Positions 1-59,315 of a stretch of DNA of 59,315 nt are shown piece after piece. The notes under the pieces are model-generated. The model saw nothing but the letters and a program-made list of their open reading frames with translations. It ran no database searches and was not told where the DNA came from. The DNA is from Burkholderiales bacterium (GTDB lineage Bacteria; Pseudomonadota; Gammaproteobacteria; Burkholderiales; SG8-39), in assembly GCA_023383795.1 (NCBI GenBank), contig JAHDYJ010000016.1:1-59315 (forward strand), read 5' to 3'. Made by a program: the position numbers and the translations under genes. Each line of letters starts with the position of its first letter. Position 1 is the first letter of the stretch.

Positions 1-2
1 AG

Positions 3-644
3 ACGACGGCGCCCCAGCTCTACAACATGGTGAAGGAGCTCGCCGGGCGCGCCGAGCTGCCCATGCCGCGCGTCTATCTCATCGACGAGGCGCAGCCGAA
101 CGCTTTCGCCACCGGCCGCAATCCGCAGAACGCAGCGGTCGCCGCGACGACCGGCATCCTGCAACTGCTGACGCCGCGCGAGCTGCGCGGCGTGATGGCC
201 CACGAGCTGGCGCACGTGAAGCATCGCGACATACTGATCTCCACGGTGTCGGCCACGATCGCCGGCGCGATCTCGACCCTCGCGCAGTTCGGCCTGTTCT
301 TCGGCGGCAACAACCGCGAGGGCGGCAATCCGATCCTGGCGATCCTGGTGATGCTGTTCGCGCCGATCGCGGCGATGCTGATCCAGTTCGCGATCTCGCG
401 CACGCGCGAGTTCGGGGCGGATCGGGGCGGCGCCGAGATTTCCGGCGACCCGCACGCGCTGGCCGACGCCCTGGTGAAGATCGATCACTACGCGCGCGGC
501 ATTCCGCTCGAAGCCGCCGAAGCGCACCCGGCGACGGCGCAGATGATGATCATCAATCCGCTGTCGGGCGGCGGGCTCAAGGGGCTGTTCAGCACCCACC
601 CGGCGACCGAGGAGCGGATCGTGCGCCTGCGCGCGATGGCCTGA
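3..644 (+). CDS. htpX: Membrane zinc metalloprotease HtpX (5' end cut by window)
   Basis: C-terminal 213 residues of HtpX, an inner-membrane M48 protease that removes misfolded membrane proteins. The reading frame is open from base 3, so the start lies outside the window. The zinc site HELAH is at about 201-215, and the third ligand is the Glu of [12 protein letters not shown] near 410. Two hydrophobic segments lie between them (about 240-300 and 325-390), as expected for the family. The conserved end, with [12 protein letters not shown], is complete. rsmB follows in the same direction after 58 bases that hold a perfect inverted repeat. The neighbours match the usual betaproteobacterial order. 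Confidence 0.96.
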
Positions 645-669
645 ACGGACGGCGCTCCCCGGCTGCGGC

Positions 670-701
670 GCGTGGCGCGCGACTATAATTGCGCGCCACG
701 C
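670..701. repeat. Perfect 11-bp inverted repeat around a TATAAT box
   Basis: Bases 670-680 (gcgtggcgcgc) are the exact reverse complement of 691-701, with a 10-base spacer gactataatt between them. The spacer holds a perfect -10 hexamer. The repeat ends one base before the GTG start of rsmB. No T-tract follows, so it is a poor intrinsic terminator for htpX; an operator or RNA hairpin at the rsmB start is more likely. Confidence 0.7.
684..689 (+). promoter_or_regulatory. Candidate -10 box for rsmB
   Basis: TATAAT is a perfect sigma-70 -10 hexamer, 13 bases before the rsmB GTG, in otherwise extremely GC-rich DNA. No recognisable -35 sits 16-18 bases upstream. Transcription from here would start near 696, giving an almost leaderless message, which fits the lack of a Shine-Dalgarno sequence. 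Confidence 0.45.
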
Positions 702-702
702 C

Positions 703-1962
703 GTGCCCCGTCACTCGTACAGCCTCGCGGAGGATCTCGCCGACGCGAGCCGCCTGATCGCTCGGGTGGCCGCCGGCGAGAGCCTAGCGGCATTGCGCGC
801 CGCGGCGCCGCTGCGGCCCGCCGTGCTCGAGCTCGTGTACGGAACGCTGCGTGATTACGGCGTCGGCGACGCGCTCGTCGCCGCCCTCGCGCACCGCTTG
901 CCGCGCGACCCGCACGTGCGCGCGCTGCTGATCACGGCGCTGCGCGCGCTGCGCGCCGGACGGGCGCAGCACGCCGTCGTCAGCGAGGCCGTGAACGCCG
1001 TCGCACGGCTGCGCATCGCCTCCGCGAAGGGCCTGGTGAACGCAGTGCTGCGCGGTTATCTGCGCGATCGTGCCGCGCTCGACGCGCGTGCCGCGGCGAC
1101 CGACGAGGGCCGCTACCGCCATCCGCAGTGGTGGATCGATCGGGTGCGAGCGCAGTACCCGGGTGCCTGGGAGCGGGTGCTCGAGGCCGGCAACACGCAT
1201 CCGCCGATGACGCTGCGCGTGAATCCCCGTCGCACCGGCGTCGCCGAATACGTCGCGCTGCTCGCGGCGGAAGGTATCGAGGCACGGCAGGTGGGTGCCC
1301 AGGCGGTGCGTCTCGTGACGCCGCTTCCGGTCGACGCGGTGCCCGGTTTCGACGCGGGGCTCGTCTCGGTCCAGGACGCCGGCGCCCAGCTCGCCGCGCC
1401 GCTGCTGGATCTCGCGCCAGGCCAGCGCGTCCTGGATGCCTGTGCGGCGCCGGGCGGAAAGGCGGCGCATCTGGCGGAGCTCGCGGCGCTGGATCTCACC
1501 GCGCTCGACGTGGACGAAGCACGTCTGCGGCGCATCGGCGCGGCGCTCGCCCGGCTCGGTCTTGCAGCTCGCGTCCTCGCCGGCGACGCGCTGACGCCCG
1601 AGGCGTGGTGGGACGGACGACCGTTCGAGCGCATCCTGCTCGACGCGCCGTGTACCGCCTCGGGCGTTGCGCGCCGGTATCCCGACGTGAAATGGCTGCG
1701 CCGCGCCGCGGACGTCGCCCGGTTCGCGACATTGCAGGCGCAGCTGCTCGCCACGATGTGGCGGCTCCTCGAGCCGGGTGGTAAATTGCTCTACGCGACC
1801 TGCTCGGTGTTCCACGAGGAGAACGACGCCGTCGTGGGCGAGTTCCTGGCGCGGCGCGCCGACGCGGTCCGCCTCGCGGTGCCCGTCCTGGACGGCGGGC
1901 AGCTGCTGCCCGACGCGGAGCACGACGGCTTCTACTACGCCTTGCTGCAGAAGAGCCCCTGA
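703..1962 (+). CDS. rsmB: 16S rRNA (cytosine-967-C5)-methyltransferase RsmB
   Basis: Cytosolic SAM-dependent enzyme that methylates C967 of 16S rRNA; 419 residues, normal for the family. Residues 1-140 form the NusB-like RNA-binding domain. The Rossmann methyltransferase domain has the SAM loop LDACAAPGGK near 244-253. The two catalytic cysteines of RNA m5C methyltransferases are present: C317 in DAPCTASG and C367 in YATCSVF. The start is GTG at 703, directly after the inverted repeat, with no clear Shine-Dalgarno. The DUF4390 gene begins three bases after the stop, so the two are co-transcribed. Confidence 0.95.
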   Translation: MPRHSYSLAEDLADASRLIARVAAGESLAALRAAAPLRPAVLELVYGTLRDYGVGDALVAALAHRLPRDPHVRALLITALRALRAGRAQHAVVSEAVNAVARLRIASAKGLVNAVLRGYLRDRAALDARAAATDEGRYRHPQWWIDRVRAQYPGAWERVLEAGNTHPPMTLRVNPRRTGVAEYVALLAAEGIEARQVGAQAVRLVTPLPVDAVPGFDAGLVSVQDAGAQLAAPLLDLAPGQRVLDACAAPGGKAAHLAELAALDLTALDVDEARLRRIGAALARLGLAARVLAGDALTPEAWWDGRPFERILLDAPCTASGVARRYPDVKWLRRAADVARFATLQAQLLATMWRLLEPGGKLLYATCSVFHEENDAVVGEFLARRADAVRLAVPVLDGGQLLPDAEHDGFYYALLQKSP

Positions 1963-1965
1963 ACG

Positions 1966-2613
1966 ATGCGCCGGGCGCCGATACGCCGCCAGGCGGCCAT
2001 CGCAATGGTCGCCGCATTGCCGCTGCTCGCGTCGATGCTCGCGCTGCCGGTGGCCACGCACGCCGACGAGGTTGCGGTCCGCGCCGCGCGCCTCGAGCAG
2101 GCGGAGGACGGCTACGCGCTCGATGCCGATTTCGAGCTCGACCTGACCGCGCGCCTCGAGGATGCGCTGCACAAGGGCGTGGCGCTCTACTTCGTGATCG
2201 AGTTCGAGTGTACGCGGCCGCGGTGGTACTGGCTCGACGAGCGCGTTGCCGCCGCCGCGCGCTCCGCGCGCCTCTCGTTCCACGCGCTGACTCGCACCTA
2301 TCGACTGAGCTCCGGCAGCCTGCACCAGACCTATCCGACGATCGGCGAGGTGCTGCGCGCGCTCGGCACGGTGCGCGGCTGGACCGTGATCGAGCGCGGG
2401 CGGCTCGCGCCGGACACGGTCTACTCGGCCGCCACGCGCGTGCGGCTCGACGTCACCCAGCTGCCGAAGCCCTTCCAGGTGAGCGCGCTCGCCAACCGCG
2501 ACTGGACGCTCGCCTCGCCGTGGTACCGCTGGACGTTCAGGTCGCCGCCGCTTGCGGGCGCGGATGCCGGCGGGCAGGCCGGGGACATGGACGCGGGGAA
2601 GGGCGGCCGATGA
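1966..2613 (+). CDS. DUF4390 domain protein, exported
   Basis: A 215-residue protein of the DUF4390 family, which in betaproteobacteria sits between rsmB and the ntrYX pair. An arginine-rich start and a hydrophobic stretch ending near ALPVATHADE (about residue 35) look like a signal peptide, so a periplasmic location is inferred. The family core is seen in the blocks around YFVIEFECTRPRWYWLDE and LPKPFQVSALAN. No biochemical function is known. Its stop overlaps the ATG of the histidine kinase gene (ATGA), which suggests translational coupling and perhaps a role linked to that sensor. Confidence 0.85.
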   Translation: MRRAPIRRQAAIAMVAALPLLASMLALPVATHADEVAVRAARLEQAEDGYALDADFELDLTARLEDALHKGVALYFVIEFECTRPRWYWLDERVAAAARSARLSFHALTRTYRLSSGSLHQTYPTIGEVLRALGTVRGWTVIERGRLAPDTVYSAATRVRLDVTQLPKPFQVSALANRDWTLASPWYRWTFRSPPLAGADAGGQAGDMDAGKGGR

Positions 2614-4709
2614 CCTATCTGCTCGTCGTCTGCGCGGCGCTCGCGGGCATCCTGGTGTTCCTGCTCGCGGCGGGATCGAGCGCCACCACGACGCTGCTCG
2701 CGCGCCACTACCCGCTGCTGCTCGTGCTGAACGGCCTGCTCGCCGCCGGGCTGTTCGTCCTGGTCGGCTACCAGCTGCTGACGCTGCGGCGCGCCTTGAA
2801 GGCGCGCGTGTTCGGCTCGCGCCTCACGCTGCGCTTCCTGGCGATCTTCGTCGTCATGGCGATCGTGCCGGGGGTCCTGGTCTACACCGTTTCGGTGCAG
2901 TTCCTGACCCGCAGCATCGAGTCGTGGTTCAACGTGCGCGTGGACACCGCGCTCGAGAAGGGCCTCGATCTCGGCCGCAACGTGCTCGACAACATGCTGG
3001 CGGACCTGCGCCGCAAGTCGCGTACCATGGCGCTCGACCTGTCCGAGCTCTCTCCGGCCGTGCAGTCGGTCGCGCTGAACCGGCTGCGCGAGCAGGCCGG
3101 CGTCGACGACGTCGCGCTGATCGCGGGCAACGGGTCGGTCCTCGCCAGCGCGTCGCGCGAAGTGATGCAATTGGTGGCCGAGCCGCCGCCGTCGCACGCC
3201 CTGCGCGCCGCGCGCTCGGCGCGGGAGTACGCGGCGATCGAGGGCGTCGGCGAGCGCGGGCTGCTGATGCGCGTGATCGTACCGCTCGCGGCCGCCGCGC
3301 TGTCGGACGAGACGCGCTGGCTGCAAGTCGTGCAGCGCGTGCCGGCGGCGCTCGCCGAGAGCGCCGAGACGGTGCAGTCGGTGTACGGCGACTACAAGGA
3401 GCTCGCGCTGCTGCGCGCGGGGCTGAAGCGAATCTATCTGATCACCCTCACGCTGACCCTGCTGCTCTCGCTGTTCCTGTCGATCGCGCTCGCCTTCGTG
3501 CTGTCGCGGCGCCTCTCGGAGCCGCTCGCGGTGCTCGCCGAGGCGACCCAGGCGGTCGCACGCGGGGACTTCAGCCGGCGCGCGAAGGTCACGACCGCCG
3601 ACGAGCTCGGAGTCCTCACGCGCTCGTTCAACGCGATGACCGAGCAGCTCGGACAGGCGCACGCGGTCGCCGAGGCGACGCGCGAGCAGGTCGAGAGCGC
3701 CAAGGCCTATCTCGAGAACATCCTCGCCAACCTGTCGGCGGGCGTGCTCACGTTCGACGAGGCGTTCCGCCTGCAGATCGCCAATGCCGGGGCCGGCGCC
3801 ATCCTCGGGCAGGATCTCGCCCGCTGCGCCGGCGGCCCGCTCGCCGGCACCGCCACGCTGGAGGCGCTCGCCGGCGAGATCCGCAACGGCTTCGCCGCGC
3901 CGGGCGAAGGCTCGTGGCAGCGCGAGATCGAGCTCGCCGGCGGCCAGGTCATCCTCGCGCGCGGATCGCGGCTGCCCGAGCCGGCGGGCGCGGGCTATGT
4001 CGTCGTGTTCGACGACATCACGCAGCTGATCGCCGCGCAGCGCGCGACCGCCTGGGGTGAGGTGGCGCGACGGCTCGCGCACGAGATCAAGAACCCGCTC
4101 ACGCCGATCCAGCTCTCGGCCGAGCGCCTCCAGGCCCGGCTCGGCGGCCGTCTTCCCGCCGAGCAGGCGCAGGCGCTCGAGCGCGCGACCGGTACCATCA
4201 TCGCGCAGGTCGCGGCGCTGAAGAACATGGTGGACGAGTTCCGCGAGTACGCACGGCTGCCTGCGCCGATGCTGCGGCCGCTCGACCTCAACGCGCTGGT
4301 GACCGACGTCTACGCCCTCTACGAGCACTCCACGGTACCCGTGGATCTGCGGCTGGCGAGCGACCTGCCGCCGGTGCGCGCCGATGCGGCCCAGTTGAGG
4401 CAGGTCATACACAACCTCCTGCAGAACGCCCAGGATGCGCTGGCGGGGCGGCAGGATCCCCGCATAGAAGTGCGCACCGAACGGGCCGGCGAACGCGTGC
4501 GGCTGTGCGTCGCCGACAACGGCGGCGGTTTCAGCGAGAGCATCATGAAGCGCGCGTTCGAGCCGTACGTGACGACCAAGCCGAAGGGCACGGGGCTCGG
4601 GCTGGCGATCGTGAAGAAGATCATCGACGAGCACCACGGCACGGTGTCGATCGAGAACCGACCGCAGGTGGGCGCGGCAGTGACCGTCGCGCTACCGCTC
4701 GCGGCGTAG
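2610..4709 (+). CDS. NtrY-like membrane sensor histidine kinase
   Basis: A 699-residue NtrY-family sensor kinase. Visible parts in order: hydrophobic helices at about 4-22, 34-55 and 73-95; a periplasmic sensor region of about 180 residues; a further helix at 277-298; a HAMP domain to about 355; a PAS domain at about 365-478; the phospho-acceptor histidine H491 in RRLAHEIKNPLTP; and a HATPase domain with N box HNLLQNA (601-607), G1 DNGGG (636-640) and G2 TGLGLAI. The ATG at 2610 overlaps the DUF4390 stop; the open frame continues further upstream, but there it only shadows DUF4390. The partner regulator starts 29 bases downstream. NtrYX systems are tied to nitrogen and redox control in other bacteria; the signal here is unknown. 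Confidence 0.92.
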   Translation: MTYLLVVCAALAGILVFLLAAGSSATTTLLARHYPLLLVLNGLLAAGLFVLVGYQLLTLRRALKARVFGSRLTLRFLAIFVVMAIVPGVLVYTVSVQFLTRSIESWFNVRVDTALEKGLDLGRNVLDNMLADLRRKSRTMALDLSELSPAVQSVALNRLREQAGVDDVALIAGNGSVLASASREVMQLVAEPPPSHALRAARSAREYAAIEGVGERGLLMRVIVPLAAAALSDETRWLQVVQRVPAALAESAETVQSVYGDYKELALLRAGLKRIYLITLTLTLLLSLFLSIALAFVLSRRLSEPLAVLAEATQAVARGDFSRRAKVTTADELGVLTRSFNAMTEQLGQAHAVAEATREQVESAKAYLENILANLSAGVLTFDEAFRLQIANAGAGAILGQDLARCAGGPLAGTATLEALAGEIRNGFAAPGEGSWQREIELAGGQVILARGSRLPEPAGAGYVVVFDDITQLIAAQRATAWGEVARRLAHEIKNPLTPIQLSAERLQARLGGRLPAEQAQALERATGTIIAQVAALKNMVDEFREYARLPAPMLRPLDLNALVTDVYALYEHSTVPVDLRLASDLPPVRADAAQLRQVIHNLLQNAQDALAGRQDPRIEVRTERAGERVRLCVADNGGGFSESIMKRAFEPYVTTKPKGTGLGLAIVKKIIDEHHGTVSIENRPQVGAAVTVALPLAA

Positions 4710-4738
4710 CAGGCGGCAGCACGGGGAAGGACGGCGGA

Positions 4739-5974
4739 ATGGCATCGATTCTGGTGGTCGACGACGAAGTGGGTATCCGGGAGCTTCTGTCGGAGATCCT
4801 GTCCGAGGAGGGGCACACGGTACGCCTCGCCGAGAACGCGACCGCGGCCCGCGAGGAGCGCGCGCGCGACCGGCCGGACCTGGTGCTGCTCGACATCTGG
4901 ATGCCGGACACCGACGGCATCTCGCTCCTCAAGGAATGGGCGGCCGGCGGAGCGCTGAACATGCCGGTCGTCATGATGTCCGGCCACGCGACGATCGACA
5001 CGGCGGTGGAAGCGACGCGGATCGGCGCGATGGACTTCCTCGAGAAGCCGATCGCCCTGCAGAAGCTGCTCGGCACCGTGAAGCGCGCGCTGCGCAGCGG
5101 GGAGGGGCGGGCGGAGTCGCGGGTAACGCTCGCGACGCTCGGCCGCTCGTCGGTCATCGTCGAGTCGCGCAAGCGCCTGGCGCAGCTCGCCGCCGTGGGC
5201 GCGCCGCTCCTCCTGCGCGGGGAGCCCGGCACGCTGCCGGAAATCTATGCACGCGAGCTGCAGCGGCCGAACACGCCGTTCGTGACCGCGACGCAAGGCC
5301 TCGTCGAGGCGCCGCAGGACCTGCTGGCGCGCGCCGCCGGCGGCATCCTGTTCGTCGAGGACATCGCCGCGCTCTCGAAGGCGCAGCAGCGCAGCCTGGC
5401 GTTCGTCGTTGCGCGCGCCGATCGCAGCCAGGTGCGCATCGTGTCGTTCTGCTCGGTGGATCCGCGCAAGCTCGTCGAGGAGCGCGGCCTCGAGCCGGAC
5501 CTGCTCGCGCGCCTGTCGGAGCTCGTACTGCACCTGCCCGCGCTGCGCGAGTTCGCCGACGCCATACCCGAGATCGCGCCGGTGCTGCTCGCGTACCTGG
5601 TCGAGTCGCGCTTCTGCCCGTCGCGCTTCTTCTCGACCGCCGCGCTGAACGTGCTGCGCGGCTTCGACTGGCCGCGCAACCTGGACGAGCTGCAGCAGGT
5701 GGTGAAGAGCGCCGCGCTAGCGGCGCTCGACGAGGAGATCGGCGTGGCCGACGTCGAGCGCGTGCTGCTGCGGCCGGCGCCGGCCGGGCTCGGCGTGTCG
5801 CTCGAGCTTCCGCTGCGCGAGGCGCGCGAGGCCTTCGAGCGGGCGTACTTCGAGCACCACCTCGCGCGCGACGGCTCGATCAGCCGGCTCGCCGAGCGCT
5901 CCGGCCTCGAGCGCACCCACCTCTACCGGAAATTGAAGGCGCTGGGAATCAACGTCGGCCGCAAGGAGGAGTGA
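4739..5974 (+). CDS. NtrX-like response regulator with a degenerate sigma-54 ATPase domain
   Basis: A 411-residue response regulator. The receiver domain (1-120) has acidic residues D8 and D9, phospho-acceptor D52 in LLDIWMPD, and the conserved Lys of LEKPI. The middle region is related to the AAA+ sigma-54 activator domain but has lost its key motifs: the Walker A position reads GEPGTLPE and no GAFTGA loop is visible. A Fis-type helix-turn-helix ends the protein (RSGLERTHLYRKLKALGI). The start ATG at 4739 follows ggacggcgga. It is paired with the upstream kinase. It should bind DNA, but activating sigma-54 polymerase by ATP hydrolysis looks unlikely. Confidence 0.88.
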   Translation: MASILVVDDEVGIRELLSEILSEEGHTVRLAENATAAREERARDRPDLVLLDIWMPDTDGISLLKEWAAGGALNMPVVMMSGHATIDTAVEATRIGAMDFLEKPIALQKLLGTVKRALRSGEGRAESRVTLATLGRSSVIVESRKRLAQLAAVGAPLLLRGEPGTLPEIYARELQRPNTPFVTATQGLVEAPQDLLARAAGGILFVEDIAALSKAQQRSLAFVVARADRSQVRIVSFCSVDPRKLVEERGLEPDLLARLSELVLHLPALREFADAIPEIAPVLLAYLVESRFCPSRFFSTAALNVLRGFDWPRNLDELQQVVKSAALAALDEEIGVADVERVLLRPAPAGLGVSLELPLREAREAFERAYFEHHLARDGSISRLAERSGLERTHLYRKLKALGINVGRKEE

Positions 5975-6010
5975 TGGAAGGCCGACCGCGCCGGCGCGGG
6001 CGATACAGTC

Positions 6011-6016
6011 TACAAT
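6011..6016 (+). promoter_or_regulatory. Candidate -10 box for trkA
   Basis: TACAAT matches the sigma-70 -10 consensus at five of six positions, 30 bases before the trkA start, in the 72-base gap after ntrX. No good -35 is visible, so this is only a candidate. Confidence 0.3.
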
Positions 6017-6046
6017 GCGCCCGCTGAAGAACGGCGGAGCCGCGCA

Positions 6047-7474
6047 GTGAAGATCATCATTCTCGGTGCCGGACAGGTCGGCTCGACGCTCGCCGAGAAC
6101 CTGGTCTCCGAGCAGAACGACATCACGGTCGTCGATCTCGACGCGTCGAAGCTGAAGGATCTGCAGGACCGCTTCGACCTGCGCGCGGTGGCCGGCAGCG
6201 CCGCCGATCCGCGGATCCTCGCCGAAGCCGGCATCGAGGACGCCGACATGCTGATCGCGGTGACGCAGAGCGACGAGACCAATCTCGTCGCCTGCAAGAT
6301 CGCGTCGAAGCTCTTCAACACGCCGACCAAGATCGCGCGCGTGCGCGCGGCGGGATTCATGCGGCGTCCCGAGATCCTCTCGGAGGACGGCTTCGACGTC
6401 GATTTCGCGATCTGTCCCGAGCAGATCGTGACCGAGTACATCTCCAAGCTGATCGAGTTTCCCGAGGCGCTGCAGGTGCTCGATTTCGCCAACGGCCGCG
6501 TCACGATGGTCGCGGTGCGCGCATTCGAGGGCGGGCCGCTCGTCGGGCATCCGCTGAAGGACCTGCGGCGGCACATCCCGTCGGTCGATTCGCGCGTGGT
6601 CGCGATCTTCCGCGGCGACCAGGCGATCATTCCGGACGGCGACACGTTCGTCGAGGCGAACGACGAGGTGTTCTGCCTCGCCGACACCGACCACGTGCGC
6701 AAGGTGATGCACGAGCTGCGCAGGATGGACAAGCCGGTCAAGCGCGTGATGATCGCCGGCGGCGGCAACATCGGCCTGCGGCTCGCCAAGGCGCTCGAGC
6801 CGCGCTACCAGGTCAAGCTGATCGAGTTCAACAAGCGCCGGGCGTCGGAGGTCGCGGCGCAGCTCTCGAACGCGCTGGTGCTGCACGGCGACGCGACCGA
6901 CGAGGAGCTGCTGGAGATGGAGAACGTCGCCGAGATGGATCTCTTCCTCGCGCTCACCAACGACGACGAGAACAACATCATGGCCTGCCTGCTCGCCAAG
7001 CGCATGGGCGCGCGCCGCGTGGTCGCCCTGATCAACCGCCGCTCGTACGCCGAGCTGATGCAGGGCGGCGAGATCGACATCGCGATCTCGCCGGCGCAGG
7101 CCACCATCGGCAAGCTGCTGACGCGCATCCGCCGCGGGGACGTCGTGGCGGTGCACAGCCTTCGCCGCGGCGCCGCCGAGGCGCTGGAGCTCATCGCGCA
7201 CGGCGACGAGAGGACCTGCAAGGTGATCGGCAAGCGCGTCGAGGACATCCAGCTGCCGCGCGGGGCGGCGATCGGCGCGATCGTCCGCCGGCTCGAGCGG
7301 CCGCAGGCCGAGCGCATCGAGGGCGCCGCGACGACGACGCGCGACAGCCAGGTGCTGATGGGCCATCACGACATCGTGATCAAGCCCGACGACCACGTCA
7401 TCATGTTCGTCGCGAACAAGCGGATGATCCCGCGGGTCGAGAAGCTCTTCCAGGTCGGCTACGCCTTCATCTGA
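6047..7474 (+). CDS. trkA: Trk system potassium uptake regulatory subunit TrkA
   Basis: Cytosolic NAD(H)-binding gating subunit of the Trk potassium channel; 475 residues, with the usual duplicated layout of TrkA-N plus TrkA-C modules. The first dinucleotide-binding loop is GAGQVGSTLAENL (residues 7-19) and the second is GGGNIGLRLAKAL (near 239). Each Rossmann unit is followed by a TrkA-C domain. The end (VGYAFI) is intact. trkH follows 81 bases downstream in the same direction, so the two subunits are encoded together. Confidence 0.96.
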   Translation: MKIIILGAGQVGSTLAENLVSEQNDITVVDLDASKLKDLQDRFDLRAVAGSAADPRILAEAGIEDADMLIAVTQSDETNLVACKIASKLFNTPTKIARVRAAGFMRRPEILSEDGFDVDFAICPEQIVTEYISKLIEFPEALQVLDFANGRVTMVAVRAFEGGPLVGHPLKDLRRHIPSVDSRVVAIFRGDQAIIPDGDTFVEANDEVFCLADTDHVRKVMHELRRMDKPVKRVMIAGGGNIGLRLAKALEPRYQVKLIEFNKRRASEVAAQLSNALVLHGDATDEELLEMENVAEMDLFLALTNDDENNIMACLLAKRMGARRVVALINRRSYAELMQGGEIDIAISPAQATIGKLLTRIRRGDVVAVHSLRRGAAEALELIAHGDERTCKVIGKRVEDIQLPRGAAIGAIVRRLERPQAERIEGAATTTRDSQVLMGHHDIVIKPDDHVIMFVANKRMIPRVEKLFQVGYAFI

Positions 7475-7555
7475 TTAGATCCGGACGCGCGCCCAGGCCG
7501 TGAGGTCCCTCCCCGCCCGCCTGGTCCGGCGGTCACCCGCTGCGAGCCGCGCCCG

Positions 7556-9013
7556 ATGAACCGCGTGCTGCCGGTACTGAACGTCCTCGCGCGCATCGTC
7601 GCGCTGTTCGGGGTCGCGCTGGTGCCGCCGATCGCGGTCTCGCTCTGGATCGCCGACGGCGCGCATGGCGCCTACGACGAGGCGCTCGCGGTCTGCCTGG
7701 TCCTGGGCGGGGCCGGGTACGCGGCGACGCGACGGTTTCGCCGCGAGCTCTCGGCGCGCGACGGCTTCCTGCTCGTGGTCTCGGTGTGGGTGATGCTGCC
7801 CGCGGTGGCTTCGCTGCCGCTGCTGTTCGCGGTTCCGGGCCTCTCGTTCACCGACGCGTACTTCGAGGCGACGAGCGGCCTGACGGCGACCGGCGCGACG
7901 GTCCTCTCGGGGCTGGACACGCTGCCGCGCTCGTTGAATCTCTGGCGTACCGAGCTCCACTGGATCGGCGGCCTCGGCATCATCGTGCTCGCGGTTGCGA
8001 TCCTGCCGCTGCTCGGTGTCGGCGGGCGCCAGCTCTATCGTGCCGAGATGCCCGGGCCGATGAAGGAGACCAAGCTCACGCCGCGCATCGCCGAGACCGC
8101 CAAGGGTTTCTGGCTGATCTACGTCGGATTCACGGCGGCATGCGTCGTCGCCTATCGCGCGGCAGGCATGGACTGGCTGGACGCGGTGATCCACGCGTTC
8201 TCGACGCTCGCGCTCGGCGGCTTCTCGTCGTACGACGCGAGCCTGGGCCACTTCGATTCGGTGGCAGTGGAAGCGGTGGCCGTGTTCTTCATGGTGATCG
8301 CGGGGCTGAGCTACGGCACGCACTTCCTCGCGGTCTCGCGGCGCACGCTGCGCCCGTATGCGTTCGACTCGGAGGCAAGGGCGTTCGTCGTCGTGCTCGG
8401 CGCGAGCTGCATCGGCATATCGCTGTACCTGTGGGTCACCGGCGTCTACGCCGACTTCGGGACCGCGCTGCGCTACGGCGTGTTCAACACCGCGTCGATC
8501 GCCACCACGCTCGGCTTCTCGAACACCGACTATGGCCAGTGGCCCGTGTTTGCTCCGCTCTGGATGCTCTTTCTCTGCACGTTCGCGACCTGCTCGGCCT
8601 CGACCGGCGGCGGGATCAAGCTGGTCCGGGCGCGCCTGCTCGTCAAGCAGATGTTCCGCGAGACTTCGCTCCTCGTGCATCCGCGCGCCGAGCTGCCGGT
8701 GCGGCTCGGCCAGCAGGTGGTCCCGCCGCGCGTGGTGTTCGCGATACTCGCCTTCATGTCGTTCTACGGCACGAGCCTGCTGGTGGTGGTGTTCCTGCTC
8801 ACGGTCAGCGGCCTCGATCTGCTCACCGCGCTGTCGGCCGCCGTCGCCTGTCTGAACAACACCGGGCCGGGGCTGGGACAGGTCGGTCCGGCCACGACCT
8901 ACGCCGTGCTGAACGACTTCCAGACGTGGGTATGCAGCATCGCCATGCTGCTCGGCCGGCTCGAGCTCTTCACGCTGGTGGTCGTGCTGAATCCCCGCTT
9001 CTGGCGACCGTAG
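7556..9013 (+). CDS. trkH: Trk potassium transporter membrane subunit TrkH
   Basis: Inner-membrane channel subunit of the Trk potassium uptake system; 485 residues with many hydrophobic helices. The repeated selectivity-filter segments of the Trk/Ktr/HKT family are visible: EATSGLTATGATVLSG after TM2, AFSTLALGGFSSYDAS, FNTASIATTLGFSNTD and a final NNTGPGLG. It begins with ATG after ctgcgagccgcgccc, a weak ribosome site. It is converged on by the lipoprotein gene, whose stop is nine bases past the trkH stop. Confidence 0.95.
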   Translation: MNRVLPVLNVLARIVALFGVALVPPIAVSLWIADGAHGAYDEALAVCLVLGGAGYAATRRFRRELSARDGFLLVVSVWVMLPAVASLPLLFAVPGLSFTDAYFEATSGLTATGATVLSGLDTLPRSLNLWRTELHWIGGLGIIVLAVAILPLLGVGGRQLYRAEMPGPMKETKLTPRIAETAKGFWLIYVGFTAACVVAYRAAGMDWLDAVIHAFSTLALGGFSSYDASLGHFDSVAVEAVAVFFMVIAGLSYGTHFLAVSRRTLRPYAFDSEARAFVVVLGASCIGISLYLWVTGVYADFGTALRYGVFNTASIATTLGFSNTDYGQWPVFAPLWMLFLCTFATCSASTGGGIKLVRARLLVKQMFRETSLLVHPRAELPVRLGQQVVPPRVVFAILAFMSFYGTSLLVVVFLLTVSGLDLLTALSAAVACLNNTGPGLGQVGPATTYAVLNDFQTWVCSIAMLLGRLELFTLVVVLNPRFWRP

Positions 9014-9022
9014 ATGAGCGCC

Positions 9023-9580
9023 TCAGCGCGCCGTCAGCCGGAACGACTCGAGGAACATGGTGACGTCGGCGTCCTCGCCGCGCCCGCCGCGGCCGACGAA
9101 GACCACCTGGTAGAAGCGGCCGTTTGCGACCAGCACGCGCGCGGCGAGCCGCATCGGTTCGCCCTCGGCGGCGCCTTCCGCCGCGAACTCGCGCGCCGGA
9201 TGACCGTCGATCTCGAGCGCGCGCTCGCGGGTGACCCGGCCGCCGACGTTGCGCGCCAGCGCGTCGCGCGCCGCGTCGAGGAAGGGCCCCTTCGCGGGAG
9301 CGCCGGGCGGCAGCACGGCGTACGCCGCGCCGAAGGCCATGCCTTCCTTGTGCACCCAGGCCATGTTCAGCTCGAGCCGCGCATCGGCGATCGCGACCTC
9401 GCGGCTGGCGCGCTCCGGCTTCGCCGGCAGCAGCACCGCATACCCGCCCTCGGCCGAGGTGACCTCGCGCCAGTCGAGCTCCGGATAGCACCCGACGAGG
9501 GCCAGGGCGGCGAGGAGCGCCGCCAGCGGGCCGCGACGCCGCGTGGCGGAGTGCCTATTTGCGGGCGAGGTAGCGCTCAT
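9023..9580 (-). CDS. Small lipoprotein of unknown function
   Basis: A 185-residue protein whose start is placed at the ATG at 9580. From there the N-terminus has arginines, a hydrophobic core and a lipobox (LVGC, Cys 31), so it should be a lipid-anchored envelope protein. An in-frame start 17 codons upstream exists but would bury the signal. The mature part resembles small betaproteobacterial proteins with a single mixed alpha/beta domain (motifs GGYAVLLPAKPERAS and FLESFRLT). No function is recognised. It overlaps the end of the upstream permease gene by 26 bases. Confidence 0.7.
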   Translation of the reverse strand: MSATSPANRHSATRRRGPLAALLAALALVGCYPELDWREVTSAEGGYAVLLPAKPERASREVAIADARLELNMAWVHKEGMAFGAAYAVLPPGAPAKGPFLDAARDALARNVGGRVTRERALEIDGHPAREFAAEGAAEGEPMRLAARVLVANGRFYQVVFVGRGGRGEDADVTMFLESFRLTAR

Positions 9581-10220
9581 CGGAGAACGTATGGATCCAG
9601 CGCGGCCGGTATACCGCCAGCAGCGTGGCAAGCATGCCCGTGAGCGTCGCCTCGCCGAAGGCGAGCATCAGCAGCACCGGTACGAGCGACTCGCGCGGGA
9701 GCGCGGCATCGGGAGCGAGCACCGTCAGCGCGATCGAGGTCGCCGCGCCCGCCGCGAGCATGGCGACTGCGCCGCCGAAGAACGCGCCGCCGAACACGTA
9801 GACGAAGAAGTTCGCGGGGAGCCAGCGCTCGCAGAGGCGGAGCACCCCGTGGCTCGCCAGCACCGGTACCACGCCGCCGAGCAGCGCGCGCGGCGCAACC
9901 AGCAGCAGCCAGTCGCCCGGAACGAAGGCGGTCGCGAGCGCCGCGACGGCGGCCGTCGCGACCACCGCCAGCGGCAGTCCGAACATCAGGTAGAGCACCG
10001 TGGCGCCGAGCAGATGCAGGCGCGGCAGCGAACCGATTGCCGCGCCTATGCTCCACAGCACGGCGACGGCGACGATTGCGCCGAGGAACACGTTGCTCTG
10101 CTCGTCCTCGCGCAGTCGCGCCCAGGGAGCGCGCCACGCCGCCCACGCGACGCAGGCCGCGGCCGCAGCCCAGGCGATGGCCCCCGCCGCGGTGGCGAGC
10201 GCTGCGCCCGACGGTTCCAC
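9555..10220 (-). CDS. ECF/CbiM-type transporter permease-like membrane protein
   Basis: About 221 residues, nearly all hydrophobic, with six or seven predicted helices. The pattern LHLLGATVLYLMFGLPLA, LPANFFVYVFGGAFFGGA and the end VYRPRWIHTFSDERYL match the betaproteobacterial branch of the CbiM-like energy-coupling-factor permeases. The canonical metal-binding N-terminus of CbiM (Met-His) is not present, and no ATPase gene is nearby, so the substrate cannot be named. The start is uncertain: GTG at 10220 is chosen because upstream sequence in frame is arginine-rich and overlaps ridA. Confidence 0.72.
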   Translation of the reverse strand: MEPSGAALATAAGAIAWAAAAACVAWAAWRAPWARLREDEQSNVFLGAIVAVAVLWSIGAAIGSLPRLHLLGATVLYLMFGLPLAVVATAAVAALATAFVPGDWLLLVAPRALLGGVVPVLASHGVLRLCERWLPANFFVYVFGGAFFGGAVAMLAAGAATSIALTVLAPDAALPRESLVPVLLMLAFGEATLTGMLATLLAVYRPRWIHTFSDERYLARK

Positions 10221-10257
10221 GCGCGCCCGGCTACGCCCCCGGATGCGTCGTCGCCGG

Positions 10258-10605
10258 TCACTTCGCGGCGACGCAGGCGATCTCCACCAGCATGCGCGGG
10301 TCGGCGAGCTTGGCCTCCACCGTCGCGCGCGCCGGCAGGTTCCTCGGGTCGACCCACGCCGTCCATGCGGCATTCATCCCCTCGCGGTTGCGGATATCGG
10401 TCACCCAGACATTCGCCCACAGGATTCTCGACTTGTCGGAGCCGGCCTTGGCGAGGAGCGCGTCGATGCGCGCCAGCACTTGGCGGGTCTGCCCGCCGAT
10501 GTCCTGCGCGAGATCGTCGGCGACCTGGCCGGCGACGAAGACGAAGCCGTTCGCCTCGACGGCACCGGCGAAGAGCTTGCCTGGTTCATGACGCGTGATC
10601 TGCAT
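10258..10605 (-). CDS. RidA-family enamine/imine deaminase
   Basis: A 115-residue YjgF/RidA/UK114 protein, the usual size. Family features include FVFVAGQVADD near residue 20, the WVTDIRNREGMN stretch, and ARATVEAKLADPRMLVEIACVA, which contains the active-site region. RidA homologues hydrolyse reactive 2-aminoacrylate and similar imines in the cytosol. The ATG at 10605 has an excellent AGGAG site nine bases upstream; a longer open frame upstream runs through the repeat element and is not used. Family members differ in substrate. Confidence 0.88.
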   Translation of the reverse strand: MQITRHEPGKLFAGAVEANGFVFVAGQVADDLAQDIGGQTRQVLARIDALLAKAGSDKSRILWANVWVTDIRNREGMNAAWTAWVDPRNLPARATVEAKLADPRMLVEIACVAAK

Positions 10606-10705
10606 GCGGGTCTCCTGAAAAGTGCGGCGAGCGGCCTGCCGCGGTCTGTGAAACGCAACTCGACATCGGACCGCGCCCGCGAGCAAGGTGTCCACGGAGC
10701 GTTTC

Positions 10706-10829
10706 GTGGAACCTATCCCAAAACGCGACGACGCGCGCGAAAGAGAAGATTCATACGGGCTTGCTGTTGCCCGTACGACCCGTCTCCTCCGCAGAAGCGC
10801 CGCGGCGATTCCGAGATGACTTCTTCTAG
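10706..10829. repeat. First copy of a ~125-bp tandem element (degenerate)
   Basis: This copy starts gtggaacctatccca and ends with gagatgacttcttctag. It is clearly related to the next copy along both ends (gaacctat at the left, gcgaaagag about 25 bases in, agaagc..cgcggcgatt..gagat towards the right), but its ends pair less well. No transposase is encoded. With copy two it fills most of the 342-base non-coding gap between ridA and metH. Confidence 0.6.
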
Positions 10830-10947
10830 AACCTATCTCAAGATGCGAATGCGGTCGCGAAAGAGGGGGTCCCAACCCTTCCCTCGGGCCCCTTGTTCGT
10901 ACGACCTCGGTTCGGGAAGAAGCACGGCCGCGATTTTGAGATAGTTT

Positions 10948-10951
<4 letters not shown>
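10826..10951. mobile_element. Second copy of the ~125-bp element with 19-bp terminal inverted repeats (MITE-like)
   Basis: Bases 10826-10844 (ctagaacctatctcaagat) and the reverse complement of 10933-10951 (ctagaaactatctcaaaat) agree at 17 of 19 positions. The right end overlaps the stop codon of metH: the TAG at 10950-10948 belongs to the terminal repeat. It has the size and terminal structure of a miniature inverted-repeat element, but no target-site duplication or related transposase can be shown from this window alone. Confidence 0.55.
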
Positions 10952-14634
<3,683 letters not shown>

Positions 14635-14636
14635 GG

Positions 14637-14786
14637 TCAACTCTGGGCGAGCGCCGCCCGACTCGGGGGATCTGCAAGGGGCAGGGAAAGGGTGGGACCC
14701 TTCCCGTCCCTCCCAGGCCCCCTTGGTCCATCGGGTATGCGACGCCCGGGGCGGGCGCGAAGCTCGGCGGTTCGGTCGGATTGCAT
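14637..14786 (-). CDS. Leader ORF repeating the first codons of metH
   Basis: A 49-codon ORF that ends two bases before the metH ATG (tga cc ATG). Its first 17 residues ([17 protein letters not shown]) match the MetH start ([17 protein letters not shown]) at 12 positions. In the first 32 bases there are six differences, all transitions, four of them at synonymous third positions. After about codon 18 it becomes a Gly/Pro/Arg-rich sequence without similarity. There is no Shine-Dalgarno, and its ATG lies directly after the terminator hairpin of the leader. It may be a relic of a duplication of the metH start or a coupled leader ORF; translation is unproven. Confidence 0.4.
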
Positions 14787-14790
14787 CGGG

Positions 14791-14827
14791 AAACAAAAAA
14801 ACCCGGTCAGCCAAGCGCGGACCGGGT
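14791..14827 (-). terminator. Terminator-like hairpin in the metH leader (attenuator candidate)
   Basis: Read on the minus strand, gacccggtcc...gaccgggt forms an 8-bp GC-rich stem with an 11-base loop, followed by a run of seven T and then gttt. It lies about 160 bases before metH and about 60 bases after the predicted start point. No minus-strand gene lies close upstream that it could terminate, so a role in premature termination of the metH transcript is inferred. Confidence 0.7.
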
Positions 14828-14891
14828 CGTTCCGCTTTAGCCGTATTTGTTAAGCGCCCGCAAGCTGGCAATCAAATCGGCGCTGGACGCA

Positions 14892-14920
14892 AGGCTACTT
14901 CGCGTGCAACCCTTTGTCAA
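14892..14920 (-). promoter_or_regulatory. Predicted sigma-70 promoter of metH
   Basis: On the minus strand TTGACA (14920-14915) is a perfect -35 hexamer, separated by 17 bases from TAGCCT (14897-14892), a four-of-six -10. The predicted start near 14885 gives a leader of about 250 bases before metH, containing the terminator hairpin. Outside the promoter, hairpin and leader ORF, I see no recognisable riboswitch class. Confidence 0.6.
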
Positions 14921-14973
14921 CCAACGCCCTTTGCTCTCGCGGCGGCCGTCGGGCCGAGCCGGCGCACGCGGCG

Positions 14974-14979
14974 TTATAC
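14974..14979 (+). promoter_or_regulatory. Candidate -10 box for the rhodanese gene
   Basis: TTATAC, overlapping TATACT, lies about 40 bases before the rhodanese ATG in the divergent metH/rhodanese interval. No convincing -35 is visible upstream. Confidence 0.3.
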
Positions 14980-15016
14980 TTCGTTCCCCGCCTTTCCATG
15001 CCGTCGTCGAGCGAAG

Positions 15017-15412
15017 ATGAAGCACCTGACGCCCCGCGAGGCCTTCGAGTTCCTGCAGAAGGAACCCCAGGCGCTGCTCATCGACTGTCGCAGCGAGATG
15101 GAGTATCTCTTCGTCGGGCATCCGGCCGGCGCGCTGCACGTGTCCTGGAACGACGGGCCCGACTGGGAGGTGAACCCGCATTTCGTCGGGCAGGTGAAGA
15201 AGCTCGCCGGAACCAATCACGCGAGCCGGCCGATCGTGCTGATCTGCCGCAGCGGCAATCGGTCGACCGAGGCCGGCGAGGCACTCGAGCGCGCAGGCTT
15301 CGGCAACGTGCACAACGTGCTGCACGGCTTCGAGGGCGATCTCGACGACAGGCACCATCGCGGCACGAAGAACGGCTGGCGCTTCGAGGGCCTGCCGTGG
15401 GAGCAATGCTGA
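15017..15412 (+). CDS. Single-domain rhodanese-like protein
   Basis: A 131-residue cytosolic rhodanese-fold protein. The active-site loop CRSGNRS holds the catalytic cysteine C77, and the N-terminal signature LLIDCRSEMEYLFVGHPAGA is typical. Single-domain rhodaneses shuttle sulfane sulfur; the acceptor here is unknown. The C-terminus has the conserved block HGFEGDLDDRHHRG seen in betaproteobacterial members. It lies divergent from metH. A strong hairpin follows the stop codon. Confidence 0.92.
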   Translation: MKHLTPREAFEFLQKEPQALLIDCRSEMEYLFVGHPAGALHVSWNDGPDWEVNPHFVGQVKKLAGTNHASRPIVLICRSGNRSTEAGEALERAGFGNVHNVLHGFEGDLDDRHHRGTKNGWRFEGLPWEQC

Positions 15413-15423
15413 GGAACCCCTGC

Positions 15424-15447
15424 GAGACCTCGCTTTGGCGAGGTTTC
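15424..15447 (+). terminator. Hairpin after the rhodanese gene
   Basis: gagacctcgc and gcgaggtttc pair over ten positions (one G-T) around a tttg loop, 12 bases past the stop codon. No T-run follows, so it is either a factor-dependent terminator or only an RNA-stabilising stem. Confidence 0.4.
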
Positions 15448-15540
15448 GCCCGGGAGGGGGGAATCGCACAGGGGGCTATGGGCCCGCTTTGCGGAGTTTC
15501 CCGGGCCCGCCCGTCGAGCCGCTGACGCACCCGCCGATCG

Positions 15541-16287
15541 GTGCTCTGGTCGGTCGCCGCCGCGTCGCTCGCCGCCGGATTGCTGATCGGCCTCACCGGC
15601 GTCGGCGGCGTGCTGCTCGTGCCGGCGTTGACCGAGTTCGCCGCGCTGCCGGTCGAGCGGGCAATTGCGGCCTCCATGTTCGGGTTTCTCTTCGCCGGCG
15701 TCCTTGCGGCATTCGTGCACCTGCGTCGCACGCGGCTCGCGCCGCGCGGCGTCGTCATGCTGTGCGCGTCGGCGGCGGCCGGCGCTCTGCTCGGTGCGGC
15801 GACGCTCGACTGGCTGCCGGTGCGCGCCGTGCGCAGCTTCATCGCGCTGCTCGCGCTCGCCTCCGGCCTGCACGCGCTTCTCGTCCGGCACGCCCCCGGG
15901 TCGCGCCACGGCGTTCCACCCGCCGGCGTCCTGGGCGTTCTGGGTCTGGTCGTCGGCTACGGCTCGGCGATCTCGGGCACCGGCGGGCCGGTGATGCTGA
16001 TTCCGCTCCTGCTCGCGCTGCAAACCCCGGTCGCGGCCGCGGTGGCGCTCGGCATCGCCGCGCAGCTGCCGATCGTGCTCACCGCGACGATCGTCAACGC
16101 GCTCGCGGCGCGGATCGATTTCGCCCTCGGCGGCATGCTCGGCGCGCTGCTCGTCGCGGGCACGCTGGCGGGCACCTGGCTGGCGCCGCGCCTTTCCGGG
16201 CGCGGTCTGACCGTGGCGGTAGCGCTCACGCTGGTCGGCGTCGGTCTCTGGTACGGTTACGCCGCGCCGCCGGCCCCCGCTCGATAG
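15541..16287 (+). CDS. TauE/SafE-family membrane transporter
   Basis: A 248-residue, very hydrophobic protein with about eight helices in two halves. Each half carries the glycine-rich family motif: GLTGVGGVLLVPAL near residue 17 and GYGSAISGTGGPVMLIPLL near 140. This family moves small anions such as sulfite, sulfoacetate or taurine-derived compounds across the inner membrane; the substrate cannot be read from sequence. The start is taken as GTG at 15541. It lies 40 bases upstream of a DMT transporter in the same direction. Confidence 0.88.
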   Translation: MLWSVAAASLAAGLLIGLTGVGGVLLVPALTEFAALPVERAIAASMFGFLFAGVLAAFVHLRRTRLAPRGVVMLCASAAAGALLGAATLDWLPVRAVRSFIALLALASGLHALLVRHAPGSRHGVPPAGVLGVLGLVVGYGSAISGTGGPVMLIPLLLALQTPVAAAVALGIAAQLPIVLTATIVNALAARIDFALGGMLGALLVAGTLAGTWLAPRLSGRGLTVAVALTLVGVGLWYGYAAPPAPAR

Positions 16288-16327
16288 CACGCGCGGCACA
16301 GCGGTCGGTCCGATCAGGCCTCAGACA

Positions 16328-17179
16328 ATGCGTAGCTACGATCTCGCGCGGCTCCTCGCGCTCGCGGCGATGTGGTCGCTGCAGTACCTGTTCATGCGCG
16401 TCGCAGTGCCCGCTCTCGGCGCCGGGCTCGTGGCCGAGATGCGCGCGCTCGCCGCGGCGCTCTTCCTGCTCCCGGCGGTGATGCTAATGGGGTACCGGGT
16501 CGACCTGCTCGCGCATCCGCGGACGTTCTTCCGGCTGAGCCTCGTCAACAATGTCCTGCCGTTCGCGTGCTTCGCCTTCGCGGCGGCGTCGCTGCCGGCG
16601 GGATACCTCTCGCTCATCAACGGCATCGTGCCGCTGTGGACCGCGCTCTTCGCGGCATGGCTGCTGAACGAGCCGCTCGGGGGGCGGCGCATCATCGGGT
16701 TCGCGCTCGGCCTCGGCGGGGTCGCGCTGATCGTCAATCTCGGACCGGTGGTGCTCGATGCGCAGGTGGTCGTCGCGGTTCTGGTCGGCCTGCTCGGTGC
16801 GGCGTTCTGGGGCTGGGGCGGGGTGATGATCAAGCAGCACACCGGCGAGATGCCGGCGCTCGCGCTCGCGGCGGGATCGATCACGTACTCGGCGCTGCTG
16901 CTCTCGCCCGCCTGGGTGCAGGCCACCACGGCAACCTGGACGGTCGCGACGACGAGCGCCGCGATCGCGCTCGGCGTCGTGTGCAGCGGCATCGCCTACC
17001 TGGCGTTCTTCACGCTGGTGCGCGACATCGGGCCGTCGCGCACGCTCGCGGTGACGTTCCTGATCCCGGTGCTCGGCGTCCTGTGGGGCTGGCTTCTGCT
17101 CGACGAGGCGGTCACCGTATCGATGGTCGTGGGCGGCCTGATGGTCGTCGCGGCGCTCGGTCTGGTGCTGCGCCGGTGA
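16328..17179 (+). CDS. EamA/DMT-family transporter
   Basis: A 283-residue membrane protein with ten predicted helices in two EamA repeats. The first repeat contains LSLINGIVPLWTALFAAWLLNEPL and the second GPSRTLAVTFLIPVLGVLWGWLLLDEAV, the signature ends of the drug/metabolite transporter superfamily. Such proteins export amino acids, nucleosides or other metabolites; the substrate is unknown. The ATG at 16328 follows a weak ribosome site. Confidence 0.88.
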   Translation: MRSYDLARLLALAAMWSLQYLFMRVAVPALGAGLVAEMRALAAALFLLPAVMLMGYRVDLLAHPRTFFRLSLVNNVLPFACFAFAAASLPAGYLSLINGIVPLWTALFAAWLLNEPLGGRRIIGFALGLGGVALIVNLGPVVLDAQVVVAVLVGLLGAAFWGWGGVMIKQHTGEMPALALAAGSITYSALLLSPAWVQATTATWTVATTSAAIALGVVCSGIAYLAFFTLVRDIGPSRTLAVTFLIPVLGVLWGWLLLDEAVTVSMVVGGLMVVAALGLVLRR

Positions 17180-17238
17180 GGGCGCATGGTGCGCCTGACG
17201 CGCCGCGGCGTCCGCGGCCGACACGCAAGGAGGGCCAC

Positions 17239-17655
17239 ATGAACCCAATCGTCCGCTGCACACTGCGTGCGCTCTCGGTCGGTGCACTGCTGGTCGCGAC
17301 CGTCGCGCAGCCCGGCGCGCAGCAGCCCGCGCCCGCTCGCGCGCAAGGCATGACGGCGATCCGCCTGGGCGCCATCGACCTCGGGGCCGAAATCGATGGC
17401 ATGGAGGGGCGGCTGTTCCGCATGTCGCTGGTGACCATCGCGCCCGGCGGCGGCACCGCCCTGCACGATCACGTGGATCGGCCGGAGATCGTGTACGTCC
17501 TGCGCGGCAGGATCACCGAGCACGCCGGCGGCGTGACGCGGGAGTACGGCCACGGCGAGGCGTTCACCGCGACGCGGCGGACATCGCACCGGCTGGAGAA
17601 CCGAGGCGACGGACCGGCGACCTACGTCGCCGCGGTGATCGTGCGCGAGCCGTAG
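17239..17655 (+). CDS. Exported cupin-domain protein
   Basis: A 138-residue protein with a signal peptide (hydrophobic core LSVGALLVATVAQPGAQQ) followed by a single cupin barrel. Metal-ligand motifs of cupin box 1 are present in GGGTALHDHVDRPEIVYVL and box 2 in the EYGHGEAFTA region. Periplasmic location is inferred from the signal. The start ATG at 17239 is supported by a strong AAGGAGG site. Function unknown; family members bind small ligands or act as dioxygenases and isomerases. Confidence 0.85.
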   Translation: MNPIVRCTLRALSVGALLVATVAQPGAQQPAPARAQGMTAIRLGAIDLGAEIDGMEGRLFRMSLVTIAPGGGTALHDHVDRPEIVYVLRGRITEHAGGVTREYGHGEAFTATRRTSHRLENRGDGPATYVAAVIVREP

Positions 17656-17708
17656 GCGCCGGGCCGCTCGCGTGCGGCCCGCTAGACTACCGCCGCACGC
17701 TTCCCGCC

Positions 17709-19010
17709 ATGCAGTCCGCAACACGCCCGGCCGCGTCCGGATTCCCGCCGTTCTGGCTCGCGCTGGCCGTCTGGGGCCTCGGCGCGGCGCTGTACCTGAT
17801 CGGCTTCTTCCAGCGCGTCGCGCCGGCGGTCGTCACGCAGGAGCTGATGACCGAGTTCGCGATCGGTGCGGCGGCCCTCGGCAATCTCTCGGCGTTCTAC
17901 TTCTACAGCTACGTCGCGATGCAGATCCCGACCGGGATGCTCGCCGACCACTGGGGACCGCGGCGGCTGCTCACCGCCGGCGCCGCGGTGGCCGCGTTCG
18001 GCGGTGCGCTTTTCGCGCTCTCGCCGAGCTACCTGGTCGTCGGCATCGGCCGGCTGCTGGTCGGTGCCTCGGTCGGCGTCGCGTTCGTGAGCATGCTGAA
18101 GCTCGCGAGCCACTGGTTCCCGCCCCGTCATTTCGCCATGATGTCCGGGCTCGCGCTGATGTGCGGCGTGATCGGCGCGGTCTCGGCCGGTCTGCCGTTG
18201 CGCGTGCTGGTCGATGCGTTCGGGTGGCGGCCGGTCATGCTCGGCGTGGCCGCGCTGACCGGGACGCTGTGCGTGGCGACGTGGCTCGCCGTGCGCGACG
18301 ATCCGGCCGGCCGCGGCTACCGGAGCTATTTCGCCGGCGGCCATTCCCCGGCGGCGCGACACTCGATGCTCGGCGGCCTGCGCGCCGTCGTACGCGTGCC
18401 GAACGTGTGGCTGATCTTCTTCGCCGCGGGAGGCATCTCCGGTCCCACGCTGACGTTCGCGGGCCTGTGGGGCGTGCCGTTTCTCACGACGCACTACGGA
18501 CTCACTACCCGCGAGGCGGCGCTGCTCGCCTCTGTGGTGCTGGTCGCGTGGGCGTTTGCCGGACCGGTGATGGGCGTGGCCTCGGATCGCGTGCGTGCGC
18601 GCAAGCCCCTCTTCATCTTCGGCGCGGGCTTCGCCGCGATCGGGTGGATCATCGTGCTGCAGTTCGCCGGGCTGCCCTTGCCCGCGCTGGTCGGTGTGCT
18701 GGCCCTGACCGGGATCGCATCGGGCGCCGTCATGGTGAGCTTCGCGTTCGCCAAGGAGTCGGTGCCGGCGCATCTCGCTGGCACCGTTTCGGGCGTGATC
18801 AACATGGGCAACATGCTCGGGGGGCTCATCATGCAGCCGGCGGTGGGCTGGCTGCTCGACCGCAATTGGGACGGCGCGCTGGAGAACGGCGCCCGCGTCT
18901 ACAGCTTTGCCGCCTACCGGACCGGATTCTCGCTGATGCTCGTGTGGAGCATCCTCGGCGTGCTCGCCGCGCTCGCCACCCGCGAGACGCACTGCCGGCA
19001 GGCGCACTGA
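17709..19010 (+). CDS. Major facilitator superfamily transporter
   Basis: A 433-residue MFS protein with about twelve helices. The loop 2-3 motif is present as GMLADHWGPRRLL near residue 77, and a degenerate repeat occurs in the second half (GVASDRVRARKPL). The order of segments resembles the anion/nitrate-type and glycerol-phosphate-type permeases; the substrate is not evident. A TAGACT sequence about 20 bases before the ATG may be its -10 box. A MarR regulator gene follows and could control it. Confidence 0.88.
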   Translation: MQSATRPAASGFPPFWLALAVWGLGAALYLIGFFQRVAPAVVTQELMTEFAIGAAALGNLSAFYFYSYVAMQIPTGMLADHWGPRRLLTAGAAVAAFGGALFALSPSYLVVGIGRLLVGASVGVAFVSMLKLASHWFPPRHFAMMSGLALMCGVIGAVSAGLPLRVLVDAFGWRPVMLGVAALTGTLCVATWLAVRDDPAGRGYRSYFAGGHSPAARHSMLGGLRAVVRVPNVWLIFFAAGGISGPTLTFAGLWGVPFLTTHYGLTTREAALLASVVLVAWAFAGPVMGVASDRVRARKPLFIFGAGFAAIGWIIVLQFAGLPLPALVGVLALTGIASGAVMVSFAFAKESVPAHLAGTVSGVINMGNMLGGLIMQPAVGWLLDRNWDGALENGARVYSFAAYRTGFSLMLVWSILGVLAALATRETHCRQAH

Positions 19011-19098
19011 TTTCCGCGTATCGGGTTGCCGCGCGCCGCGCGTTTCGGCTAGCATGGCCGGCCAGCCGTTGGGTACCGCAACAATCGGTCCTGGAAAC

Positions 19099-19150
19099 GG
19101 TTCTTGCCACCGCTTTGGTTCTCGCCACCGCTGGGTTCTCGCCGCCTCTC
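19099..19150 (+). repeat. Three tandem copies of a 17-18 bp repeat before the MarR gene
   Basis: The unit ggttct(c/t)gccaccgct occurs at 19099, 19117 and, with a changed 3' half, at 19134, directly before the chosen MarR start codon. This short direct repeat could be a cluster of regulator sites or the result of slippage. Confidence 0.5.
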
Positions 19151-19152
19151 GC

Positions 19153-19635
19153 ATGCCCCGACACCGCAGGACCGCTCGCCCACAGCCGCCGGAGCTCGAC
19201 CACGGGCTGCTGCCGACGCTGCTCGGCTACCAGCTGCGCCTCGCGCAACTCGCGGTCTTCCGGGACTTCGCCGCAGCGTCGCGCGAGTTCGGCGTCTCGC
19301 CGGGGCGGTTCGGGATGCTGGTGCTGGTCGAAGCAAACCCGGGTGTCACGCAGACGCGCCTGGCCGAGGCGGTCGGGCTCGACCGCTCGACGCTGGTCGC
19401 GGTGCTGGACCAGCTCGAGGAGCGCGGGCTGCTCGAGCGGCGGCAAGGCGAGGATCGTCGCACCAACGGACTGTGGCTGACCCGGCGCGGCAAGACCATG
19501 CTCGGCCGGATGAAGGACCGCGTCCTCGCGCACGAGGTGCATATCGCCGCGCGGCTCAGCGATGCGGAGCGCCGCACTCTGCTCGCGCTGCTGCGCCGGC
19601 TGACCGGCAACGACTCGCCCGATCTGCCCGCCTGA
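19153..19635 (+). CDS. MarR-family transcriptional regulator
   Basis: A 160-residue winged-helix regulator. The DNA-binding part runs through TRLAEAVGLDRSTLVAVLDQLEERGLLERR and the wing GEDRRTNGLWLTRRGK, all diagnostic for MarR proteins. The start at 19153 gives a normal family length; the longer open frame would translate the tandem repeats upstream. It follows the MFS transporter gene and may regulate it or respond to a phenolic ligand, as many MarR proteins do. It converges on the FecR-domain gene, with only 12 bases between. Confidence 0.88.
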   Translation: MPRHRRTARPQPPELDHGLLPTLLGYQLRLAQLAVFRDFAAASREFGVSPGRFGMLVLVEANPGVTQTRLAEAVGLDRSTLVAVLDQLEERGLLERRQGEDRRTNGLWLTRRGKTMLGRMKDRVLAHEVHIAARLSDAERRTLLALLRRLTGNDSPDLPA

Positions 19636-19647
19636 GCGCCCGCGCGC

Positions 19648-20649
19648 TCAGCGCGGGGCGGTCATGCCCGGACTGGTCGGCGCGGTCATTCCGGGACTCG
19701 TCACCGGCGCAGTCATCGTGGGGCTGGTCGTCGGCGCGGTCCGCGTGGGGCTCGTCGAACTCGGGCTGAGGATCGGCGAGGTGGTCGCCGGACTCGTAAG
19801 GCCCGGGCTGAGCGTGGGCGAAGTCGTCGTCGGCGTCGGATCGAGCCTCGGCGAGGTCAACGTCGGGGACGTCGTCGGGCTTTGCAGCGTGCGCGGGTCC
19901 TGGGTCGGCGCGGTGAGCGCGCCCGGCGTGGGCGTAGGCTGCTCGCTGCGCTGCTGTTGCTGCGGCGGCGGCTGCGGCGGCGGTGGCGGCGACGGCAGGC
20001 CGCGCAGGAACTGCGGCATCTGCGGGAGAAGGGTGGGCGCCGCCGCCACTTGCGGAGCGAATCCGACCTGTTGGGGCTGAACGTCGAGGATCCCGCCCTG
20101 CGTCTGCAGAAAGGCGATGCCCTGGTTGACCTTGAGATAGGTGCCGGGTTCGCCCGGCACGGCTTCGCCGCCCGGTGCCGGAGGCGGAATGTGGAAGGCC
20201 TCGAAATCGGTGCCACGCACGCCGATCGTCGCGTTCGTGGTGACGACCGTGTAGCCGCTGCGGTTCAGGCGCGCGATCGCGCCGGTGATCGCGCGCAGGC
20301 CGCCTCTCACGAGCTGCAGAACCGAGCTCGCCGAGGAATCGCGCTCGCCCCGGTAGGCGTACGCGTCGATCCTCAGCTCGGAATTGGCGCGCAGCGAGAC
20401 CAAGCCGCCGTCGCTGAAGCGCAGCTGCGCGAGGCCGCCCGCGCCCACGGCAACGCGCTCGCCGGCGGTGAGCGCGCCCCCGCGCTCGCCGGCACGCGTC
20501 CGGCCGGCTGCGTCGAAGACGCGGACGTCGCCGATCGCCGCGAGAAAGGTGGCCGCCGCTTGGGCGGCCGCCGCGCGCGGATGCAATGCGAGCGCAGCCG
20601 CCGCGGCGGCAGCGAGCGCGAGTCCGGCGAAGCTGCGAAGGAGAGGCAT
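19648..20649 (-). CDS. Exported FecR-domain protein with a Pro/Ser/Thr-rich tail
   Basis: A 333-residue protein starting at ATG 20649 with a signal peptide (RSFAGLALAAAAAAALAL). Residues about 40-170 form a FecR domain (GDVRVFDAAGRTR, GGLVSLRANSELRIDAYAY, TVVTTNATIGVRGTDFE). From about residue 215 the sequence becomes low-complexity: a proline/glutamine stretch, then repeated units such as TSPTMTAP and TSPGMTAP to the end. There is no membrane helix after the signal and no sigma/anti-sigma partner nearby, so this is not a FecIR pair; an envelope structural or binding role is inferred. A true function is unknown. Confidence 0.82.
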   Translation of the reverse strand: MPLLRSFAGLALAAAAAAALALHPRAAAAQAAATFLAAIGDVRVFDAAGRTRAGERGGALTAGERVAVGAGGLAQLRFSDGGLVSLRANSELRIDAYAYRGERDSSASSVLQLVRGGLRAITGAIARLNRSGYTVVTTNATIGVRGTDFEAFHIPPPAPGGEAVPGEPGTYLKVNQGIAFLQTQGGILDVQPQQVGFAPQVAAAPTLLPQMPQFLRGLPSPPPPPQPPPQQQQRSEQPTPTPGALTAPTQDPRTLQSPTTSPTLTSPRLDPTPTTTSPTLSPGLTSPATTSPILSPSSTSPTRTAPTTSPTMTAPVTSPGMTAPTSPGMTAPR

Positions 20650-20965
20650 GGACGACGCCCTGACATGCGCCCGCGGCCGCCGGGCCGGGACGCGCCGGAC
20701 CGACCATAGCACCGACCCTGGACGCCCGGCGAGCGCGACGTGCACCGGGGTGGCAGCCCGTCACAGTCCGCGGTTCGCGGACTTGTGCTTCAGGGGGCCT
20801 TCGCGAAAGCGGCCGACGAGATCCCGAGCTTGCGTGCCCGCTCGCGCAGAGCGGTGGGGATGCGATCGGGCCGTGCGTCCCGACATCGCTCCGCTGCGAC
20901 ATCGGCGTCGCCGCGCACGAGCCCTTCGAGCGCGTCTTCGCTATTCCGGCCCGGCGGCCGGGCGC
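20650..20965. other. 316-base gap with one hairpin
   Basis: Between the FecR-domain gene and the enoyl-CoA hydratase I see no gene with recognisable features. The only structure is the hairpin at 20765-20783 (agtccgcg gtt cgcggact, perfect 8-bp stem). It has no T-run on either strand, so its role as a terminator for the hydratase transcript is only possible. Confidence 0.4.
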
Positions 20966-21769
20966 TCAGCGCCGGCCCGCCAGAAACTCCCGCACGCGTG
21001 CCTGCGTTTCGCTGCGCGCGAGCAGCCGTGCGGTGCCAGCGACCTCGAGCGCGTAGCCGTCGCGCGACGGATCCGCCGCCGCGGCGATGCACTGCTTGCA
21101 CGCCACGAGCGCCGCGGTCGGGAGCGCGGCGGTCCGCTCGGCGAGCGCGTGGACGTGTTCATCGAGCGCCGCGGCCGGTACCGCCCAGTGCGCGAGTCCG
21201 AGCGTGGCCGCCTCCGTGCCCCCGACGACCTCGGCGCCGAGGATCAGGCGCTTCGCGACCGCTTCGCCGCACAGGCGCGTCAGGCGCTGGGTTCCGCCAG
21301 CGCCGGGCAGCAAGCCGAGGCGCGCTTCGGGCAGTCCGAGGCGGGCCTCGTCGGCGACGACGCGCAGATCGCAGGCGAGCGCGAGCTCGAGCCCGCCGCC
21401 GAGCGCCGCGCCGCCGATCGCGGCGATCGAGACGAAGCCGCCGCGCTCAAGCCGAGCGTAGACGCGCTGGATCTCCTGCACGAAGGCGACCATGCGCGCG
21501 CGCCCGTCCTCGCTGGCGAACCGCGATCGCATCAGCTCCAGGTCCGCACCGGCGCAGAAGGCGCGTCCCGCGCTGCGCAGCACGAGCACCGCGGCGCCGC
21601 TGCGCTCGACCGCGTCGACGATCGCGTCCAGCCGCGCGAGCCAGGCCTCGTCGATGGCGTTCACGGGCGGCCGGTCGAGCGTGGCCACCGCGACGGCGCC
21701 CGCGAGCGACAGCGCGATGGGCGCCGGATGCTCGGCCGCTGCGCGGCCGGAAATTGAATGACTATTCAT
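20966..21769 (-). CDS. Enoyl-CoA hydratase/isomerase (crotonase family)
   Basis: A 267-residue crotonase-fold enzyme of acyl-CoA catabolism. The oxyanion hole is formed by GRAFCAGADLELM and GGAALGGGLELALACD. Both catalytic glutamates of true enoyl-CoA hydratases are present, in GGGLELA and in GLPEARLG, so hydration of a 2-enoyl-CoA is likely. The ATG at 21769 lies inside a palindromic TGAATGA...TCATTCA site, and a TAGACT box (21783-21778) sits just upstream, so the message may be leaderless and directly repressed. It is the last gene of a minus-strand cluster with a TetR regulator. Confidence 0.88.
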   Translation of the reverse strand: MNSHSISGRAAAEHPAPIALSLAGAVAVATLDRPPVNAIDEAWLARLDAIVDAVERSGAAVLVLRSAGRAFCAGADLELMRSRFASEDGRARMVAFVQEIQRVYARLERGGFVSIAAIGGAALGGGLELALACDLRVVADEARLGLPEARLGLLPGAGGTQRLTRLCGEAVAKRLILGAEVVGGTEAATLGLAHWAVPAAALDEHVHALAERTAALPTAALVACKQCIAAAADPSRDGYALEVAGTARLLARSETQARVREFLAGRR

Positions 21770-21772
21770 TCA
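21755..21772. promoter_or_regulatory. Palindromic operator TGAATGA-CTAT-TCATTCA
   Basis: A perfect 7-bp inverted repeat with a 4-base spacer. It fits the published Bacillus subtilis FadR consensus (TGAATGAMTANTCATTCA) at every position. It overlaps the start codon of the enoyl-CoA hydratase. The neighbouring TetR gene is the obvious candidate for the binding protein. Confidence 0.75.
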
Positions 21773-21863
21773 TGACCAGTCTAGACCGCCGCGCCGGCGG
21801 AGGATTTAGCCTGAATCAAGGATTCCGCAGCCGCGCCCCGGCCGCATGCCGGTGCGGACGCGG

Positions 21864-22535
21864 CTAGTCGGTGCGCCGGCGCTTGCGCCGCAGGCGGGCC
21901 ATCGCGGCGCGCCCCTTCTCGGTCAGGTAGGGCTCGACCAGCAGCTTGATCCCCTCCTCGACGTAGTCGTCCAGCGTGTAGCGGTCGCGCAGCGCCCACG
22001 CCTTGAGCGCCCACGCGTGCGAGAAGAGCACCAGCTGGTAGACGAGGAGGTAGTCGTTCACAGGCCGCAGGTGGCCGGCCGAGATGCATGCACGCAGGCA
22101 CGTCTCGAGCAGGCGGTTGGTGCGCGCTTCGCCCTCCTTGATGAACGTGCGGCGGTCGGCGCGCAGCGACTTGGTCGAGCGGTACGTGAGCACCGTGGCG
22201 TCGCGCAGCCGGTCCACGACGCGGCAATACGCGCCGAGCGCGACGCACAGGCGTTCGAGCGGGTGCTCGACGCCCGCGAGCACGGCCGGGATCTCGTTCT
22301 CGTAGGTCTCGAGGACGTGCTTCAGCGTCAGGAAGAGGACGTCGTCCTTGTCGCGGAAGTACTGGTAGATCAGGCCGACGCTGATGCCGGCCTCGCGCGC
22401 GATGTGCTGGATGGTCGTGCCGTAATACCCCTGCTCCGAGAAGAGCTTGGTCGCCGCGCGGATGATCTGCTGCCGGCGCTCGCCGACCAGCCGCGGATCG
22501 GTGACCGCGCTCTCCACGACGCCCGGCGACGTCAT
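21864..22535 (-). CDS. TetR-family regulator of a fatty-acyl/aromatic-CoA cluster
   Basis: A 223-residue TetR/AcrR-type repressor. The helix-turn-helix spans about residues 20-65 (RRQQIIRAATKLFSEQGYYG, then GISVGLIYQYFRDKDD). The ligand-binding part resembles the FadR-like TetR C-terminal group that responds to acyl-CoAs. It sits between the acyl-CoA dehydrogenase and the enoyl-CoA hydratase, all on the minus strand, and two near-identical palindromes flank the cluster. Direct repression of these genes and release by a CoA thioester are inferred. Confidence 0.88.
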   Translation of the reverse strand: MTSPGVVESAVTDPRLVGERRQQIIRAATKLFSEQGYYGTTIQHIAREAGISVGLIYQYFRDKDDVLFLTLKHVLETYENEIPAVLAGVEHPLERLCVALGAYCRVVDRLRDATVLTYRSTKSLRADRRTFIKEGEARTNRLLETCLRACISAGHLRPVNDYLLVYQLVLFSHAWALKAWALRDRYTLDDYVEEGIKLLVEPYLTEKGRAAMARLRRKRRRTD

Positions 22536-22566
22536 TTGGCTCCTCCGTCCGGTTTGCCGTCAGTCA

Positions 22567-23748
22567 TCACCGCGCGGCGCCCAGGACCGAGCTCGCGATC
22601 ACCAGACGCTGGATCTCGCTCGTGCCCTCATAGATCCGCAGCGCGCGAATCTCCCGGTACAGCGCCTCGACCGCGACGCCGGCGACGACGCCGGTGCCCC
22701 CGAACAGCTGCACCGCCATGTCGATGACCTGCTGTGCCGATTCGGTGGCGTAGAGCTTGGCCATCGAGGCCTCCCGGGTCACGCGCCGGCCGGTCGTGTC
22801 CTTGGTCCATGCCGCGCGATAGACGAGCAGCGCCGCGGCGTCGATCGCGAGCGCCATGTCGGCGATCTTGGCCTGCGTCAGCTGATGCTCTCCGAGCGGC
22901 CGGCCGAAGACTTCGCGCTCGCGGCAACGCCGGAGCGCCTCGTCAAGCGCGCGCCGCGCGAAACCGAGCGCCGCGGCGCCGACCGTCGTGCGGAAGACGT
23001 CGAGCGTCGCCATCGCGATCCGGAAGCCGTCGCCTTCGGCGCCGATCAGCGCGTGGGCTGGCACGCGGCAATCGCGGAACGCGAGCGTCGCGAGCGGATG
23101 CGGCGCGATCACCGGGATGCGCGCGGCAATCTCCAGCCCGGGCGCGGTTGCGTCGACGATGAAGGCCGAGAGCCCGCGCGCGCCGTCCTTGCCGCCGGGC
23201 ATCCCGGCGGTGCGCGCGAAGACGACATAGTGGTCGGCGATGCCGCCGTTCGAGATCCAGGTCTTGGTGCCGTTCAGCACGTAGCCGTCGCCGTCGCGCG
23301 ACGCCGCGGTGGCGATCGCCCCGACCTCGCTGCCGGCTTGCGGCTCCGAGAGCGCGAACGCGGCGATGCGCTCGCCGCGCATGACCGGCGGGAGATAGGC
23401 CGCGCGCTGCGCTGCGCTGCCCGCGATGGAGATCGCGCCGGTGCCGAGGCCCTGCATCGCGAAGGCGAAGTCGGCCAGCCCGGCGTGCCGGGCCAGCACC
23501 TCGCGGGTGATGCAGAGGCCGCGCACGTCGAGCTGCGTGCCGGGCGCGGGCGCGCACGCGTGCGCGAGCAGGCCCGCACGACCGAGCCGCCGGACGATGT
23601 CGCGGCATGCGGCGTCGATCGCCGCGTCGTCGTGCGCGTGCGCGGCGAGCGTCGCGAGCTCGCGCGCCGCGAACGCCTCGACGTCGCGCGCGAGCTGGCG
23701 GTGGCGCTCCTCGAAGAACGGCCACTCGAGGAAGCTGGTGTCGGCCAT
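22567..23748 (-). CDS. Acyl-CoA dehydrogenase
   Basis: A 393-residue FAD enzyme that introduces a 2,3 double bond into an acyl-CoA. The flavin- and substrate-binding blocks are intact ([34 protein letters not shown], and the C-terminal QLFGGTGV). The catalytic glutamate is that of IYEGTSEIQ near the end, as in medium- and short-chain dehydrogenases. It lies 13 bases after the upstream crotonase-family gene, so the two are co-transcribed. The chain length or ring structure of the substrate is not evident. Confidence 0.9.
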
Positions 23749-23761
23749 TGCCGGCGGCTGG

Positions 23762-24580
23762 TCAGTCGCCCTCGAACCGGGGCTTTTCCTTCTTGACGAA
23801 GGCGTTGTAGGCGCGCTCGAAGTCCCGCGTCTGCATGCAGATCGCCTGCGCCTCGGCCTCGGTCTCGAGCGCCTGCTCGATCGTCATGCTCCATTCCTGG
23901 TGCAGGCACTTCTTGGTCATCGAATGAGCGAAGGCCGGGCCGTTCGCGAGCGAGAGCGCCATCTCCTGCGCGCGCGCGAGCAGCCTGTCCTTCGGCACGA
24001 GCTCGTTGAAATAGCCCCATGCCTGTCCCTCCTCGGCGCTCATCACCCGGCCCGTGTAGAGGAGTTCGGCGGCGCGGCCCTGACCGACGATGCGCGGGAG
24101 GATCGCGCAGGCCCCCATGTCGCAGCCGGCCAGCCCCACCCGCACGAACAGGAACGCGGTCTTGCATTCGGGCGTGCCGTAGCGCATGTCGCACGCCATC
24201 GGGATGATGGCGCCGGCGCCGGCGCTGATGCCGTCGACCGCGGCGATGATCGGCTGCGGGCAGTTGCGCATCTCCTTCACCAGGTTGCCGGTCATGCGCG
24301 TGAAGTAGAGCAGCTCGCCCATTTCCATCTTGACCAGCGGGCCGATGATGTCGTGCACGTCGCCGCCGGAGCAGAAGTTGCCGCCCTCGCCGGTGAAGAC
24401 CACGACGCGCACGTCGTCGGCGTACTGCAGCTTGTGGAAGGTGTCGCGCAGCTCCGCATAGCTCTCGAAGGTGAGCGGGTTCTTGCGCTCCGGCCGGTTC
24501 ATGGTCACGGTGGCGACGCGATCCTTCACCTCCCACTTGAAGTGCTGCGGGCGCCATTCGGCGGCTTTCAGTCGGTACAT
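23762..24580 (-). CDS. Crotonase-family protein lacking the usual catalytic glutamates
   Basis: A 272-residue crotonase-fold protein. The oxyanion-hole segments are present ([13 protein letters not shown] and [16 protein letters not shown]). The two glutamates of enoyl-CoA hydratase are replaced: the first position reads [11 protein letters not shown] and the second [12 protein letters not shown]. An aspartate (GCDMG) stands near the active site, as in some isomerases, lyases and dehalogenases of the superfamily. Simple hydratase activity is therefore doubtful. It sits between the SDR and acyl-CoA dehydrogenase genes in one minus-strand run. Confidence 0.82.
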
Positions 24581-24617
24581 GAGGTTCCTCCTGGAATGGA
24601 CTGTCAGGTCGGCGGCG

Positions 24618-25364
24618 TCAGCCGGCCATCGTGAGGCCGCCGCTCACGCTGAGCACCTGCCCGGTGACGAAGCTCGCCATGTCGCTCGCGAAGAACAGCA
24701 CTGCGTCGGCAATCTCCGCGGGCTGCGCCAGCCGCTGCATCGGCGTGACGCGGACGAACGCCTCCTTGATCTTGTCCGGCACCGCGGCGAGCAACGGCGT
24801 GTCGGTCGGACCCGGGCACACGCAATTGACGTTGACGTTGAAGCGCGCGGCCTCGCGCGCGAGCCCCTTGGTGAAGGCGATCGCGCCGCCCTTGGCACCC
24901 GAGTAGACGGACTCGCCGAGGCTGCCGACGCGGCCGGCATCGCTCGCGACGATGACGATCTTGCCGGACTTGCGCTCCATCATCGGTTCGATGAAGGCGC
25001 GCGAGACGGCAACCGGGCCCAGCAGGTTCAGATCGACGACCTTGCGCCAGAAGTCCGGCGTGTTCTTGACGAACGGCTCGGTGCGGCCCCAGCCGGCGAT
25101 GTTCGCGACGATGTCCACCTGGGGCGCGCGCGCCGTCGCCTCGCGGCGGAAGGCTTCGACCGACCCGAGATCAGTCACGTCGAGCCGGATGAACTCCGCG
25201 CGGCGGCCCGGCTCGCGCAGCCGCGCGGCGACCGCCTCGCCGCCCTCGGCGTCGATGTCGCCGAGCAGCACGTGCGCGCCCGCCGCGGCGAACTTCTCGG
25301 CCGTCGCCCGCCCGATCCCCGAGGCGGCGCCCGTGATCACCGCAGTCCTTCCTTCCAGGAGCAT
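24618..25364 (-). CDS. SDR-family oxidoreductase (hydroxyacyl-CoA dehydrogenase-like)
   Basis: A 248-residue short-chain dehydrogenase. It has the cofactor loop TGAASGIG, the NIAG motif, and the catalytic Ser and YSGAK pair. Placement with acyl-CoA dehydrogenase and crotonase genes suggests it oxidises a 3-hydroxyacyl-CoA, comparable with BadH-type enzymes of cyclohexanecarboxyl-CoA degradation; this is inference. ATG 25364 is chosen because of a GGAGGA site directly upstream. It is the first gene of the minus-strand cluster, and its promoter region carries the second palindromic operator. Confidence 0.86.
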
Positions 25365-25400
25365 GGCTTCCTCCGTGTTCGGTCTGTTCCCCAACGTGGC

Positions 25401-25418
25401 TGAATGATCGCTCATTCA
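25401..25418. promoter_or_regulatory. Palindromic operator TGAATGA-TCGC-TCATTCA
   Basis: A perfect inverted repeat (8 bp counting the flanking c and g) in the divergent interval between the SDR gene and the hydratase gene. Its arms are identical to the site at 21755. Only the central four bases differ. The position allows control of both divergent units. Confidence 0.72.
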
Positions 25419-25514
25419 GTCCAGGGCGTCAAGTCAAGACGCGGCTCGCGAGCCGCCGATTGCGGCTTTCGCCGGCCGCAGGCAACATCGCCCGACCAGA
25501 CGGAGGAGAACGCC

Positions 25515-26297
25515 ATGCTGTCCGATGCCGACCGCCGCAAGGCCGCCGAGTCGCTGATCAACGCGGAGAAGGAGCGCAAGCCCGTCATCCAGCTGTCCAA
25601 GACCTGGCCCGACATCAACATCGAGGACGCCTACGCGATCCAGAGCCTGGTGAACGAGGTCAAGGTGGCCGCGGGCTCGAAGGTCATCGGCAACAAGATC
25701 GGCCTGACCTCGAAGGCCATGCAGCAGTCGTCGCAGATCGACGAGCCCGACTACGGCGTGCTGCACGACTACATGGTCATTGAGGACGGCGCGAAGGTTC
25801 CGTTCGAGCGCTTCATCGTTCCGCGCGTCGAGCCCGAGCTCGTCTTCGTGCTCGGCCGGCCGCTCAAGGGCCCCGGCGTCGGGCTGCTGGACGTGCTGCG
25901 CGCGACCGAGTACGTGGTGCCGGCGATCGAGATCATCGACGCCCGGGTGCAGAACCCGCGCAAGATCTTCGACACGGTCGCCGACAACGGCGCCGCGGCG
26001 GGGCTCGTGATCGGCGGCCGACCGGTCGGGCCGATGGAAGTCGATCTGCGGTGGGTGAGCGCGCTCCTCTGCCGCAACGCCGACATCGAGGAGACCGGGG
26101 TCGCCGCCGGCGTGCTCGGGCATCCCGCGGTCGCGATCGCCTGGCTCGCGAACAAGGTCGGCCGCTTCGGGACGGTCCTCGAGCCGGGGCGCGTGATGCT
26201 CTCCGGGTCGTTCACCCGCCCGGTGTGGGCGCAGAAGGGCGACACCCTGCGCGCCGATTTCGGTCCGCTCGGCAGCCTGTCGGTGCAGTTCGTCTGA
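25515..26297 (+). CDS. HpaH-like 2-oxo-hept-3-ene-1,7-dioate hydratase / 4-oxalocrotonate decarboxylase family
   Basis: A 260-residue fumarylacetoacetate-hydrolase-fold enzyme of meta-cleavage pathways. Its sequence closely follows HpaH of homoprotocatechuate degradation: GNKIGLTSKAMQQSSQIDEP, the metal-binding VEPELVFVL, IFDTVADNGAAAG, GVAAGVLGHPA and the C-terminal GSFTRPVWAQKGDT. The related oxalocrotonate decarboxylases share most of these, so the exact substrate is open. ATG 25515 follows a GGAGGAG site. It is divergent from the CoA cluster, with the palindromic operator between. A matching dioxygenase and semialdehyde dehydrogenase lie about 8-10 kb away. Confidence 0.88.
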   Translation: MLSDADRRKAAESLINAEKERKPVIQLSKTWPDINIEDAYAIQSLVNEVKVAAGSKVIGNKIGLTSKAMQQSSQIDEPDYGVLHDYMVIEDGAKVPFERFIVPRVEPELVFVLGRPLKGPGVGLLDVLRATEYVVPAIEIIDARVQNPRKIFDTVADNGAAAGLVIGGRPVGPMEVDLRWVSALLCRNADIEETGVAAGVLGHPAVAIAWLANKVGRFGTVLEPGRVMLSGSFTRPVWAQKGDTLRADFGPLGSLSVQFV

Positions 26298-26320
26298 GGG
26301 CGCGCGGACGCGGCCGCCGC

Positions 26321-26521
26321 TCACACGCTCAGCATCGCCAGCGGGAACTCGAACCGTACCGCGTCGCGGGCGCACTCCAGGCGGCAGGCGCCGCAGTGCC
26401 AGCATTCGTCGGGATAGCGCACGACCGCCACCTTGCCTTCCATGTGGATCACGTCCACCGGGCAGTAGAGGTCGCAGAGCTCGCAGCCGTTGCATTTCGC
26501 GGGGTCGATCACGGCGGGCAT
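26321..26521 (-). CDS. Small ferredoxin-like protein with two 4Fe-4S motifs
   Basis: A 66-residue iron-sulfur protein, too small to be seen unless the start at 26521 is used. It has two cysteine clusters, CNGCELCDLYCP and CWHCGACRLEC, each able to bind one 4Fe-4S centre. The arrangement resembles the N-terminal part of AprB, the electron-transfer subunit of adenylylsulfate reductase. It starts 17 bases after the flavoprotein gene, and the pair very likely forms a complex that moves electrons to or from the flavin. Confidence 0.85.
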   Translation of the reverse strand: MPAVIDPAKCNGCELCDLYCPVDVIHMEGKVAVVRYPDECWHCGACRLECARDAVRFEFPLAMLSV

Positions 26522-26538
26522 CCGGTGCCTCCTCGTCC

Positions 26539-28224
26539 TCAGGCGGCGTATCGAAGCCTGTCGAAGCGCGTGGCGATCTCCCCGCCCGGCTGCTTCCGGA
26601 TCACCATCAAGCCGCAGAAGTTCGCATCGTCGGTCTGCGGAAAGTCGGCCCGGTAATGGTACGGGTGGAAGCGCGACTCCCGCCGCGCGAGCGCCGCCCG
26701 CGCCGAGATCTTCGCCACCTGGTGGATGTTCATGGCTTCGTGCGTGCGCATCAGCTCGTGCATGTTGTCCGCCCGCAGGTCCGCGTGCGCGGCGTCCAGC
26801 CGGTCGAGCTTGCCGAGCGCGCCGTTCAGGCTGAGCTCGGTCTTCACCGGTCCGAAGTGATCGGTGCAGATGACGCGCACGATGTTCTCGAACTCCCGGT
26901 AGCTCACTCCGGTCTTGCGCCCGAGCGGCCGGAACACGCGCGCCTCCTCCGCGGCTATGGCATCGGGATCGAGCGGGCGCAGAAGCGCGATGCGCTTCGC
27001 GTACGCCGCCGCGTGCCTGCCGGCGGCGAATCCGCCCGCCATCGCCATGTGCAGGCAGCCCATCTGGTCCGAGGCGTCGCCGGCCGCGTAGATCCCGGGC
27101 ACGTTCGACGCGCAGGTGCGATCGATGCGGATTCCGCTGCCGCAAAGCTCGGACGGACGTGCCTGCATCGGCTCGGAGACCGTCATCTCGATGAGGCAGC
27201 CTTCCTTCGCGTATCCCTTGGCGAGCAGGAACTCGGGCAGCGTGTCCTTGTCGATCCCGAGCGTGAAGAACAGGTGCTCGAGCTCCTTCGGTTTGAGGTG
27301 CCGGCAATCCATGTAGATCGGCCCGCGCCCCTCCTTAAGCTCCTGCAACGCGCCCCACACCATGTAGTTGCGCGGCGCCTTGTTGCCCATCTCGTGATAC
27401 CTGGTCATGAACGGCTCGAGGAGCGAGTTCACGAGCTGCGCGCCCATGCCGAAGAACGCGTTGAAACCGGGTGCGCTGAAGCCCTTCGGCACGATGGTCA
27501 TGCGCACGTACTCCATGTTCGCGAGCGCGACCCCGGCGTCGAACGCGGCGCGATGCAGGTCGCCGGTGTTCGCCGGGCAGTACCACAGGTTGAACGGGTT
27601 GCCGATCTGCGCGTTGAACATCCGGTTGGTGTTCCCGGTCGCGATCACCACCGCCTTCGCCCGGATGCGATAGAACTCGCCGGTCCGGATGTCGAAGCCG
27701 GTGAAGCCCGCGAGCTCGCCGTCGTGCAGGTGGAGATTGGTGACCTGCACGCGGTTCAGCACCTGGCACTTGCGCCGCTTGACCTCCATCGCCATCCTCG
27801 GCTTGAGCTGCTTGCCGTCGAAGTTGATGAAGTACGGGCCCGGCTGGCCCATCGCCTGCGTGCGGAAGATCCTGCCGTCGGACTGCCTCAGGGAAACGCC
27901 GATCTTCTCGGTGCGGGCGAGCGCCGCCTCGAGCTCGTCGCAGAATACCGCGTCGTGGACCTCGAGGTCCGCGGCGCCTTTGGCCACGCGCCCGACGTAC
28001 CCCAGATAGGCCTCGCGCGTGTCCCACGACGCACCGGTCTCGAGATACGCCATGAAGTGGTCGATGCCGCCGGCGATCGCGCCGCTGTGCACGATGTTCG
28101 CCTTGTCCACGATCAGCACGCGCACGCCGGCCTCGGCGGCTGCCATGGCGCTGTTCAGTCCGGCGGTGCCGCCGCCGATGATCGCGACGTCGGTCTCGAT
28201 GTCGTGGGCCAGGCGGTCGCTCAT
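26539..28224 (-). CDS. FAD-binding flavoprotein of the fumarate reductase/AprA family
   Basis: A 561-residue flavoprotein. It begins with the FAD loop DVAIIGGGTAGLNSAMAAAE and has the second nucleotide-binding signature GIYAAGDASDQMGCLHMA near residue 385. The gene order flavoprotein plus two-cluster ferredoxin is that of AprA-AprB, but it is shorter than true AprA, and no sulfate activation or dissimilatory sulfite reductase genes are nearby. The electron acceptor or donor and the substrate are unknown. It is downstream of an amidohydrolase and a TRAP importer, which suggests a carboxylic acid substrate. Confidence 0.82.
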   Translation of the reverse strand: MSDRLAHDIETDVAIIGGGTAGLNSAMAAAEAGVRVLIVDKANIVHSGAIAGGIDHFMAYLETGASWDTREAYLGYVGRVAKGAADLEVHDAVFCDELEAALARTEKIGVSLRQSDGRIFRTQAMGQPGPYFINFDGKQLKPRMAMEVKRRKCQVLNRVQVTNLHLHDGELAGFTGFDIRTGEFYRIRAKAVVIATGNTNRMFNAQIGNPFNLWYCPANTGDLHRAAFDAGVALANMEYVRMTIVPKGFSAPGFNAFFGMGAQLVNSLLEPFMTRYHEMGNKAPRNYMVWGALQELKEGRGPIYMDCRHLKPKELEHLFFTLGIDKDTLPEFLLAKGYAKEGCLIEMTVSEPMQARPSELCGSGIRIDRTCASNVPGIYAAGDASDQMGCLHMAMAGGFAAGRHAAAYAKRIALLRPLDPDAIAAEEARVFRPLGRKTGVSYREFENIVRVICTDHFGPVKTELSLNGALGKLDRLDAAHADLRADNMHELMRTHEAMNIHQVAKISARAALARRESRFHPYHYRADFPQTDDANFCGLMVIRKQPGGEIATRFDRLRYAA

Positions 28225-28303
28225 GGGCTCCTCCGCGCGCGGGCAGCTCGTCTGCAGGTCCGGGCAGTCTGCGCCGCCGCCGGGGCGGGCGCCTTAGCAT
28301 TTG

Positions 28304-28327
28304 CAAAATCCGCCGCACGCGCGGCGG
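28304..28327 (-). terminator. Hairpin with short T-run between amidohydrolase and flavoprotein genes
   Basis: On the minus strand CCGCCGC-gcgt-GCGGCGG is followed by ATTTT. The stem is perfect over 7 bp, but the T-run is short, so it is probably a weak or partial terminator inside the gene string. The rest of the 177-base gap is GC-rich without a gene. Confidence 0.4.
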
Positions 28328-28401
28328 CGGGACCCGCGCCGGAGCTGCGCCCGGGCGCGCGCGCTCGCCGGAGGGCGCGCCGCGGGCGCGGCGGCGGCGC
28401 C

Positions 28402-29406
28402 TCAGAGGTGCAGCAGCCGCCGCGCGTTCTCCTCGGTGATCGCCCGCTTCGCCGCCGCGTCCAGCCGCGGATGCGCGGTGACGACCTCCACCGGCCGCTC
28501 GTAGGCGATCGGGAAGCAGTAGTCGCTGCCCATCAGCACCCGGTCGGCGCCGATCACGCGCACCAGATACTCGAGCACGTCGTCCGAATAGCCGATCGTG
28601 TCGTAGTAGAAGCTGCGCAGATAGTCGATCGGCGCGCGTGCGATGTGCTTGAGGTCCTGGCGCTTTTCCCAGCCGCGGCTCAACCGCCCGACCAGCCACG
28701 GGAACGCGCCGCCCGCGTGCGGCAGCACGAAGACGAGCCGTGGAAACCGGTCGAGCACGCCGCCGAAGACGAGATGCGCCGCGGCGATCGCCGACTCGAA
28801 CGGATTGCCCAGCAGATTGGTCAGGTAGAACTTCTGCAGTCGCTCGGGCGCGAGCACGAAGATCGGGTGCAGGAAGATCGGCAGCCCGAGCGCCGCGATA
28901 CGCTCGTAAACCGGGAAGAACGCTTCGTCCGAGAGGTCACGCTCGTTCACGCGGGTCGCCAGGTAGAACCCCCGCACGCCGGCGAGCCGCGCCGCGCGGT
29001 CCACCTCCTTTACGGCGAGGTCGGGCTCGTGCATCGGCAGCGCCGCGAGCCCGACGAGCCGCTCTGGAGCGCGCTCGTGCGCGCGCGCGATCGCCTCGTT
29101 GTACGTGGCCGCAAGGCGCTCGCCGAGACTGCGTCCGGCCCAGTAGACCATTGGCTGCGAGAGCGACAGCGCGTGCACCGCGACGCCCTGTTCGTCCATC
29201 GCCTGCAGCCGGGCGTCGAGGTCGACGAACCGCGGGCCGGCCGGCCCGGTGGTCAGGTGGCCGACCTTGAACTGCGGACCCTTGCCCTCGACCTCGCGCC
29301 ACTCGAGGCCGTGCGTCGGGCCCTCCTTCGCGAGCAGATCGAGGAAGGGCTGCGGGTACCAGTGGGCATGGACGTCGACCGCTCCGTGCGTGTGAGTGGT
29401 GGTCAT
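28402..29406 (-). CDS. Amidohydrolase 2 family metal-dependent hydrolase/decarboxylase
   Basis: A 334-residue TIM-barrel enzyme of the amidohydrolase-2 (ACMSD-like) family. The first metal motif VDVHAHW opens the protein. Further ligands fit LPIFLHPIF, VLPHAGGAFPWLVGR and the terminal VLMGSDYCFP. Family members decarboxylate or hydrolyse aromatic and unsaturated acids without redox chemistry. The ATG overlaps the stop of the TRAP permease gene (ATGA), so its substrate is probably the imported compound or an early product. Confidence 0.87.
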   Translation of the reverse strand: MTTTHTHGAVDVHAHWYPQPFLDLLAKEGPTHGLEWREVEGKGPQFKVGHLTTGPAGPRFVDLDARLQAMDEQGVAVHALSLSQPMVYWAGRSLGERLAATYNEAIARAHERAPERLVGLAALPMHEPDLAVKEVDRAARLAGVRGFYLATRVNERDLSDEAFFPVYERIAALGLPIFLHPIFVLAPERLQKFYLTNLLGNPFESAIAAAHLVFGGVLDRFPRLVFVLPHAGGAFPWLVGRLSRGWEKRQDLKHIARAPIDYLRSFYYDTIGYSDDVLEYLVRVIGADRVLMGSDYCFPIAYERPVEVVTAHPRLDAAAKRAITEENARRLLHL

Positions 29407-30677
29407 TGCAGGAATCGCAGGATCCAGAGGGAGAGTTGCGGAACGAAGGTTACGACGAGCAGCGCAGCGATGGCGACGACGATGAACGGCGCGATGCCCG
29501 GGTAGATCGCGCTGAGCGGCGCCTTGAACACCGCCTGGCCGACGAAGATGTTGATGCCGAACGGCGGCGTGAACGTGCCGATCGACAGGTTCATCACCAA
29601 GATCACGCCGAAGTGCACCGGATCCACGCCGGCCGCTGAGGCGATCGGCAGCAGAAGCGGCGTGAGCACGAGGATCGAGGAGGCGGTGTCGAGGACCATG
29701 CCGACCAGCAGCAGAAAGACGTTGATCGCGATCAGCACGCCCCAGCTCGGCCATCCCAGCCCGTTGATGAACTCGGTCGCGGCGCTCGCCGTGCCGCTCA
29801 CCGTCAGCAGCCACGAGTACACGCCGGCGGCGGCCACGATCACGAAGATCTGCGCGGTCAGGTACATCGAGCGCGCCGCGGTCCGGAAGATCTCCCGCGG
29901 CCCGATCTCCCGGTAGACCGCGCCGACCACGATCATCGCATAGATGCAGGCGACGCCGGCCGCTTCGGTGGGCGAGAAGACGCCGGTATAGATGCCGCCG
30001 AGGATGAACACCGGCGCGGCGATCGACCAGAACCCGTGGCGCGTCGCGGCGAGGAACTCGCCGAGCCGGAACACGGCAGTTCCGCGATCGCCGCGGCGCG
30101 CGCAGTAGCAGTACACGTACAGCCCGAACGCGCCTGCCAGCACGAGGCCGGGAAGGATCCCCGCGGCGAACAGCTTGACGATCGACGCTTCCGCCGCGAT
30201 GCCGTACAGGATGAACCCGATCGAGGGCGGAATCAGGTTGTCGATCGCGGCGCCCGAGATCAGCAGCCCCGACGAGAATCTCTCGTCGTAGCCGGCCTCG
30301 CGCAGGCGCCGATAGGTCAGGCCGCCGACCGCCGCCACGGTCGCTGCGGTCGAACCGGAGATGGCACTGAACACCGTCGTCGTGCCGAGCGCTGTCATCG
30401 GCAGGCTGCCGCGTACCCCGCCGATGATCGACGTGACCCAGCGCACCAGGCGCTCCGACACCCCGCCCTTGCCCATCAGGTCGCCGGCAAAGATGAAGAA
30501 CGGCACCGCGAGCAGAGCGTACTTGTCGATGCTGCTGAACATCACCTGGTGCACGGCGGTGGTCGGGATGTCCATGAAGACCAGCAGCACCAGCGCCGAG
30601 GTGGCGAGCAGGACCACGAACAGCGGGAAGCCGAGCGCCAGCAGGACGAGCGGCAGCAGGGCCATCATCCATCCCAT
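29403..30677 (-). CDS. TRAP transporter large permease (DctM)
   Basis: A 424-residue inner-membrane protein with about twelve helices, the cation-coupled channel subunit of a TRAP importer. Family motifs include PFFIFAGDLMGKGG, the SGSTAATVAAVG segment, IPPSIGFILYG and FTPPFGINIFV. Its gene is followed by the amidohydrolase with a four-base overlap and preceded by the small permease gene 12 bases upstream. Substrate unknown; TRAP systems usually carry carboxylates. Confidence 0.94.
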   Translation of the reverse strand: MGWMMALLPLVLLALGFPLFVVLLATSALVLLVFMDIPTTAVHQVMFSSIDKYALLAVPFFIFAGDLMGKGGVSERLVRWVTSIIGGVRGSLPMTALGTTTVFSAISGSTAATVAAVGGLTYRRLREAGYDERFSSGLLISGAAIDNLIPPSIGFILYGIAAEASIVKLFAAGILPGLVLAGAFGLYVYCYCARRGDRGTAVFRLGEFLAATRHGFWSIAAPVFILGGIYTGVFSPTEAAGVACIYAMIVVGAVYREIGPREIFRTAARSMYLTAQIFVIVAAAGVYSWLLTVSGTASAATEFINGLGWPSWGVLIAINVFLLLVGMVLDTASSILVLTPLLLPIASAAGVDPVHFGVILVMNLSIGTFTPPFGINIFVGQAVFKAPLSAIYPGIAPFIVVAIAALLVVTFVPQLSLWILRFLQ

Positions 30678-30689
30678 CGCGGCGGCCCT

Positions 30690-31157
30690 TCAGAACTTGC
30701 CGGTCACGTAGGAACGGAGGCGGACGACGACCGCGAGACCCGTGAGCAGAAACCCGGCGAGCAACGCCGCGTGCGGGATCGCCTTCGGGATGCCCGCCGA
30801 GACGCTGACCTGATTGGCCTGGACGAAAAGCGCCACCACCTGGTAGGACTGCACGACGACGAACACGCAGCACGCGAGCGTCGTCGCCGCGACCAGGACG
30901 CCGAGCAACGTGCGCCACCGGCCGCGCAGGCGCGCGAAGAACAGATCCATGTTCAGGTGGTTCCCGTCGTAGGCGGCCGCCGCCATGCCGATGAAGACGC
31001 CCCAGATGGTGATGAACACCATCGTCTCCTCGGCCCAGAAGAGCGCGTGGCCGAAGGCGTAGCGCCCGACCACGTTCGCGAAGTTGATCGCGATGCCCGC
31101 GAGCATCAGCGCGCCGAGCAGCACGCCCGGGGCGGTGACGAACGCGAATCGGACCAT
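30690..31157 (-). CDS. TRAP transporter small permease (DctQ)
   Basis: A 155-residue protein with four predicted helices, the size of a DctQ subunit. The family block FWAEETMVFITIWGVFIGMA is present near residue 40, followed by the characteristic GNHLNMDLFF. ATG 31157 is the first start that leaves out the upstream shadow frame. It lies between the binding protein and large permease genes. Confidence 0.9.
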   Translation of the reverse strand: MVRFAFVTAPGVLLGALMLAGIAINFANVVGRYAFGHALFWAEETMVFITIWGVFIGMAAAAYDGNHLNMDLFFARLRGRWRTLLGVLVAATTLACCVFVVVQSYQVVALFVQANQVSVSAGIPKAIPHAALLAGFLLTGLAVVVRLRSYVTGKF

Positions 31158-31204
31158 CCCGGGGTCAGTGTTCCCGCGTCCGCCCGCCGCCCCTCGCGCG
31201 CGGG

Positions 31205-32215
31205 TCAGTACTTCGCCGCGGTGGCCTTGAGCTGCTTGTAGAACGTCGCGACCGACGGATTGCCCTTCGTCACCTGGTCGCCGACGTCGGCCAGGTTGGA
31301 CTTCACCTTGGCCTTGTCGGCGTCGGGCAGGGTGACGAAGCTGCCGCCCGCGTCGGTCCATTTCGTGCGCATCGCCGCATCGAGCTTGCGCGAGTGCTCC
31401 ATCAGCCGCGGCTGAAGCTTGCGGCCCTGATCGACGACGATCTGCCGCAGGTCGGCGGGCAGCTTGTCCAGCCAGGCGCGGCTCACTGCCCCGGTCGAGA
31501 TGATCATCGTGTCGTGCACCTCGGTCAGCACCTTCGCGATGTCGAAGAACTTGAAGATCACGTACACGGCGGTGGCGCTCATCGTGCCGTCGATCGTCCC
31601 CTGCTGCAGGCCGGGAACGACCTCGGCGAGATCCATCGCGACCGCCGTGGCGCCGAAGCGGCGCATCTTCTCGCGCTCGGCGTCGGTGGCGTTCACGCGC
31701 AGCTTCTTGCCCTTGAAGTCGTCCAGGCTGCGGAGCGGCTGCTTGCCGAAGTAATGCGCCATCGCGTAGGTCGTGACGGTCACCACCTGCAGGTTCTTGT
31801 CGGCGCCCAACCCGAGGATCGCCTTGTTCATTTCCCGGTCGAGCAGGACCTTCTCGGCGTGCGTCGGGTCCTTGAACAGGACCGGGATGCTGAACGTGCC
31901 GAAGCGCGGGTCGACGCCGGCGAAGAAGTCCGCCGGCGCGATGAACGCCTCGACGGTGCCGAGCTGCATGCCCTCGATCTGGCTCGCGATCGTGCCGAGC
32001 TGGTTGCGCGGGAAGATCTTGACCTCGATGCGGCCCTTGCTGTCGGCCTCGATGCCCTCCTTCATCCAGTTCGCCCACTGGTGCTGGATGTCGTTCATCG
32101 TGCCGAGGCCGATCTTCATGGTGAAGTCGGCGGCCTGGGCGGGACCGGCCGCGCCGGCGACGGCGAGCGCCGCTACGGCGGCGAGCGAACGGATCGTTGC
32201 TGCGCATTTCTGCAT
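31205..32215 (-). CDS. TRAP transporter periplasmic binding protein (DctP)
   Basis: A 336-residue periplasmic solute receptor. It has a signal peptide ending AGPAQA-A and the DctP layout, including NQLGTIASQIEGMQLGTVEAF and the conserved arginine region KKLRVNATDAEREKMRRFGA that normally grips the substrate carboxylate. RBS gaggag lies upstream of ATG 32215. First component of a complete DctPQM set read on the minus strand. Confidence 0.93.
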   Translation of the reverse strand: MQKCAATIRSLAAVAALAVAGAAGPAQAADFTMKIGLGTMNDIQHQWANWMKEGIEADSKGRIEVKIFPRNQLGTIASQIEGMQLGTVEAFIAPADFFAGVDPRFGTFSIPVLFKDPTHAEKVLLDREMNKAILGLGADKNLQVVTVTTYAMAHYFGKQPLRSLDDFKGKKLRVNATDAEREKMRRFGATAVAMDLAEVVPGLQQGTIDGTMSATAVYVIFKFFDIAKVLTEVHDTMIISTGAVSRAWLDKLPADLRQIVVDQGRKLQPRLMEHSRKLDAAMRTKWTDAGGSFVTLPDADKAKVKSNLADVGDQVTKGNPSVATFYKQLKATAAKY

Positions 32216-32280
32216 GAGTCTCCTCCTTCGGTTTCCGGGGGGCTCCGGCGCTTGTGGTTGTGATCGCCGGAGCCTGCGCG

Positions 32281-32964
32281 TCACCACACGAGATCGCCCT
32301 CGCGGATCAGCATCTTGCAGTTGGCGGCCTCGGTGTACGGCGCGTGCGGCACGCCGCAGGGCATGCGGAACCACATGCCGGTCGTGTAGCTCGCGTACTC
32401 GTCCTTGAGACAGCCCTCGAGCACAAGCGTCTCCTCGCCGATCGAGTGGTCGTGCGACGGCAGCTGCCGGTTCGGGTGGACGTTGCCGATGCGGCTGGTC
32501 TCGATGCCGTCCCGATTCGGGTAGAGATGCAGCACGTCGGCGCCGCGGTGCGGGAACGCCATCCACTGCGCGGTCTGCGCGTCGATCACCAGCCGCTCGC
32601 CCGCGCCCGGGCGGATCGGAACGCGCCACTTCGCGTAGACGACGCAGCCGTCCTTCGACCCGAGGGTCAACCGGAGGCCGGGCGGGTTGCGGATGAACGT
32701 GTGCGGTCCATAGGTGCCGTGCTCGTCGGCGAGCGTCCCCTCGACGACGAAGAGGTCGAGCCGGTCGGCGAGGGTCTCGGTAGGCAGCTTCGCACCGCGG
32801 GCGAACTTGAGGAGCGAGGTCTCGCGGCCCTTTCTCGGGTCGCGGACGAGCTCGAGCACCTTGCGCGTCACGCCGGCGTGCTCGGTCGGCTCCCAGGGCA
32901 TCTGGTTGGTGTCGACGACCACGCACTCGTTCGGGTCGGCATTGACCGGGGCGGCGTCGCGCAT
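32281..32964 (-). CDS. ChrR-like double cupin protein
   Basis: A 227-residue protein with two cupin modules of the ChrR type. The second module shows the box HDHSIGEETLVLEGCLKDEY. No zinc-finger anti-sigma part precedes it, so it is not a full ChrR. It is the first gene of the minus-strand TRAP operon, 65 bases ahead of the binding protein gene, with GAGGAGGAG as ribosome site. Function unknown; perhaps a metal-dependent enzyme on the imported compound. Confidence 0.75.
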   Translation of the reverse strand: MRDAAPVNADPNECVVVDTNQMPWEPTEHAGVTRKVLELVRDPRKGRETSLLKFARGAKLPTETLADRLDLFVVEGTLADEHGTYGPHTFIRNPPGLRLTLGSKDGCVVYAKWRVPIRPGAGERLVIDAQTAQWMAFPHRGADVLHLYPNRDGIETSRIGNVHPNRQLPSHDHSIGEETLVLEGCLKDEYASYTTGMWFRMPCGVPHAPYTEAANCKMLIREGDLVW

Positions 32965-33005
32965 GGCTCCTCCTCGACTGCGATTCCCGATTACGTGGCA
33001 GAATA

Positions 33006-33035
33006 ACGATAATTCACGGTGCCCACGATAGTCAA
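33006..33035 (-). promoter_or_regulatory. Predicted promoter of the cupin-TRAP operon
   Basis: On the minus strand TTGACT (33035-33030) and TATCGT (33011-33006) are separated by 18 bases, in a locally AT-rich stretch. The octamer AATTATCG here also occurs in front of the Liv importer promoter at about 53850, which may be coincidence. Confidence 0.45.
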
Positions 33036-33093
33036 GCCGCGCGCACATCCCCCAGCTTGGCTTGACCAGACGCCCGCAGGAGGCCGCAAGACC

Positions 33094-33342
33094 ATGTCCG
33101 ACGAGCCCGTCATCGCGCAGAAGGGTCCGTACCGCATCGAGCTGCTCGAAGGCTATCGCTATGCATGGTGCGCGTGCGGGCTCAGCAAGATGCAGCCGTT
33201 CTGCGACGGCTCCCACACGAGCTCGAAGGCCGGAATCAAGCCGGTCGTCTGGACGCAGGACAAGGACGCAACCGCGCTGCTCTGCGGATGCAAGGGGACC
33301 GCGAAGCGGCCGTTCTGCGATGCCACGCACAAGGCGCTCTAG
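33094..33342 (+). CDS. Tandem CDGSH iron-sulfur domain protein
   Basis: An 82-residue protein with two CDGSH-type 2Fe-2S sites. The first reads CACGLSKMQPFCDGSH and the second CGCKGTAKRPFCDATH; each supplies three cysteines and one histidine. Such small bacterial proteins act in electron transfer or cluster handling. ATG 33094 has a good AGGAGG site; the GTG at 33019 would give an unneeded N-terminal extension. It is divergent from the TRAP operon and precedes a GntR gene. Confidence 0.9.
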   Translation: MSDEPVIAQKGPYRIELLEGYRYAWCACGLSKMQPFCDGSHTSSKAGIKPVVWTQDKDATALLCGCKGTAKRPFCDATHKAL

Positions 33343-33385
33343 GCCGGCGCGCCGCGGACGCGGCGCTTAGAATGCGAGGCTGACC

Positions 33386-34093
33386 GTGAGCAGACGCGAG
33401 CCCGATCAGACGCTTCTCGAGACCGCGGCGCCGTCCGAGGCGCCGCAGGGCACGCTCGCGGTCGCGATCTGCGATCGCGTGCGTGCCGACATCCTGGCCG
33501 GACGCCGCCAGCCCGGCGCGAAGATCCGGCTCGAGGAGCTGCGGGCGGAGTTCGGGGTGAGCTGGAGCCCGGTGCGCGAAGCGATCTCGCGGCTGGTGGC
33601 CGAAGGGCTCATCGTCACCGAGGAGAGCCGCGGGTACCGCGTCGCGCCGGTCTCCCGCGCCGATCTCGCGGAGGTGATCAAGCTGCGCACGATGCTCGAG
33701 ACGATGGCGCTCAGAAGCGCGATCGAGCTCGGCGACGATGCCTGGGAGGCCGAGCTCCTCGCCGCGCAGCACCGCCTCGGCAAGCTCGAGCTGCGCCGGT
33801 CGTACCCGGCGGAGGCCGAGCAGTGGGAGACGTGGCATCGCGCGTACCACGAGGCGCTCATCCGCGCGTGCGGCTCGCCGATCCTGCTGCAGTTCTGCAG
33901 CCAGCTGCACGATCTGAGCGATCGCTACCGGCGCCTTTTCCTCGCCGCGCACGACTTCGACCGTGACGTGCCCGGCGAGCACCGCAGGATCACCGAGGCC
34001 ACGCTCGCGCGCGACGCCGACGCCGCGTGCGCGCTCCTCAAGCGGCACATCGAACGGACCGGCCAGAACGTCCTGCGCGCAATGCAGATCTAG
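33386..34093 (+). CDS. GntR-family (FCD/FadR subfamily) regulator
   Basis: A 235-residue regulator. The N-terminal winged helix (about 25-90) shows RLEELRAEFGVSWSPVREAISRL, and the C-terminal FCD domain carries the metal-binding histidines around WHRAYHEALI and EHRRITEATLARD. Start is GTG at 33386, with a TAGAAT -10 box about 13 bases upstream and no ribosome site, so the message may be leaderless. The dehydrogenase and dioxygenase genes immediately downstream are its likely targets. Confidence 0.88.
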   Translation: MSRREPDQTLLETAAPSEAPQGTLAVAICDRVRADILAGRRQPGAKIRLEELRAEFGVSWSPVREAISRLVAEGLIVTEESRGYRVAPVSRADLAEVIKLRTMLETMALRSAIELGDDAWEAELLAAQHRLGKLELRRSYPAEAEQWETWHRAYHEALIRACGSPILLQFCSQLHDLSDRYRRLFLAAHDFDRDVPGEHRRITEATLARDADAACALLKRHIERTGQNVLRAMQI

Positions 34094-34118
34094 CCGTGCA
34101 AGCGAGGAGCAGCGAATC

Positions 34119-35615
34119 ATGAGTCAACCTGCGAGAGCGGCCGCCGGCAGGGCGGAGACGAGGATCCTGAACTTCATCGGCGGCGAGTTCGTCGCGGCGA
34201 AGTCCGGCAAGACGTTCGAGAACCGGTCGCCGGTCGACGGCGCGCTGATCGGGCGCGTCGCCGAGGCGGGCGAGCCCGAGGTCGACGCCGCGGTGCAGGC
34301 GGCCCGCGCGGCGCTCGCCGGGCCGTGGGGCCAGTTGGACATCGCCAGGCGGAGCGAGATGCTCTACGCGGTGGCCGACGAGATCAACCGCCGCTTCGAC
34401 GACTTCCTGCAGGCCGAGGTGGCCGATACCGGCAAGCCCGCGAGCCTTGCGAGCCACCTCGACATCCCGCGCGGCGCGGCGAACTTCAAGATCTTCGCCG
34501 ACGTGGTGAAGAACGTGCCGAGCGAGGCGTTCCAGATGGCGACGCCCGACGGGCGCGGTGCGCTGAACTACGCGATCCGCGTGCCGAAGGGCGTGATCGG
34601 CGTGATCTGCCCGTGGAACCTGCCGCTGCTGCTCATGACCTGGAAGGTCGGGCCGGCGCTCGCGTGCGGCAACGCGGTGGTGGTCAAGCCGTCCGAGGAG
34701 ACGCCGTCCACCGCGACGCTGCTCGGCGAGGTGATGAACAAGGTCGGCGTGCCGAAGGGCGTGTACAACGTCGTGCACGGTTTCGGTCCGGACTCCGCGG
34801 GCGAGTTCCTCACGCGCCATCGCGGCGTGGACGCGATCACTTTCACCGGCGAGACGCGCACCGGCACCGCGATCATGAAGGCCGCCGCCGAGGGCGTGCG
34901 CGCGGTGTCCTTCGAGCTCGGCGGCAAGAACGCGGCGGTGGTGTTCGCCGACTGCGACTTCGACGCGGCGATCGAGGGCGTCGGCCGCGCGGTGTTCGCC
35001 AACTGCGGCCAGGTCTGCCTCGGCACCGAGCGCGTATACGTCGAGCGGCCGATCTTCGAGAGGTTCGTGCAGGCGCTGAAGGCCAAGGCGGAGGGATTCA
35101 AGCTCGGCCGGCCCGAGGACAAGGACACGACGATGGGGCCGCTGATCAGCGAGGAGCACCGCCGCAAGGTGCTCTCGTACTACGGGAAAGCGGTCGAGGA
35201 CGGCGCGCAGGTCGTCACCGGCGGCGGCGTGCCCGACATGCCCGGGGAGCTCGCGAACGGCGCCTGGGTGCAGCCGACGATCTGGACCGGGCTGCCCGAG
35301 ACCTCGGCGGTGATCCGCGAGGAGATCTTCGGCCCCTGCTGCCACATCGCGCCGTTCGACGCCGAGGACGAGGCGATCCGGCTCGCGAACGACACGCCGT
35401 ACGGGCTCGCGACCACGATCTGGACGACGAACCTCGCGCGCGCGCATCGCGTCGCGGCGAAGATCGACGTCGGCATCACCTGGGTGAACAGCTGGTTCCT
35501 GCGCGACCTGCGCACGCCGTTCGGCGGCTCGAAGGAGTCGGGCATCGGGCGCGAGGGCGGCGTGCACTCGCTCGAGTTCTACACCGAGCTGCGCAACGTG
35601 TGCATCAAGCTATAG
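34119..35615 (+). CDS. 2-Hydroxymuconic semialdehyde dehydrogenase-type aldehyde dehydrogenase
   Basis: A 498-residue NAD-dependent aldehyde dehydrogenase. The catalytic residues are N167 (CPWNLP), E266 (FELGGKN) and C300 (NCGQVC). The C-terminal block RTPFGGSKESGIGREGG followed by SLEFYTELRNVCIKL is characteristic of the DmpC/XylG group, which oxidises ring-fission semialdehydes in meta-cleavage pathways. A GAGGAG site precedes ATG 34119. The extradiol dioxygenase gene starts 21 bases after the stop, which supports this role. Confidence 0.88.
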   Translation: MSQPARAAAGRAETRILNFIGGEFVAAKSGKTFENRSPVDGALIGRVAEAGEPEVDAAVQAARAALAGPWGQLDIARRSEMLYAVADEINRRFDDFLQAEVADTGKPASLASHLDIPRGAANFKIFADVVKNVPSEAFQMATPDGRGALNYAIRVPKGVIGVICPWNLPLLLMTWKVGPALACGNAVVVKPSEETPSTATLLGEVMNKVGVPKGVYNVVHGFGPDSAGEFLTRHRGVDAITFTGETRTGTAIMKAAAEGVRAVSFELGGKNAAVVFADCDFDAAIEGVGRAVFANCGQVCLGTERVYVERPIFERFVQALKAKAEGFKLGRPEDKDTTMGPLISEEHRRKVLSYYGKAVEDGAQVVTGGGVPDMPGELANGAWVQPTIWTGLPETSAVIREEIFGPCCHIAPFDAEDEAIRLANDTPYGLATTIWTTNLARAHRVAAKIDVGITWVNSWFLRDLRTPFGGSKESGIGREGGVHSLEFYTELRNVCIKL

Positions 35616-35636
35616 TGGCGGATTGAGGAAGGCCGC

Positions 35637-36488
35637 ATGACCGGAGTGGTCGCAGCGATGGTGGTCGCGCACGTCCCGACGCTCGGGCGCAAGGAGATCA
35701 CCCCCGACTTCCAGCAGACGCTGGTGCAGGGCGAACACGCGCTCGGCGAGACAGTGCGCCGCACGCTCAGGCCGGACCTGTGGGTGCTCGTCTCCGCGCA
35801 CTGGGTGGCGACGTTCGACTGGCTCGCCACGGCCCAGCCGGTTCATGAGGGCGTGTGCGTCGCCGACGAGGCGCCGAACCTGATCCCGGGCATTCCGTAC
35901 AAGTATCGAGGCGACCCCGAGTTCGCGACTGCGCTGGTCGATGCGCTCAAGGCCGCCGAGGCCCCGGCCGCCGTGAACGACTCGCCGCACTACAACTGGG
36001 ACTACGGGACGTTCGTGCCCTTGTCGCACCTCGACCCCGGCGCCGAGGTGCCGGTGGTCGGCCTGCCGTCCGTCCTGATGGCCGACCACGCCGAGTGCCT
36101 GCGCGCGGGCGCGGCGGTGCATGCGACGGCGAAGCGGCTCGGACGCCGCGCGGTGTTCGTCGCGAGCACCGCGTTCGCGCACGCGCTCGTCCGCGGTCGC
36201 CACAACTGGCCGGCACCCGAGCGCATGGAAGCGGACAGGCAGTTCATCGAGCTGCTCAAGCGCGGGGCGGTCGACGAGGCGATCTCCGGCCTCGGCGCAT
36301 ACTGCCGCACGAGCGTCGTCGAGATGGGAGGACGTCCGCTCGCGACGCTGCTCGGCGTCGCCAAGGCCCTGCAGAGCGAGGGCAAGGCCCTCGCCGGCCG
36401 GCAGTACGGCGAGTACGCGCAATCCTCGGCGAGCGGGAACGCGAACGTCCTGCTTGCCGAACCCCGGACGCTTGCCAGCCTGCAGTAA
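35637..36488 (+). CDS. Class III extradiol ring-cleavage dioxygenase (LigB/HpaD-like)
   Basis: A 283-residue non-heme iron dioxygenase. Putative iron ligands are H12 (AHVPTLG), H55 (SAHW) and E229 (SVVEMGG), with H182 as the likely catalytic base, in the positions seen in LigB-fold enzymes. The segment IPYKYRGDPEFA and WDYGTFVPL recall the class III homoprotocatechuate 2,3-dioxygenases. Paired with the semialdehyde dehydrogenase directly upstream it should open a catecholic ring. Exact substrate unknown. It converges on an aldolase-family gene. Confidence 0.86.
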   Translation: MTGVVAAMVVAHVPTLGRKEITPDFQQTLVQGEHALGETVRRTLRPDLWVLVSAHWVATFDWLATAQPVHEGVCVADEAPNLIPGIPYKYRGDPEFATALVDALKAAEAPAAVNDSPHYNWDYGTFVPLSHLDPGAEVPVVGLPSVLMADHAECLRAGAAVHATAKRLGRRAVFVASTAFAHALVRGRHNWPAPERMEADRQFIELLKRGAVDEAISGLGAYCRTSVVEMGGRPLATLLGVAKALQSEGKALAGRQYGEYAQSSASGNANVLLAEPRTLASLQ

Positions 36489-36492
36489 CGGG

Positions 36493-37221
36493 CTACACGT
36501 TCTCGCAGCCCGCCCGCGCGGCCCAGTACTCCCAGGCGCGGTCGAGGGCGAACGCGCTCAACTGCAGCTCGGTGCATCGCTCGATCTCGCCGGGCGACAG
36601 GTACTGCGGTTCGCCGAGCTGCAGCGCCTGCTGCTGCAGAATGGCGTTCACCCGCAGGTAGATCGCCGTGTTGACCGCCTCGCGCAGGGTGCGCCCCGCG
36701 ACGACGCAGCCGTGGCCGCGCATCAGCGCCACCCGCCCGCCGCCGAGCGTCGCCGCAAGATCGCGCCCCTGCGCCATGGTGACGACCAGCAGGTTCGTGT
36801 CGCCGAACCGGGTGCGGATGTCCCAGACCGGGACCGCCGCGCCGATCACCGCGCTCACGTGCGTGACCGCGCGCAACGGGCTCGCGGCCGAGACGCTGAA
36901 CGGCACCACTTCGTAGGCGTGGTTGTGGACGACCGCGTTGACGTCCGGCCGCATCTCGTAGACCGCGCCGTGGATCGGACGCTCGGCGTACGGACGCCGG
37001 CCGCCCGCGTCCACCGCCTCGCCCTCGAGCGTGAACTCCATGATGTCCGGCGCCGTCACGATCGCCGGGCTGCGCGAGCGCGACAGCAGATAGCGTTGCG
37101 GGTCGTGCGGATGGCGCACGCTCACGTGGCCGAAGGCGTCGACCACGCCTTCGTGCGCCAGGATCCGGTTGGCGTGCACGAGCTCGCGAATCGTCGCGGC
37201 GAGATCTCCAGCGGTGCTCAT
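36493..37221 (-). CDS. Class II aldolase/adducin-family protein (metal site intact)
   Basis: A 242-residue protein of the FucA/adducin fold. The zinc ligands are present: H99 and H101 (AVVHNHAYE) and H170 (MRGHGCVV), and E80 could be the acid/base. Family members are aldolases or decarboxylases acting on small hydroxy acids. Start ATG 37221 has a GAGGAG site. It is divergent from the TAXI transporter, on the other side of which a second, degenerate member of the same fold is encoded. Confidence 0.86.
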   Translation of the reverse strand: MSTAGDLAATIRELVHANRILAHEGVVDAFGHVSVRHPHDPQRYLLSRSRSPAIVTAPDIMEFTLEGEAVDAGGRRPYAERPIHGAVYEMRPDVNAVVHNHAYEVVPFSVSAASPLRAVTHVSAVIGAAVPVWDIRTRFGDTNLLVVTMAQGRDLAATLGGGRVALMRGHGCVVAGRTLREAVNTAIYLRVNAILQQQALQLGEPQYLSPGEIERCTELQLSAFALDRAWEYWAARAGCENV

Positions 37222-37247
37222 GTTCGGCGGCTCCTCGTTGGTCCGGT

Positions 37248-37280
37248 TGCGGCAGCGCCCGGCGGCCGGCCGCTGCCGCA
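37248..37280. repeat. Perfect 10-bp inverted repeat in the aldolase/TAXI intergenic region
   Basis: tgcggcagcg (37248-37257) and cgctgccgca (37271-37280) are exact complements with a 13-base spacer. It lies 27 bases upstream of the aldolase start on the minus strand and 147 bases before the TAXI gene. Possible operator or leader hairpin. Confidence 0.45.
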
Positions 37281-37426
37281 GCGCAGAATGCCGCCATTGC
37301 CCGGGTTCGCGCAAGGCATTACCATCGCCGGTGGATCGGAGATCGCGGCAGACTGCGGCACGAGACCCGGACGGTATCCGATCCGATCGTGCCGCGCCGG
37401 CCGAAACAACCGTGGAGGAGGGAACC

Positions 37427-38443
37427 ATGAGCAAGCTCTTCGTCGCCGCGCGCGGCGTCGCACTGATTGCGCTCTCGGCGCTGCTGGCCGGCGGCGCGGT
37501 TGCCGCGCCGCCGTACAACCTGACCCTCTCCGGCGCGAGCCCGGGCGGTCTCTGGTCCACCGTCGGCGCCGCATTCAATGCCTCGGTCGCCGCCGCCTAC
37601 CCCGGCTCAACGATCACCTATCAGACCTCCGGCGGCGGCCTCGCGAACGCGCAGCTGCTCGCCGACAACAAGGTGCCGATCGCGATCATCAACGACTTCG
37701 AGTTGCTGACCGCGGTGCAGGGCGCAGAGCCGTTCAAGGCGCCGATCAAGGACCTGCGCGTCGTGGTGCGCGGCTACCCGGCTTCGGCGCGCTTCCAGAT
37801 GCTGCATCTGCTGCTCACGAAGTCGTTCGCCGAGCAGCACGGCATCAAGTCGCTCGACGACCTGAAGGCGAAGAAGCCGCCGCTGCGCATGGCGCTCAAC
37901 CGGCGCGGCAACCTCGACGTCAAGCTCGGCGAGTACGCGATGCAGGAGCTCGGCATCGGCCTGAAGGACATCGAGAGCTGGGGCGGCCAGGTCGTCTACG
38001 CCGCCTCCGGCGAGCAGGCCAAGCTGATGGCCAACCGCCGCATCGACATGCTCAACATCGCGCTCTCGGTGCGACACCGTGCGATCCAGGAGGCGGCGAA
38101 CGCGGTCGAGCTGGTCGCGTTCGGCCTCACCGAGCCGCAGGCGAAGGCCGTCGCCGAGAAGGTCGGCGGACAGGTGTGCCCGATCACGAAGAAGGACTAC
38201 GAGTACCTCGTCGCCGACTCGCTTTCGGTCTGCCAGGGCGGCGTCATCGCCGCGAATGCGTCGCTCCCGGACGAGATCGCCTACGATCTCGCCAAGGCGG
38301 CGCACACCCAGATCGACAAGTACAAGGCCGCGCACCGCGTGTTCGAGCAGTCGATCACGCCCGAGAAGCTCGTGGAGTCCGCCGCCGCGCCGTATCATCC
38401 CGGCGCGCTGAAGTACTACCGCGAAGCCGGCCTGGTCAAGTAG
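37427..38443 (+). CDS. TAXI-family TRAP transporter periplasmic binding protein
   Basis: A 338-residue solute receptor of the TAXI group. Signal peptide cleavage is expected after AGGAVA. The family opening PYNLTLSGASPGGLWSTVG and the YQTSGGGLANAQLL segment are present. TAXI proteins feed fused TRAP permeases, one of which is encoded 77 bases downstream. ATG 37427 has a perfect GGAGGAGG site. Substrate unknown. Confidence 0.92.
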   Translation: MSKLFVAARGVALIALSALLAGGAVAAPPYNLTLSGASPGGLWSTVGAAFNASVAAAYPGSTITYQTSGGGLANAQLLADNKVPIAIINDFELLTAVQGAEPFKAPIKDLRVVVRGYPASARFQMLHLLLTKSFAEQHGIKSLDDLKAKKPPLRMALNRRGNLDVKLGEYAMQELGIGLKDIESWGGQVVYAASGEQAKLMANRRIDMLNIALSVRHRAIQEAANAVELVAFGLTEPQAKAVAEKVGGQVCPITKKDYEYLVADSLSVCQGGVIAANASLPDEIAYDLAKAAHTQIDKYKAAHRVFEQSITPEKLVESAAAPYHPGALKYYREAGLVK

Positions 38444-38520
38444 CGCCGCAGCGTCCGACCGGGGCGCACGCCCCGGCCGCGCTGTGCGCTCCCCAGCGAT
38501 CCACGCATCAAGGCCTCGCG

Positions 38521-40449
38521 TTGGTCGTTCCGCGCCTTCTCCGCCTGCGGACCTGGTTCTCGGTCGGCATCAGACGCAAGCCCGAGGGCTGGCTGAAGTG
38601 GTTCGTCACGGCGTGGGCGGCCGGAATCGGCGCCTACGCGGTGTGGGCCGCCACGATCGCGATCATCGATCCGTGGGAGCTCACGTCGATCTTCCTGACG
38701 GCCGCGTTCGTGCTGCTGTTCCTCACCATCGGCCCGTTCCCGAGCTCCGACGAGCGGCGCCCGAACCCGCTCGACTGGGCCATGGCGGCGGCGAGCGTCG
38801 GGCTGCTCGCCTACTGCGTCGCGAACGGGACGGAGATCGCCAAGCGCATCGCGCTGCTCGACCCGCTGACCCCGTGGGATCTCGCGGTCGGCACCGGCAT
38901 CTTCGCGCTGACGCTCGAGGCGACCCGGCGCACGACCGGGCTCGGACTCACCGCGGTCGTGCTCGGTTTCGTGCTCTACAACTTCTTCGGCCACCTGCTG
39001 CCGGGCGTGCTCGGCCACGGCTACATCGGTTACACGCATTTCCTCGACATCATGGTCTTCACGACCGACGGGATCATGGGTCTGCCGCTGCGCGTCGCGG
39101 CGACCTATGCGTTCCTGTTCGTCATGTTCGGGACCGTGCTGTCCTACTGCGGCGGCGCGGAGTTCTTCTTCAACCTGGCGGCGCTTCTCTCCGGCCGCCG
39201 GCCCGGCGGACCGGCCAAGATCGCGGTGGTGTCGTCGGGCATGTACGGCATGATCTCCGGCAGCCCGACCGCGGACGTCGTCACCACCGGCTCGATCACG
39301 ATCCCGATGATGAAGCGGCTCGGCTACAAGCCGGCGCTCGCCGGCGCGGTCGAGGTGGCGGCGTCGACCGGCGGCAGCATCATGCCGCCGGTCATGGGCT
39401 CGGCCGCGTTCATCATGGCCGAGTACACCGGCATCGAGTACCGCGACATCGCCGTCGCCGCGCTGCTGCCCGCGCTGCTCTACTACCTCGGCGTCTACTC
39501 GCAGGTTCACTTCCGCTCGGTGAAGATGGGGCTGCAGTCGCTCGACACCGCGGGCATTCCGACGCTCGGCGCCACGCTGCGCGAGGGCTGGCTCTTCATC
39601 GTGCCGCTGGTGGTGCTCACCTGGGCGCTGCTCGACGGCTACGACCCGAGCATGGTGGCGCTCTTCGGCACCATCTCGGTGATCATCACGGCCGCGTTCC
39701 GCAAGAAGAGCCGCATCGGCCCGATCGGCATCATGCGGGCGCTCGCCGAGACCACCCAGCGTGCGATCCCGGTGATCGGGGCCTGCGCCGCCGCCGGCCT
39801 GGTCATCGCCGGCATCTCGATGACCGGACTCGCCCCGAAGTTCAGCCACCTGGTCAACCTGATCACCGAGGGGCAGCTCTTCCTCACGCTGTTCGTCGCA
39901 GCGCTGCTCACGATCGTGCTCGGCTGCGGCATGCCGACGCCGAGCGCCTACATCCTCGCCGCCGTGCTGATCGGCCCGATCCTCGCCGCGTTCAAGATCC
40001 CGCCGATGGCGGCGCACATGTTCCTGCTCTACTTTGCGGTGGTGTCGGCGCTCACGCCGCCGGTCGCGGTCGCGGCGTTCGCCGCCGCCACGATCGCCGA
40101 CGCGAACCCGCTGCACATCGCGGCGGTCGCGACGCGCCTCGCGCTCGCCGCGTTCATCGTGCCGTTCGCCTTCGTGTTCGGCCCGGAGCTCTTGCTGATC
40201 GGGGCGTGGCACAAGACGCTCGTCGCTGGATGCACCGCCGCGGCGGGCGTGCTGCTCGTGGCGGCGGCGGTCGAGGGCTACGTGCGCGCGCCGATGCCCT
40301 GGTGGAGCCGCGTGCTGGCCGCGGCGGGCGGGCTGTGCCTGATCGCCCCCAACGTCACCGTGTCGGCGGTCGGCGCCGTGCTCGGCGCGGCGGCGTTCGC
40401 GCACTCGTGGTTCGCGCGCGGGGCCGGCGCGCCGCGCTCGGTCAACTGA
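38521..40449 (+). CDS. TAXI-type TRAP transporter fused permease
   Basis: About 642 residues, with the small and large permease domains fused, as usual in TAXI systems. Some 15-17 hydrophobic helices are visible. Conserved blocks include SGMYGMISGSPTADVVTTGS, ASTGGSIMPPVMGSAAF and the C-terminal GCGMPTPSAY and ALTPPVAVAAFA. No ATG is available at the right place; TTG at 38521 is the most plausible start, giving an N-terminus that matches the family. The short gap to the binding protein indicates one transcript. Confidence 0.88.
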   Translation: MVVPRLLRLRTWFSVGIRRKPEGWLKWFVTAWAAGIGAYAVWAATIAIIDPWELTSIFLTAAFVLLFLTIGPFPSSDERRPNPLDWAMAAASVGLLAYCVANGTEIAKRIALLDPLTPWDLAVGTGIFALTLEATRRTTGLGLTAVVLGFVLYNFFGHLLPGVLGHGYIGYTHFLDIMVFTTDGIMGLPLRVAATYAFLFVMFGTVLSYCGGAEFFFNLAALLSGRRPGGPAKIAVVSSGMYGMISGSPTADVVTTGSITIPMMKRLGYKPALAGAVEVAASTGGSIMPPVMGSAAFIMAEYTGIEYRDIAVAALLPALLYYLGVYSQVHFRSVKMGLQSLDTAGIPTLGATLREGWLFIVPLVVLTWALLDGYDPSMVALFGTISVIITAAFRKKSRIGPIGIMRALAETTQRAIPVIGACAAAGLVIAGISMTGLAPKFSHLVNLITEGQLFLTLFVAALLTIVLGCGMPTPSAYILAAVLIGPILAAFKIPPMAAHMFLLYFAVVSALTPPVAVAAFAAATIADANPLHIAAVATRLALAAFIVPFAFVFGPELLLIGAWHKTLVAGCTAAAGVLLVAAAVEGYVRAPMPWWSRVLAAAGGLCLIAPNVTVSAVGAVLGAAAFAHSWFARGAGAPRSVN

Positions 40450-40471
40450 GCCCTGCCGGAGGGTTCGCCGC

Positions 40472-41152
40472 ATGGCCGCTCTCGATCCGGATGCTGCACA
40501 GTGCCTGGTGCGCCGTGCGGCCCGCGCACTCGCGCGCGCCGGGCTGGCTAACGCCTACGGACACTGCAGCGCGCGGCTCGACGCGCACCGGTTCGTGGTC
40601 TGCGCGGCGCGCCCGATGGGCCTGATCATGGCGGGCGAACCCGGTGCGGTGGTGCCCGTCACCGGTCCGCTGCCCGCGGGCGTGCTGGGCGAGGTGCGCA
40701 TCCACCAGGCGATCTACCGCCGGCGCGCCGACGTCGGCGGCGTCGTGCGCTGCTTGCCGCCCAGGGTGCTATCGCTCTCGACGCTGCGGCGCACGCCGCG
40801 GGCGCGTCACGGCTTCGGCGCCTACTTCGCGCCCTCCCCGCCGTTGTGGGACGACCCCCAGCTCATCCGCTCGGACGCGCAAGCCGAGGGCGTGGCCGCG
40901 GCGCTCGGCGACGCGCGCGCGGTGGTGATGCGCGGCAACGGCGCGGTGACCGTCGGCGCCACGCTCGAGCAGGCCGTCGTGCACGCGTGGTACCTGGAAG
41001 ACGCGGCCCGCGTCGAGCTCGACGTGCTCGCGGCGGGCAGGTCGGAAGACGAAGCCGTGCTCACCCCCGAGGAAGCGCGCTTGCGCGCGATCGGCACCGG
41101 GCGCATCTACGAGCGCATGTGGGAGTACCTGACGCACGGCGACCCGGAGTAG
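40472..41152 (+). CDS. Class II aldolase-fold protein with degenerate metal site
   Basis: A 226-residue protein of the class II aldolase/adducin fold. The two metal histidines that normally form HxH are replaced by R93-C94-L95 (GVVRCLPPR), and the third ligand is replaced by N156 (MRGNGAVT). E74 and H78 remain in GEVRIHQAIY. It therefore should not bind zinc like its neighbour at 36493 and may be a non-catalytic or binding protein. It starts 22 bases after the TAXI permease stop, so a role with that transporter is suggested. Confidence 0.82.
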   Translation: MAALDPDAAQCLVRRAARALARAGLANAYGHCSARLDAHRFVVCAARPMGLIMAGEPGAVVPVTGPLPAGVLGEVRIHQAIYRRRADVGGVVRCLPPRVLSLSTLRRTPRARHGFGAYFAPSPPLWDDPQLIRSDAQAEGVAAALGDARAVVMRGNGAVTVGATLEQAVVHAWYLEDAARVELDVLAAGRSEDEAVLTPEEARLRAIGTGRIYERMWEYLTHGDPE

Positions 41153-41166
41153 CCGCGGCGCGCGTG

Positions 41167-41199
41167 CCGCCCCCTTCCGCCCGGGGCGGAAAGGGGCGG
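41167..41199. terminator. Bidirectional terminator hairpin between convergent genes
   Basis: A 15-bp stem with one mismatch (ccgcccccttccgcc against ggcggaaaggggcgg) and a 3-base loop lies between the aldolase-fold gene and the convergent molybdenum hydroxylase gene. No T-run on either side, but position and stability support a shared terminator. Confidence 0.6.
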
Positions 41200-41224
41200 G
41201 CGCCGGACAAGCCCGTATCCCGGA

Positions 41225-43456
41225 CTAGGCCTTCAGCGCGGCCTGCACGCGCGCCGGCGTGAACGGGACGTGACGCAGCCGCTTGCCGGTCAGCGCGAAG
41301 AACGCGTTTGCGATCGCGGGCGCGGCCGACGGCACGCCGAGCTCGCCGACCATGGTGGGCGGCGGCGGACCGCGCAGGATCTCCACGTGGATGGCCGGCA
41401 CCTCGGACATGCGCAGGATGTTGTACTCGTGGAAGTTCGACTGCTGCACCACGCCGTTCGTCATCGTCACCTGTTCCTTGAGCGCGCTGCTCAGCCCCCA
41501 GACGATGGCGCTCTCCATCTGCGCCTGGAACCCTGCCGGGTTGACGACGAGCCCGGCGTCGGCGGCGGCCCAGTAGTTGTGCACGCGGATCCGGCCGGAG
41601 CGCCGGTCGACCGAGATCTCCGCGACCGCCGCGACGAGCGAGCCGATCTTGGGCGCGAAGAGGCCGTACTCGGCGAACGCGAGCCCGAGCGCCGTCCCCG
41701 AGGCGCGCTGCTTGCCCCAGCCCGACATCTCGGCGACCTTTTCGAGCACCCGGCGCGCCCGCGGGTGGTCGGTCAGCGAGAGCCGGTACGCGAGCGGGTC
41801 CGCCTTCTGCGCGTGCGCGATCTCGTCGATCATCGATTCGATCGCGAACTTGGTGTAGCCGGAGCCGATCCCGCGCCAGGCCGCGACGCGCGTGCGCTCG
41901 GGTTCGCGCACGTGCTCGGACTGGACGTTCGCGACCTTCTCATAGTAGGGCAGCATCGCCCCGCTCATGAAGATGACGTCGCGGTTCTTCGACTTCTCGA
42001 CGTAGCCCGGCTGGTACACGAAGTCGCCCACGAGCTCGCCGACCACGCGCTGGCGCCAGCCGACGATCCGGCCGCTTGCATCGAGGCCGGCCTCGATCCG
42101 CTGCGTGGTCATCGGCCGGAAGGTGCCGGCCGCGAGATCGTCCTCGCGGCTCAGCACGAGCTTCACCGGCCTGCCGACCGCCTTCGCGATCAGCGCCGCG
42201 TCGACCGAGGCCTCCACGGTCGCCCGCCGCCCGAACCCGCCACCCAGGAAGTGCTGATGGACGTGCACCTTGTCGGCGCCGATGCCGAGCGCGGCGGCGA
42301 CGTCGAGCGTCGTGCGCGTCGGCGCCTGGGTGCCGACCCAGATGTCGACCCCGTCGGGACGCACGCTGGCGGTGCTGTTCATCGGCTCCATCTGCGCGTG
42401 GTAGACGTGGTCGCTCAGGTACTCTCCGACCATCACTCTAGCCGCGCCCTTGATCGCGCCGGCCGCGTCGCCCGCAGAGTGGAACACGACGCCGGTGTGC
42501 TTCATGTCGCGGCCGTCGGCGAGGTACTTTTCGAGATCGCGGTCGGTGTCGATCGCGTCGCCCGGCAGCCCCTTCTTCCACTCCACCTTCAGCTGGCGGC
42601 GCGCTTTCAGCGCCGCTGCGAAAGTGTCCGCCACCACCGCCACGCCGTGGCCCAGCATCACGACGTCGACCACGCCGGGCAGCTTGCGCACCGCATCGGC
42701 GTTCGCCGACATCGGACCGCTGCCGCGCACCGGCGCGCGGACCAGTGTCGCGTACGCCATGCCGGGCACGCGCGCGTCGATTCCGTAGGCGGCCCGGCCG
42801 GTCGATTTCGCGACGACGTCGACGCGCTCGACCGGGCGACCGATCAGCCGGAACCTGTCGCCCGGCTTCAGGTCCTTGGCCGGATCGATCTTCGGCGGGT
42901 GTGCGGGCGGCTTGGCGAAGGCCGCCACCTCGCCGTAGCTGATCTTGCGACCGCTCGCGGCGTGCACCACCGTGCTCGGTTCGGTGGCGAGCTCGGCCGC
43001 GGGCACGCCCCACTTCTCGGCGACCGCGTCGATGAGCACCCGGCGCGCCTGGGCGCCGGCGACGCGCAGCGGCATGAAGTAGCCGAGCGTCGAGATGCTC
43101 GCCACCACGTACTGCGCCTTGAAGATCGGATGGTGGTAGGCGGGGGCGATCGGCGACTGCTCGACCACGACCCGGCTCCAGTCGGCGTCGAGCTCCTCGG
43201 CGACGATGAGCGGCAGGCCGGTCATGACGCCCTGGCCCATTTCCGGCGCGGGCGCCTGGATGCGGATCGTGCCGTTCGGTTCAATCGACACGTAGGCGTT
43301 CAGCGCGTGCGCGCCGCCCGCGGCGTGCGCCTTGCGGGCGCCGCCGGCGCCGCCGAGGCCGAGCGTGATCGCGAAAGTGAGTCCCGCCGATGCGCCGAGA
43401 AACGCGCGCCGGCTGACGTTGAAGTCGAGCAATCGGGCTTCGTCGCGTTCGACCAT
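41225..43456 (-). CDS. Molybdopterin-binding subunit of a xanthine-oxidase-family hydroxylase (isoquinoline oxidoreductase type)
   Basis: A 743-residue large subunit binding the molybdenum cofactor. A Tat-like signal (SRRAFLGASAGLTFAITLG) near residue 15 indicates export of the folded complex. Family motifs include GGGFGRRA, the MGQGVMTGLPLIVAEELD segment and the GELGVPSAAPAIANA block, whose Glu is the catalytic base. It pairs with a single 2Fe-2S subunit and has no separate FAD subunit, as in isoquinoline 1-oxidoreductase and some aldehyde dehydrogenases, where cytochromes accept the electrons. Substrate unknown; probably an N-heterocycle or aldehyde. Confidence 0.9.
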   Translation of the reverse strand: MVERDEARLLDFNVSRRAFLGASAGLTFAITLGLGGAGGARKAHAAGGAHALNAYVSIEPNGTIRIQAPAPEMGQGVMTGLPLIVAEELDADWSRVVVEQSPIAPAYHHPIFKAQYVVASISTLGYFMPLRVAGAQARRVLIDAVAEKWGVPAAELATEPSTVVHAASGRKISYGEVAAFAKPPAHPPKIDPAKDLKPGDRFRLIGRPVERVDVVAKSTGRAAYGIDARVPGMAYATLVRAPVRGSGPMSANADAVRKLPGVVDVVMLGHGVAVVADTFAAALKARRQLKVEWKKGLPGDAIDTDRDLEKYLADGRDMKHTGVVFHSAGDAAGAIKGAARVMVGEYLSDHVYHAQMEPMNSTASVRPDGVDIWVGTQAPTRTTLDVAAALGIGADKVHVHQHFLGGGFGRRATVEASVDAALIAKAVGRPVKLVLSREDDLAAGTFRPMTTQRIEAGLDASGRIVGWRQRVVGELVGDFVYQPGYVEKSKNRDVIFMSGAMLPYYEKVANVQSEHVREPERTRVAAWRGIGSGYTKFAIESMIDEIAHAQKADPLAYRLSLTDHPRARRVLEKVAEMSGWGKQRASGTALGLAFAEYGLFAPKIGSLVAAVAEISVDRRSGRIRVHNYWAAADAGLVVNPAGFQAQMESAIVWGLSSALKEQVTMTNGVVQQSNFHEYNILRMSEVPAIHVEILRGPPPPTMVGELGVPSAAPAIANAFFALTGKRLRHVPFTPARVQAALKA

Positions 43457-43459
43457 GGC

Positions 43460-43912
43460 TCAGCCCTCCTGCGCCGCGCGCTCGATCGCGCGCACGATGC
43501 GGTTGTACGTGCCGCAGCGGCACAGGTTGCCGTTCATGTGCTGCACGATCTGCGCGCGCGTCGGACGCTTGTTCTTCGCGAGCAGCGCTGCCGCCTGCAT
43601 GATCTGGCCGGACTGGCAGTAGCCGCACTGCGGCACCTGCTCGGCGATCCACGCCCGCTGCAGCGGGTGATCGCCGGTCGCCGACAGTCCCTCGATGGTG
43701 GTGACCTTCCTGCCGCGTGCCGCGGACACCGGCGTCACGCAGGCGCGGACCGGCTGGCCGTCGACGTGGACCGTGCACGCGCCGCACTGGGCCGCGCCGC
43801 AGCCGTACTTGGTGCCGGTGTAGCCGAGCTCGTCCCGGATCACCCAGAGAAGCGGTGTGTCGGGCGGCTGCTCGGAGCGCGCGTCCTCGCCGTTGACGGT
43901 GAACTGGATCAT
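43460..43912 (-). CDS. 2Fe-2S subunit of the molybdenum hydroxylase
   Basis: A 150-residue iron-sulfur subunit of the CoxS/IorA type. The plant-ferredoxin site [16 protein letters not shown] and the second cluster site [10 protein letters not shown] with CRCGTYNRI are complete. It lacks a signal of its own and would be exported together with the Tat-tagged large subunit. The large-subunit gene starts three bases after its stop codon. Confidence 0.93.
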
Positions 43913-44205
43913 GGTGTGCCTCCTCCGGTGGACGATGCCGCCTCGGTGCGGCCGGTCTTCGTGCCGGCGCGGTCCCGAGCCGAACGACGACGGTAGCGCA
44001 ACCGGCCCGCAATTGCACGGCGCGGTGCAGTGCGTGTGGCGGGCGGCGACAACGGCGGTGGGACGCCGCCCAGGAGTGGGGCCCCGCGCGGCCGGTGCCG
44101 GCCCGCGGCTTCGCGGCGGGCGGCCGCGGTTGCGCTATCCTCGGCCGTCACGCCGTCGGCCCTCGGCTGACCCGACGCGTGCGCAACGAAGATCCGGGAG
44201 GCGGA

Positions 44206-44964
44206 ATGGGGGTTCTGGCAGGGACGGTGGCCGTGGTGACCGGCGGCGCGCACAGTCTCGGGCGGACCTTCTGCGAAGCGCTTGCCGTTGAGGGCGCGGA
44301 CATCGCCATCGCGGACATCCGCGATGGCCGCGACACCGCCGCAGAGCTTGCGCGCAGGTTCGAGGTCAGGGCGCGCAGCTGGCAGGTCGATGTGAGCGAC
44401 GAAGCCGCGGTCGCGCGGTTCGCCGCCGAGGTCGGGCAGACGCTCGGGCCGGCCGGCATCCTGGTCAACAATGCGGCGCTTTTCGCCGAGCTGCCGTCGC
44501 TGCCGTTCCACGATTTCCCGGCCGACCTCTGGGACCGCGTCATGGCGGTCAACGTGAAGGGCGCGTTCCTGATGGCGAAGCACGTCGCGCCGATGATGAT
44601 CGACCGCGGCCGCGGCAAGATCATCAACATCGGCTCGGGCACGGCCTACAAGGGCATGATCGAGATGGCGGCCTACGTGACTTCGAAGGCCGCCATTCTC
44701 GGGCTGACGCGCTGCCTCGCGCGCGAGCTCGGCCGCCACGGCGTGAACGTGAACACGCTCGCGCCCGGGCTGATCGAGAGCCCGTCGGTGCTCGAGCATC
44801 CGCACAACCTGGCGCCGAGCGAGGCGGTGATCCGCAGCCGGGCGCTCCAGCGGCGCGGGGTCCCAAGCGACCTGCTCGGGGCATTGGTGTTTCTCGCTTC
44901 GCCGGCGAGCGATTTCGTCACCGGCCAGACGCTCGCCGTCGACGGCGGCTCGATCACGCTCTAG
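44206..44964 (+). CDS. SDR-family oxidoreductase
   Basis: A 252-residue short-chain dehydrogenase with TGGAHSLG cofactor loop, NNAA motif, NIGSG containing the catalytic Ser, and YVTSK. The C-terminal FVTGQTLAVDGG is typical. ATG 44206 follows gggaggcgga. A TATCCT stretch near 44136 may be a -10 box. It is divergent from the molybdenum hydroxylase genes and convergent with the next dehydrogenase; substrate unknown. Confidence 0.85.
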   Translation: MGVLAGTVAVVTGGAHSLGRTFCEALAVEGADIAIADIRDGRDTAAELARRFEVRARSWQVDVSDEAAVARFAAEVGQTLGPAGILVNNAALFAELPSLPFHDFPADLWDRVMAVNVKGAFLMAKHVAPMMIDRGRGKIINIGSGTAYKGMIEMAAYVTSKAAILGLTRCLARELGRHGVNVNTLAPGLIESPSVLEHPHNLAPSEAVIRSRALQRRGVPSDLLGALVFLASPASDFVTGQTLAVDGGSITL

Positions 44965-44982
44965 GAAACCGCTGCGAGGCCG

Positions 44983-45897
44983 TCACCGCAGCGCATCGCG
45001 CAGACGCTCGGGATCGACCCGGACCGAGACGCCGGCCCGCTCTTCCTGCAGCGTCATCGCGATGCGTGCGTCGCGCTCGCCCCAGCCGCGCGCCACGGCC
45101 TCGCCGAGCTCGGCCAGCGCGATCTCGGCCACTGGCACCGGCACGCCGCAGGCGGCCGCCAGATCGCGGACGAGCGTCATGTCCTTGTGTGCGAGGCTCA
45201 GCGCGTGCGCCGGCGGATCGTAGCGGCCCGGCAGGAACTGCTCGGCCAGCCGGTCGAAGGTGCGCTTGCGCCCGAGCGCTCCCTGGCGCAGCGCGCGAAA
45301 GAGCGCGAGCGGCTCGACCCCCGCCTTGACGCCGAGCGTGAAGGCCTCCGCGAGCGCGGTCTGCACCGAGAAGCTCGCGCAGTTGTGCGCGAGCTTCGCC
45401 GCCGTTCCGGCGCCGATCGTGCCGACGTGCAGCGGATCGCTGCCGACTGCCGAGAGCACGGGCCGGTACTGCTCGAAGGCCTCGCGATCGCCGCCGACCC
45501 ACACCGCGAGCGTGCCGTCGGCGGCGGCCTGCGGCCCGCCGCTCACGGGCGCGTCGAGCATGCGTACCCCGCGCGCGGCGCACAGATCGTGCAGCCACCG
45601 CACGGTGGCGGGCGCGTTGGTCGTGAGGTCGAACCACGCCGCGCCCGGGCGCATCGCCGCGATCAGGCCGCCGGCGGCGACCGCCTCGACCTCGGGAGGG
45701 CCCGGCAGCGAGGTGAAGACGAGCTCCGCGTCGCGCGCCGCGTGCGCTGCGGTCTGCGCCCACTCGGCACCGGCCGCGGTCAACGGCGCCGCGGCCGCGT
45801 GCCGCGCGTCGTTGACACCGAGCGCGTGGCCTGCGCGCAGCAGATTGGCCGCGATCGGGCGGCCCATGGCCCCGAGACCGATGAATCCGATTCTCAT
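44983..45897 (-). CDS. 3-Hydroxyisobutyrate dehydrogenase-family NAD(P) oxidoreductase
   Basis: A 304-residue beta-hydroxyacid dehydrogenase. It has GFIGLGAMGRPIAANLL at the start, the substrate-binding DAPVSGGPQAA, and the catalytic Lys in GAGTAAKLAHN. The family includes 3-hydroxyisobutyrate, tartronate semialdehyde and 6-phosphogluconate relatives, and the substrate cannot be fixed here. It is downstream of, and probably co-transcribed with, the small carboxymuconolactone decarboxylase-family gene (33-base gap). Confidence 0.85.
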   Translation of the reverse strand: MRIGFIGLGAMGRPIAANLLRAGHALGVNDARHAAAAPLTAAGAEWAQTAAHAARDAELVFTSLPGPPEVEAVAAGGLIAAMRPGAAWFDLTTNAPATVRWLHDLCAARGVRMLDAPVSGGPQAAADGTLAVWVGGDREAFEQYRPVLSAVGSDPLHVGTIGAGTAAKLAHNCASFSVQTALAEAFTLGVKAGVEPLALFRALRQGALGRKRTFDRLAEQFLPGRYDPPAHALSLAHKDMTLVRDLAAACGVPVPVAEIALAELGEAVARGWGERDARIAMTLQEERAGVSVRVDPERLRDALR

Positions 45898-45930
45898 CGC
45901 GCGTCCTCCCCGCGGGGCGGCGGCGGCGCC

Positions 45931-46260
45931 TCAGTCGCGCGCCTGGAACACTTCCTTGGCGATCTGCGCCGCGTGGATGCCGGTCGGCCAGCCCGAGTAG
46001 AAGGCGAGGTGCGTGATCATCTCGCCGATCTCTTCGCGGGTGACGCCGTTGTCCAGCGCGCGCCAGAGGTGGCCGCGCAGCTGATCGGTGCGATACAGCG
46101 CGACCAGCGCGGCGACCGTGATCAGGCTGCGATCGCGCTTCGAGAGCCCGGGGCGTTCCCACACGTCGCCGAACAGCACGCCGTCCGTGAGCTCGCCGAG
46201 CTTCGGCACGATGTCGCGAACCTTGCTGATCCCCGAGGGCGGCGGGGCTGCTGTGCTCAT
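45931..46260 (-). CDS. Small carboxymuconolactone decarboxylase-family protein
   Basis: A 109-residue single-domain protein with the family core RDRSLITVAALVALYRTDQL and EIGEMITHLAFYSGWPTGI. There is no CxxC motif, so it resembles true 4-carboxymuconolactone decarboxylases rather than the redox-active AhpD. ATG 46260 has GGAGG seven bases upstream. It is divergent from the thioredoxin gene that opens the selenoprotein gene string. Confidence 0.85.
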   Translation of the reverse strand: MSTAAPPPSGISKVRDIVPKLGELTDGVLFGDVWERPGLSKRDRSLITVAALVALYRTDQLRGHLWRALDNGVTREEIGEMITHLAFYSGWPTGIHAAQIAKEVFQARD

Positions 46261-46413
46261 GAGGGCCTCCATGGCTGGATCTTCGGGAGAAACGCCGGTC
46301 CGCGGTCCGCACGGCATCGCGAACCGCCTCGCTCGCGCGCGTTCGCGCACAGGAGGCCGAAGTGTAGCCGGCGGCAGCGGCCCCGGGGGATGCGTATGCG
46401 GGCGGAAACAATC

Positions 46414-46430
46414 ACGCACGGTCCGTGCGT
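46414..46430. repeat. Palindrome acgcacgg-t-ccgtgcgt
   Basis: A perfect 8-bp inverted repeat with one central base, in the 287-base divergent interval between the small decarboxylase-family gene and thioredoxin. It lies 59 bases upstream of the predicted thioredoxin -35 box. A regulator site is possible. The remainder of the interval shows no gene. Confidence 0.5.
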
Positions 46431-46489
46431 CCGCGTAGCACTCCGCGGGTCAACGTCGACATGTGCCCAGGGATTCCGGTCGGCCGCGA

Positions 46490-46517
46490 TTGACCCCCGG
46501 CACCGGGTTCCGATAAG
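46490..46517 (+). promoter_or_regulatory. Predicted promoter of the thioredoxin-selenoprotein gene string
   Basis: TTGACC (46490-46495) and GATAAG (46512-46517) are separated by 16 bases, 30 bases before the thioredoxin ATG. Five and four of six consensus bases match. Confidence 0.5.
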
Positions 46518-46547
46518 GTGGGGACTGTCCGCCACCCGGGAGGCCGC

Positions 46548-46877
46548 ATGGCCGGCGCGCAGTTTGCGGAGTTCGACGAGGGCGACTTCGACGCCCGGGT
46601 GCTGCAGCGGCGCGGGGTCACGGTGGTCGACTTCTGGGCGGAGTGGTGCGCGCCCTGCAGGCAGATGGCGCGGATTCTCGGCGAGTTGGCGGCCGAGCTT
46701 CCGTCCGAGGTCGTGATCGGCAAGGTGGACGCGGACCGCAACCGCGCGCTGGTGGACCGCTACGGGGTGCGCGGGATCCCGGCGCTGCTGATCTTCAAGG
46801 ACGGGACGCTGGTCGACGCGCGCACCGGCGTCGACCGCAAGCAGGTGCTGAAGAAGGCGATCGAGACGCACGTCTGA
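46548..46877 (+). CDS. Thioredoxin
   Basis: A 109-residue cytosolic thioredoxin with the active site WCAPC in VDFWAEWCAPCRQM and the cis-proline in RGIPALLIFKDG. ATG 46548 follows GGGAGG. The AhpD-like selenoprotein gene starts 11 bases after its stop, with the ribosome site of that gene overlapping the stop codon. The first position in this gene string suggests that it supplies electrons to the selenoproteins behind it. Confidence 0.93.
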   Translation: MAGAQFAEFDEGDFDARVLQRRGVTVVDFWAEWCAPCRQMARILGELAAELPSEVVIGKVDADRNRALVDRYGVRGIPALLIFKDGTLVDARTGVDRKQVLKKAIETHV

Positions 46878-46888
46878 GGAGTCCGCAC

Positions 46889-47506
46889 ATGCCGAACATC
46901 ACGATGCTCGACATCGACGAGCTGAAGCAGACGAAGCTCAAGCCCTACATCGAGAAGTGCCTCCAGCACCGCGCGCCCGATCCGGGCTTCCACGCGATGA
47001 TGGGCCACAACATCGACCTCGCCGAGGCGATGTTCGTGGCCTGGGACACGGTGTTCAACACCGGCCGCGTCAGCCACACCCTGAAGGAGATCATCCGCGT
47101 GCTGCTGTCGCGGATGGCCTCCTGCAGCTATTGAGGGAACGTCCGGTCCGCTTCGGCGAAGCGGCAGGGCCTGACCGAGGAGCGCCTGGACGAGGGCATC
47201 AACAACTACCAGGCGAGCCCGCACTTCAGCGCGGCCGAGAAGGTCGCGATCCGCTACGCGGACCTGATGGCCACCGACCCGGATGCGATCGACGCGGCGT
47301 TCTACGCGCGGCTGCGCGGGCACTACTCCGAGGAGGAGATCGTCGAGCTCGGCGCGTTCATCGGCTTCAACATCGGCTACCACACGTTCTTCGGCACGCT
47401 GAAGTTCTATCCGATGTTCGCGCCCGACGGGCGGCTGGTGAGCCAGGAGGAGTCCGAGCGGATCTACGGCGCGGCGCCGGTGTCGCTCGCCGCGGCGGAC
47501 GCATGA
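46889..47506 (+). CDS. Selenoprotein: AhpD/carboxymuconolactone decarboxylase-like with CxxU
   Basis: 205 residues if TGA at 47132-47134 is read as selenocysteine (U82). The frame is open on both sides of the TGA and the two halves join into one domain: RVLLSRMASCSY-U-GNVRSASAK. In cysteine-type AhpD homologues this site is a CxxC on the same helix, so U82 replaces the second redox cysteine and C79 is its partner. A hairpin (47148-47164) stands 20 bases after the TGA. SelA, SelB and tRNA-Sec are encoded in the same island. Automatic annotation would split it into two pieces. It overlaps the next gene by ATGA. Likely role: disulfide or peroxide reduction with a peroxiredoxin partner. Confidence 0.9.
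47148..47164 (+). promoter_or_regulatory. SECIS-like hairpin of the AhpD-like selenoprotein
   Basis: CCGCTTC-GGC-GAAGCGG forms a perfect 7-bp stem with a 3-base loop starting with G. Twenty bases lie between the TGA and the loop, inside the 16-37 base window known for bacterial SECIS elements read by SelB. Confidence 0.7.
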
Positions 47507-48114
47507 GCGCGAAGACGCACGTCGCGCCGCTCGCGCTCGACGAGATCGCCGATCCGGAGCTGCGCGCGCTCGTCGAGCGCTGCGCCGGGCTCGGCGTGCC
47601 GGACACGCTCTTTCCGCGCATCCTCGCCCGCGTGCCGAACTATGCCAAGGCGATCCTGCGCGCGATGCTGCACTCGCACTACGAGGGCAACGTCGACCAC
47701 GGGCTGAAGGAGATCATGCGCGTTCAGCTCGCGCGCTTCGCCGGCGATCCCTATTTCGCCGGCCTGCGCTCGCAGCGGGCGCTCGCCGCGGGGCTGGACG
47801 AGGCGACGGTCGCGGCGGGCTCCGGCGACTACGACGACGATCCGCGCTTCAGCGAGGCCGAGCGCGTCGCGCTGCGCTATTCCGACCAGATGTACCTGGA
47901 CCCGAACAAGGTCGACCGGGCGTTCTACGACGAGATGAAGCGCCACTTCAGCGAGGCCGAGATCATGGAGCTCGGCGCGTTCATCGCGCTGCACTACGGC
48001 ATGCAGGTGTTCATGCGCACGCTTGGGCGCGCGGCGCAAGGCCGATCGGACGATGTGGCGGCGCAGCGTCGGGACGGGCGCGACGGGGTTGTGTCGGCCG
48101 ACGGTTGCGATTAG
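47503..48114 (+). CDS. Carboxymuconolactone decarboxylase-like paralogue without the redox motif
   Basis: A 203-residue homologue of the preceding selenoprotein, alignable along most of its length (HGLKEIMRVQLARFA; FSEAERVALRYSDQMYLDPN; ELGAFIALHYGMQVF). At the CxxU site it has D82 and F85 (GDPYFAG), so it cannot do the same thiol or selenol chemistry. Its ATG overlaps the selenoprotein stop, indicating coupled, perhaps equimolar, synthesis. A heteromeric partner or structural subunit is the simplest reading. About 25 residues at the C-terminus are low-complexity and charged. Confidence 0.85.
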   Translation: MSAKTHVAPLALDEIADPELRALVERCAGLGVPDTLFPRILARVPNYAKAILRAMLHSHYEGNVDHGLKEIMRVQLARFAGDPYFAGLRSQRALAAGLDEATVAAGSGDYDDDPRFSEAERVALRYSDQMYLDPNKVDRAFYDEMKRHFSEAEIMELGAFIALHYGMQVFMRTLGRAAQGRSDDVAAQRRDGRDGVVSADGCD

Positions 48115-48170
48115 ATTGGCGGCGGCGCGCGGCGGCCGCCGCCGCGCGCGCCCGGACCGAGGACGGAGGA

Positions 48171-48647
48171 ATGGCAGAGAAGCTCAACGCAGGAGACGCG
48201 TTTCCCCGCCTGACGATCGATCTGGTCGATGGCGGAAAGCTCGACCTCCCGGAGGGGATCGACGCGAAGTACCGCGTCGTCCTCTTCTACCGCGGCCACT
48301 GGTGACCGTACTGCCGCCGGCAGTTGGCCGGCTTCGAGTTCTGGAAGGCGCAGATCGCGCGCGCCGGCGCGAAGGTGGTCGCGGCCAGCGTCGACCCGAT
48401 CGACAAGGCGAAGGAAGTCGCGGCGGGCGTCTCGTTCCCGATCGGCTACGGCGCGACCCGCGAGATGGCCGACGCGATCGGCGCGTGGTGGGAAGACAGG
48501 CGCGGCATCATCCAGCCCTCCGAATTCCTGATCAACGCGGACGGCAAGGTGATGAGCTCGAGCTACAGCTCGGGTCCGCTCGGCCGCATCGAGCCGATGG
48601 ACGTGGTCCGGTCGATCGACTTCTACGAGGCCCAGCAGAAGAAGTAG
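48171..48647 (+). CDS. Selenoprotein: cytosolic peroxiredoxin-like protein with UxxC
   Basis: 158 residues if TGA at 48303-48305 is read as selenocysteine (U45). The sequence runs VVLFYRGHW-U-PYCRRQLAGF; in redoxin relatives this is the GHWCPYC active site of the AhpC/TSA superfamily, so U45 sits at the peroxidatic position with C48 as partner. The domain continues without break (VSFPIGYGATREMADAIGAW, FLINADGKVM). There is no signal peptide. ATG 48171 follows GGAGG very closely. A hairpin with an AGUUG loop follows the TGA. It is the last plus-strand gene before the convergent tRNA-Sec. Confidence 0.92.
48316..48332 (+). promoter_or_regulatory. SECIS-like hairpin of the cytosolic peroxiredoxin-like selenoprotein
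   Basis: GCCGGC-AGTTG-GCCGGC pairs over 6 bp, with 16 bases between the TGA and the loop; the loop has G at its second position. The same loop and spacing recur at 53419, with one U-A to C-G exchange in the stem. Confidence 0.78.
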
Positions 48648-48663
48648 ACCGGATCGCCAACGG

Positions 48664-48694
48664 GCGGGCGCCGCAGCGAAGCCCCGGCGCCCGC
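48664..48694. terminator. Hairpin between the convergent selenoprotein and tRNA-Sec genes
   Basis: gcgggcgccg and cggcgcccgc are exact complements over 10 bp with an 11-base loop. It lies between the end of the selenoprotein gene and the 3' end of the tRNA gene. No T-run, but it can serve both directions. Confidence 0.55.
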
Positions 48695-48706
48695 GTGTTC
48701 GGGGGA

Positions 48707-48802
48707 TGGCGGAAAAGAGTGGGAGTCGAACCCACCAGGGACGTCTGACGCCCCTCACCGGATTTGAAGTCCGTGCGCCCCACCGGGGAGCGATTCCTTT
48801 CC
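48707..48802 (-). tRNA. selC: tRNA-Sec (anticodon UCA)
   Basis: A 96-base gene including CCA. The acceptor stem has 8 bp (GGAAAGGA with TCTTTTCC), the length specific for bacterial tRNA-Sec. The anticodon region GGACTTCAAATCC matches that of E. coli selC and gives anticodon TCA. The extra arm is long (AGGGGCGT-CAG-ACGTCCCT, 8 pairs), and the T arm is GTGGG-TTCGACT-CCCAC. The outer part of the anticodon stem seems bulged (CACGGA against TCCGGTG). It starts 30 bases after the selB stop on the same strand, so selA, selB and selC may be one transcript. Confidence 0.96.
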
Positions 48803-48832
48803 GTGCCGCGGTTCTTCGTTGCGGCTCCGATT

Positions 48833-50779
48833 CTACCGGGCGCGCGTGCCGCCGTCCGCGAACGCCTCGTGGGCGGCCTTCAGCACGATCCGCGCGTCGC
48901 CGATGCGCCGCGTGAAGCGCACGCGGTCGAAGTAGTCGAGCACGTCGATCGAGAGGTTGCGGCCCAGGCTGCTCGCGTCGCGGAACTGCGCCGCCGTGAG
49001 GCGGCGGTCCGCGCTCGACTCGGCAAGCCGCTGCGCCACCGCGGCGAGCCGCGCGACCGTGCGCGGCAGGAAGAAGCGCGTGTCCGAGACCCGCACCGCG
49101 AGGCCGTGACGCGCCGCGCGGTCGAGCACGCCGTGGACGGCCTTCGGCTGCGCGCCGATGCGGGCGGCGATCTCGGCGACGGTCGGCGGACGCTGCTCCT
49201 CGGCCTCCAGCACCGCGGCAATTCGCTGCCATACCGTCTCCTGCGCGGGCGCGAAGCCCGGGCGGTGCGCCGGCAGCCGCATCTCCGCGCCGGTGCGCGC
49301 GAGCGCGCCGTCGCGCACGAGCTCGGCGGCGACGGCGACGACCACCGCGCGCGGCAGGCGGCCGCCTTCCAGGATGCGATCCTCCGGCGGACCCGGCGAG
49401 TCGGGCAGCCGTCGATGCCAGGCGGCGACTGTCTCCAGCGCGCGCGAGCGCAGGGCGTTCCAATGCGCCGGCGTGAACCCGAGCTCCGCCGCGCCGTCCC
49501 ACACGCGGTGCATCGGCACGCGTTCGAAGAGGGCGGCGGTCTCGCGCTCGGTCAGGTTGCGGCCGGCGGCGAACCGGGTGAGATCGAGGCCGCTCGCGGC
49601 CGCGTCGGCGAGCCCCGCGAGCCGCGCCTGAAGCGCTCCGGCCGGATCGGCGGCCTCCATCGCGCGCAGCGCCGCCAGCCGCTCCGGCCTCGCGCGCCCG
49701 CGCGGCGGGGCGTGCACGTCGATGACGCGACCGCCGCCGAGGGTGCGGCGCGCCGACTGGTCGCGCAGGATCAGCCGATCGCCGTGCACCGCGCCGATCG
49801 GGCGGTCGAGGACGAGCTGCGCGAGCCCGGACGCGCCGGGCTCGATCGCGTCGGCTTCGAGCGTCGCGACGCGCGCGGTGGTCTCGGCCGCGCCGAGATG
49901 GACGTGCACCGGCGTCCAGTGCCTGAGCGGCTGCGCCGCCGCCGCCATGACGCGGACGCGCGCGTCGATCTTGCGCGCCGGCGGCGGCAGCGCGCCGCGC
50001 ACGATCCAGTCGCCGCGCGCGATCCCGGCGTCCTTCAGTCCTGCGCCGGCGAGGTTCAGCGCGCAGCGCTCGCCGGCGCGGCCGCGCTCGGCCCGCGCGC
50101 TCTGCGCATGGATGGTGCGCACGCGGGCGTCGACGCCGGCGACGAGCGCGCACACGGCGTCGCCGGTGGCGACCTCGCCGGAGAAGACGGTGCCGGTGAC
50201 GACCAGGCCGGCGCCGGCGACCGTGAATGCGCGGTCCACCGCCAGGCGGAAGTTGCCGTCGGCGGCACGGCGCGGCAGGGCGGCCGCGATGCGGCGCAGC
50301 TCGACGTCGAGCGCGTCGATGCCCGCACCCGTGACCGCGGAGACCGGAAACACCCGTGCGGCCGCGAGCGTCGTCGGCGCAAGCAGGCGCGCGATTGCCG
50401 CCTGCACCTCGGCCGTCCGCGCCGCGGGAACGCGGTCGATCTTGGTCAGCGCGACCAGACCATGGCGCACGCCGAGCAGATCGAGGATCGCGAGGTGCTC
50501 CAGCGTCTGCGGCATCGGTCCGTCGTCCGCCGCCACGACGAAGAGCGCCGCGTCGATGCCGGCCACGCCGCATAGCATGTTGTGCACGAAGCGCTCGTGG
50601 CCCGGCACGTCGACGAACCCGATCGTTCCCGCGGCCGCGTCCGGCAGATACGCGAAGCCGAGATCGATGGTGAGGCCGCGGCGCTTCTCGTCCGGCAACC
50701 GATCGGTGTCGACGCCGGTCAGCGCCTTCACCAGCAGCGTCTTGCCGTGGTCGATGTGCCCGGCGGTGGCGACGATCAT
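48833..50779 (-). CDS. selB: Selenocysteine-specific elongation factor SelB
   Basis: A 648-residue GTPase that brings Sec-tRNA to UGA codons marked by a SECIS hairpin. G-domain motifs are GHIDHGKT (7-14), DVPGHE and TKID. Two beta-barrel domains follow, with FTVAGAGLVVTGTVFSGEV, and the C-terminal winged-helix repeats that bind SECIS RNA end in SLGRNLSIDVLDYFDRV. Its ATG overlaps the selA stop (ATGA). It ends 30 bases from tRNA-Sec. Length and order match E. coli SelB. Confidence 0.97.
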   Translation of the reverse strand: MIVATAGHIDHGKTLLVKALTGVDTDRLPDEKRRGLTIDLGFAYLPDAAAGTIGFVDVPGHERFVHNMLCGVAGIDAALFVVAADDGPMPQTLEHLAILDLLGVRHGLVALTKIDRVPAARTAEVQAAIARLLAPTTLAAARVFPVSAVTGAGIDALDVELRRIAAALPRRAADGNFRLAVDRAFTVAGAGLVVTGTVFSGEVATGDAVCALVAGVDARVRTIHAQSARAERGRAGERCALNLAGAGLKDAGIARGDWIVRGALPPPARKIDARVRVMAAAAQPLRHWTPVHVHLGAAETTARVATLEADAIEPGASGLAQLVLDRPIGAVHGDRLILRDQSARRTLGGGRVIDVHAPPRGRARPERLAALRAMEAADPAGALQARLAGLADAAASGLDLTRFAAGRNLTERETAALFERVPMHRVWDGAAELGFTPAHWNALRSRALETVAAWHRRLPDSPGPPEDRILEGGRLPRAVVVAVAAELVRDGALARTGAEMRLPAHRPGFAPAQETVWQRIAAVLEAEEQRPPTVAEIAARIGAQPKAVHGVLDRAARHGLAVRVSDTRFFLPRTVARLAAVAQRLAESSADRRLTAAQFRDASSLGRNLSIDVLDYFDRVRFTRRIGDARIVLKAAHEAFADGGTRAR

Positions 50780-52209
50780 CTGCTGCGCGTGCCGGCCGGG
50801 TCGAGGCTCCCGAGCTGCGCGATGAACGACTCGACCGCGGCGTCCTCGAGGCAGCGGCAGTCGAGCAGGTAGGCGTCTTGCTGGACCCGGCCGATGACCG
50901 GCACCGGCAGCGCCCGGAAGGCGGCCGCGATGCGCTTAAGCGCGCCGCCGCGCGCCTTGGCGGCGAGCGGCGTCACGGCCACCGCGACGCTCGCCACATG
51001 CTGCGACGGCGCGGCGCCGGAGCCAATCTCGCTCTCGCACTCGACCACGCCGACCGCGGCCATGCCGCGCAGCGCCGGCGCGAGCGCCGCGCTCACGCGC
51101 TCGGCGGTGCGGCGGATCTCGCCCTGCGGACGGGTCAGCGCGCGCAGCGTGGGCAGGCGCTCGCGCAGCCGATCGGGGTCCGCGGCGAGCGCCAGCACCG
51201 CGGCGAGCGCGGCGACGCGCATCTTGTCCACGCGCAACGCGCGCTTCAGGGGGTTGCGCTTGATGAGCGCGACCAGATCGCCGCGGCCGACGATGATCCC
51301 GGCCTGTGGCCCGCCGAGCAGCTTGTCGCCGCTGAACGTGACGAGATCGGCGCCGTGGGCGATCGTCTCCCTCGCCGTGGGCTCGTACGGCAGGCCGAAG
51401 GCACGCAGGTCGACCAGCGTTCCGCTGCCGAGGTCCACGACGAAGGGCACGTTCCGCTCGCGGCACAGCCGGGCGAGCTCGCCCTCCGGCGCCGACGCCG
51501 TGAAGCCCTGTATGACGTAGTTGCTGGTGTGGACCTTCATGACGAGACCGGTGCGCGGCCCGATCGCCGCCGCGAAGTCGGCGAGGTGCGTGCGGTTCGT
51601 GGTGCCGACCTCCCGCAGCCGGCATCCCGCCCGCGCCATGATGTCGGGCAGGCGGAACTCGCCGCCGATCTCGATCAGCTCGCCGCGGGAGGTCGGAACC
51701 TCCTTGCGCGCGGCGAGCGTGTTCAGGACGAGCAGCACCGCGGCGGCGTTGTTGTTGACGACCGTCGCGGCCTCGGCGCCGGTGAGCCGGCACAGAGCGC
51801 GCTCGAGGTGGGCGTCGCGGTCGCCGCGCCGGCCGGTCTCGAGATCGTACTCGAGGTTGCTCGCGTCCGCGGCGACGAGCGCCATCGCGTCGATCGCCTC
51901 GCGCGGCAGCAGCGCGCGGCCGAGGTTCGTGTGCAGGACCGTACCGGTCAGATTGAACACGCGCCGCAGCGAAGGCGCCGCCTGCTCGGCGAGCCGCCCG
52001 GCCGCATCCTGGATCAGATCGTGGACGGTTGGCGTGCGCTCCGCGGCGCTGCCGCGCAGCGCCGCGCGTCTCGCCGCGAGCGCGTCGCGGACCGCTTCGA
52101 CGACCGGCGCGCGGCCGAAGCGCCCGATGAGCGTCACGCACGCCTGCTCGCGCAGCAAGAGGTCGACCGACGGCAGCGCGATCGTCGGGCGTGCGGACGT
52201 CCGGGCCAT
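50776..52209 (-). CDS. selA: L-seryl-tRNA(Sec) selenium transferase SelA
   Basis: A 477-residue PLP enzyme that converts Ser-tRNA(Sec) to Sec-tRNA(Sec) with selenophosphate. The PLP lysine is K296 in TFSGDKLLGGPQAG, and the RVFNLTGTVLHTNLGRALL block near residue 83 is diagnostic. ATG 52209 gives a normal N-terminus; the longer open frame overlaps the SDR gene. Selenophosphate synthetase (SelD) is not in the window and must be encoded elsewhere. Confidence 0.97.
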   Translation of the reverse strand: MARTSARPTIALPSVDLLLREQACVTLIGRFGRAPVVEAVRDALAARRAALRGSAAERTPTVHDLIQDAAGRLAEQAAPSLRRVFNLTGTVLHTNLGRALLPREAIDAMALVAADASNLEYDLETGRRGDRDAHLERALCRLTGAEAATVVNNNAAAVLLVLNTLAARKEVPTSRGELIEIGGEFRLPDIMARAGCRLREVGTTNRTHLADFAAAIGPRTGLVMKVHTSNYVIQGFTASAPEGELARLCRERNVPFVVDLGSGTLVDLRAFGLPYEPTARETIAHGADLVTFSGDKLLGGPQAGIIVGRGDLVALIKRNPLKRALRVDKMRVAALAAVLALAADPDRLRERLPTLRALTRPQGEIRRTAERVSAALAPALRGMAAVGVVECESEIGSGAAPSQHVASVAVAVTPLAAKARGGALKRIAAAFRALPVPVIGRVQQDAYLLDCRCLEDAAVESFIAQLGSLDPAGTRSR

Positions 52210-52237
52210 GCGCTCGTTCCGGCGGCAGGCGGCCGCG

Positions 52238-53008
52238 TCAGCTGCCCGCCACCCAGCCGCCGTCGACGAACAGCGTGTGTCCGGTGACGAAATCGGAGGC
52301 CTGGCTCGCGAGGTAGATCGTCGCGCCGACCAGATCGTCCGGGACCGCGACGCGTCCGAGCGGAATGCGCGAGACGATCCGCTCGAGGCTCGCGCCCGAC
52401 AGCAGTTCCGCCCGGCTCGGCGTCGCGACCGCGGTCGGCGCAAGCGCATTCACCCGGATGCCGTCGGCGGCCCACTCCAGGGCGAGCGCCTCGGTCAGGT
52501 GCGAAACGCCGGCCTTGATGCCGCCGTAGACCGCGCGGCCCTTGATGATGCTGCGGCTGAACGTGGAGCTCAGGTTGATGATCTTGCCGTAGCCGCGCGC
52601 GCGCATCAGCCCGCCGATGATCTGGCAGGAGAAGAAGAGGCCCTTGAAGCCGACGTCGAGCATCCGATCCCACTCGTCTTCCTGCATGTCCCACGCGGGC
52701 TTCGTGACCGTGAAGCCGGCGGCGTTGACGAGGATGTCGGCGCGGCCGAAGCGCTCGACCACGAAGTCCTTCAGCCGCCGGATGTCGCCGACGCGGCTGA
52801 CGTCGACCGCGCACGCCCCGGCGCGCCGCCCGGTCTGCGCGATCTCGGCGCGAAGCTCTTCCAGCGCCGCCTCGCGCCGCGCGGTGACGACGACGTCGGC
52901 ACCCGCCGCGGCGAGCCCGAGGGCGAGGCCGCGTCCGATGCCTTCGCTGGCGCCGGTGACCACCGCCACCCTGCCTTTCAAGCCGAACTGCGCGAGCGGA
53001 TCGTTCAT
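52238..53008 (-). CDS. SDR-family oxidoreductase upstream of selA
   Basis: A 256-residue short-chain dehydrogenase with TGASEGIG, NAAG, the catalytic Ser in NLSST and YGGIK, ending in FVTGHTLFVDGGWV. It starts at ATG 53008 with GAGGAGGC upstream and ends 28 bases before selA on the same strand, so it may be read together with selAB. A link to selenium metabolism is not evident; it may simply be the neighbour whose promoter drives the sel genes. Confidence 0.85.
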   Translation of the reverse strand: MNDPLAQFGLKGRVAVVTGASEGIGRGLALGLAAAGADVVVTARREAALEELRAEIAQTGRRAGACAVDVSRVGDIRRLKDFVVERFGRADILVNAAGFTVTKPAWDMQEDEWDRMLDVGFKGLFFSCQIIGGLMRARGYGKIINLSSTFSRSIIKGRAVYGGIKAGVSHLTEALALEWAADGIRVNALAPTAVATPSRAELLSGASLERIVSRIPLGRVAVPDDLVGATIYLASQASDFVTGHTLFVDGGWVAGS

Positions 53009-53199
53009 GTGCGTTGCCTCCTCGAGCCGGATGCCCGCATCGCCACCCTGAATCGGCTCCCCGAATCGGCGCGCCGATCCGGAATAGCGCGCGCGGTGCG
53101 TGCGTGACGCGTTGGCGCGAGTTTACCGGGATCGTGCCCCGCGGCGCCGGGGAAACCTTTCGCATCCAGGCTGGTCCACCCCGTACCACCAAGCGTCAG

Positions 53200-53772
53200 A
53201 TGATCCGCCGTCTCGTTCCGCTGCTGCTTGCCGCGCTCGCGGCGGGCGCACCCATCGCGCTTCCCGCCGCAACGCCCGCGGCGCCGGTGGGCGTCGGCGA
53301 CCTCGCGCCGGATTTCACGCTGGCCGACCAGGACGGACGCCGCCACACGCTGTCGGTGGAGCGCGGCAAGCGCGCGGTCGTCCTGGTCTTCTATCGCGGC
53401 CACTGGTGACCGTACTGCGGTCGGCAGTTGGCCGACCTGCGGACGCTCATCCGGCCCGACGAGCCGGCGCGCCTTTGGGCGGTCAGCGTCGATTCTGCCG
53501 CCCAGAGCAAGGCGTTCGCGGCCGAGATCGCGGCGGACGGCCGCGGGCGCGTTGCGTTCGGCCTCCTGTCCGACCCCGACCACCGGGTCATCGACGCCTA
53601 CGGGCTGCAGGATCCCCGCTATGCGCGCCTCGGCCGCGAGGGGATCCCGTATCCGGCGACCTTCGTCGTCGACCGCGACGGGCGCATCGCCTGGGCGAGG
53701 ATCGACAAGGACTACACCCGGCGTCCGCCCATCCGCGAGGTCCGCGCTGCGCTCGATGCCTTGACCCGCTAG
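53200..53772 (+). CDS. Selenoprotein: exported peroxiredoxin-like protein with UxxC
   Basis: 190 residues if TGA at 53407-53409 is read as selenocysteine (U70). A signal peptide (RRLVPLLLAALAAGAPIAL) precedes a redoxin domain: DLAPDFTLADQDGRRHTL, VVLVFYRGHW-U-PYCGRQLADL, GLLSDPDHRVIDAYGL and PYPATFVVDRDGRIAW. U70 takes the place of the peroxidatic cysteine and C73 is the partner. The protein should act in the periplasm. The SECIS-like hairpin shares its loop with that of the cytosolic relative. It is divergent from the SDR-selAB genes. ATG 53200 fits the signal peptide. Confidence 0.92.
53419..53437 (+). promoter_or_regulatory. SECIS-like hairpin of the exported peroxiredoxin-like selenoprotein
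   Basis: GGTCGGC-AGTTG-GCCGACC pairs over 7 bp, with 16 bases between the TGA and the loop. Relative to the hairpin at 48316 the stem has a compensatory U-A for C-G exchange while the loop is unchanged. Confidence 0.8.
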
Positions 53773-53801
53773 CAAGCTGTCGCCGAGCCGCGGCGCTTGC
53801 T
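53771..53801 (+). terminator. Hairpin at the end of the exported selenoprotein gene
   Basis: agcaagc and gcttgct are exact complements with a further cgcc/ggcg pairing inside; the left arm begins within the stop codon. There is no T-run after it. Confidence 0.4.
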
Positions 53802-53840
53802 GCGCTGCAGCGTCGCCGCGCCGGCGCGGCGCGCGATTGT

Positions 53841-53852
53841 TTGGCCGGCCAA
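53841..53852. promoter_or_regulatory. Palindromic operator candidate TTGGCCGGCCAA
   Basis: A 12-base perfect palindrome that ends 10 bases before the -35 box of the Liv importer promoter. Its position suits a repressor or activator site. No regulator gene is next to it. It lies in the 347-base gap before the binding protein gene. Confidence 0.5.
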
Positions 53853-53862
53853 TTATCGCTGG

Positions 53863-53892
53863 TTGACAAGCATGCGCGGAGGTCTCTAGAGT
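53863..53892 (+). promoter_or_regulatory. Predicted promoter of the Liv importer genes
   Basis: A perfect -35 TTGACA (53863-53868) and TAGAGT (53887-53892, four of six) are separated by 18 bases. The start point near 53899 gives a leader of about 220 bases before the binding protein gene. Confidence 0.6.
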
Positions 53893-53994
53893 CTGCGAGA
53901 ACGCCGGACAGGCGTGGCTTCGCAAGCGTTCCATCGTCACAAGAGACGCCGGCGCGAGCAGAATCGCAGGGCGCACCACCGAGGAGGATCCATC

Positions 53995-54141
53995 GTGCAG
54001 GCGTCACCGCCCGGCCGGCCGGGCAGGGCGCCCGCCGGGCGTCCGCATATCCGGGGAGTTCCAACCCGCCGTCTCGGCCCATCCGCACCGGGTCGGGGGC
54101 ATTGTCGAAGGAGGCAACCGTGTATCGCAGAACAGCTCTGA
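53995..54141 (+). CDS. Possible leader ORF before the binding protein gene
   Basis: A 48-codon GTG-initiated ORF with a very strong GAGGAGG site seven bases upstream. It is rich in Gly, Pro and Arg and ends inside the start of the binding protein gene, in another frame (overlap 22 bases). No homologue is recognised; translation could couple to the downstream gene, or the Shine-Dalgarno may be chance. Confidence 0.25.
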   Translation: MQASPPGRPGRAPAGRPHIRGVPTRRLGPSAPGRGHCRRRQPCIAEQL

Positions 54142-55319
54142 AACTGGCGGCGGCCGCGGCGCTCGCAGGCGCGCTGCCGCTCGGCTTCACGCACGCCGCC
54201 GATCCGATCAAGATCGGCGCGGTGGCGCCGAAGACCGGCCCCCTCGCCGGTGGCGCGGCCATCACGCACTGGCCGAACGTCCAGCTCTGGGTGCACCAGG
54301 TGAACGAGCGCGGCGGCCTCAGGATGAGGGACGGCAGCCGGCGCAAGGTCGAGCTGATCGAGTACGACGACCGGACCAACCCGGGCGAGACCATCAAGGC
54401 GGTCGAGCGGCTCGCCACCCAGGACAAGGTCGACTTCATCGTCGCGCCCTACGGCACCGGCCTCAACCTCGCCGCGGCGCCGGTGTTCGCCAAGTACGGC
54501 TATCCGCAGATCGCCTGCACGTCGGTCACCGACAAGGTTCCCGAGCTGACGAAGCGCTATCCGAGCATCTTCTTCACTCTCGGAACGACCACCGCGTTCG
54601 CGAACTCGGTCGCGGAGGTCCTCAACAAGCTGCGCGCCGAGGGCAAGATCGGGAACCGGGTCGCGATGGTCAACGTGGCCGACGCGTTCGGCATCGAGCT
54701 CGCCGAAGCAGCGCGTCCGATCTTCAAGACCGCCGGCCTCGAGATCGTCTACGACCGGTCCTACCCGCTCGGCACCCAGGACCTGTCGCCGATCGTCAAG
54801 GGGGCGAGGGCCGCCAACCCGGACGCCTTCGTCGCCTGGTCGTACCCGCCCGACACCTTCGCGATCACCGAGCAGTCGAAGATCGAGGGCCTCAACGTGA
54901 AGGCCTACTACACGGCCGTGGCGACCGCGTTCCCCGCCTACCGCGGCAAGTTCGGCAAGTCGATCGAGGGTCACCTCGGCGCCGGCGGCGTCAACCTCGA
55001 CACGCCCGAGATGAAGGCCTATCTCGCCGCGCACAAGAAGGTGACCGGCAAGGACGCCGACTATTGGGCGAGCCCGGTGACCTACGCCGGCCTGCAGGTG
55101 CTCGAGCAGGCGATCGAGGCGGTCGGCACCGACCGCAAGGCGGTGACCGAGTACATCAAGAAGGCCACGTTCAAGACGGTCATGGGCCACTGGAAGTTCG
55201 TCAACCAGTCGATCCACGAGTTCTGGACCGTCGGCCAGTGGCAGAACGGCCTGTTCCACGGCGTGTCCTCGACCGGCCTGCCCGGCGCGAAGCCGGTGAT
55301 CGCCAAGCCCGGCTGGTAA
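54120..55319 (+). CDS. Liv-type ABC transporter periplasmic binding protein
   Basis: A 399-residue receptor of the branched-chain amino acid type (peripla_BP_6). GTG 54120 has a GAAGGAGG site. The N-terminus YRRTALKLAAAAALAGALPL resembles a Tat or Sec signal; mature protein starts near ADPIKIGAVAPKTGPLAGG. Typical family segments follow (VELIEYDDRTNPGETIKAVE, YPLGTQDLSPIVKGARAANP). In such organisms these proteins often bind aromatic acids rather than amino acids, so the ligand is open. An intrinsic terminator follows before the permease genes. Confidence 0.92.
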   Translation: MYRRTALKLAAAAALAGALPLGFTHAADPIKIGAVAPKTGPLAGGAAITHWPNVQLWVHQVNERGGLRMRDGSRRKVELIEYDDRTNPGETIKAVERLATQDKVDFIVAPYGTGLNLAAAPVFAKYGYPQIACTSVTDKVPELTKRYPSIFFTLGTTTAFANSVAEVLNKLRAEGKIGNRVAMVNVADAFGIELAEAARPIFKTAGLEIVYDRSYPLGTQDLSPIVKGARAANPDAFVAWSYPPDTFAITEQSKIEGLNVKAYYTAVATAFPAYRGKFGKSIEGHLGAGGVNLDTPEMKAYLAAHKKVTGKDADYWASPVTYAGLQVLEQAIEAVGTDRKAVTEYIKKATFKTVMGHWKFVNQSIHEFWTVGQWQNGLFHGVSSTGLPGAKPVIAKPGW

Positions 55320-55352
55320 GACGCGCGCCAGCCACACTGCAGTGTCCGAAGG

Positions 55353-55389
55353 CGCCCCGGTGTGAAGTGCCCGCACCGGGGTGTTTTTT
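55353..55389 (+). terminator. Intrinsic terminator after the binding protein gene
   Basis: CCCCGGTG and CACCGGGG form an 8-bp stem with an 11-base loop, followed by tgtttttt. It lies 35 bases after the stop and 15 before the first permease start, so it probably gives more binding protein than permease. Confidence 0.8.
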
Positions 55390-55404
55390 CCGCCTGACGC
55401 GGCG

Positions 55405-56271
55405 ATGGACATCCTGATCACCGGCATCCTGCTCGGGGCGACCTACTCGCTGATCGCGATGGGGCTCACGCTGCAGTACGGCGTGGCCCGCATCATGAAC
55501 CTCGCCAACGGCGAGATGCTGGTCGCCGGCGCTTTCGGCGCGTTCTGGGTGTTCACCGCCCAGCAGGCGAGCCCGTTCGCCGCTGCGCTCGTCGTGGTGC
55601 CCGGCGCGTTCGCGCTGAACTGGCTCATCTACCGCTACCTGCTGCGGCCGCTCGTCCGGCGCGCGAAGAACCGCGGCATGCTCGAAGTCGACAGCATCCT
55701 CGCCACCTTCGGCATGAGCTTCGTCCTGGTCGGGATCATGCTGATGGTGTTCGGCGGGGGATACTTCACCTATTCGTATCTCGCCGAGCCGTTCGAGATC
55801 TTCGGCAGCCCGTTCGCGCTGAACCGCGTGGTCGCGTGCCTGGTCGCGGTGGCGATCTCCGGGCTGCTCTATTGGGGCCTGAACGGCACGCGCACCGGCA
55901 TGGCGCTGCGCGCGCTCGCGGTCGACCCGGCCGCCGCGGGGCTGGTCGCGATCGACGTGCCGCGCATGTCCGCGTTCTCCTTCGCGCTCGGCGGCGCGGT
56001 GACCGCGGCTGGCGGCATCGTGCTCAGCACCTTTCTCACGATGGACGCCTCGATCGGCGTCGTCTTCACCATGAAGGCGCTGATCATCGTGATCATGGGC
56101 GGCGTCGGCGACGTGCGCGGCGCGATCGTTGCCGCCTTGATCCTCGGGCTCGCCGAGACCGCCGTCGCGAGCCTGATCGACCCGGGGCTCACGCTCGCCG
56201 CGGCCTACCTGCTCTTCATCCTGGTCCTGCTGCTCCGGCCCGAGGGGCTCTTCGGGAGACGCCAGTCGTGA
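55405..56271 (+). CDS. Liv-type ABC transporter permease (LivH-like)
   Basis: A 288-residue inner-membrane permease with about eight helices. The start ATG 55405 gives MDILITGILLGATYSLIAMG, the typical opening, and the segment YGVARIMNLANGEMLV follows. The cytoplasmic coupling loop NGTRTGMALRALAVDP, which contacts the ATPase, is present. Overlaps the next permease by four bases. Confidence 0.93.
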   Translation: MDILITGILLGATYSLIAMGLTLQYGVARIMNLANGEMLVAGAFGAFWVFTAQQASPFAAALVVVPGAFALNWLIYRYLLRPLVRRAKNRGMLEVDSILATFGMSFVLVGIMLMVFGGGYFTYSYLAEPFEIFGSPFALNRVVACLVAVAISGLLYWGLNGTRTGMALRALAVDPAAAGLVAIDVPRMSAFSFALGGAVTAAGGIVLSTFLTMDASIGVVFTMKALIIVIMGGVGDVRGAIVAALILGLAETAVASLIDPGLTLAAAYLLFILVLLLRPEGLFGRRQS

Positions 56272-57206
56272 CCCGTGCGGAGGCCAGGAACCTCGCCCTC
56301 GCCGCCGCGGCGTTCGCGCTGCTCGCGTTCCTGCCGTTCCTGAAGGACAGCGGCTACCTCCTGTCGGTGTCCGTCTCGATCGCCATGTACACAGTGCTCG
56401 CCACGTCGTGGGCGCTGTTCTCGGGCCCGACGCACTACATCTCGCTCGCGACGGCCGCGTTCTACGGGCTCGGCGCCTACGTCGTGGCGGCGGGCATCGG
56501 CACGATCTCCTATCCGCTGCTGCTCGTGCTGGCGGGCATCGCCGGCGCGGTGCTGGCGCTCGCGGTCGGGGTCACGACGCTGCGGCTGTCGGGCGTGTAC
56601 TTCGTGATCTTCACGCTCGGCCTCGCGGAGCTGATTCGCCAGGTGGTGACCTGGGTGCAAAACAACCTGACCGGCAGCCGCGGGATGTACGTCCTCACCG
56701 AGATCACCGAGCGGATCATCTACTGGGAGCTGCTCGGCCTCGCGGCGCTGGTGTACCTGGTCGGCTGGCTCGTCGCGCGCTCGCGGCTCGGGTTCGCGCT
56801 GCGCATCATCGGCAACGACGAGCTGGTGGCCGCGCACGTCGGCATCAACTCGGCCGCGGCGAAGCTGATCCTGTTCGTGATCTCGGGCGTGTTCGCGGCG
56901 GTGGTCGGCGCGGTGATGGCGCCGCGCTACACCTACATCGAGCCGAGCATTGCCTACTCGCCGGAGCTGTCGTTCCAGGTGGTGATCATGGCGTTGATCG
57001 GCGGCGCGCATCGCCTGTGGGGCCCGCTAGTCGGCGTGATCCCGTTCGCGCTGCTGTGGGAGCTGATCGCGGCGCGCTTTCCGACGCAGACCGTTCTCCT
57101 GCTCGGCGTTGCGTTCCTGCTGATCGTGTACTTCATTCCGCACGGCGTGGTCGGCCGCATCGAGTCCGCGCTCGAGCGCCTGCGGCGGGGAACCCGCCGT
57201 GGCTGA
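56268..57206 (+). CDS. Liv-type ABC transporter permease (LivM-like)
   Basis: A 312-residue inner-membrane permease. The start is GTG 56268, overlapping the previous stop (gtga). Family motifs are GPTHYISLATAAFYGLGAY and the coupling loop SRLGFALRIIGNDELVAAHVG. Ends eight bases into the first ATPase gene, a sign of coupled translation. Confidence 0.92.
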   Translation: MTRAEARNLALAAAAFALLAFLPFLKDSGYLLSVSVSIAMYTVLATSWALFSGPTHYISLATAAFYGLGAYVVAAGIGTISYPLLLVLAGIAGAVLALAVGVTTLRLSGVYFVIFTLGLAELIRQVVTWVQNNLTGSRGMYVLTEITERIIYWELLGLAALVYLVGWLVARSRLGFALRIIGNDELVAAHVGINSAAAKLILFVISGVFAAVVGAVMAPRYTYIEPSIAYSPELSFQVVIMALIGGAHRLWGPLVGVIPFALLWELIAARFPTQTVLLLGVAFLLIVYFIPHGVVGRIESALERLRRGTRRG

Positions 57207-57933
57207 GCGGACCGTGCTCGACATCCAGAGCGTCGCCAAGCGCTTCGGCGGCCTGCTCGCGGTGGACCAGCTGAGCTTCGCGGTGCGCGAGAACGAGGTG
57301 CTCGGGCTGATCGGTCCGAACGGCTCGGGCAAGACGACGGTGCTCAACCTGATCTCCGGGGCGTTCAAGCCCACCGCCGGCGACATCTATCTCGACGACC
57401 GGCTGATCACCGACCGGCCGGCGCGCCACATCGCGCGCGCCGGCGTCGGGCGCACCTTCCAGCTCGTGCGCGTCCTGCCCTCGCTGACGGTGCTCGAGAA
57501 CGTGATGGCCGGCGCGGTGTTCGGCCACAAGCGCCTGTGGGGGCGCGAGGCGCGCAAGTACGCCGAGCGCCAGCTCGAGCGGGTCGGCATGGCGCACGCG
57601 ATCGGCATGCCGACCGCGGCGCTCACCTACATCGACGAGAAGCGGGTCGAGCTCGCGCGCGCGCTCGCCTCCGACCCGCGCGTCCTGCTGCTCGACGAAT
57701 GGCTGGCCGGCCTCAACCCGACCGAGCTGCAGACCGGCATCGCGCTGATCCGGAGCCTGCGCGAGGAGGGCCGCACCGTCGTGCTCGTCGAGCACGTCAT
57801 GGACGCGATCCGCAGCCTGTGCGACCGGTGCGTGGTCATGAGCGGCGGGGTCAAGATAGCCGAGGGCACGCCGGCCGAAACGCTCGCCGACCGCGAGGTG
57901 ATCCGCGCCTATCTCGGAGACGACGATGCTTGA
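57199..57933 (+). CDS. Liv-type ABC transporter ATPase (LivG-like)
   Basis: A 244-residue ABC ATPase. Walker A is GPNGSGKTT near residue 35 and Walker B LLLDEW near 170. The signature region reads LTYIDEKRVELARALASDP, which departs from the usual LSGGQ; the family LivG proteins normally have LPYGxQ, so TYIDEKR is a variant. The start is GTG 57199. Overlaps livF by eight bases. Confidence 0.9.
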   Translation: MAERTVLDIQSVAKRFGGLLAVDQLSFAVRENEVLGLIGPNGSGKTTVLNLISGAFKPTAGDIYLDDRLITDRPARHIARAGVGRTFQLVRVLPSLTVLENVMAGAVFGHKRLWGREARKYAERQLERVGMAHAIGMPTAALTYIDEKRVELARALASDPRVLLLDEWLAGLNPTELQTGIALIRSLREEGRTVVLVEHVMDAIRSLCDRCVVMSGGVKIAEGTPAETLADREVIRAYLGDDDA

Positions 57934-59011
57934 GTGCCGCGAGCTCACGGTCGCCTACGGGCAGCATCGGGCGCTCGACGGCGTCTCGCTCGGGATCGCG
58001 CCGGGCGAGATCGTCGTGATCCTCGGCGCCAACGGCGCCGGCAAGAGCACGCTCCTGCGGGCGATCGCCGGGCTCGTGCCGCCGGCCGCGGCGAGCGGGA
58101 TCGCGATCGGCGGCCGTCCGGTCGCCGGCCTGCCGCCGCACGAGATCGTCGAGGCGGGCCTCGCGCTGGTGCCGGAGGGGCGCCAGCTCTTCGGCGATCT
58201 CAGCGTCGAGGAGAACCTCCTCCTCGGCGCCTATGCGCGGCGCGCGCGCGCGGCGGAGCGGGAGAATCTCGAGCGCGTGCTCGCGCTCTTCCCGAAGCTC
58301 GCCGAGCGCCGCGCGCAGGTCGCACGCACGATGAGCGGCGGCGAGCAGCAGATGGTCGCGATCGGGCGCGCGCTGATGTCGGCGCCGTCGGTCCTGATGC
58401 TGGACGAGCCTTCGCTCGGGCTGTCGCCGAAGCTGTGCACCGCGCTCTTCAGGACGCTCGCCGAGGTGCGCCGGACCGGCGTCGGCATCCTGCTCGTGGA
58501 GCAGAACGCGCGCCAGGGTCTCGCGATCGCCGACCGCGGCTATCTTCTCGAGAACGGCCGCATCGTCGGCGAAGGCCCGGCGGCGGCCCTGGCGCAGGAT
58601 CCGGCGGTGCAGAAGGCGTACCTCGGCGGCGCCGCGGCGACGGCGACCGGACCGGAGCACGCCGTCGAGCGCCCGAGCGCGCAGGCGGCCGCGCCCGCGG
58701 TCTCGGCGCCGCCGGCGGCGATGCCGAGATTCGTGCCGACGCCGCGGGCCGATACGCTGATTCCGCAGTCGATCGACGAGCTCGCGCGCCGCGCGGGCGA
58801 GATCCAGACCGAGCACGTCCGCGCGGCGCGCGGCGCGCGCGCCACCGCCGCGCCGATCGGCGCCGCGCACGGCATCGGCACCGATACGCTGAGCGAGGCG
58901 CTCGCCAGGATCGAGGCCGCGGCGGCGAGAGCGCGCATCCGCGAACCCGAGCCGAAGCCGCGGCCGGCTTCCGAGCGGGGCGGCGCGTCGGACGCAGACA
59001 AAGGAGAGTGA
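57926..59011 (+). CDS. Liv-type ABC transporter ATPase (LivF-like) with a long C-terminal extension
   Basis: A 361-residue protein. The first 235 residues are a normal LivF ATPase: Walker A GANGAGKST, signature MSGGEQQMVAIGRAL, Walker B VLMLDEPSLGLSP and a His/Gln-loop region VEQNARQGL. The remaining 125 residues are an extension: an Ala/Pro-rich linker (about 236-270) and then two amphipathic, probably helical stretches (SIDELARRAGEIQTEH and LSEALARIEAAAARARI). LivF proteins usually end near 240, so the tail is unusual; its role is unknown. The aldehyde dehydrogenase gene begins one base after the stop. Confidence 0.92.
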   Translation: MLECRELTVAYGQHRALDGVSLGIAPGEIVVILGANGAGKSTLLRAIAGLVPPAAASGIAIGGRPVAGLPPHEIVEAGLALVPEGRQLFGDLSVEENLLLGAYARRARAAERENLERVLALFPKLAERRAQVARTMSGGEQQMVAIGRALMSAPSVLMLDEPSLGLSPKLCTALFRTLAEVRRTGVGILLVEQNARQGLAIADRGYLLENGRIVGEGPAAALAQDPAVQKAYLGGAAATATGPEHAVERPSAQAAAPAVSAPPAAMPRFVPTPRADTLIPQSIDELARRAGEIQTEHVRAARGARATAAPIGAAHGIGTDTLSEALARIEAAAARARIREPEPKPRPASERGGASDADKGE

Positions 59012-59012
59012 C

Positions 59013-59315
59013 ATGGCACGAGTGTTCGAGGGCTTGTTCATCGGGGGCCGCAACATCGCCACCGCGCGCACGTTCTCCGACCTGAATCCGGCCGACGGTT
59101 CGGTCTGGGCCGAAATACCGGACGGCGGCCGCGAGGAGGCGCGGGCGGCGATCGCGGCGGCGCACGCCGCGTTCGGAAGCTGGTCGGCGCTGCCGTTCAC
59201 GCGGCGCGCCCACTACATGCTCGAGATCGCCGCGGTGTTCGAGCGCCGCAAGATGGAGATCGTCGAGGCGCTGCAGGCCGAGGGCGGCGGCTGGTTCGGC
59301 AAGGGCATGTTCGAG
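59013..59315 (+). CDS. Aldehyde dehydrogenase (3' end beyond window)
   Basis: The first 101 residues of an aldehyde dehydrogenase: GLFIGGRNIATARTFSDLNP at the start and the helix HAAFGSWSALPFTRRAHYML, which fit the N-terminal NAD-binding domain. The catalytic part lies outside. ATG 59013 has AAGGAGAG upstream, overlapping the end of the ATPase gene. Co-transcription with the importer suggests that the imported compound or its product is an aldehyde or alcohol, perhaps aromatic. Confidence 0.85.
   Translation, partial: MARVFEGLFIGGRNIATARTFSDLNPADGSVWAEIPDGGREEARAAIAAAHAAFGSWSALPFTRRAHYMLEIAAVFERRKMEIVEALQAEGGGWFGKGMFE

Follow-up and report, generated by a model that had tools for sequence, protein, structure and literature searches.

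In the portions of the literature considered here, AhpD-like peroxidases are described as operating with a relay of Glu, Cys-x-x-Cys, and His (PMC3141380). The selA, selB, and selC genes adjoin fdhA in Alphaproteobacteria, Betaproteobacteria, and Pseudomonadales (PMC1794560), and the SAO and Tso operons are known as multi-selenoprotein operons (PMC13188914). A single ocean read that pairs Prx-like 1 with AhpD-like 2 has been published as well (PMC2398784), so that the suggestion of an earlier note on this DNA that such packing may be undescribed was partly wrong.

In the locus presented here, selA, selB, and the tRNA-Sec gene lie beside three predicted selenocysteine (Sec)-containing thiol-redox genes. 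The product of one of these, AhpD-U, probably forms a single two-part enzyme with that of its motif-less neighbor CMD2.

Gene content of the island

The window, i.e., the whole stretch of 59,315 nucleotides that was analyzed, contains at positions 46548–53772 the compact island claimed in the earlier note, and the presence there of a thioredoxin, of tRNA-Sec with selB and selA, and of three ORFs that each contain a single in-frame TGA was confirmed:

46548–46877, + strand: thioredoxin, motif WCAPC (PF00085, 90.3 bits; cut-off 23.5)
46889–47506, + strand: AhpD-U (AhpD-like), TGA at 47132–47134, predicted Sec82 in C-S-Y-U (PF02627, 31.3 bits)
47148–47164, + strand: predicted SECIS hairpin of AhpD-U, CCGCUUC GGC GAAGCGG
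47503–48114, + strand: CMD2, AhpD-U paralog with neither Cys nor Sec at the redox site; its ATG overlaps the AhpD-U stop
48171–48647, + strand: Prx-like 1 (AhpC/TSA family), TGA at 48303–48305, HWUPYC (PF00578, 72 bits)
48316–48332, + strand: predicted SECIS hairpin of Prx-like 1, GCCGGC AGUUG GCCGGC
48711–48802, − strand: tRNA-Sec (selC), anticodon TCA (Rfam, 73.7 bits; gathering score 47; ARAGORN agrees)
48833–50779, − strand: selB, Sec-specific elongation factor with winged-helix domains (TIGR00475, 417.8 bits; cut-off 242.25; PF09106, PF09107)
50776–52209, − strand: selA, L-seryl-tRNA(Sec) selenium transferase (TIGR00474, 575.1 bits; cut-off 267.9)
52238–53008, − strand: SDR-family oxidoreductase, within the island (PF13561, 199.6 bits)
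53200–53772, + strand: Prx-like 2 (AhpC/TSA family), TGA at 53407–53409, HWUPYC (PF00578, 99.6 bits)
53419–53437, + strand: predicted SECIS hairpin of Prx-like 2, GGUCGGC AGUUG GCCGACC

The selD gene, for which the earlier note had pointed to the remainder of the genome, was found on a different contig (C206) of the same assembly, and SelA, SelB, tRNA-Sec, and SelD, which together make up the bacterial Sec-decoding trait, thus occur in one genome. The reported absence of formate dehydrogenase also held: no FdhA-N-type gene (TIGR01553) exceeded the cut-off among the 7 of 17 first-look candidates scored in the source genome, and 3 of 98 genomes of the family carry such a gene.

AhpD-U passes the gathering score of the CMD/AhpD-like family PF02627 (23 bits), under which CMD2 remains with 15.3 bits; this paralog was missing from the gene list of the earlier note. 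Membership in the YciW-related (seleno)proteins (NF053654; 69.4 bits, cut-off 310) or the peroxidase-related proteins (TIGR01926; 41.7 bits, cut-off 81.8) was not found. Both Prx-like proteins pass the gathering score of the peroxiredoxin superfamily PF00578 (26 bits), and the thioredoxin falls slightly below the cut-off of TIGR01068 (94.9 versus 96.8 bits). By eye, the N-terminus of Prx-like 2 resembles a signal peptide, and this protein may act outside the cytoplasm.

The AhpD-U/CMD2 pair

CMD2 is located directly 3' of AhpD-U in 43 of the 44 loci with room downstream (43 of 48 overall; L095, L129, L131, and L132 reach a contig end and are outside the 44), the exception being L127, which has room but no CMD2. 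It also lies downstream in all six genomes of the family that have a close AhpD-U (6/6). The two proteins, which both have the AhpD fold, diverged in parallel (r = 0.876 for 42 loci, reached by 0 of 2000 permutations). CMD2 forms one clade with a support of 100/100 in a tree of 14 AhpD-U, 14 CMD2, and 24 other sequences, in which a single origin of AhpD-U was recovered in 13% of the bootstrap trees and one AhpD-U clade was not resolved. Of the 234 database proteins listed, 17 contain both proteins within a single frame, among them the SAR324 protein P0016, and such joined ORFs were observed only as database proteins that begin past the Sec codon (the three protein searches had 590, 1120, and 1311 matches, of which 120 each were listed). 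A search for the gene order recovered the pair in 7 of 399 genomes, with at most five first-look candidates scored per genome; a DNA-level fusion in its best match, G458, was rejected, as the frame is the same but the linker contains six stops.

Alternatively, CMD2 could be an enzyme in its own right that only shares a transcript with AhpD-U; in the window, its start and reading frame are separate from those of AhpD-U. Among the 43 aligned CMD2 sequences (of 44; L125 was dropped by a filter), E70, D82, and R89 are invariant, and the redox place is occupied by neither Cys nor Sec in any of the 43. The invariance of Glu70 and Arg89 would suit an independent enzyme and indicates that the pocket is under selection. 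However, the near-constant adjacency, the co-divergence, the shared clade, and the joined ORFs all favor one complex, and independence of CMD2 therefore appears doubtful.

In the two-part enzyme favored here, AhpD-U and CMD2 would act as one complex, in which Sec82 would attack and Cys79 would resolve, yielding a selenenylsulfide. The adjacent thioredoxin is the proposed electron donor that would re-reduce AhpD-U, and CMD2 would take no part in the redox chemistry but serve as the structural or ligand-binding half. The substrate may be a peroxide or a disulfide, an organohalide having also been considered, and Prx-like 1 with its UxxC motif may belong to the same thioredoxin-fed defense.

In the alignment of the 44 of 48 AhpD-U sequences spanning the site (L095, L128, L129, and L131 were excluded as truncated or short), E67, C79, Y81, Sec82, and R86 are each invariant. 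AhpD-U has the Glu and, with Cys and Sec, the redox pair, but in all 44 sequences Arg replaces the relay His that marks AhpD-like peroxidases, which makes an AhpD-type peroxidase activity uncertain. In 14 of 48 relatives, the thioredoxin gene lies immediately 5' of AhpD-U; it is missing there in the other 34. Clustering of the neighborhoods, based on gene calls from a simple script and with antisense ORFs in some clusters, revealed no partner constant across classes except CMD2 and thioredoxin. An SDR gene was nearby in 13 AhpD-U loci, and 8 loci of the Rhodospirillales had a gene identified by eye as HMGL-like.

The closest solved sequence to both AhpD-U and CMD2 is the debrominase Bmp8 (~20% identity), whose CxxC aligns with the CxxU of AhpD-U. 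AhpD-U could be a Bmp8-type reductive dehalogenase that depends on selenium, its Cys/Sec pair removing the halogen of an organohalide in the manner of a thyroid deiodinase. Bmp8 itself contains no selenium and is not known to have a partner. A dehalogenase function is considered unlikely.

Occurrence of the island in relatives

Recurrence of the island was observed in part: the full gene order is present in G001 and parts of it in G003, but it is rare among the other relatives. A core of SelA, SelB, tRNA-Sec, Prx-like 1, CMD2, and AhpD-U was found in G038, a member of another family. SelA exceeded the profile cut-off in 43 of the 48 genomes with AhpD-U and was not found by this cut-off in the remaining five, and sel genes were near the AhpD-like gene in 4 of the 48 loci, as judged from the locus stretches examined. 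Among 20 other selA neighborhoods of the family, drawn from the 41 genomes over the SelA cut-off and partly situated on short contigs, one contained Prx-like 1 and none (0/20) an AhpD-like gene or FdhA. The selABC packing is thus a local feature of few lineages and not a property of the AhpD-U/CMD2 pair as such.

The idea that the trait is portable found no support. A mobile unit that spreads Sec use along with its clients might explain why the core is shared with G038 of a different family, and why G002, which belongs to the same genus as the source genome, has neither SelA nor a close relative of AhpD-U or of Prx-like 1. These absences are consistent with gain or loss as a set, in a single case. 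G002 does possess the SDR gene of the island, without the island, but offers no clean empty site, since this gene and the ABC-transport flank sit on separate contigs. Moreover, the island genes are scattered in G003, selD lies elsewhere in the source genome, and the G + C content of the island (72.5%) is similar to that of the window (70.8%). Searches of plasmids and phages with AhpD-U yielded 19 and 2 records, respectively, none above 60% identity, and those listed (8 of 19 plasmid, 2 of 2 phage) have 28–36% identity. A mobile-element origin was rejected on the basis of these identities and the G + C content, and spread of the island as a mobile unit is quite improbable.

Recoding of UGA and comparison with known systems

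Bacterial SECIS elements are hairpins just after the UGA, with the apical loop approximately 16–37 nt away and a G among the first two loop bases. Counted from the U of UGA, the loop GGC of AhpD-U begins at base 24 and the loop AGUUG of Prx-like 1 at base 20, in agreement with this rule. The in-frame TGA of AhpD-U is kept in all 47 relative loci that cover the site (47/47; L132 stops short of the Sec codon and was left out, and the scan patterns exclude the codon itself), and Cys replaces Sec in only one relative examined, P0027. The TGA of Prx-like 1 is kept in 9/9 matches of at least 60% identity, its own included, from 61 genomes and in 22/22 matches of at least 51% identity from 48 genomes, 3 of which are also among the 61; Cys occupies the Sec place in 8 Prx-like 1 relatives among the database matches listed. 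The TGA of Prx-like 2 is also kept in G001 and G003.

In the AhpD-U hairpin, 98.4% of the cells are paired and 10 are double-change cells (45 of 48 rows, identical ones counted once), and codons +6 to +9 are identical in 48/48, i.e., their synonymous sites are frozen; two of five covariation measures were no better than shuffles (498 of 500 as high). The Prx-like 1 hairpin has 98.8% paired cells and 13 double-change cells across three pairs, and its single sequence folds preferentially into another hairpin. By folding energy alone, the AhpD-U and Prx-like 1 hairpins are not outstanding (z −0.66 and −0.54, respectively). The Prx-like 2 hairpin is the minimum-energy structure (z −2.20), and in G003 its loop is unchanged and its stem compensated. 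Because the TGA is kept throughout the AhpD-U loci and Prx-like 1 matches and the hairpins show compensatory changes, recoding of UGA as Sec in the island genes is well supported at the sequence level, and the UGA of all three genes is presumably decoded as Sec. Ordinary termination at the three TGAs, errors of sequencing, or decay into pseudogenes, as the annotation of such genes as fragments might suggest (of the 120 Prx-like 1 relatives listed from the databases, 78 begin past the Sec codon), is extremely unlikely given this conservation, the open frame on either side of the TGA, the covarying hairpins, and the full Sec machinery. Many public “peroxiredoxin” entries are thus fragments starting inside the presumed SECIS element.

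For the question of why bacteria bear the cost of Sec in enzymes of thiol-redox chemistry, AhpD-U/CMD2 represents a clean test case: among the AhpD-U relatives examined, a single one has Cys in place of Sec, selection on the hairpin is visible, and the twin that has lost the redox pair is nearly constant. In sestrin, leucine is bound by the motif-less half. Sestrin identity by sequence was rejected, since Pfam searches with AhpD-U, CMD2, and three of the joined ORFs gave no sestrin profile up to E 10, and sestrins are encoded by one gene, in contrast to two genes plus selenium in the window. AhpD-U/CMD2 may, very tentatively, be viewed as a bacterial selenium-based counterpart of sestrin, consisting of a Sec redox half and a dead twin that senses a ligand or grips the substrate, and fed by thioredoxin. 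On the same tentative reading, the pair would occur across Alpha- and Betaproteobacteria and in few lineages be locked beside its own decoding genes.

Among described selenoproteins, the AhpD-like/CMD-domain proteins of the Sargasso Sea and GOS accounts share the fold family and the CxxU motif with AhpD-U (PMC1088965, PMC2398784); compared by description, the available text of these accounts mentions neither a motif-less partner nor joined ORFs nor a change from His to Arg in the relay. Prx-like 1 resembles the Prx-like thiol:disulfide oxidoreductase selenoproteins, as outlined in the accessible text, in belonging to the AhpC/TSA family and in its UxxC motif (PMC13188914), but differs in adjoining tRNA-Sec and selB in several lineages. 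With several selenoprotein genes in one neighborhood, the island is comparable to the SAO and Tso operons, although the families differ in the part of the account considered (PMC13188914). Its compact selABC genes with client neighbors are reminiscent of the selABC-fdhA clusters (PMC1794560), to which it does not belong, as its neighbors are thiol-redox genes and no FdhA-N exceeded the cut-off. To the picture of 2006, as far as the available text conveys it (PMC1794560), betaproteobacterial Sec loci are thereby added whose adjacent clients differ from formate dehydrogenase.

Gene content of the island and selenocysteine machinery of the genome

As the earlier note had claimed, the segment 46548–53772 holds genes for tRNA-Sec, SelB, SelA and a thioredoxin, together with three reading frames, each interrupted at a redox position by one in-frame TGA. 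CMD2, a further AhpD-like gene absent from that note's list, overlaps with its ATG the stop codon of AhpD-U.

TGA-containing genes of the island and CMD2
46889–47506: AhpD-U, AhpD-like, motif C-S-Y-U, one in-frame TGA
47503–48114: CMD2, AhpD-like paralogue with neither Cys nor Sec at the redox place
48171–48647: Prx-like 1, motif HWUPYC, one in-frame TGA
53200–53772: Prx-like 2, motif HWUPYC, one in-frame TGA

The source assembly has a size of 4.93 Mb in 234 contigs, with 100% completeness and 4.19% contamination. A profile search of this assembly detected selD with 429.2 bits (cut-off 125), and the objection that the gene might be absent, named in the earlier note, therefore fails. The gene is located on contig C206, which has a G + C content of 70.4% (window, 70.8%), as an intact ORF of 352 amino acids; the gene following it (locus L001, 1178–2561) resembles by eye a pyridine nucleotide-disulfide oxidoreductase. 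SelA exceeded the cut-off in 41 of 98 genomes of the family. The reported lack of formate dehydrogenase holds for the FdhA-N type, for which no match in this genome passed the TIGR01553 cut-off (best match 196.1 bits against the required 814.2, its frame free of stops; 7 of the 17 first-look candidates were scored). FdhA-N exceeded this cut-off in 3 of the 98 family genomes, each time with one TGA. Near the island, at 41225–43912, lie genes that by eye encode the large and small subunits of a molybdenum hydroxylase. Hydroxyisobutyrate-dehydrogenase-like and PcaC-like CMD genes (44983–46281) lie between the left SDR gene and the thioredoxin gene, and this stretch is absent at the corresponding place in G001, a genome of the same genus.

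Predicted recoding of the in-frame TGA and adjacent hairpins

GTDB species genomes were scanned for AhpD-U by using an alignment of seven members and patterns that leave the Sec codon unspecified. The 48 loci obtained belong to Beta- and Alphaproteobacteria and to MAGs titled Tectomicrobia and Nitrospinae, some of these titles being clearly mislabelled. All 47 loci covering the Sec place have TGA there, and SelA exceeded the cut-off in 43 of the 48 genomes. For Prx-like 1, one TGA was present in all nine matches of at least 60% identity (own sequence included; 61 genomes), and TGA also occurred in 22 of 22 matches of at least 51% identity in the 48 AhpD-U-carrying genomes, one match additionally having TAG. 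Relatives of about 40% identity (loci L155 and L156 in genomes G166 and G148) include one in each genome with two in-frame TGAs.

Among the database matches listed, the AhpD-U relatives truly spanning the Sec place had Trp (n = 6) or Cys (n = 1; P0027), and the remaining aligned rows were CMD2 domains (Phe) or frame-shifted. Of 120 listed Prx-like 1 relatives (of 1311), 42 reach this place (Trp, n = 32; Cys, n = 8; Arg, n = 1; gap, n = 1) and 78 begin past the Sec codon. We infer that Trp reflects translation of TGA by gene callers using code 4. Database “peroxiredoxin” entries of ~107 amino acids (48324–48647) begin inside the presumed SECIS hairpin, at its Leu codon.

In AhpD-U, codons +6 to +9 past the TGA are GCT TCG GCG AAG in all 48 sequences; the codons around them vary even where the encoded residue (Gly, Asn, Val, Arg, Leu, or Glu) is invariant. 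The predicted hairpin (CCGCUUC-GGC-GAAGCGG) is paired in 98.4% of cells. Its pair 18–32 occurs as CG (n = 28), UA (n = 10), and UG (n = 7), the UA form going with Gln (CAG) replacing Arg (CGG). Three of five covariation measures lay above every shuffle; the counts of double-change pairs (1) and further types (3) did not, with 498 of 500 shuffles as high. The Prx-like 1 hairpin (GCCGGC-AGUUG-GCCGGC) is paired in 98.8% of cells and has 13 double-change cells in three pairs; none of 500 shuffles reached its values for cells, types, or score, 7 of 500 did so for pairs, and versions shifted along the sequence scored far lower. The Prx-like 2 hairpin has the same loop, with a stem compensated between this genome and the congeneric G003. 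Single-sequence folding energies were unremarkable for two of the three hairpins, which counts against the SECIS reading.

Conservation of the island and of the AhpD-U/CMD2 pair

The compact island proposed earlier is real and recurs in G001 and, as a core, in G038, a genome of another family, but it is local: within the stretch examined, sel genes were located near AhpD-U at only 4 of 48 loci (L085, L094, L108, and L112, three of which represent G003, G038, and G001). G001 keeps the entire order, including the SDR gene (52238–53008, minus strand), Prx-like 2, and the ABC-transport flank, with 90% DNA identity to 46472–59315. G003 contains Trx-AhpDU-CMD2, a gap of 6.2 kb, and Prx1-tRNASec-SelB up to the contig end; its SelA is at the end of another contig, with SDR and Prx-like 2 elsewhere. 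SelA, a close AhpD-U, and a close Prx-like 1 were all not found in the congeneric G002. The order is SelA-SelB-tRNASec-Prx1-CMD2-AhpDU in G038 and Prx1-tRNASec-SelB-SelA in G019, G124, and G112. Among 20 further selA neighborhoods of the family, chosen from the 41 genomes over the cut-off and partly on short contigs, Prx1 occurred in one (G112) and AhpD-U or FdhA in none. At L108 (4370–11133), Trx-AhpDU-CMD2 is preceded, at a distance of ~2 kb, by a more divergent betaproteobacterial selA-selB-tRNASec set (50% and 34% identity), and the two may have become linked independently there.

CMD2 directly follows AhpD-U at 43 of 48 loci, and at 43 of 44 where the contig leaves room; four of the five loci without it stop at a contig end, L127 being the exception. 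Thioredoxin is directly upstream of AhpD-U at 14 of 48 loci. The pair was present in 7 of 399 genomes of the order (E 1e-30). CMD2 formed a single clade (support 100/100). Of the 24 other CMD relatives, 21 fell outside the group of AhpD-U plus CMD2 (96/90) and three, with long branches, fell inside it; only 13% of bootstrap trees showed AhpD-U as one clade. Distances in the two genes were correlated across 42 loci (r = 0.876), a value that none of 2000 permutations reached. Among the matches listed, 17 of 234 proteins joined the C-terminal part of AhpD-U and the whole CMD2 in one frame; all begin past the Sec codon, and one stems from a SAR324 record (P0016). L115 (10001–11893) carries AhpD-U, CMD2, and a second AhpD-U consecutively, both AhpD-U with TGA. 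In L190 (G458), AhpD-U and CMD2 share a frame, and the short, repeat-like stretch that separates them contains six stops. The database proteins P0021 and P0049 resemble crossovers between AhpD-U and CMD2: one starts as AhpD-U and ends as CMD2, and the other does the opposite.

Proposed function and comparison with known systems

UxxC Prx-like and CxxU AhpD-like selenoproteins are already described (PMC2398784, PMC1088965, PMC13188914), including one published read with Prx-like 1 adjoining AhpD-like 2 (PMC2398784), as are selABC clusters with fdhA as sole client in Alphaproteobacteria, Betaproteobacteria, and Pseudomonadales (PMC1794560; similarly PMC5029168). Within the literature searched, of incomplete coverage, no mention was found of three features that may be new: the motif-less partner CMD2, joined AhpD-U/CMD2 ORFs, and a betaproteobacterial selABC with only thiol-redox neighbors.

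AlphaFold2 models of AhpD-U (Cys in the Sec place; mean pLDDT 78.7) and CMD2 (87.3) are both AhpD-like. The relay of PA0269 consists of Glu36, Cys48, Tyr50, Cys51, and His55 (PMC3141380). By our own pairing of positions, from equal spacing and alignments, its counterparts in AhpD-U are E67, C79, Y81, Sec82, and R86 (each 44/44), the last replacing His55, whereas CMD2 keeps E70 and R89 and has D82 (43/43) and F or S at 85. Since redox residues occur in AhpD-U and none in CMD2, only the AhpD-U half appears, from its residues, capable of selenol-thiol chemistry. The two proteins would likely form a hetero-oligomer in which Sec82 would be the attacking and Cys79 the resolving residue, thioredoxin would reduce AhpD-U, and CMD2 would serve as structural or ligand half. 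The closest solved sequence to both halves is the debrominase Bmp8, and a role of AhpD-U in dehalogenation is therefore a live rival to this thioredoxin-linked scheme. For the proposed AhpD-U/CMD2 assembly, fold matches from both models point to sestrin as the closest architecture. Sestrin likewise has a two-half design.
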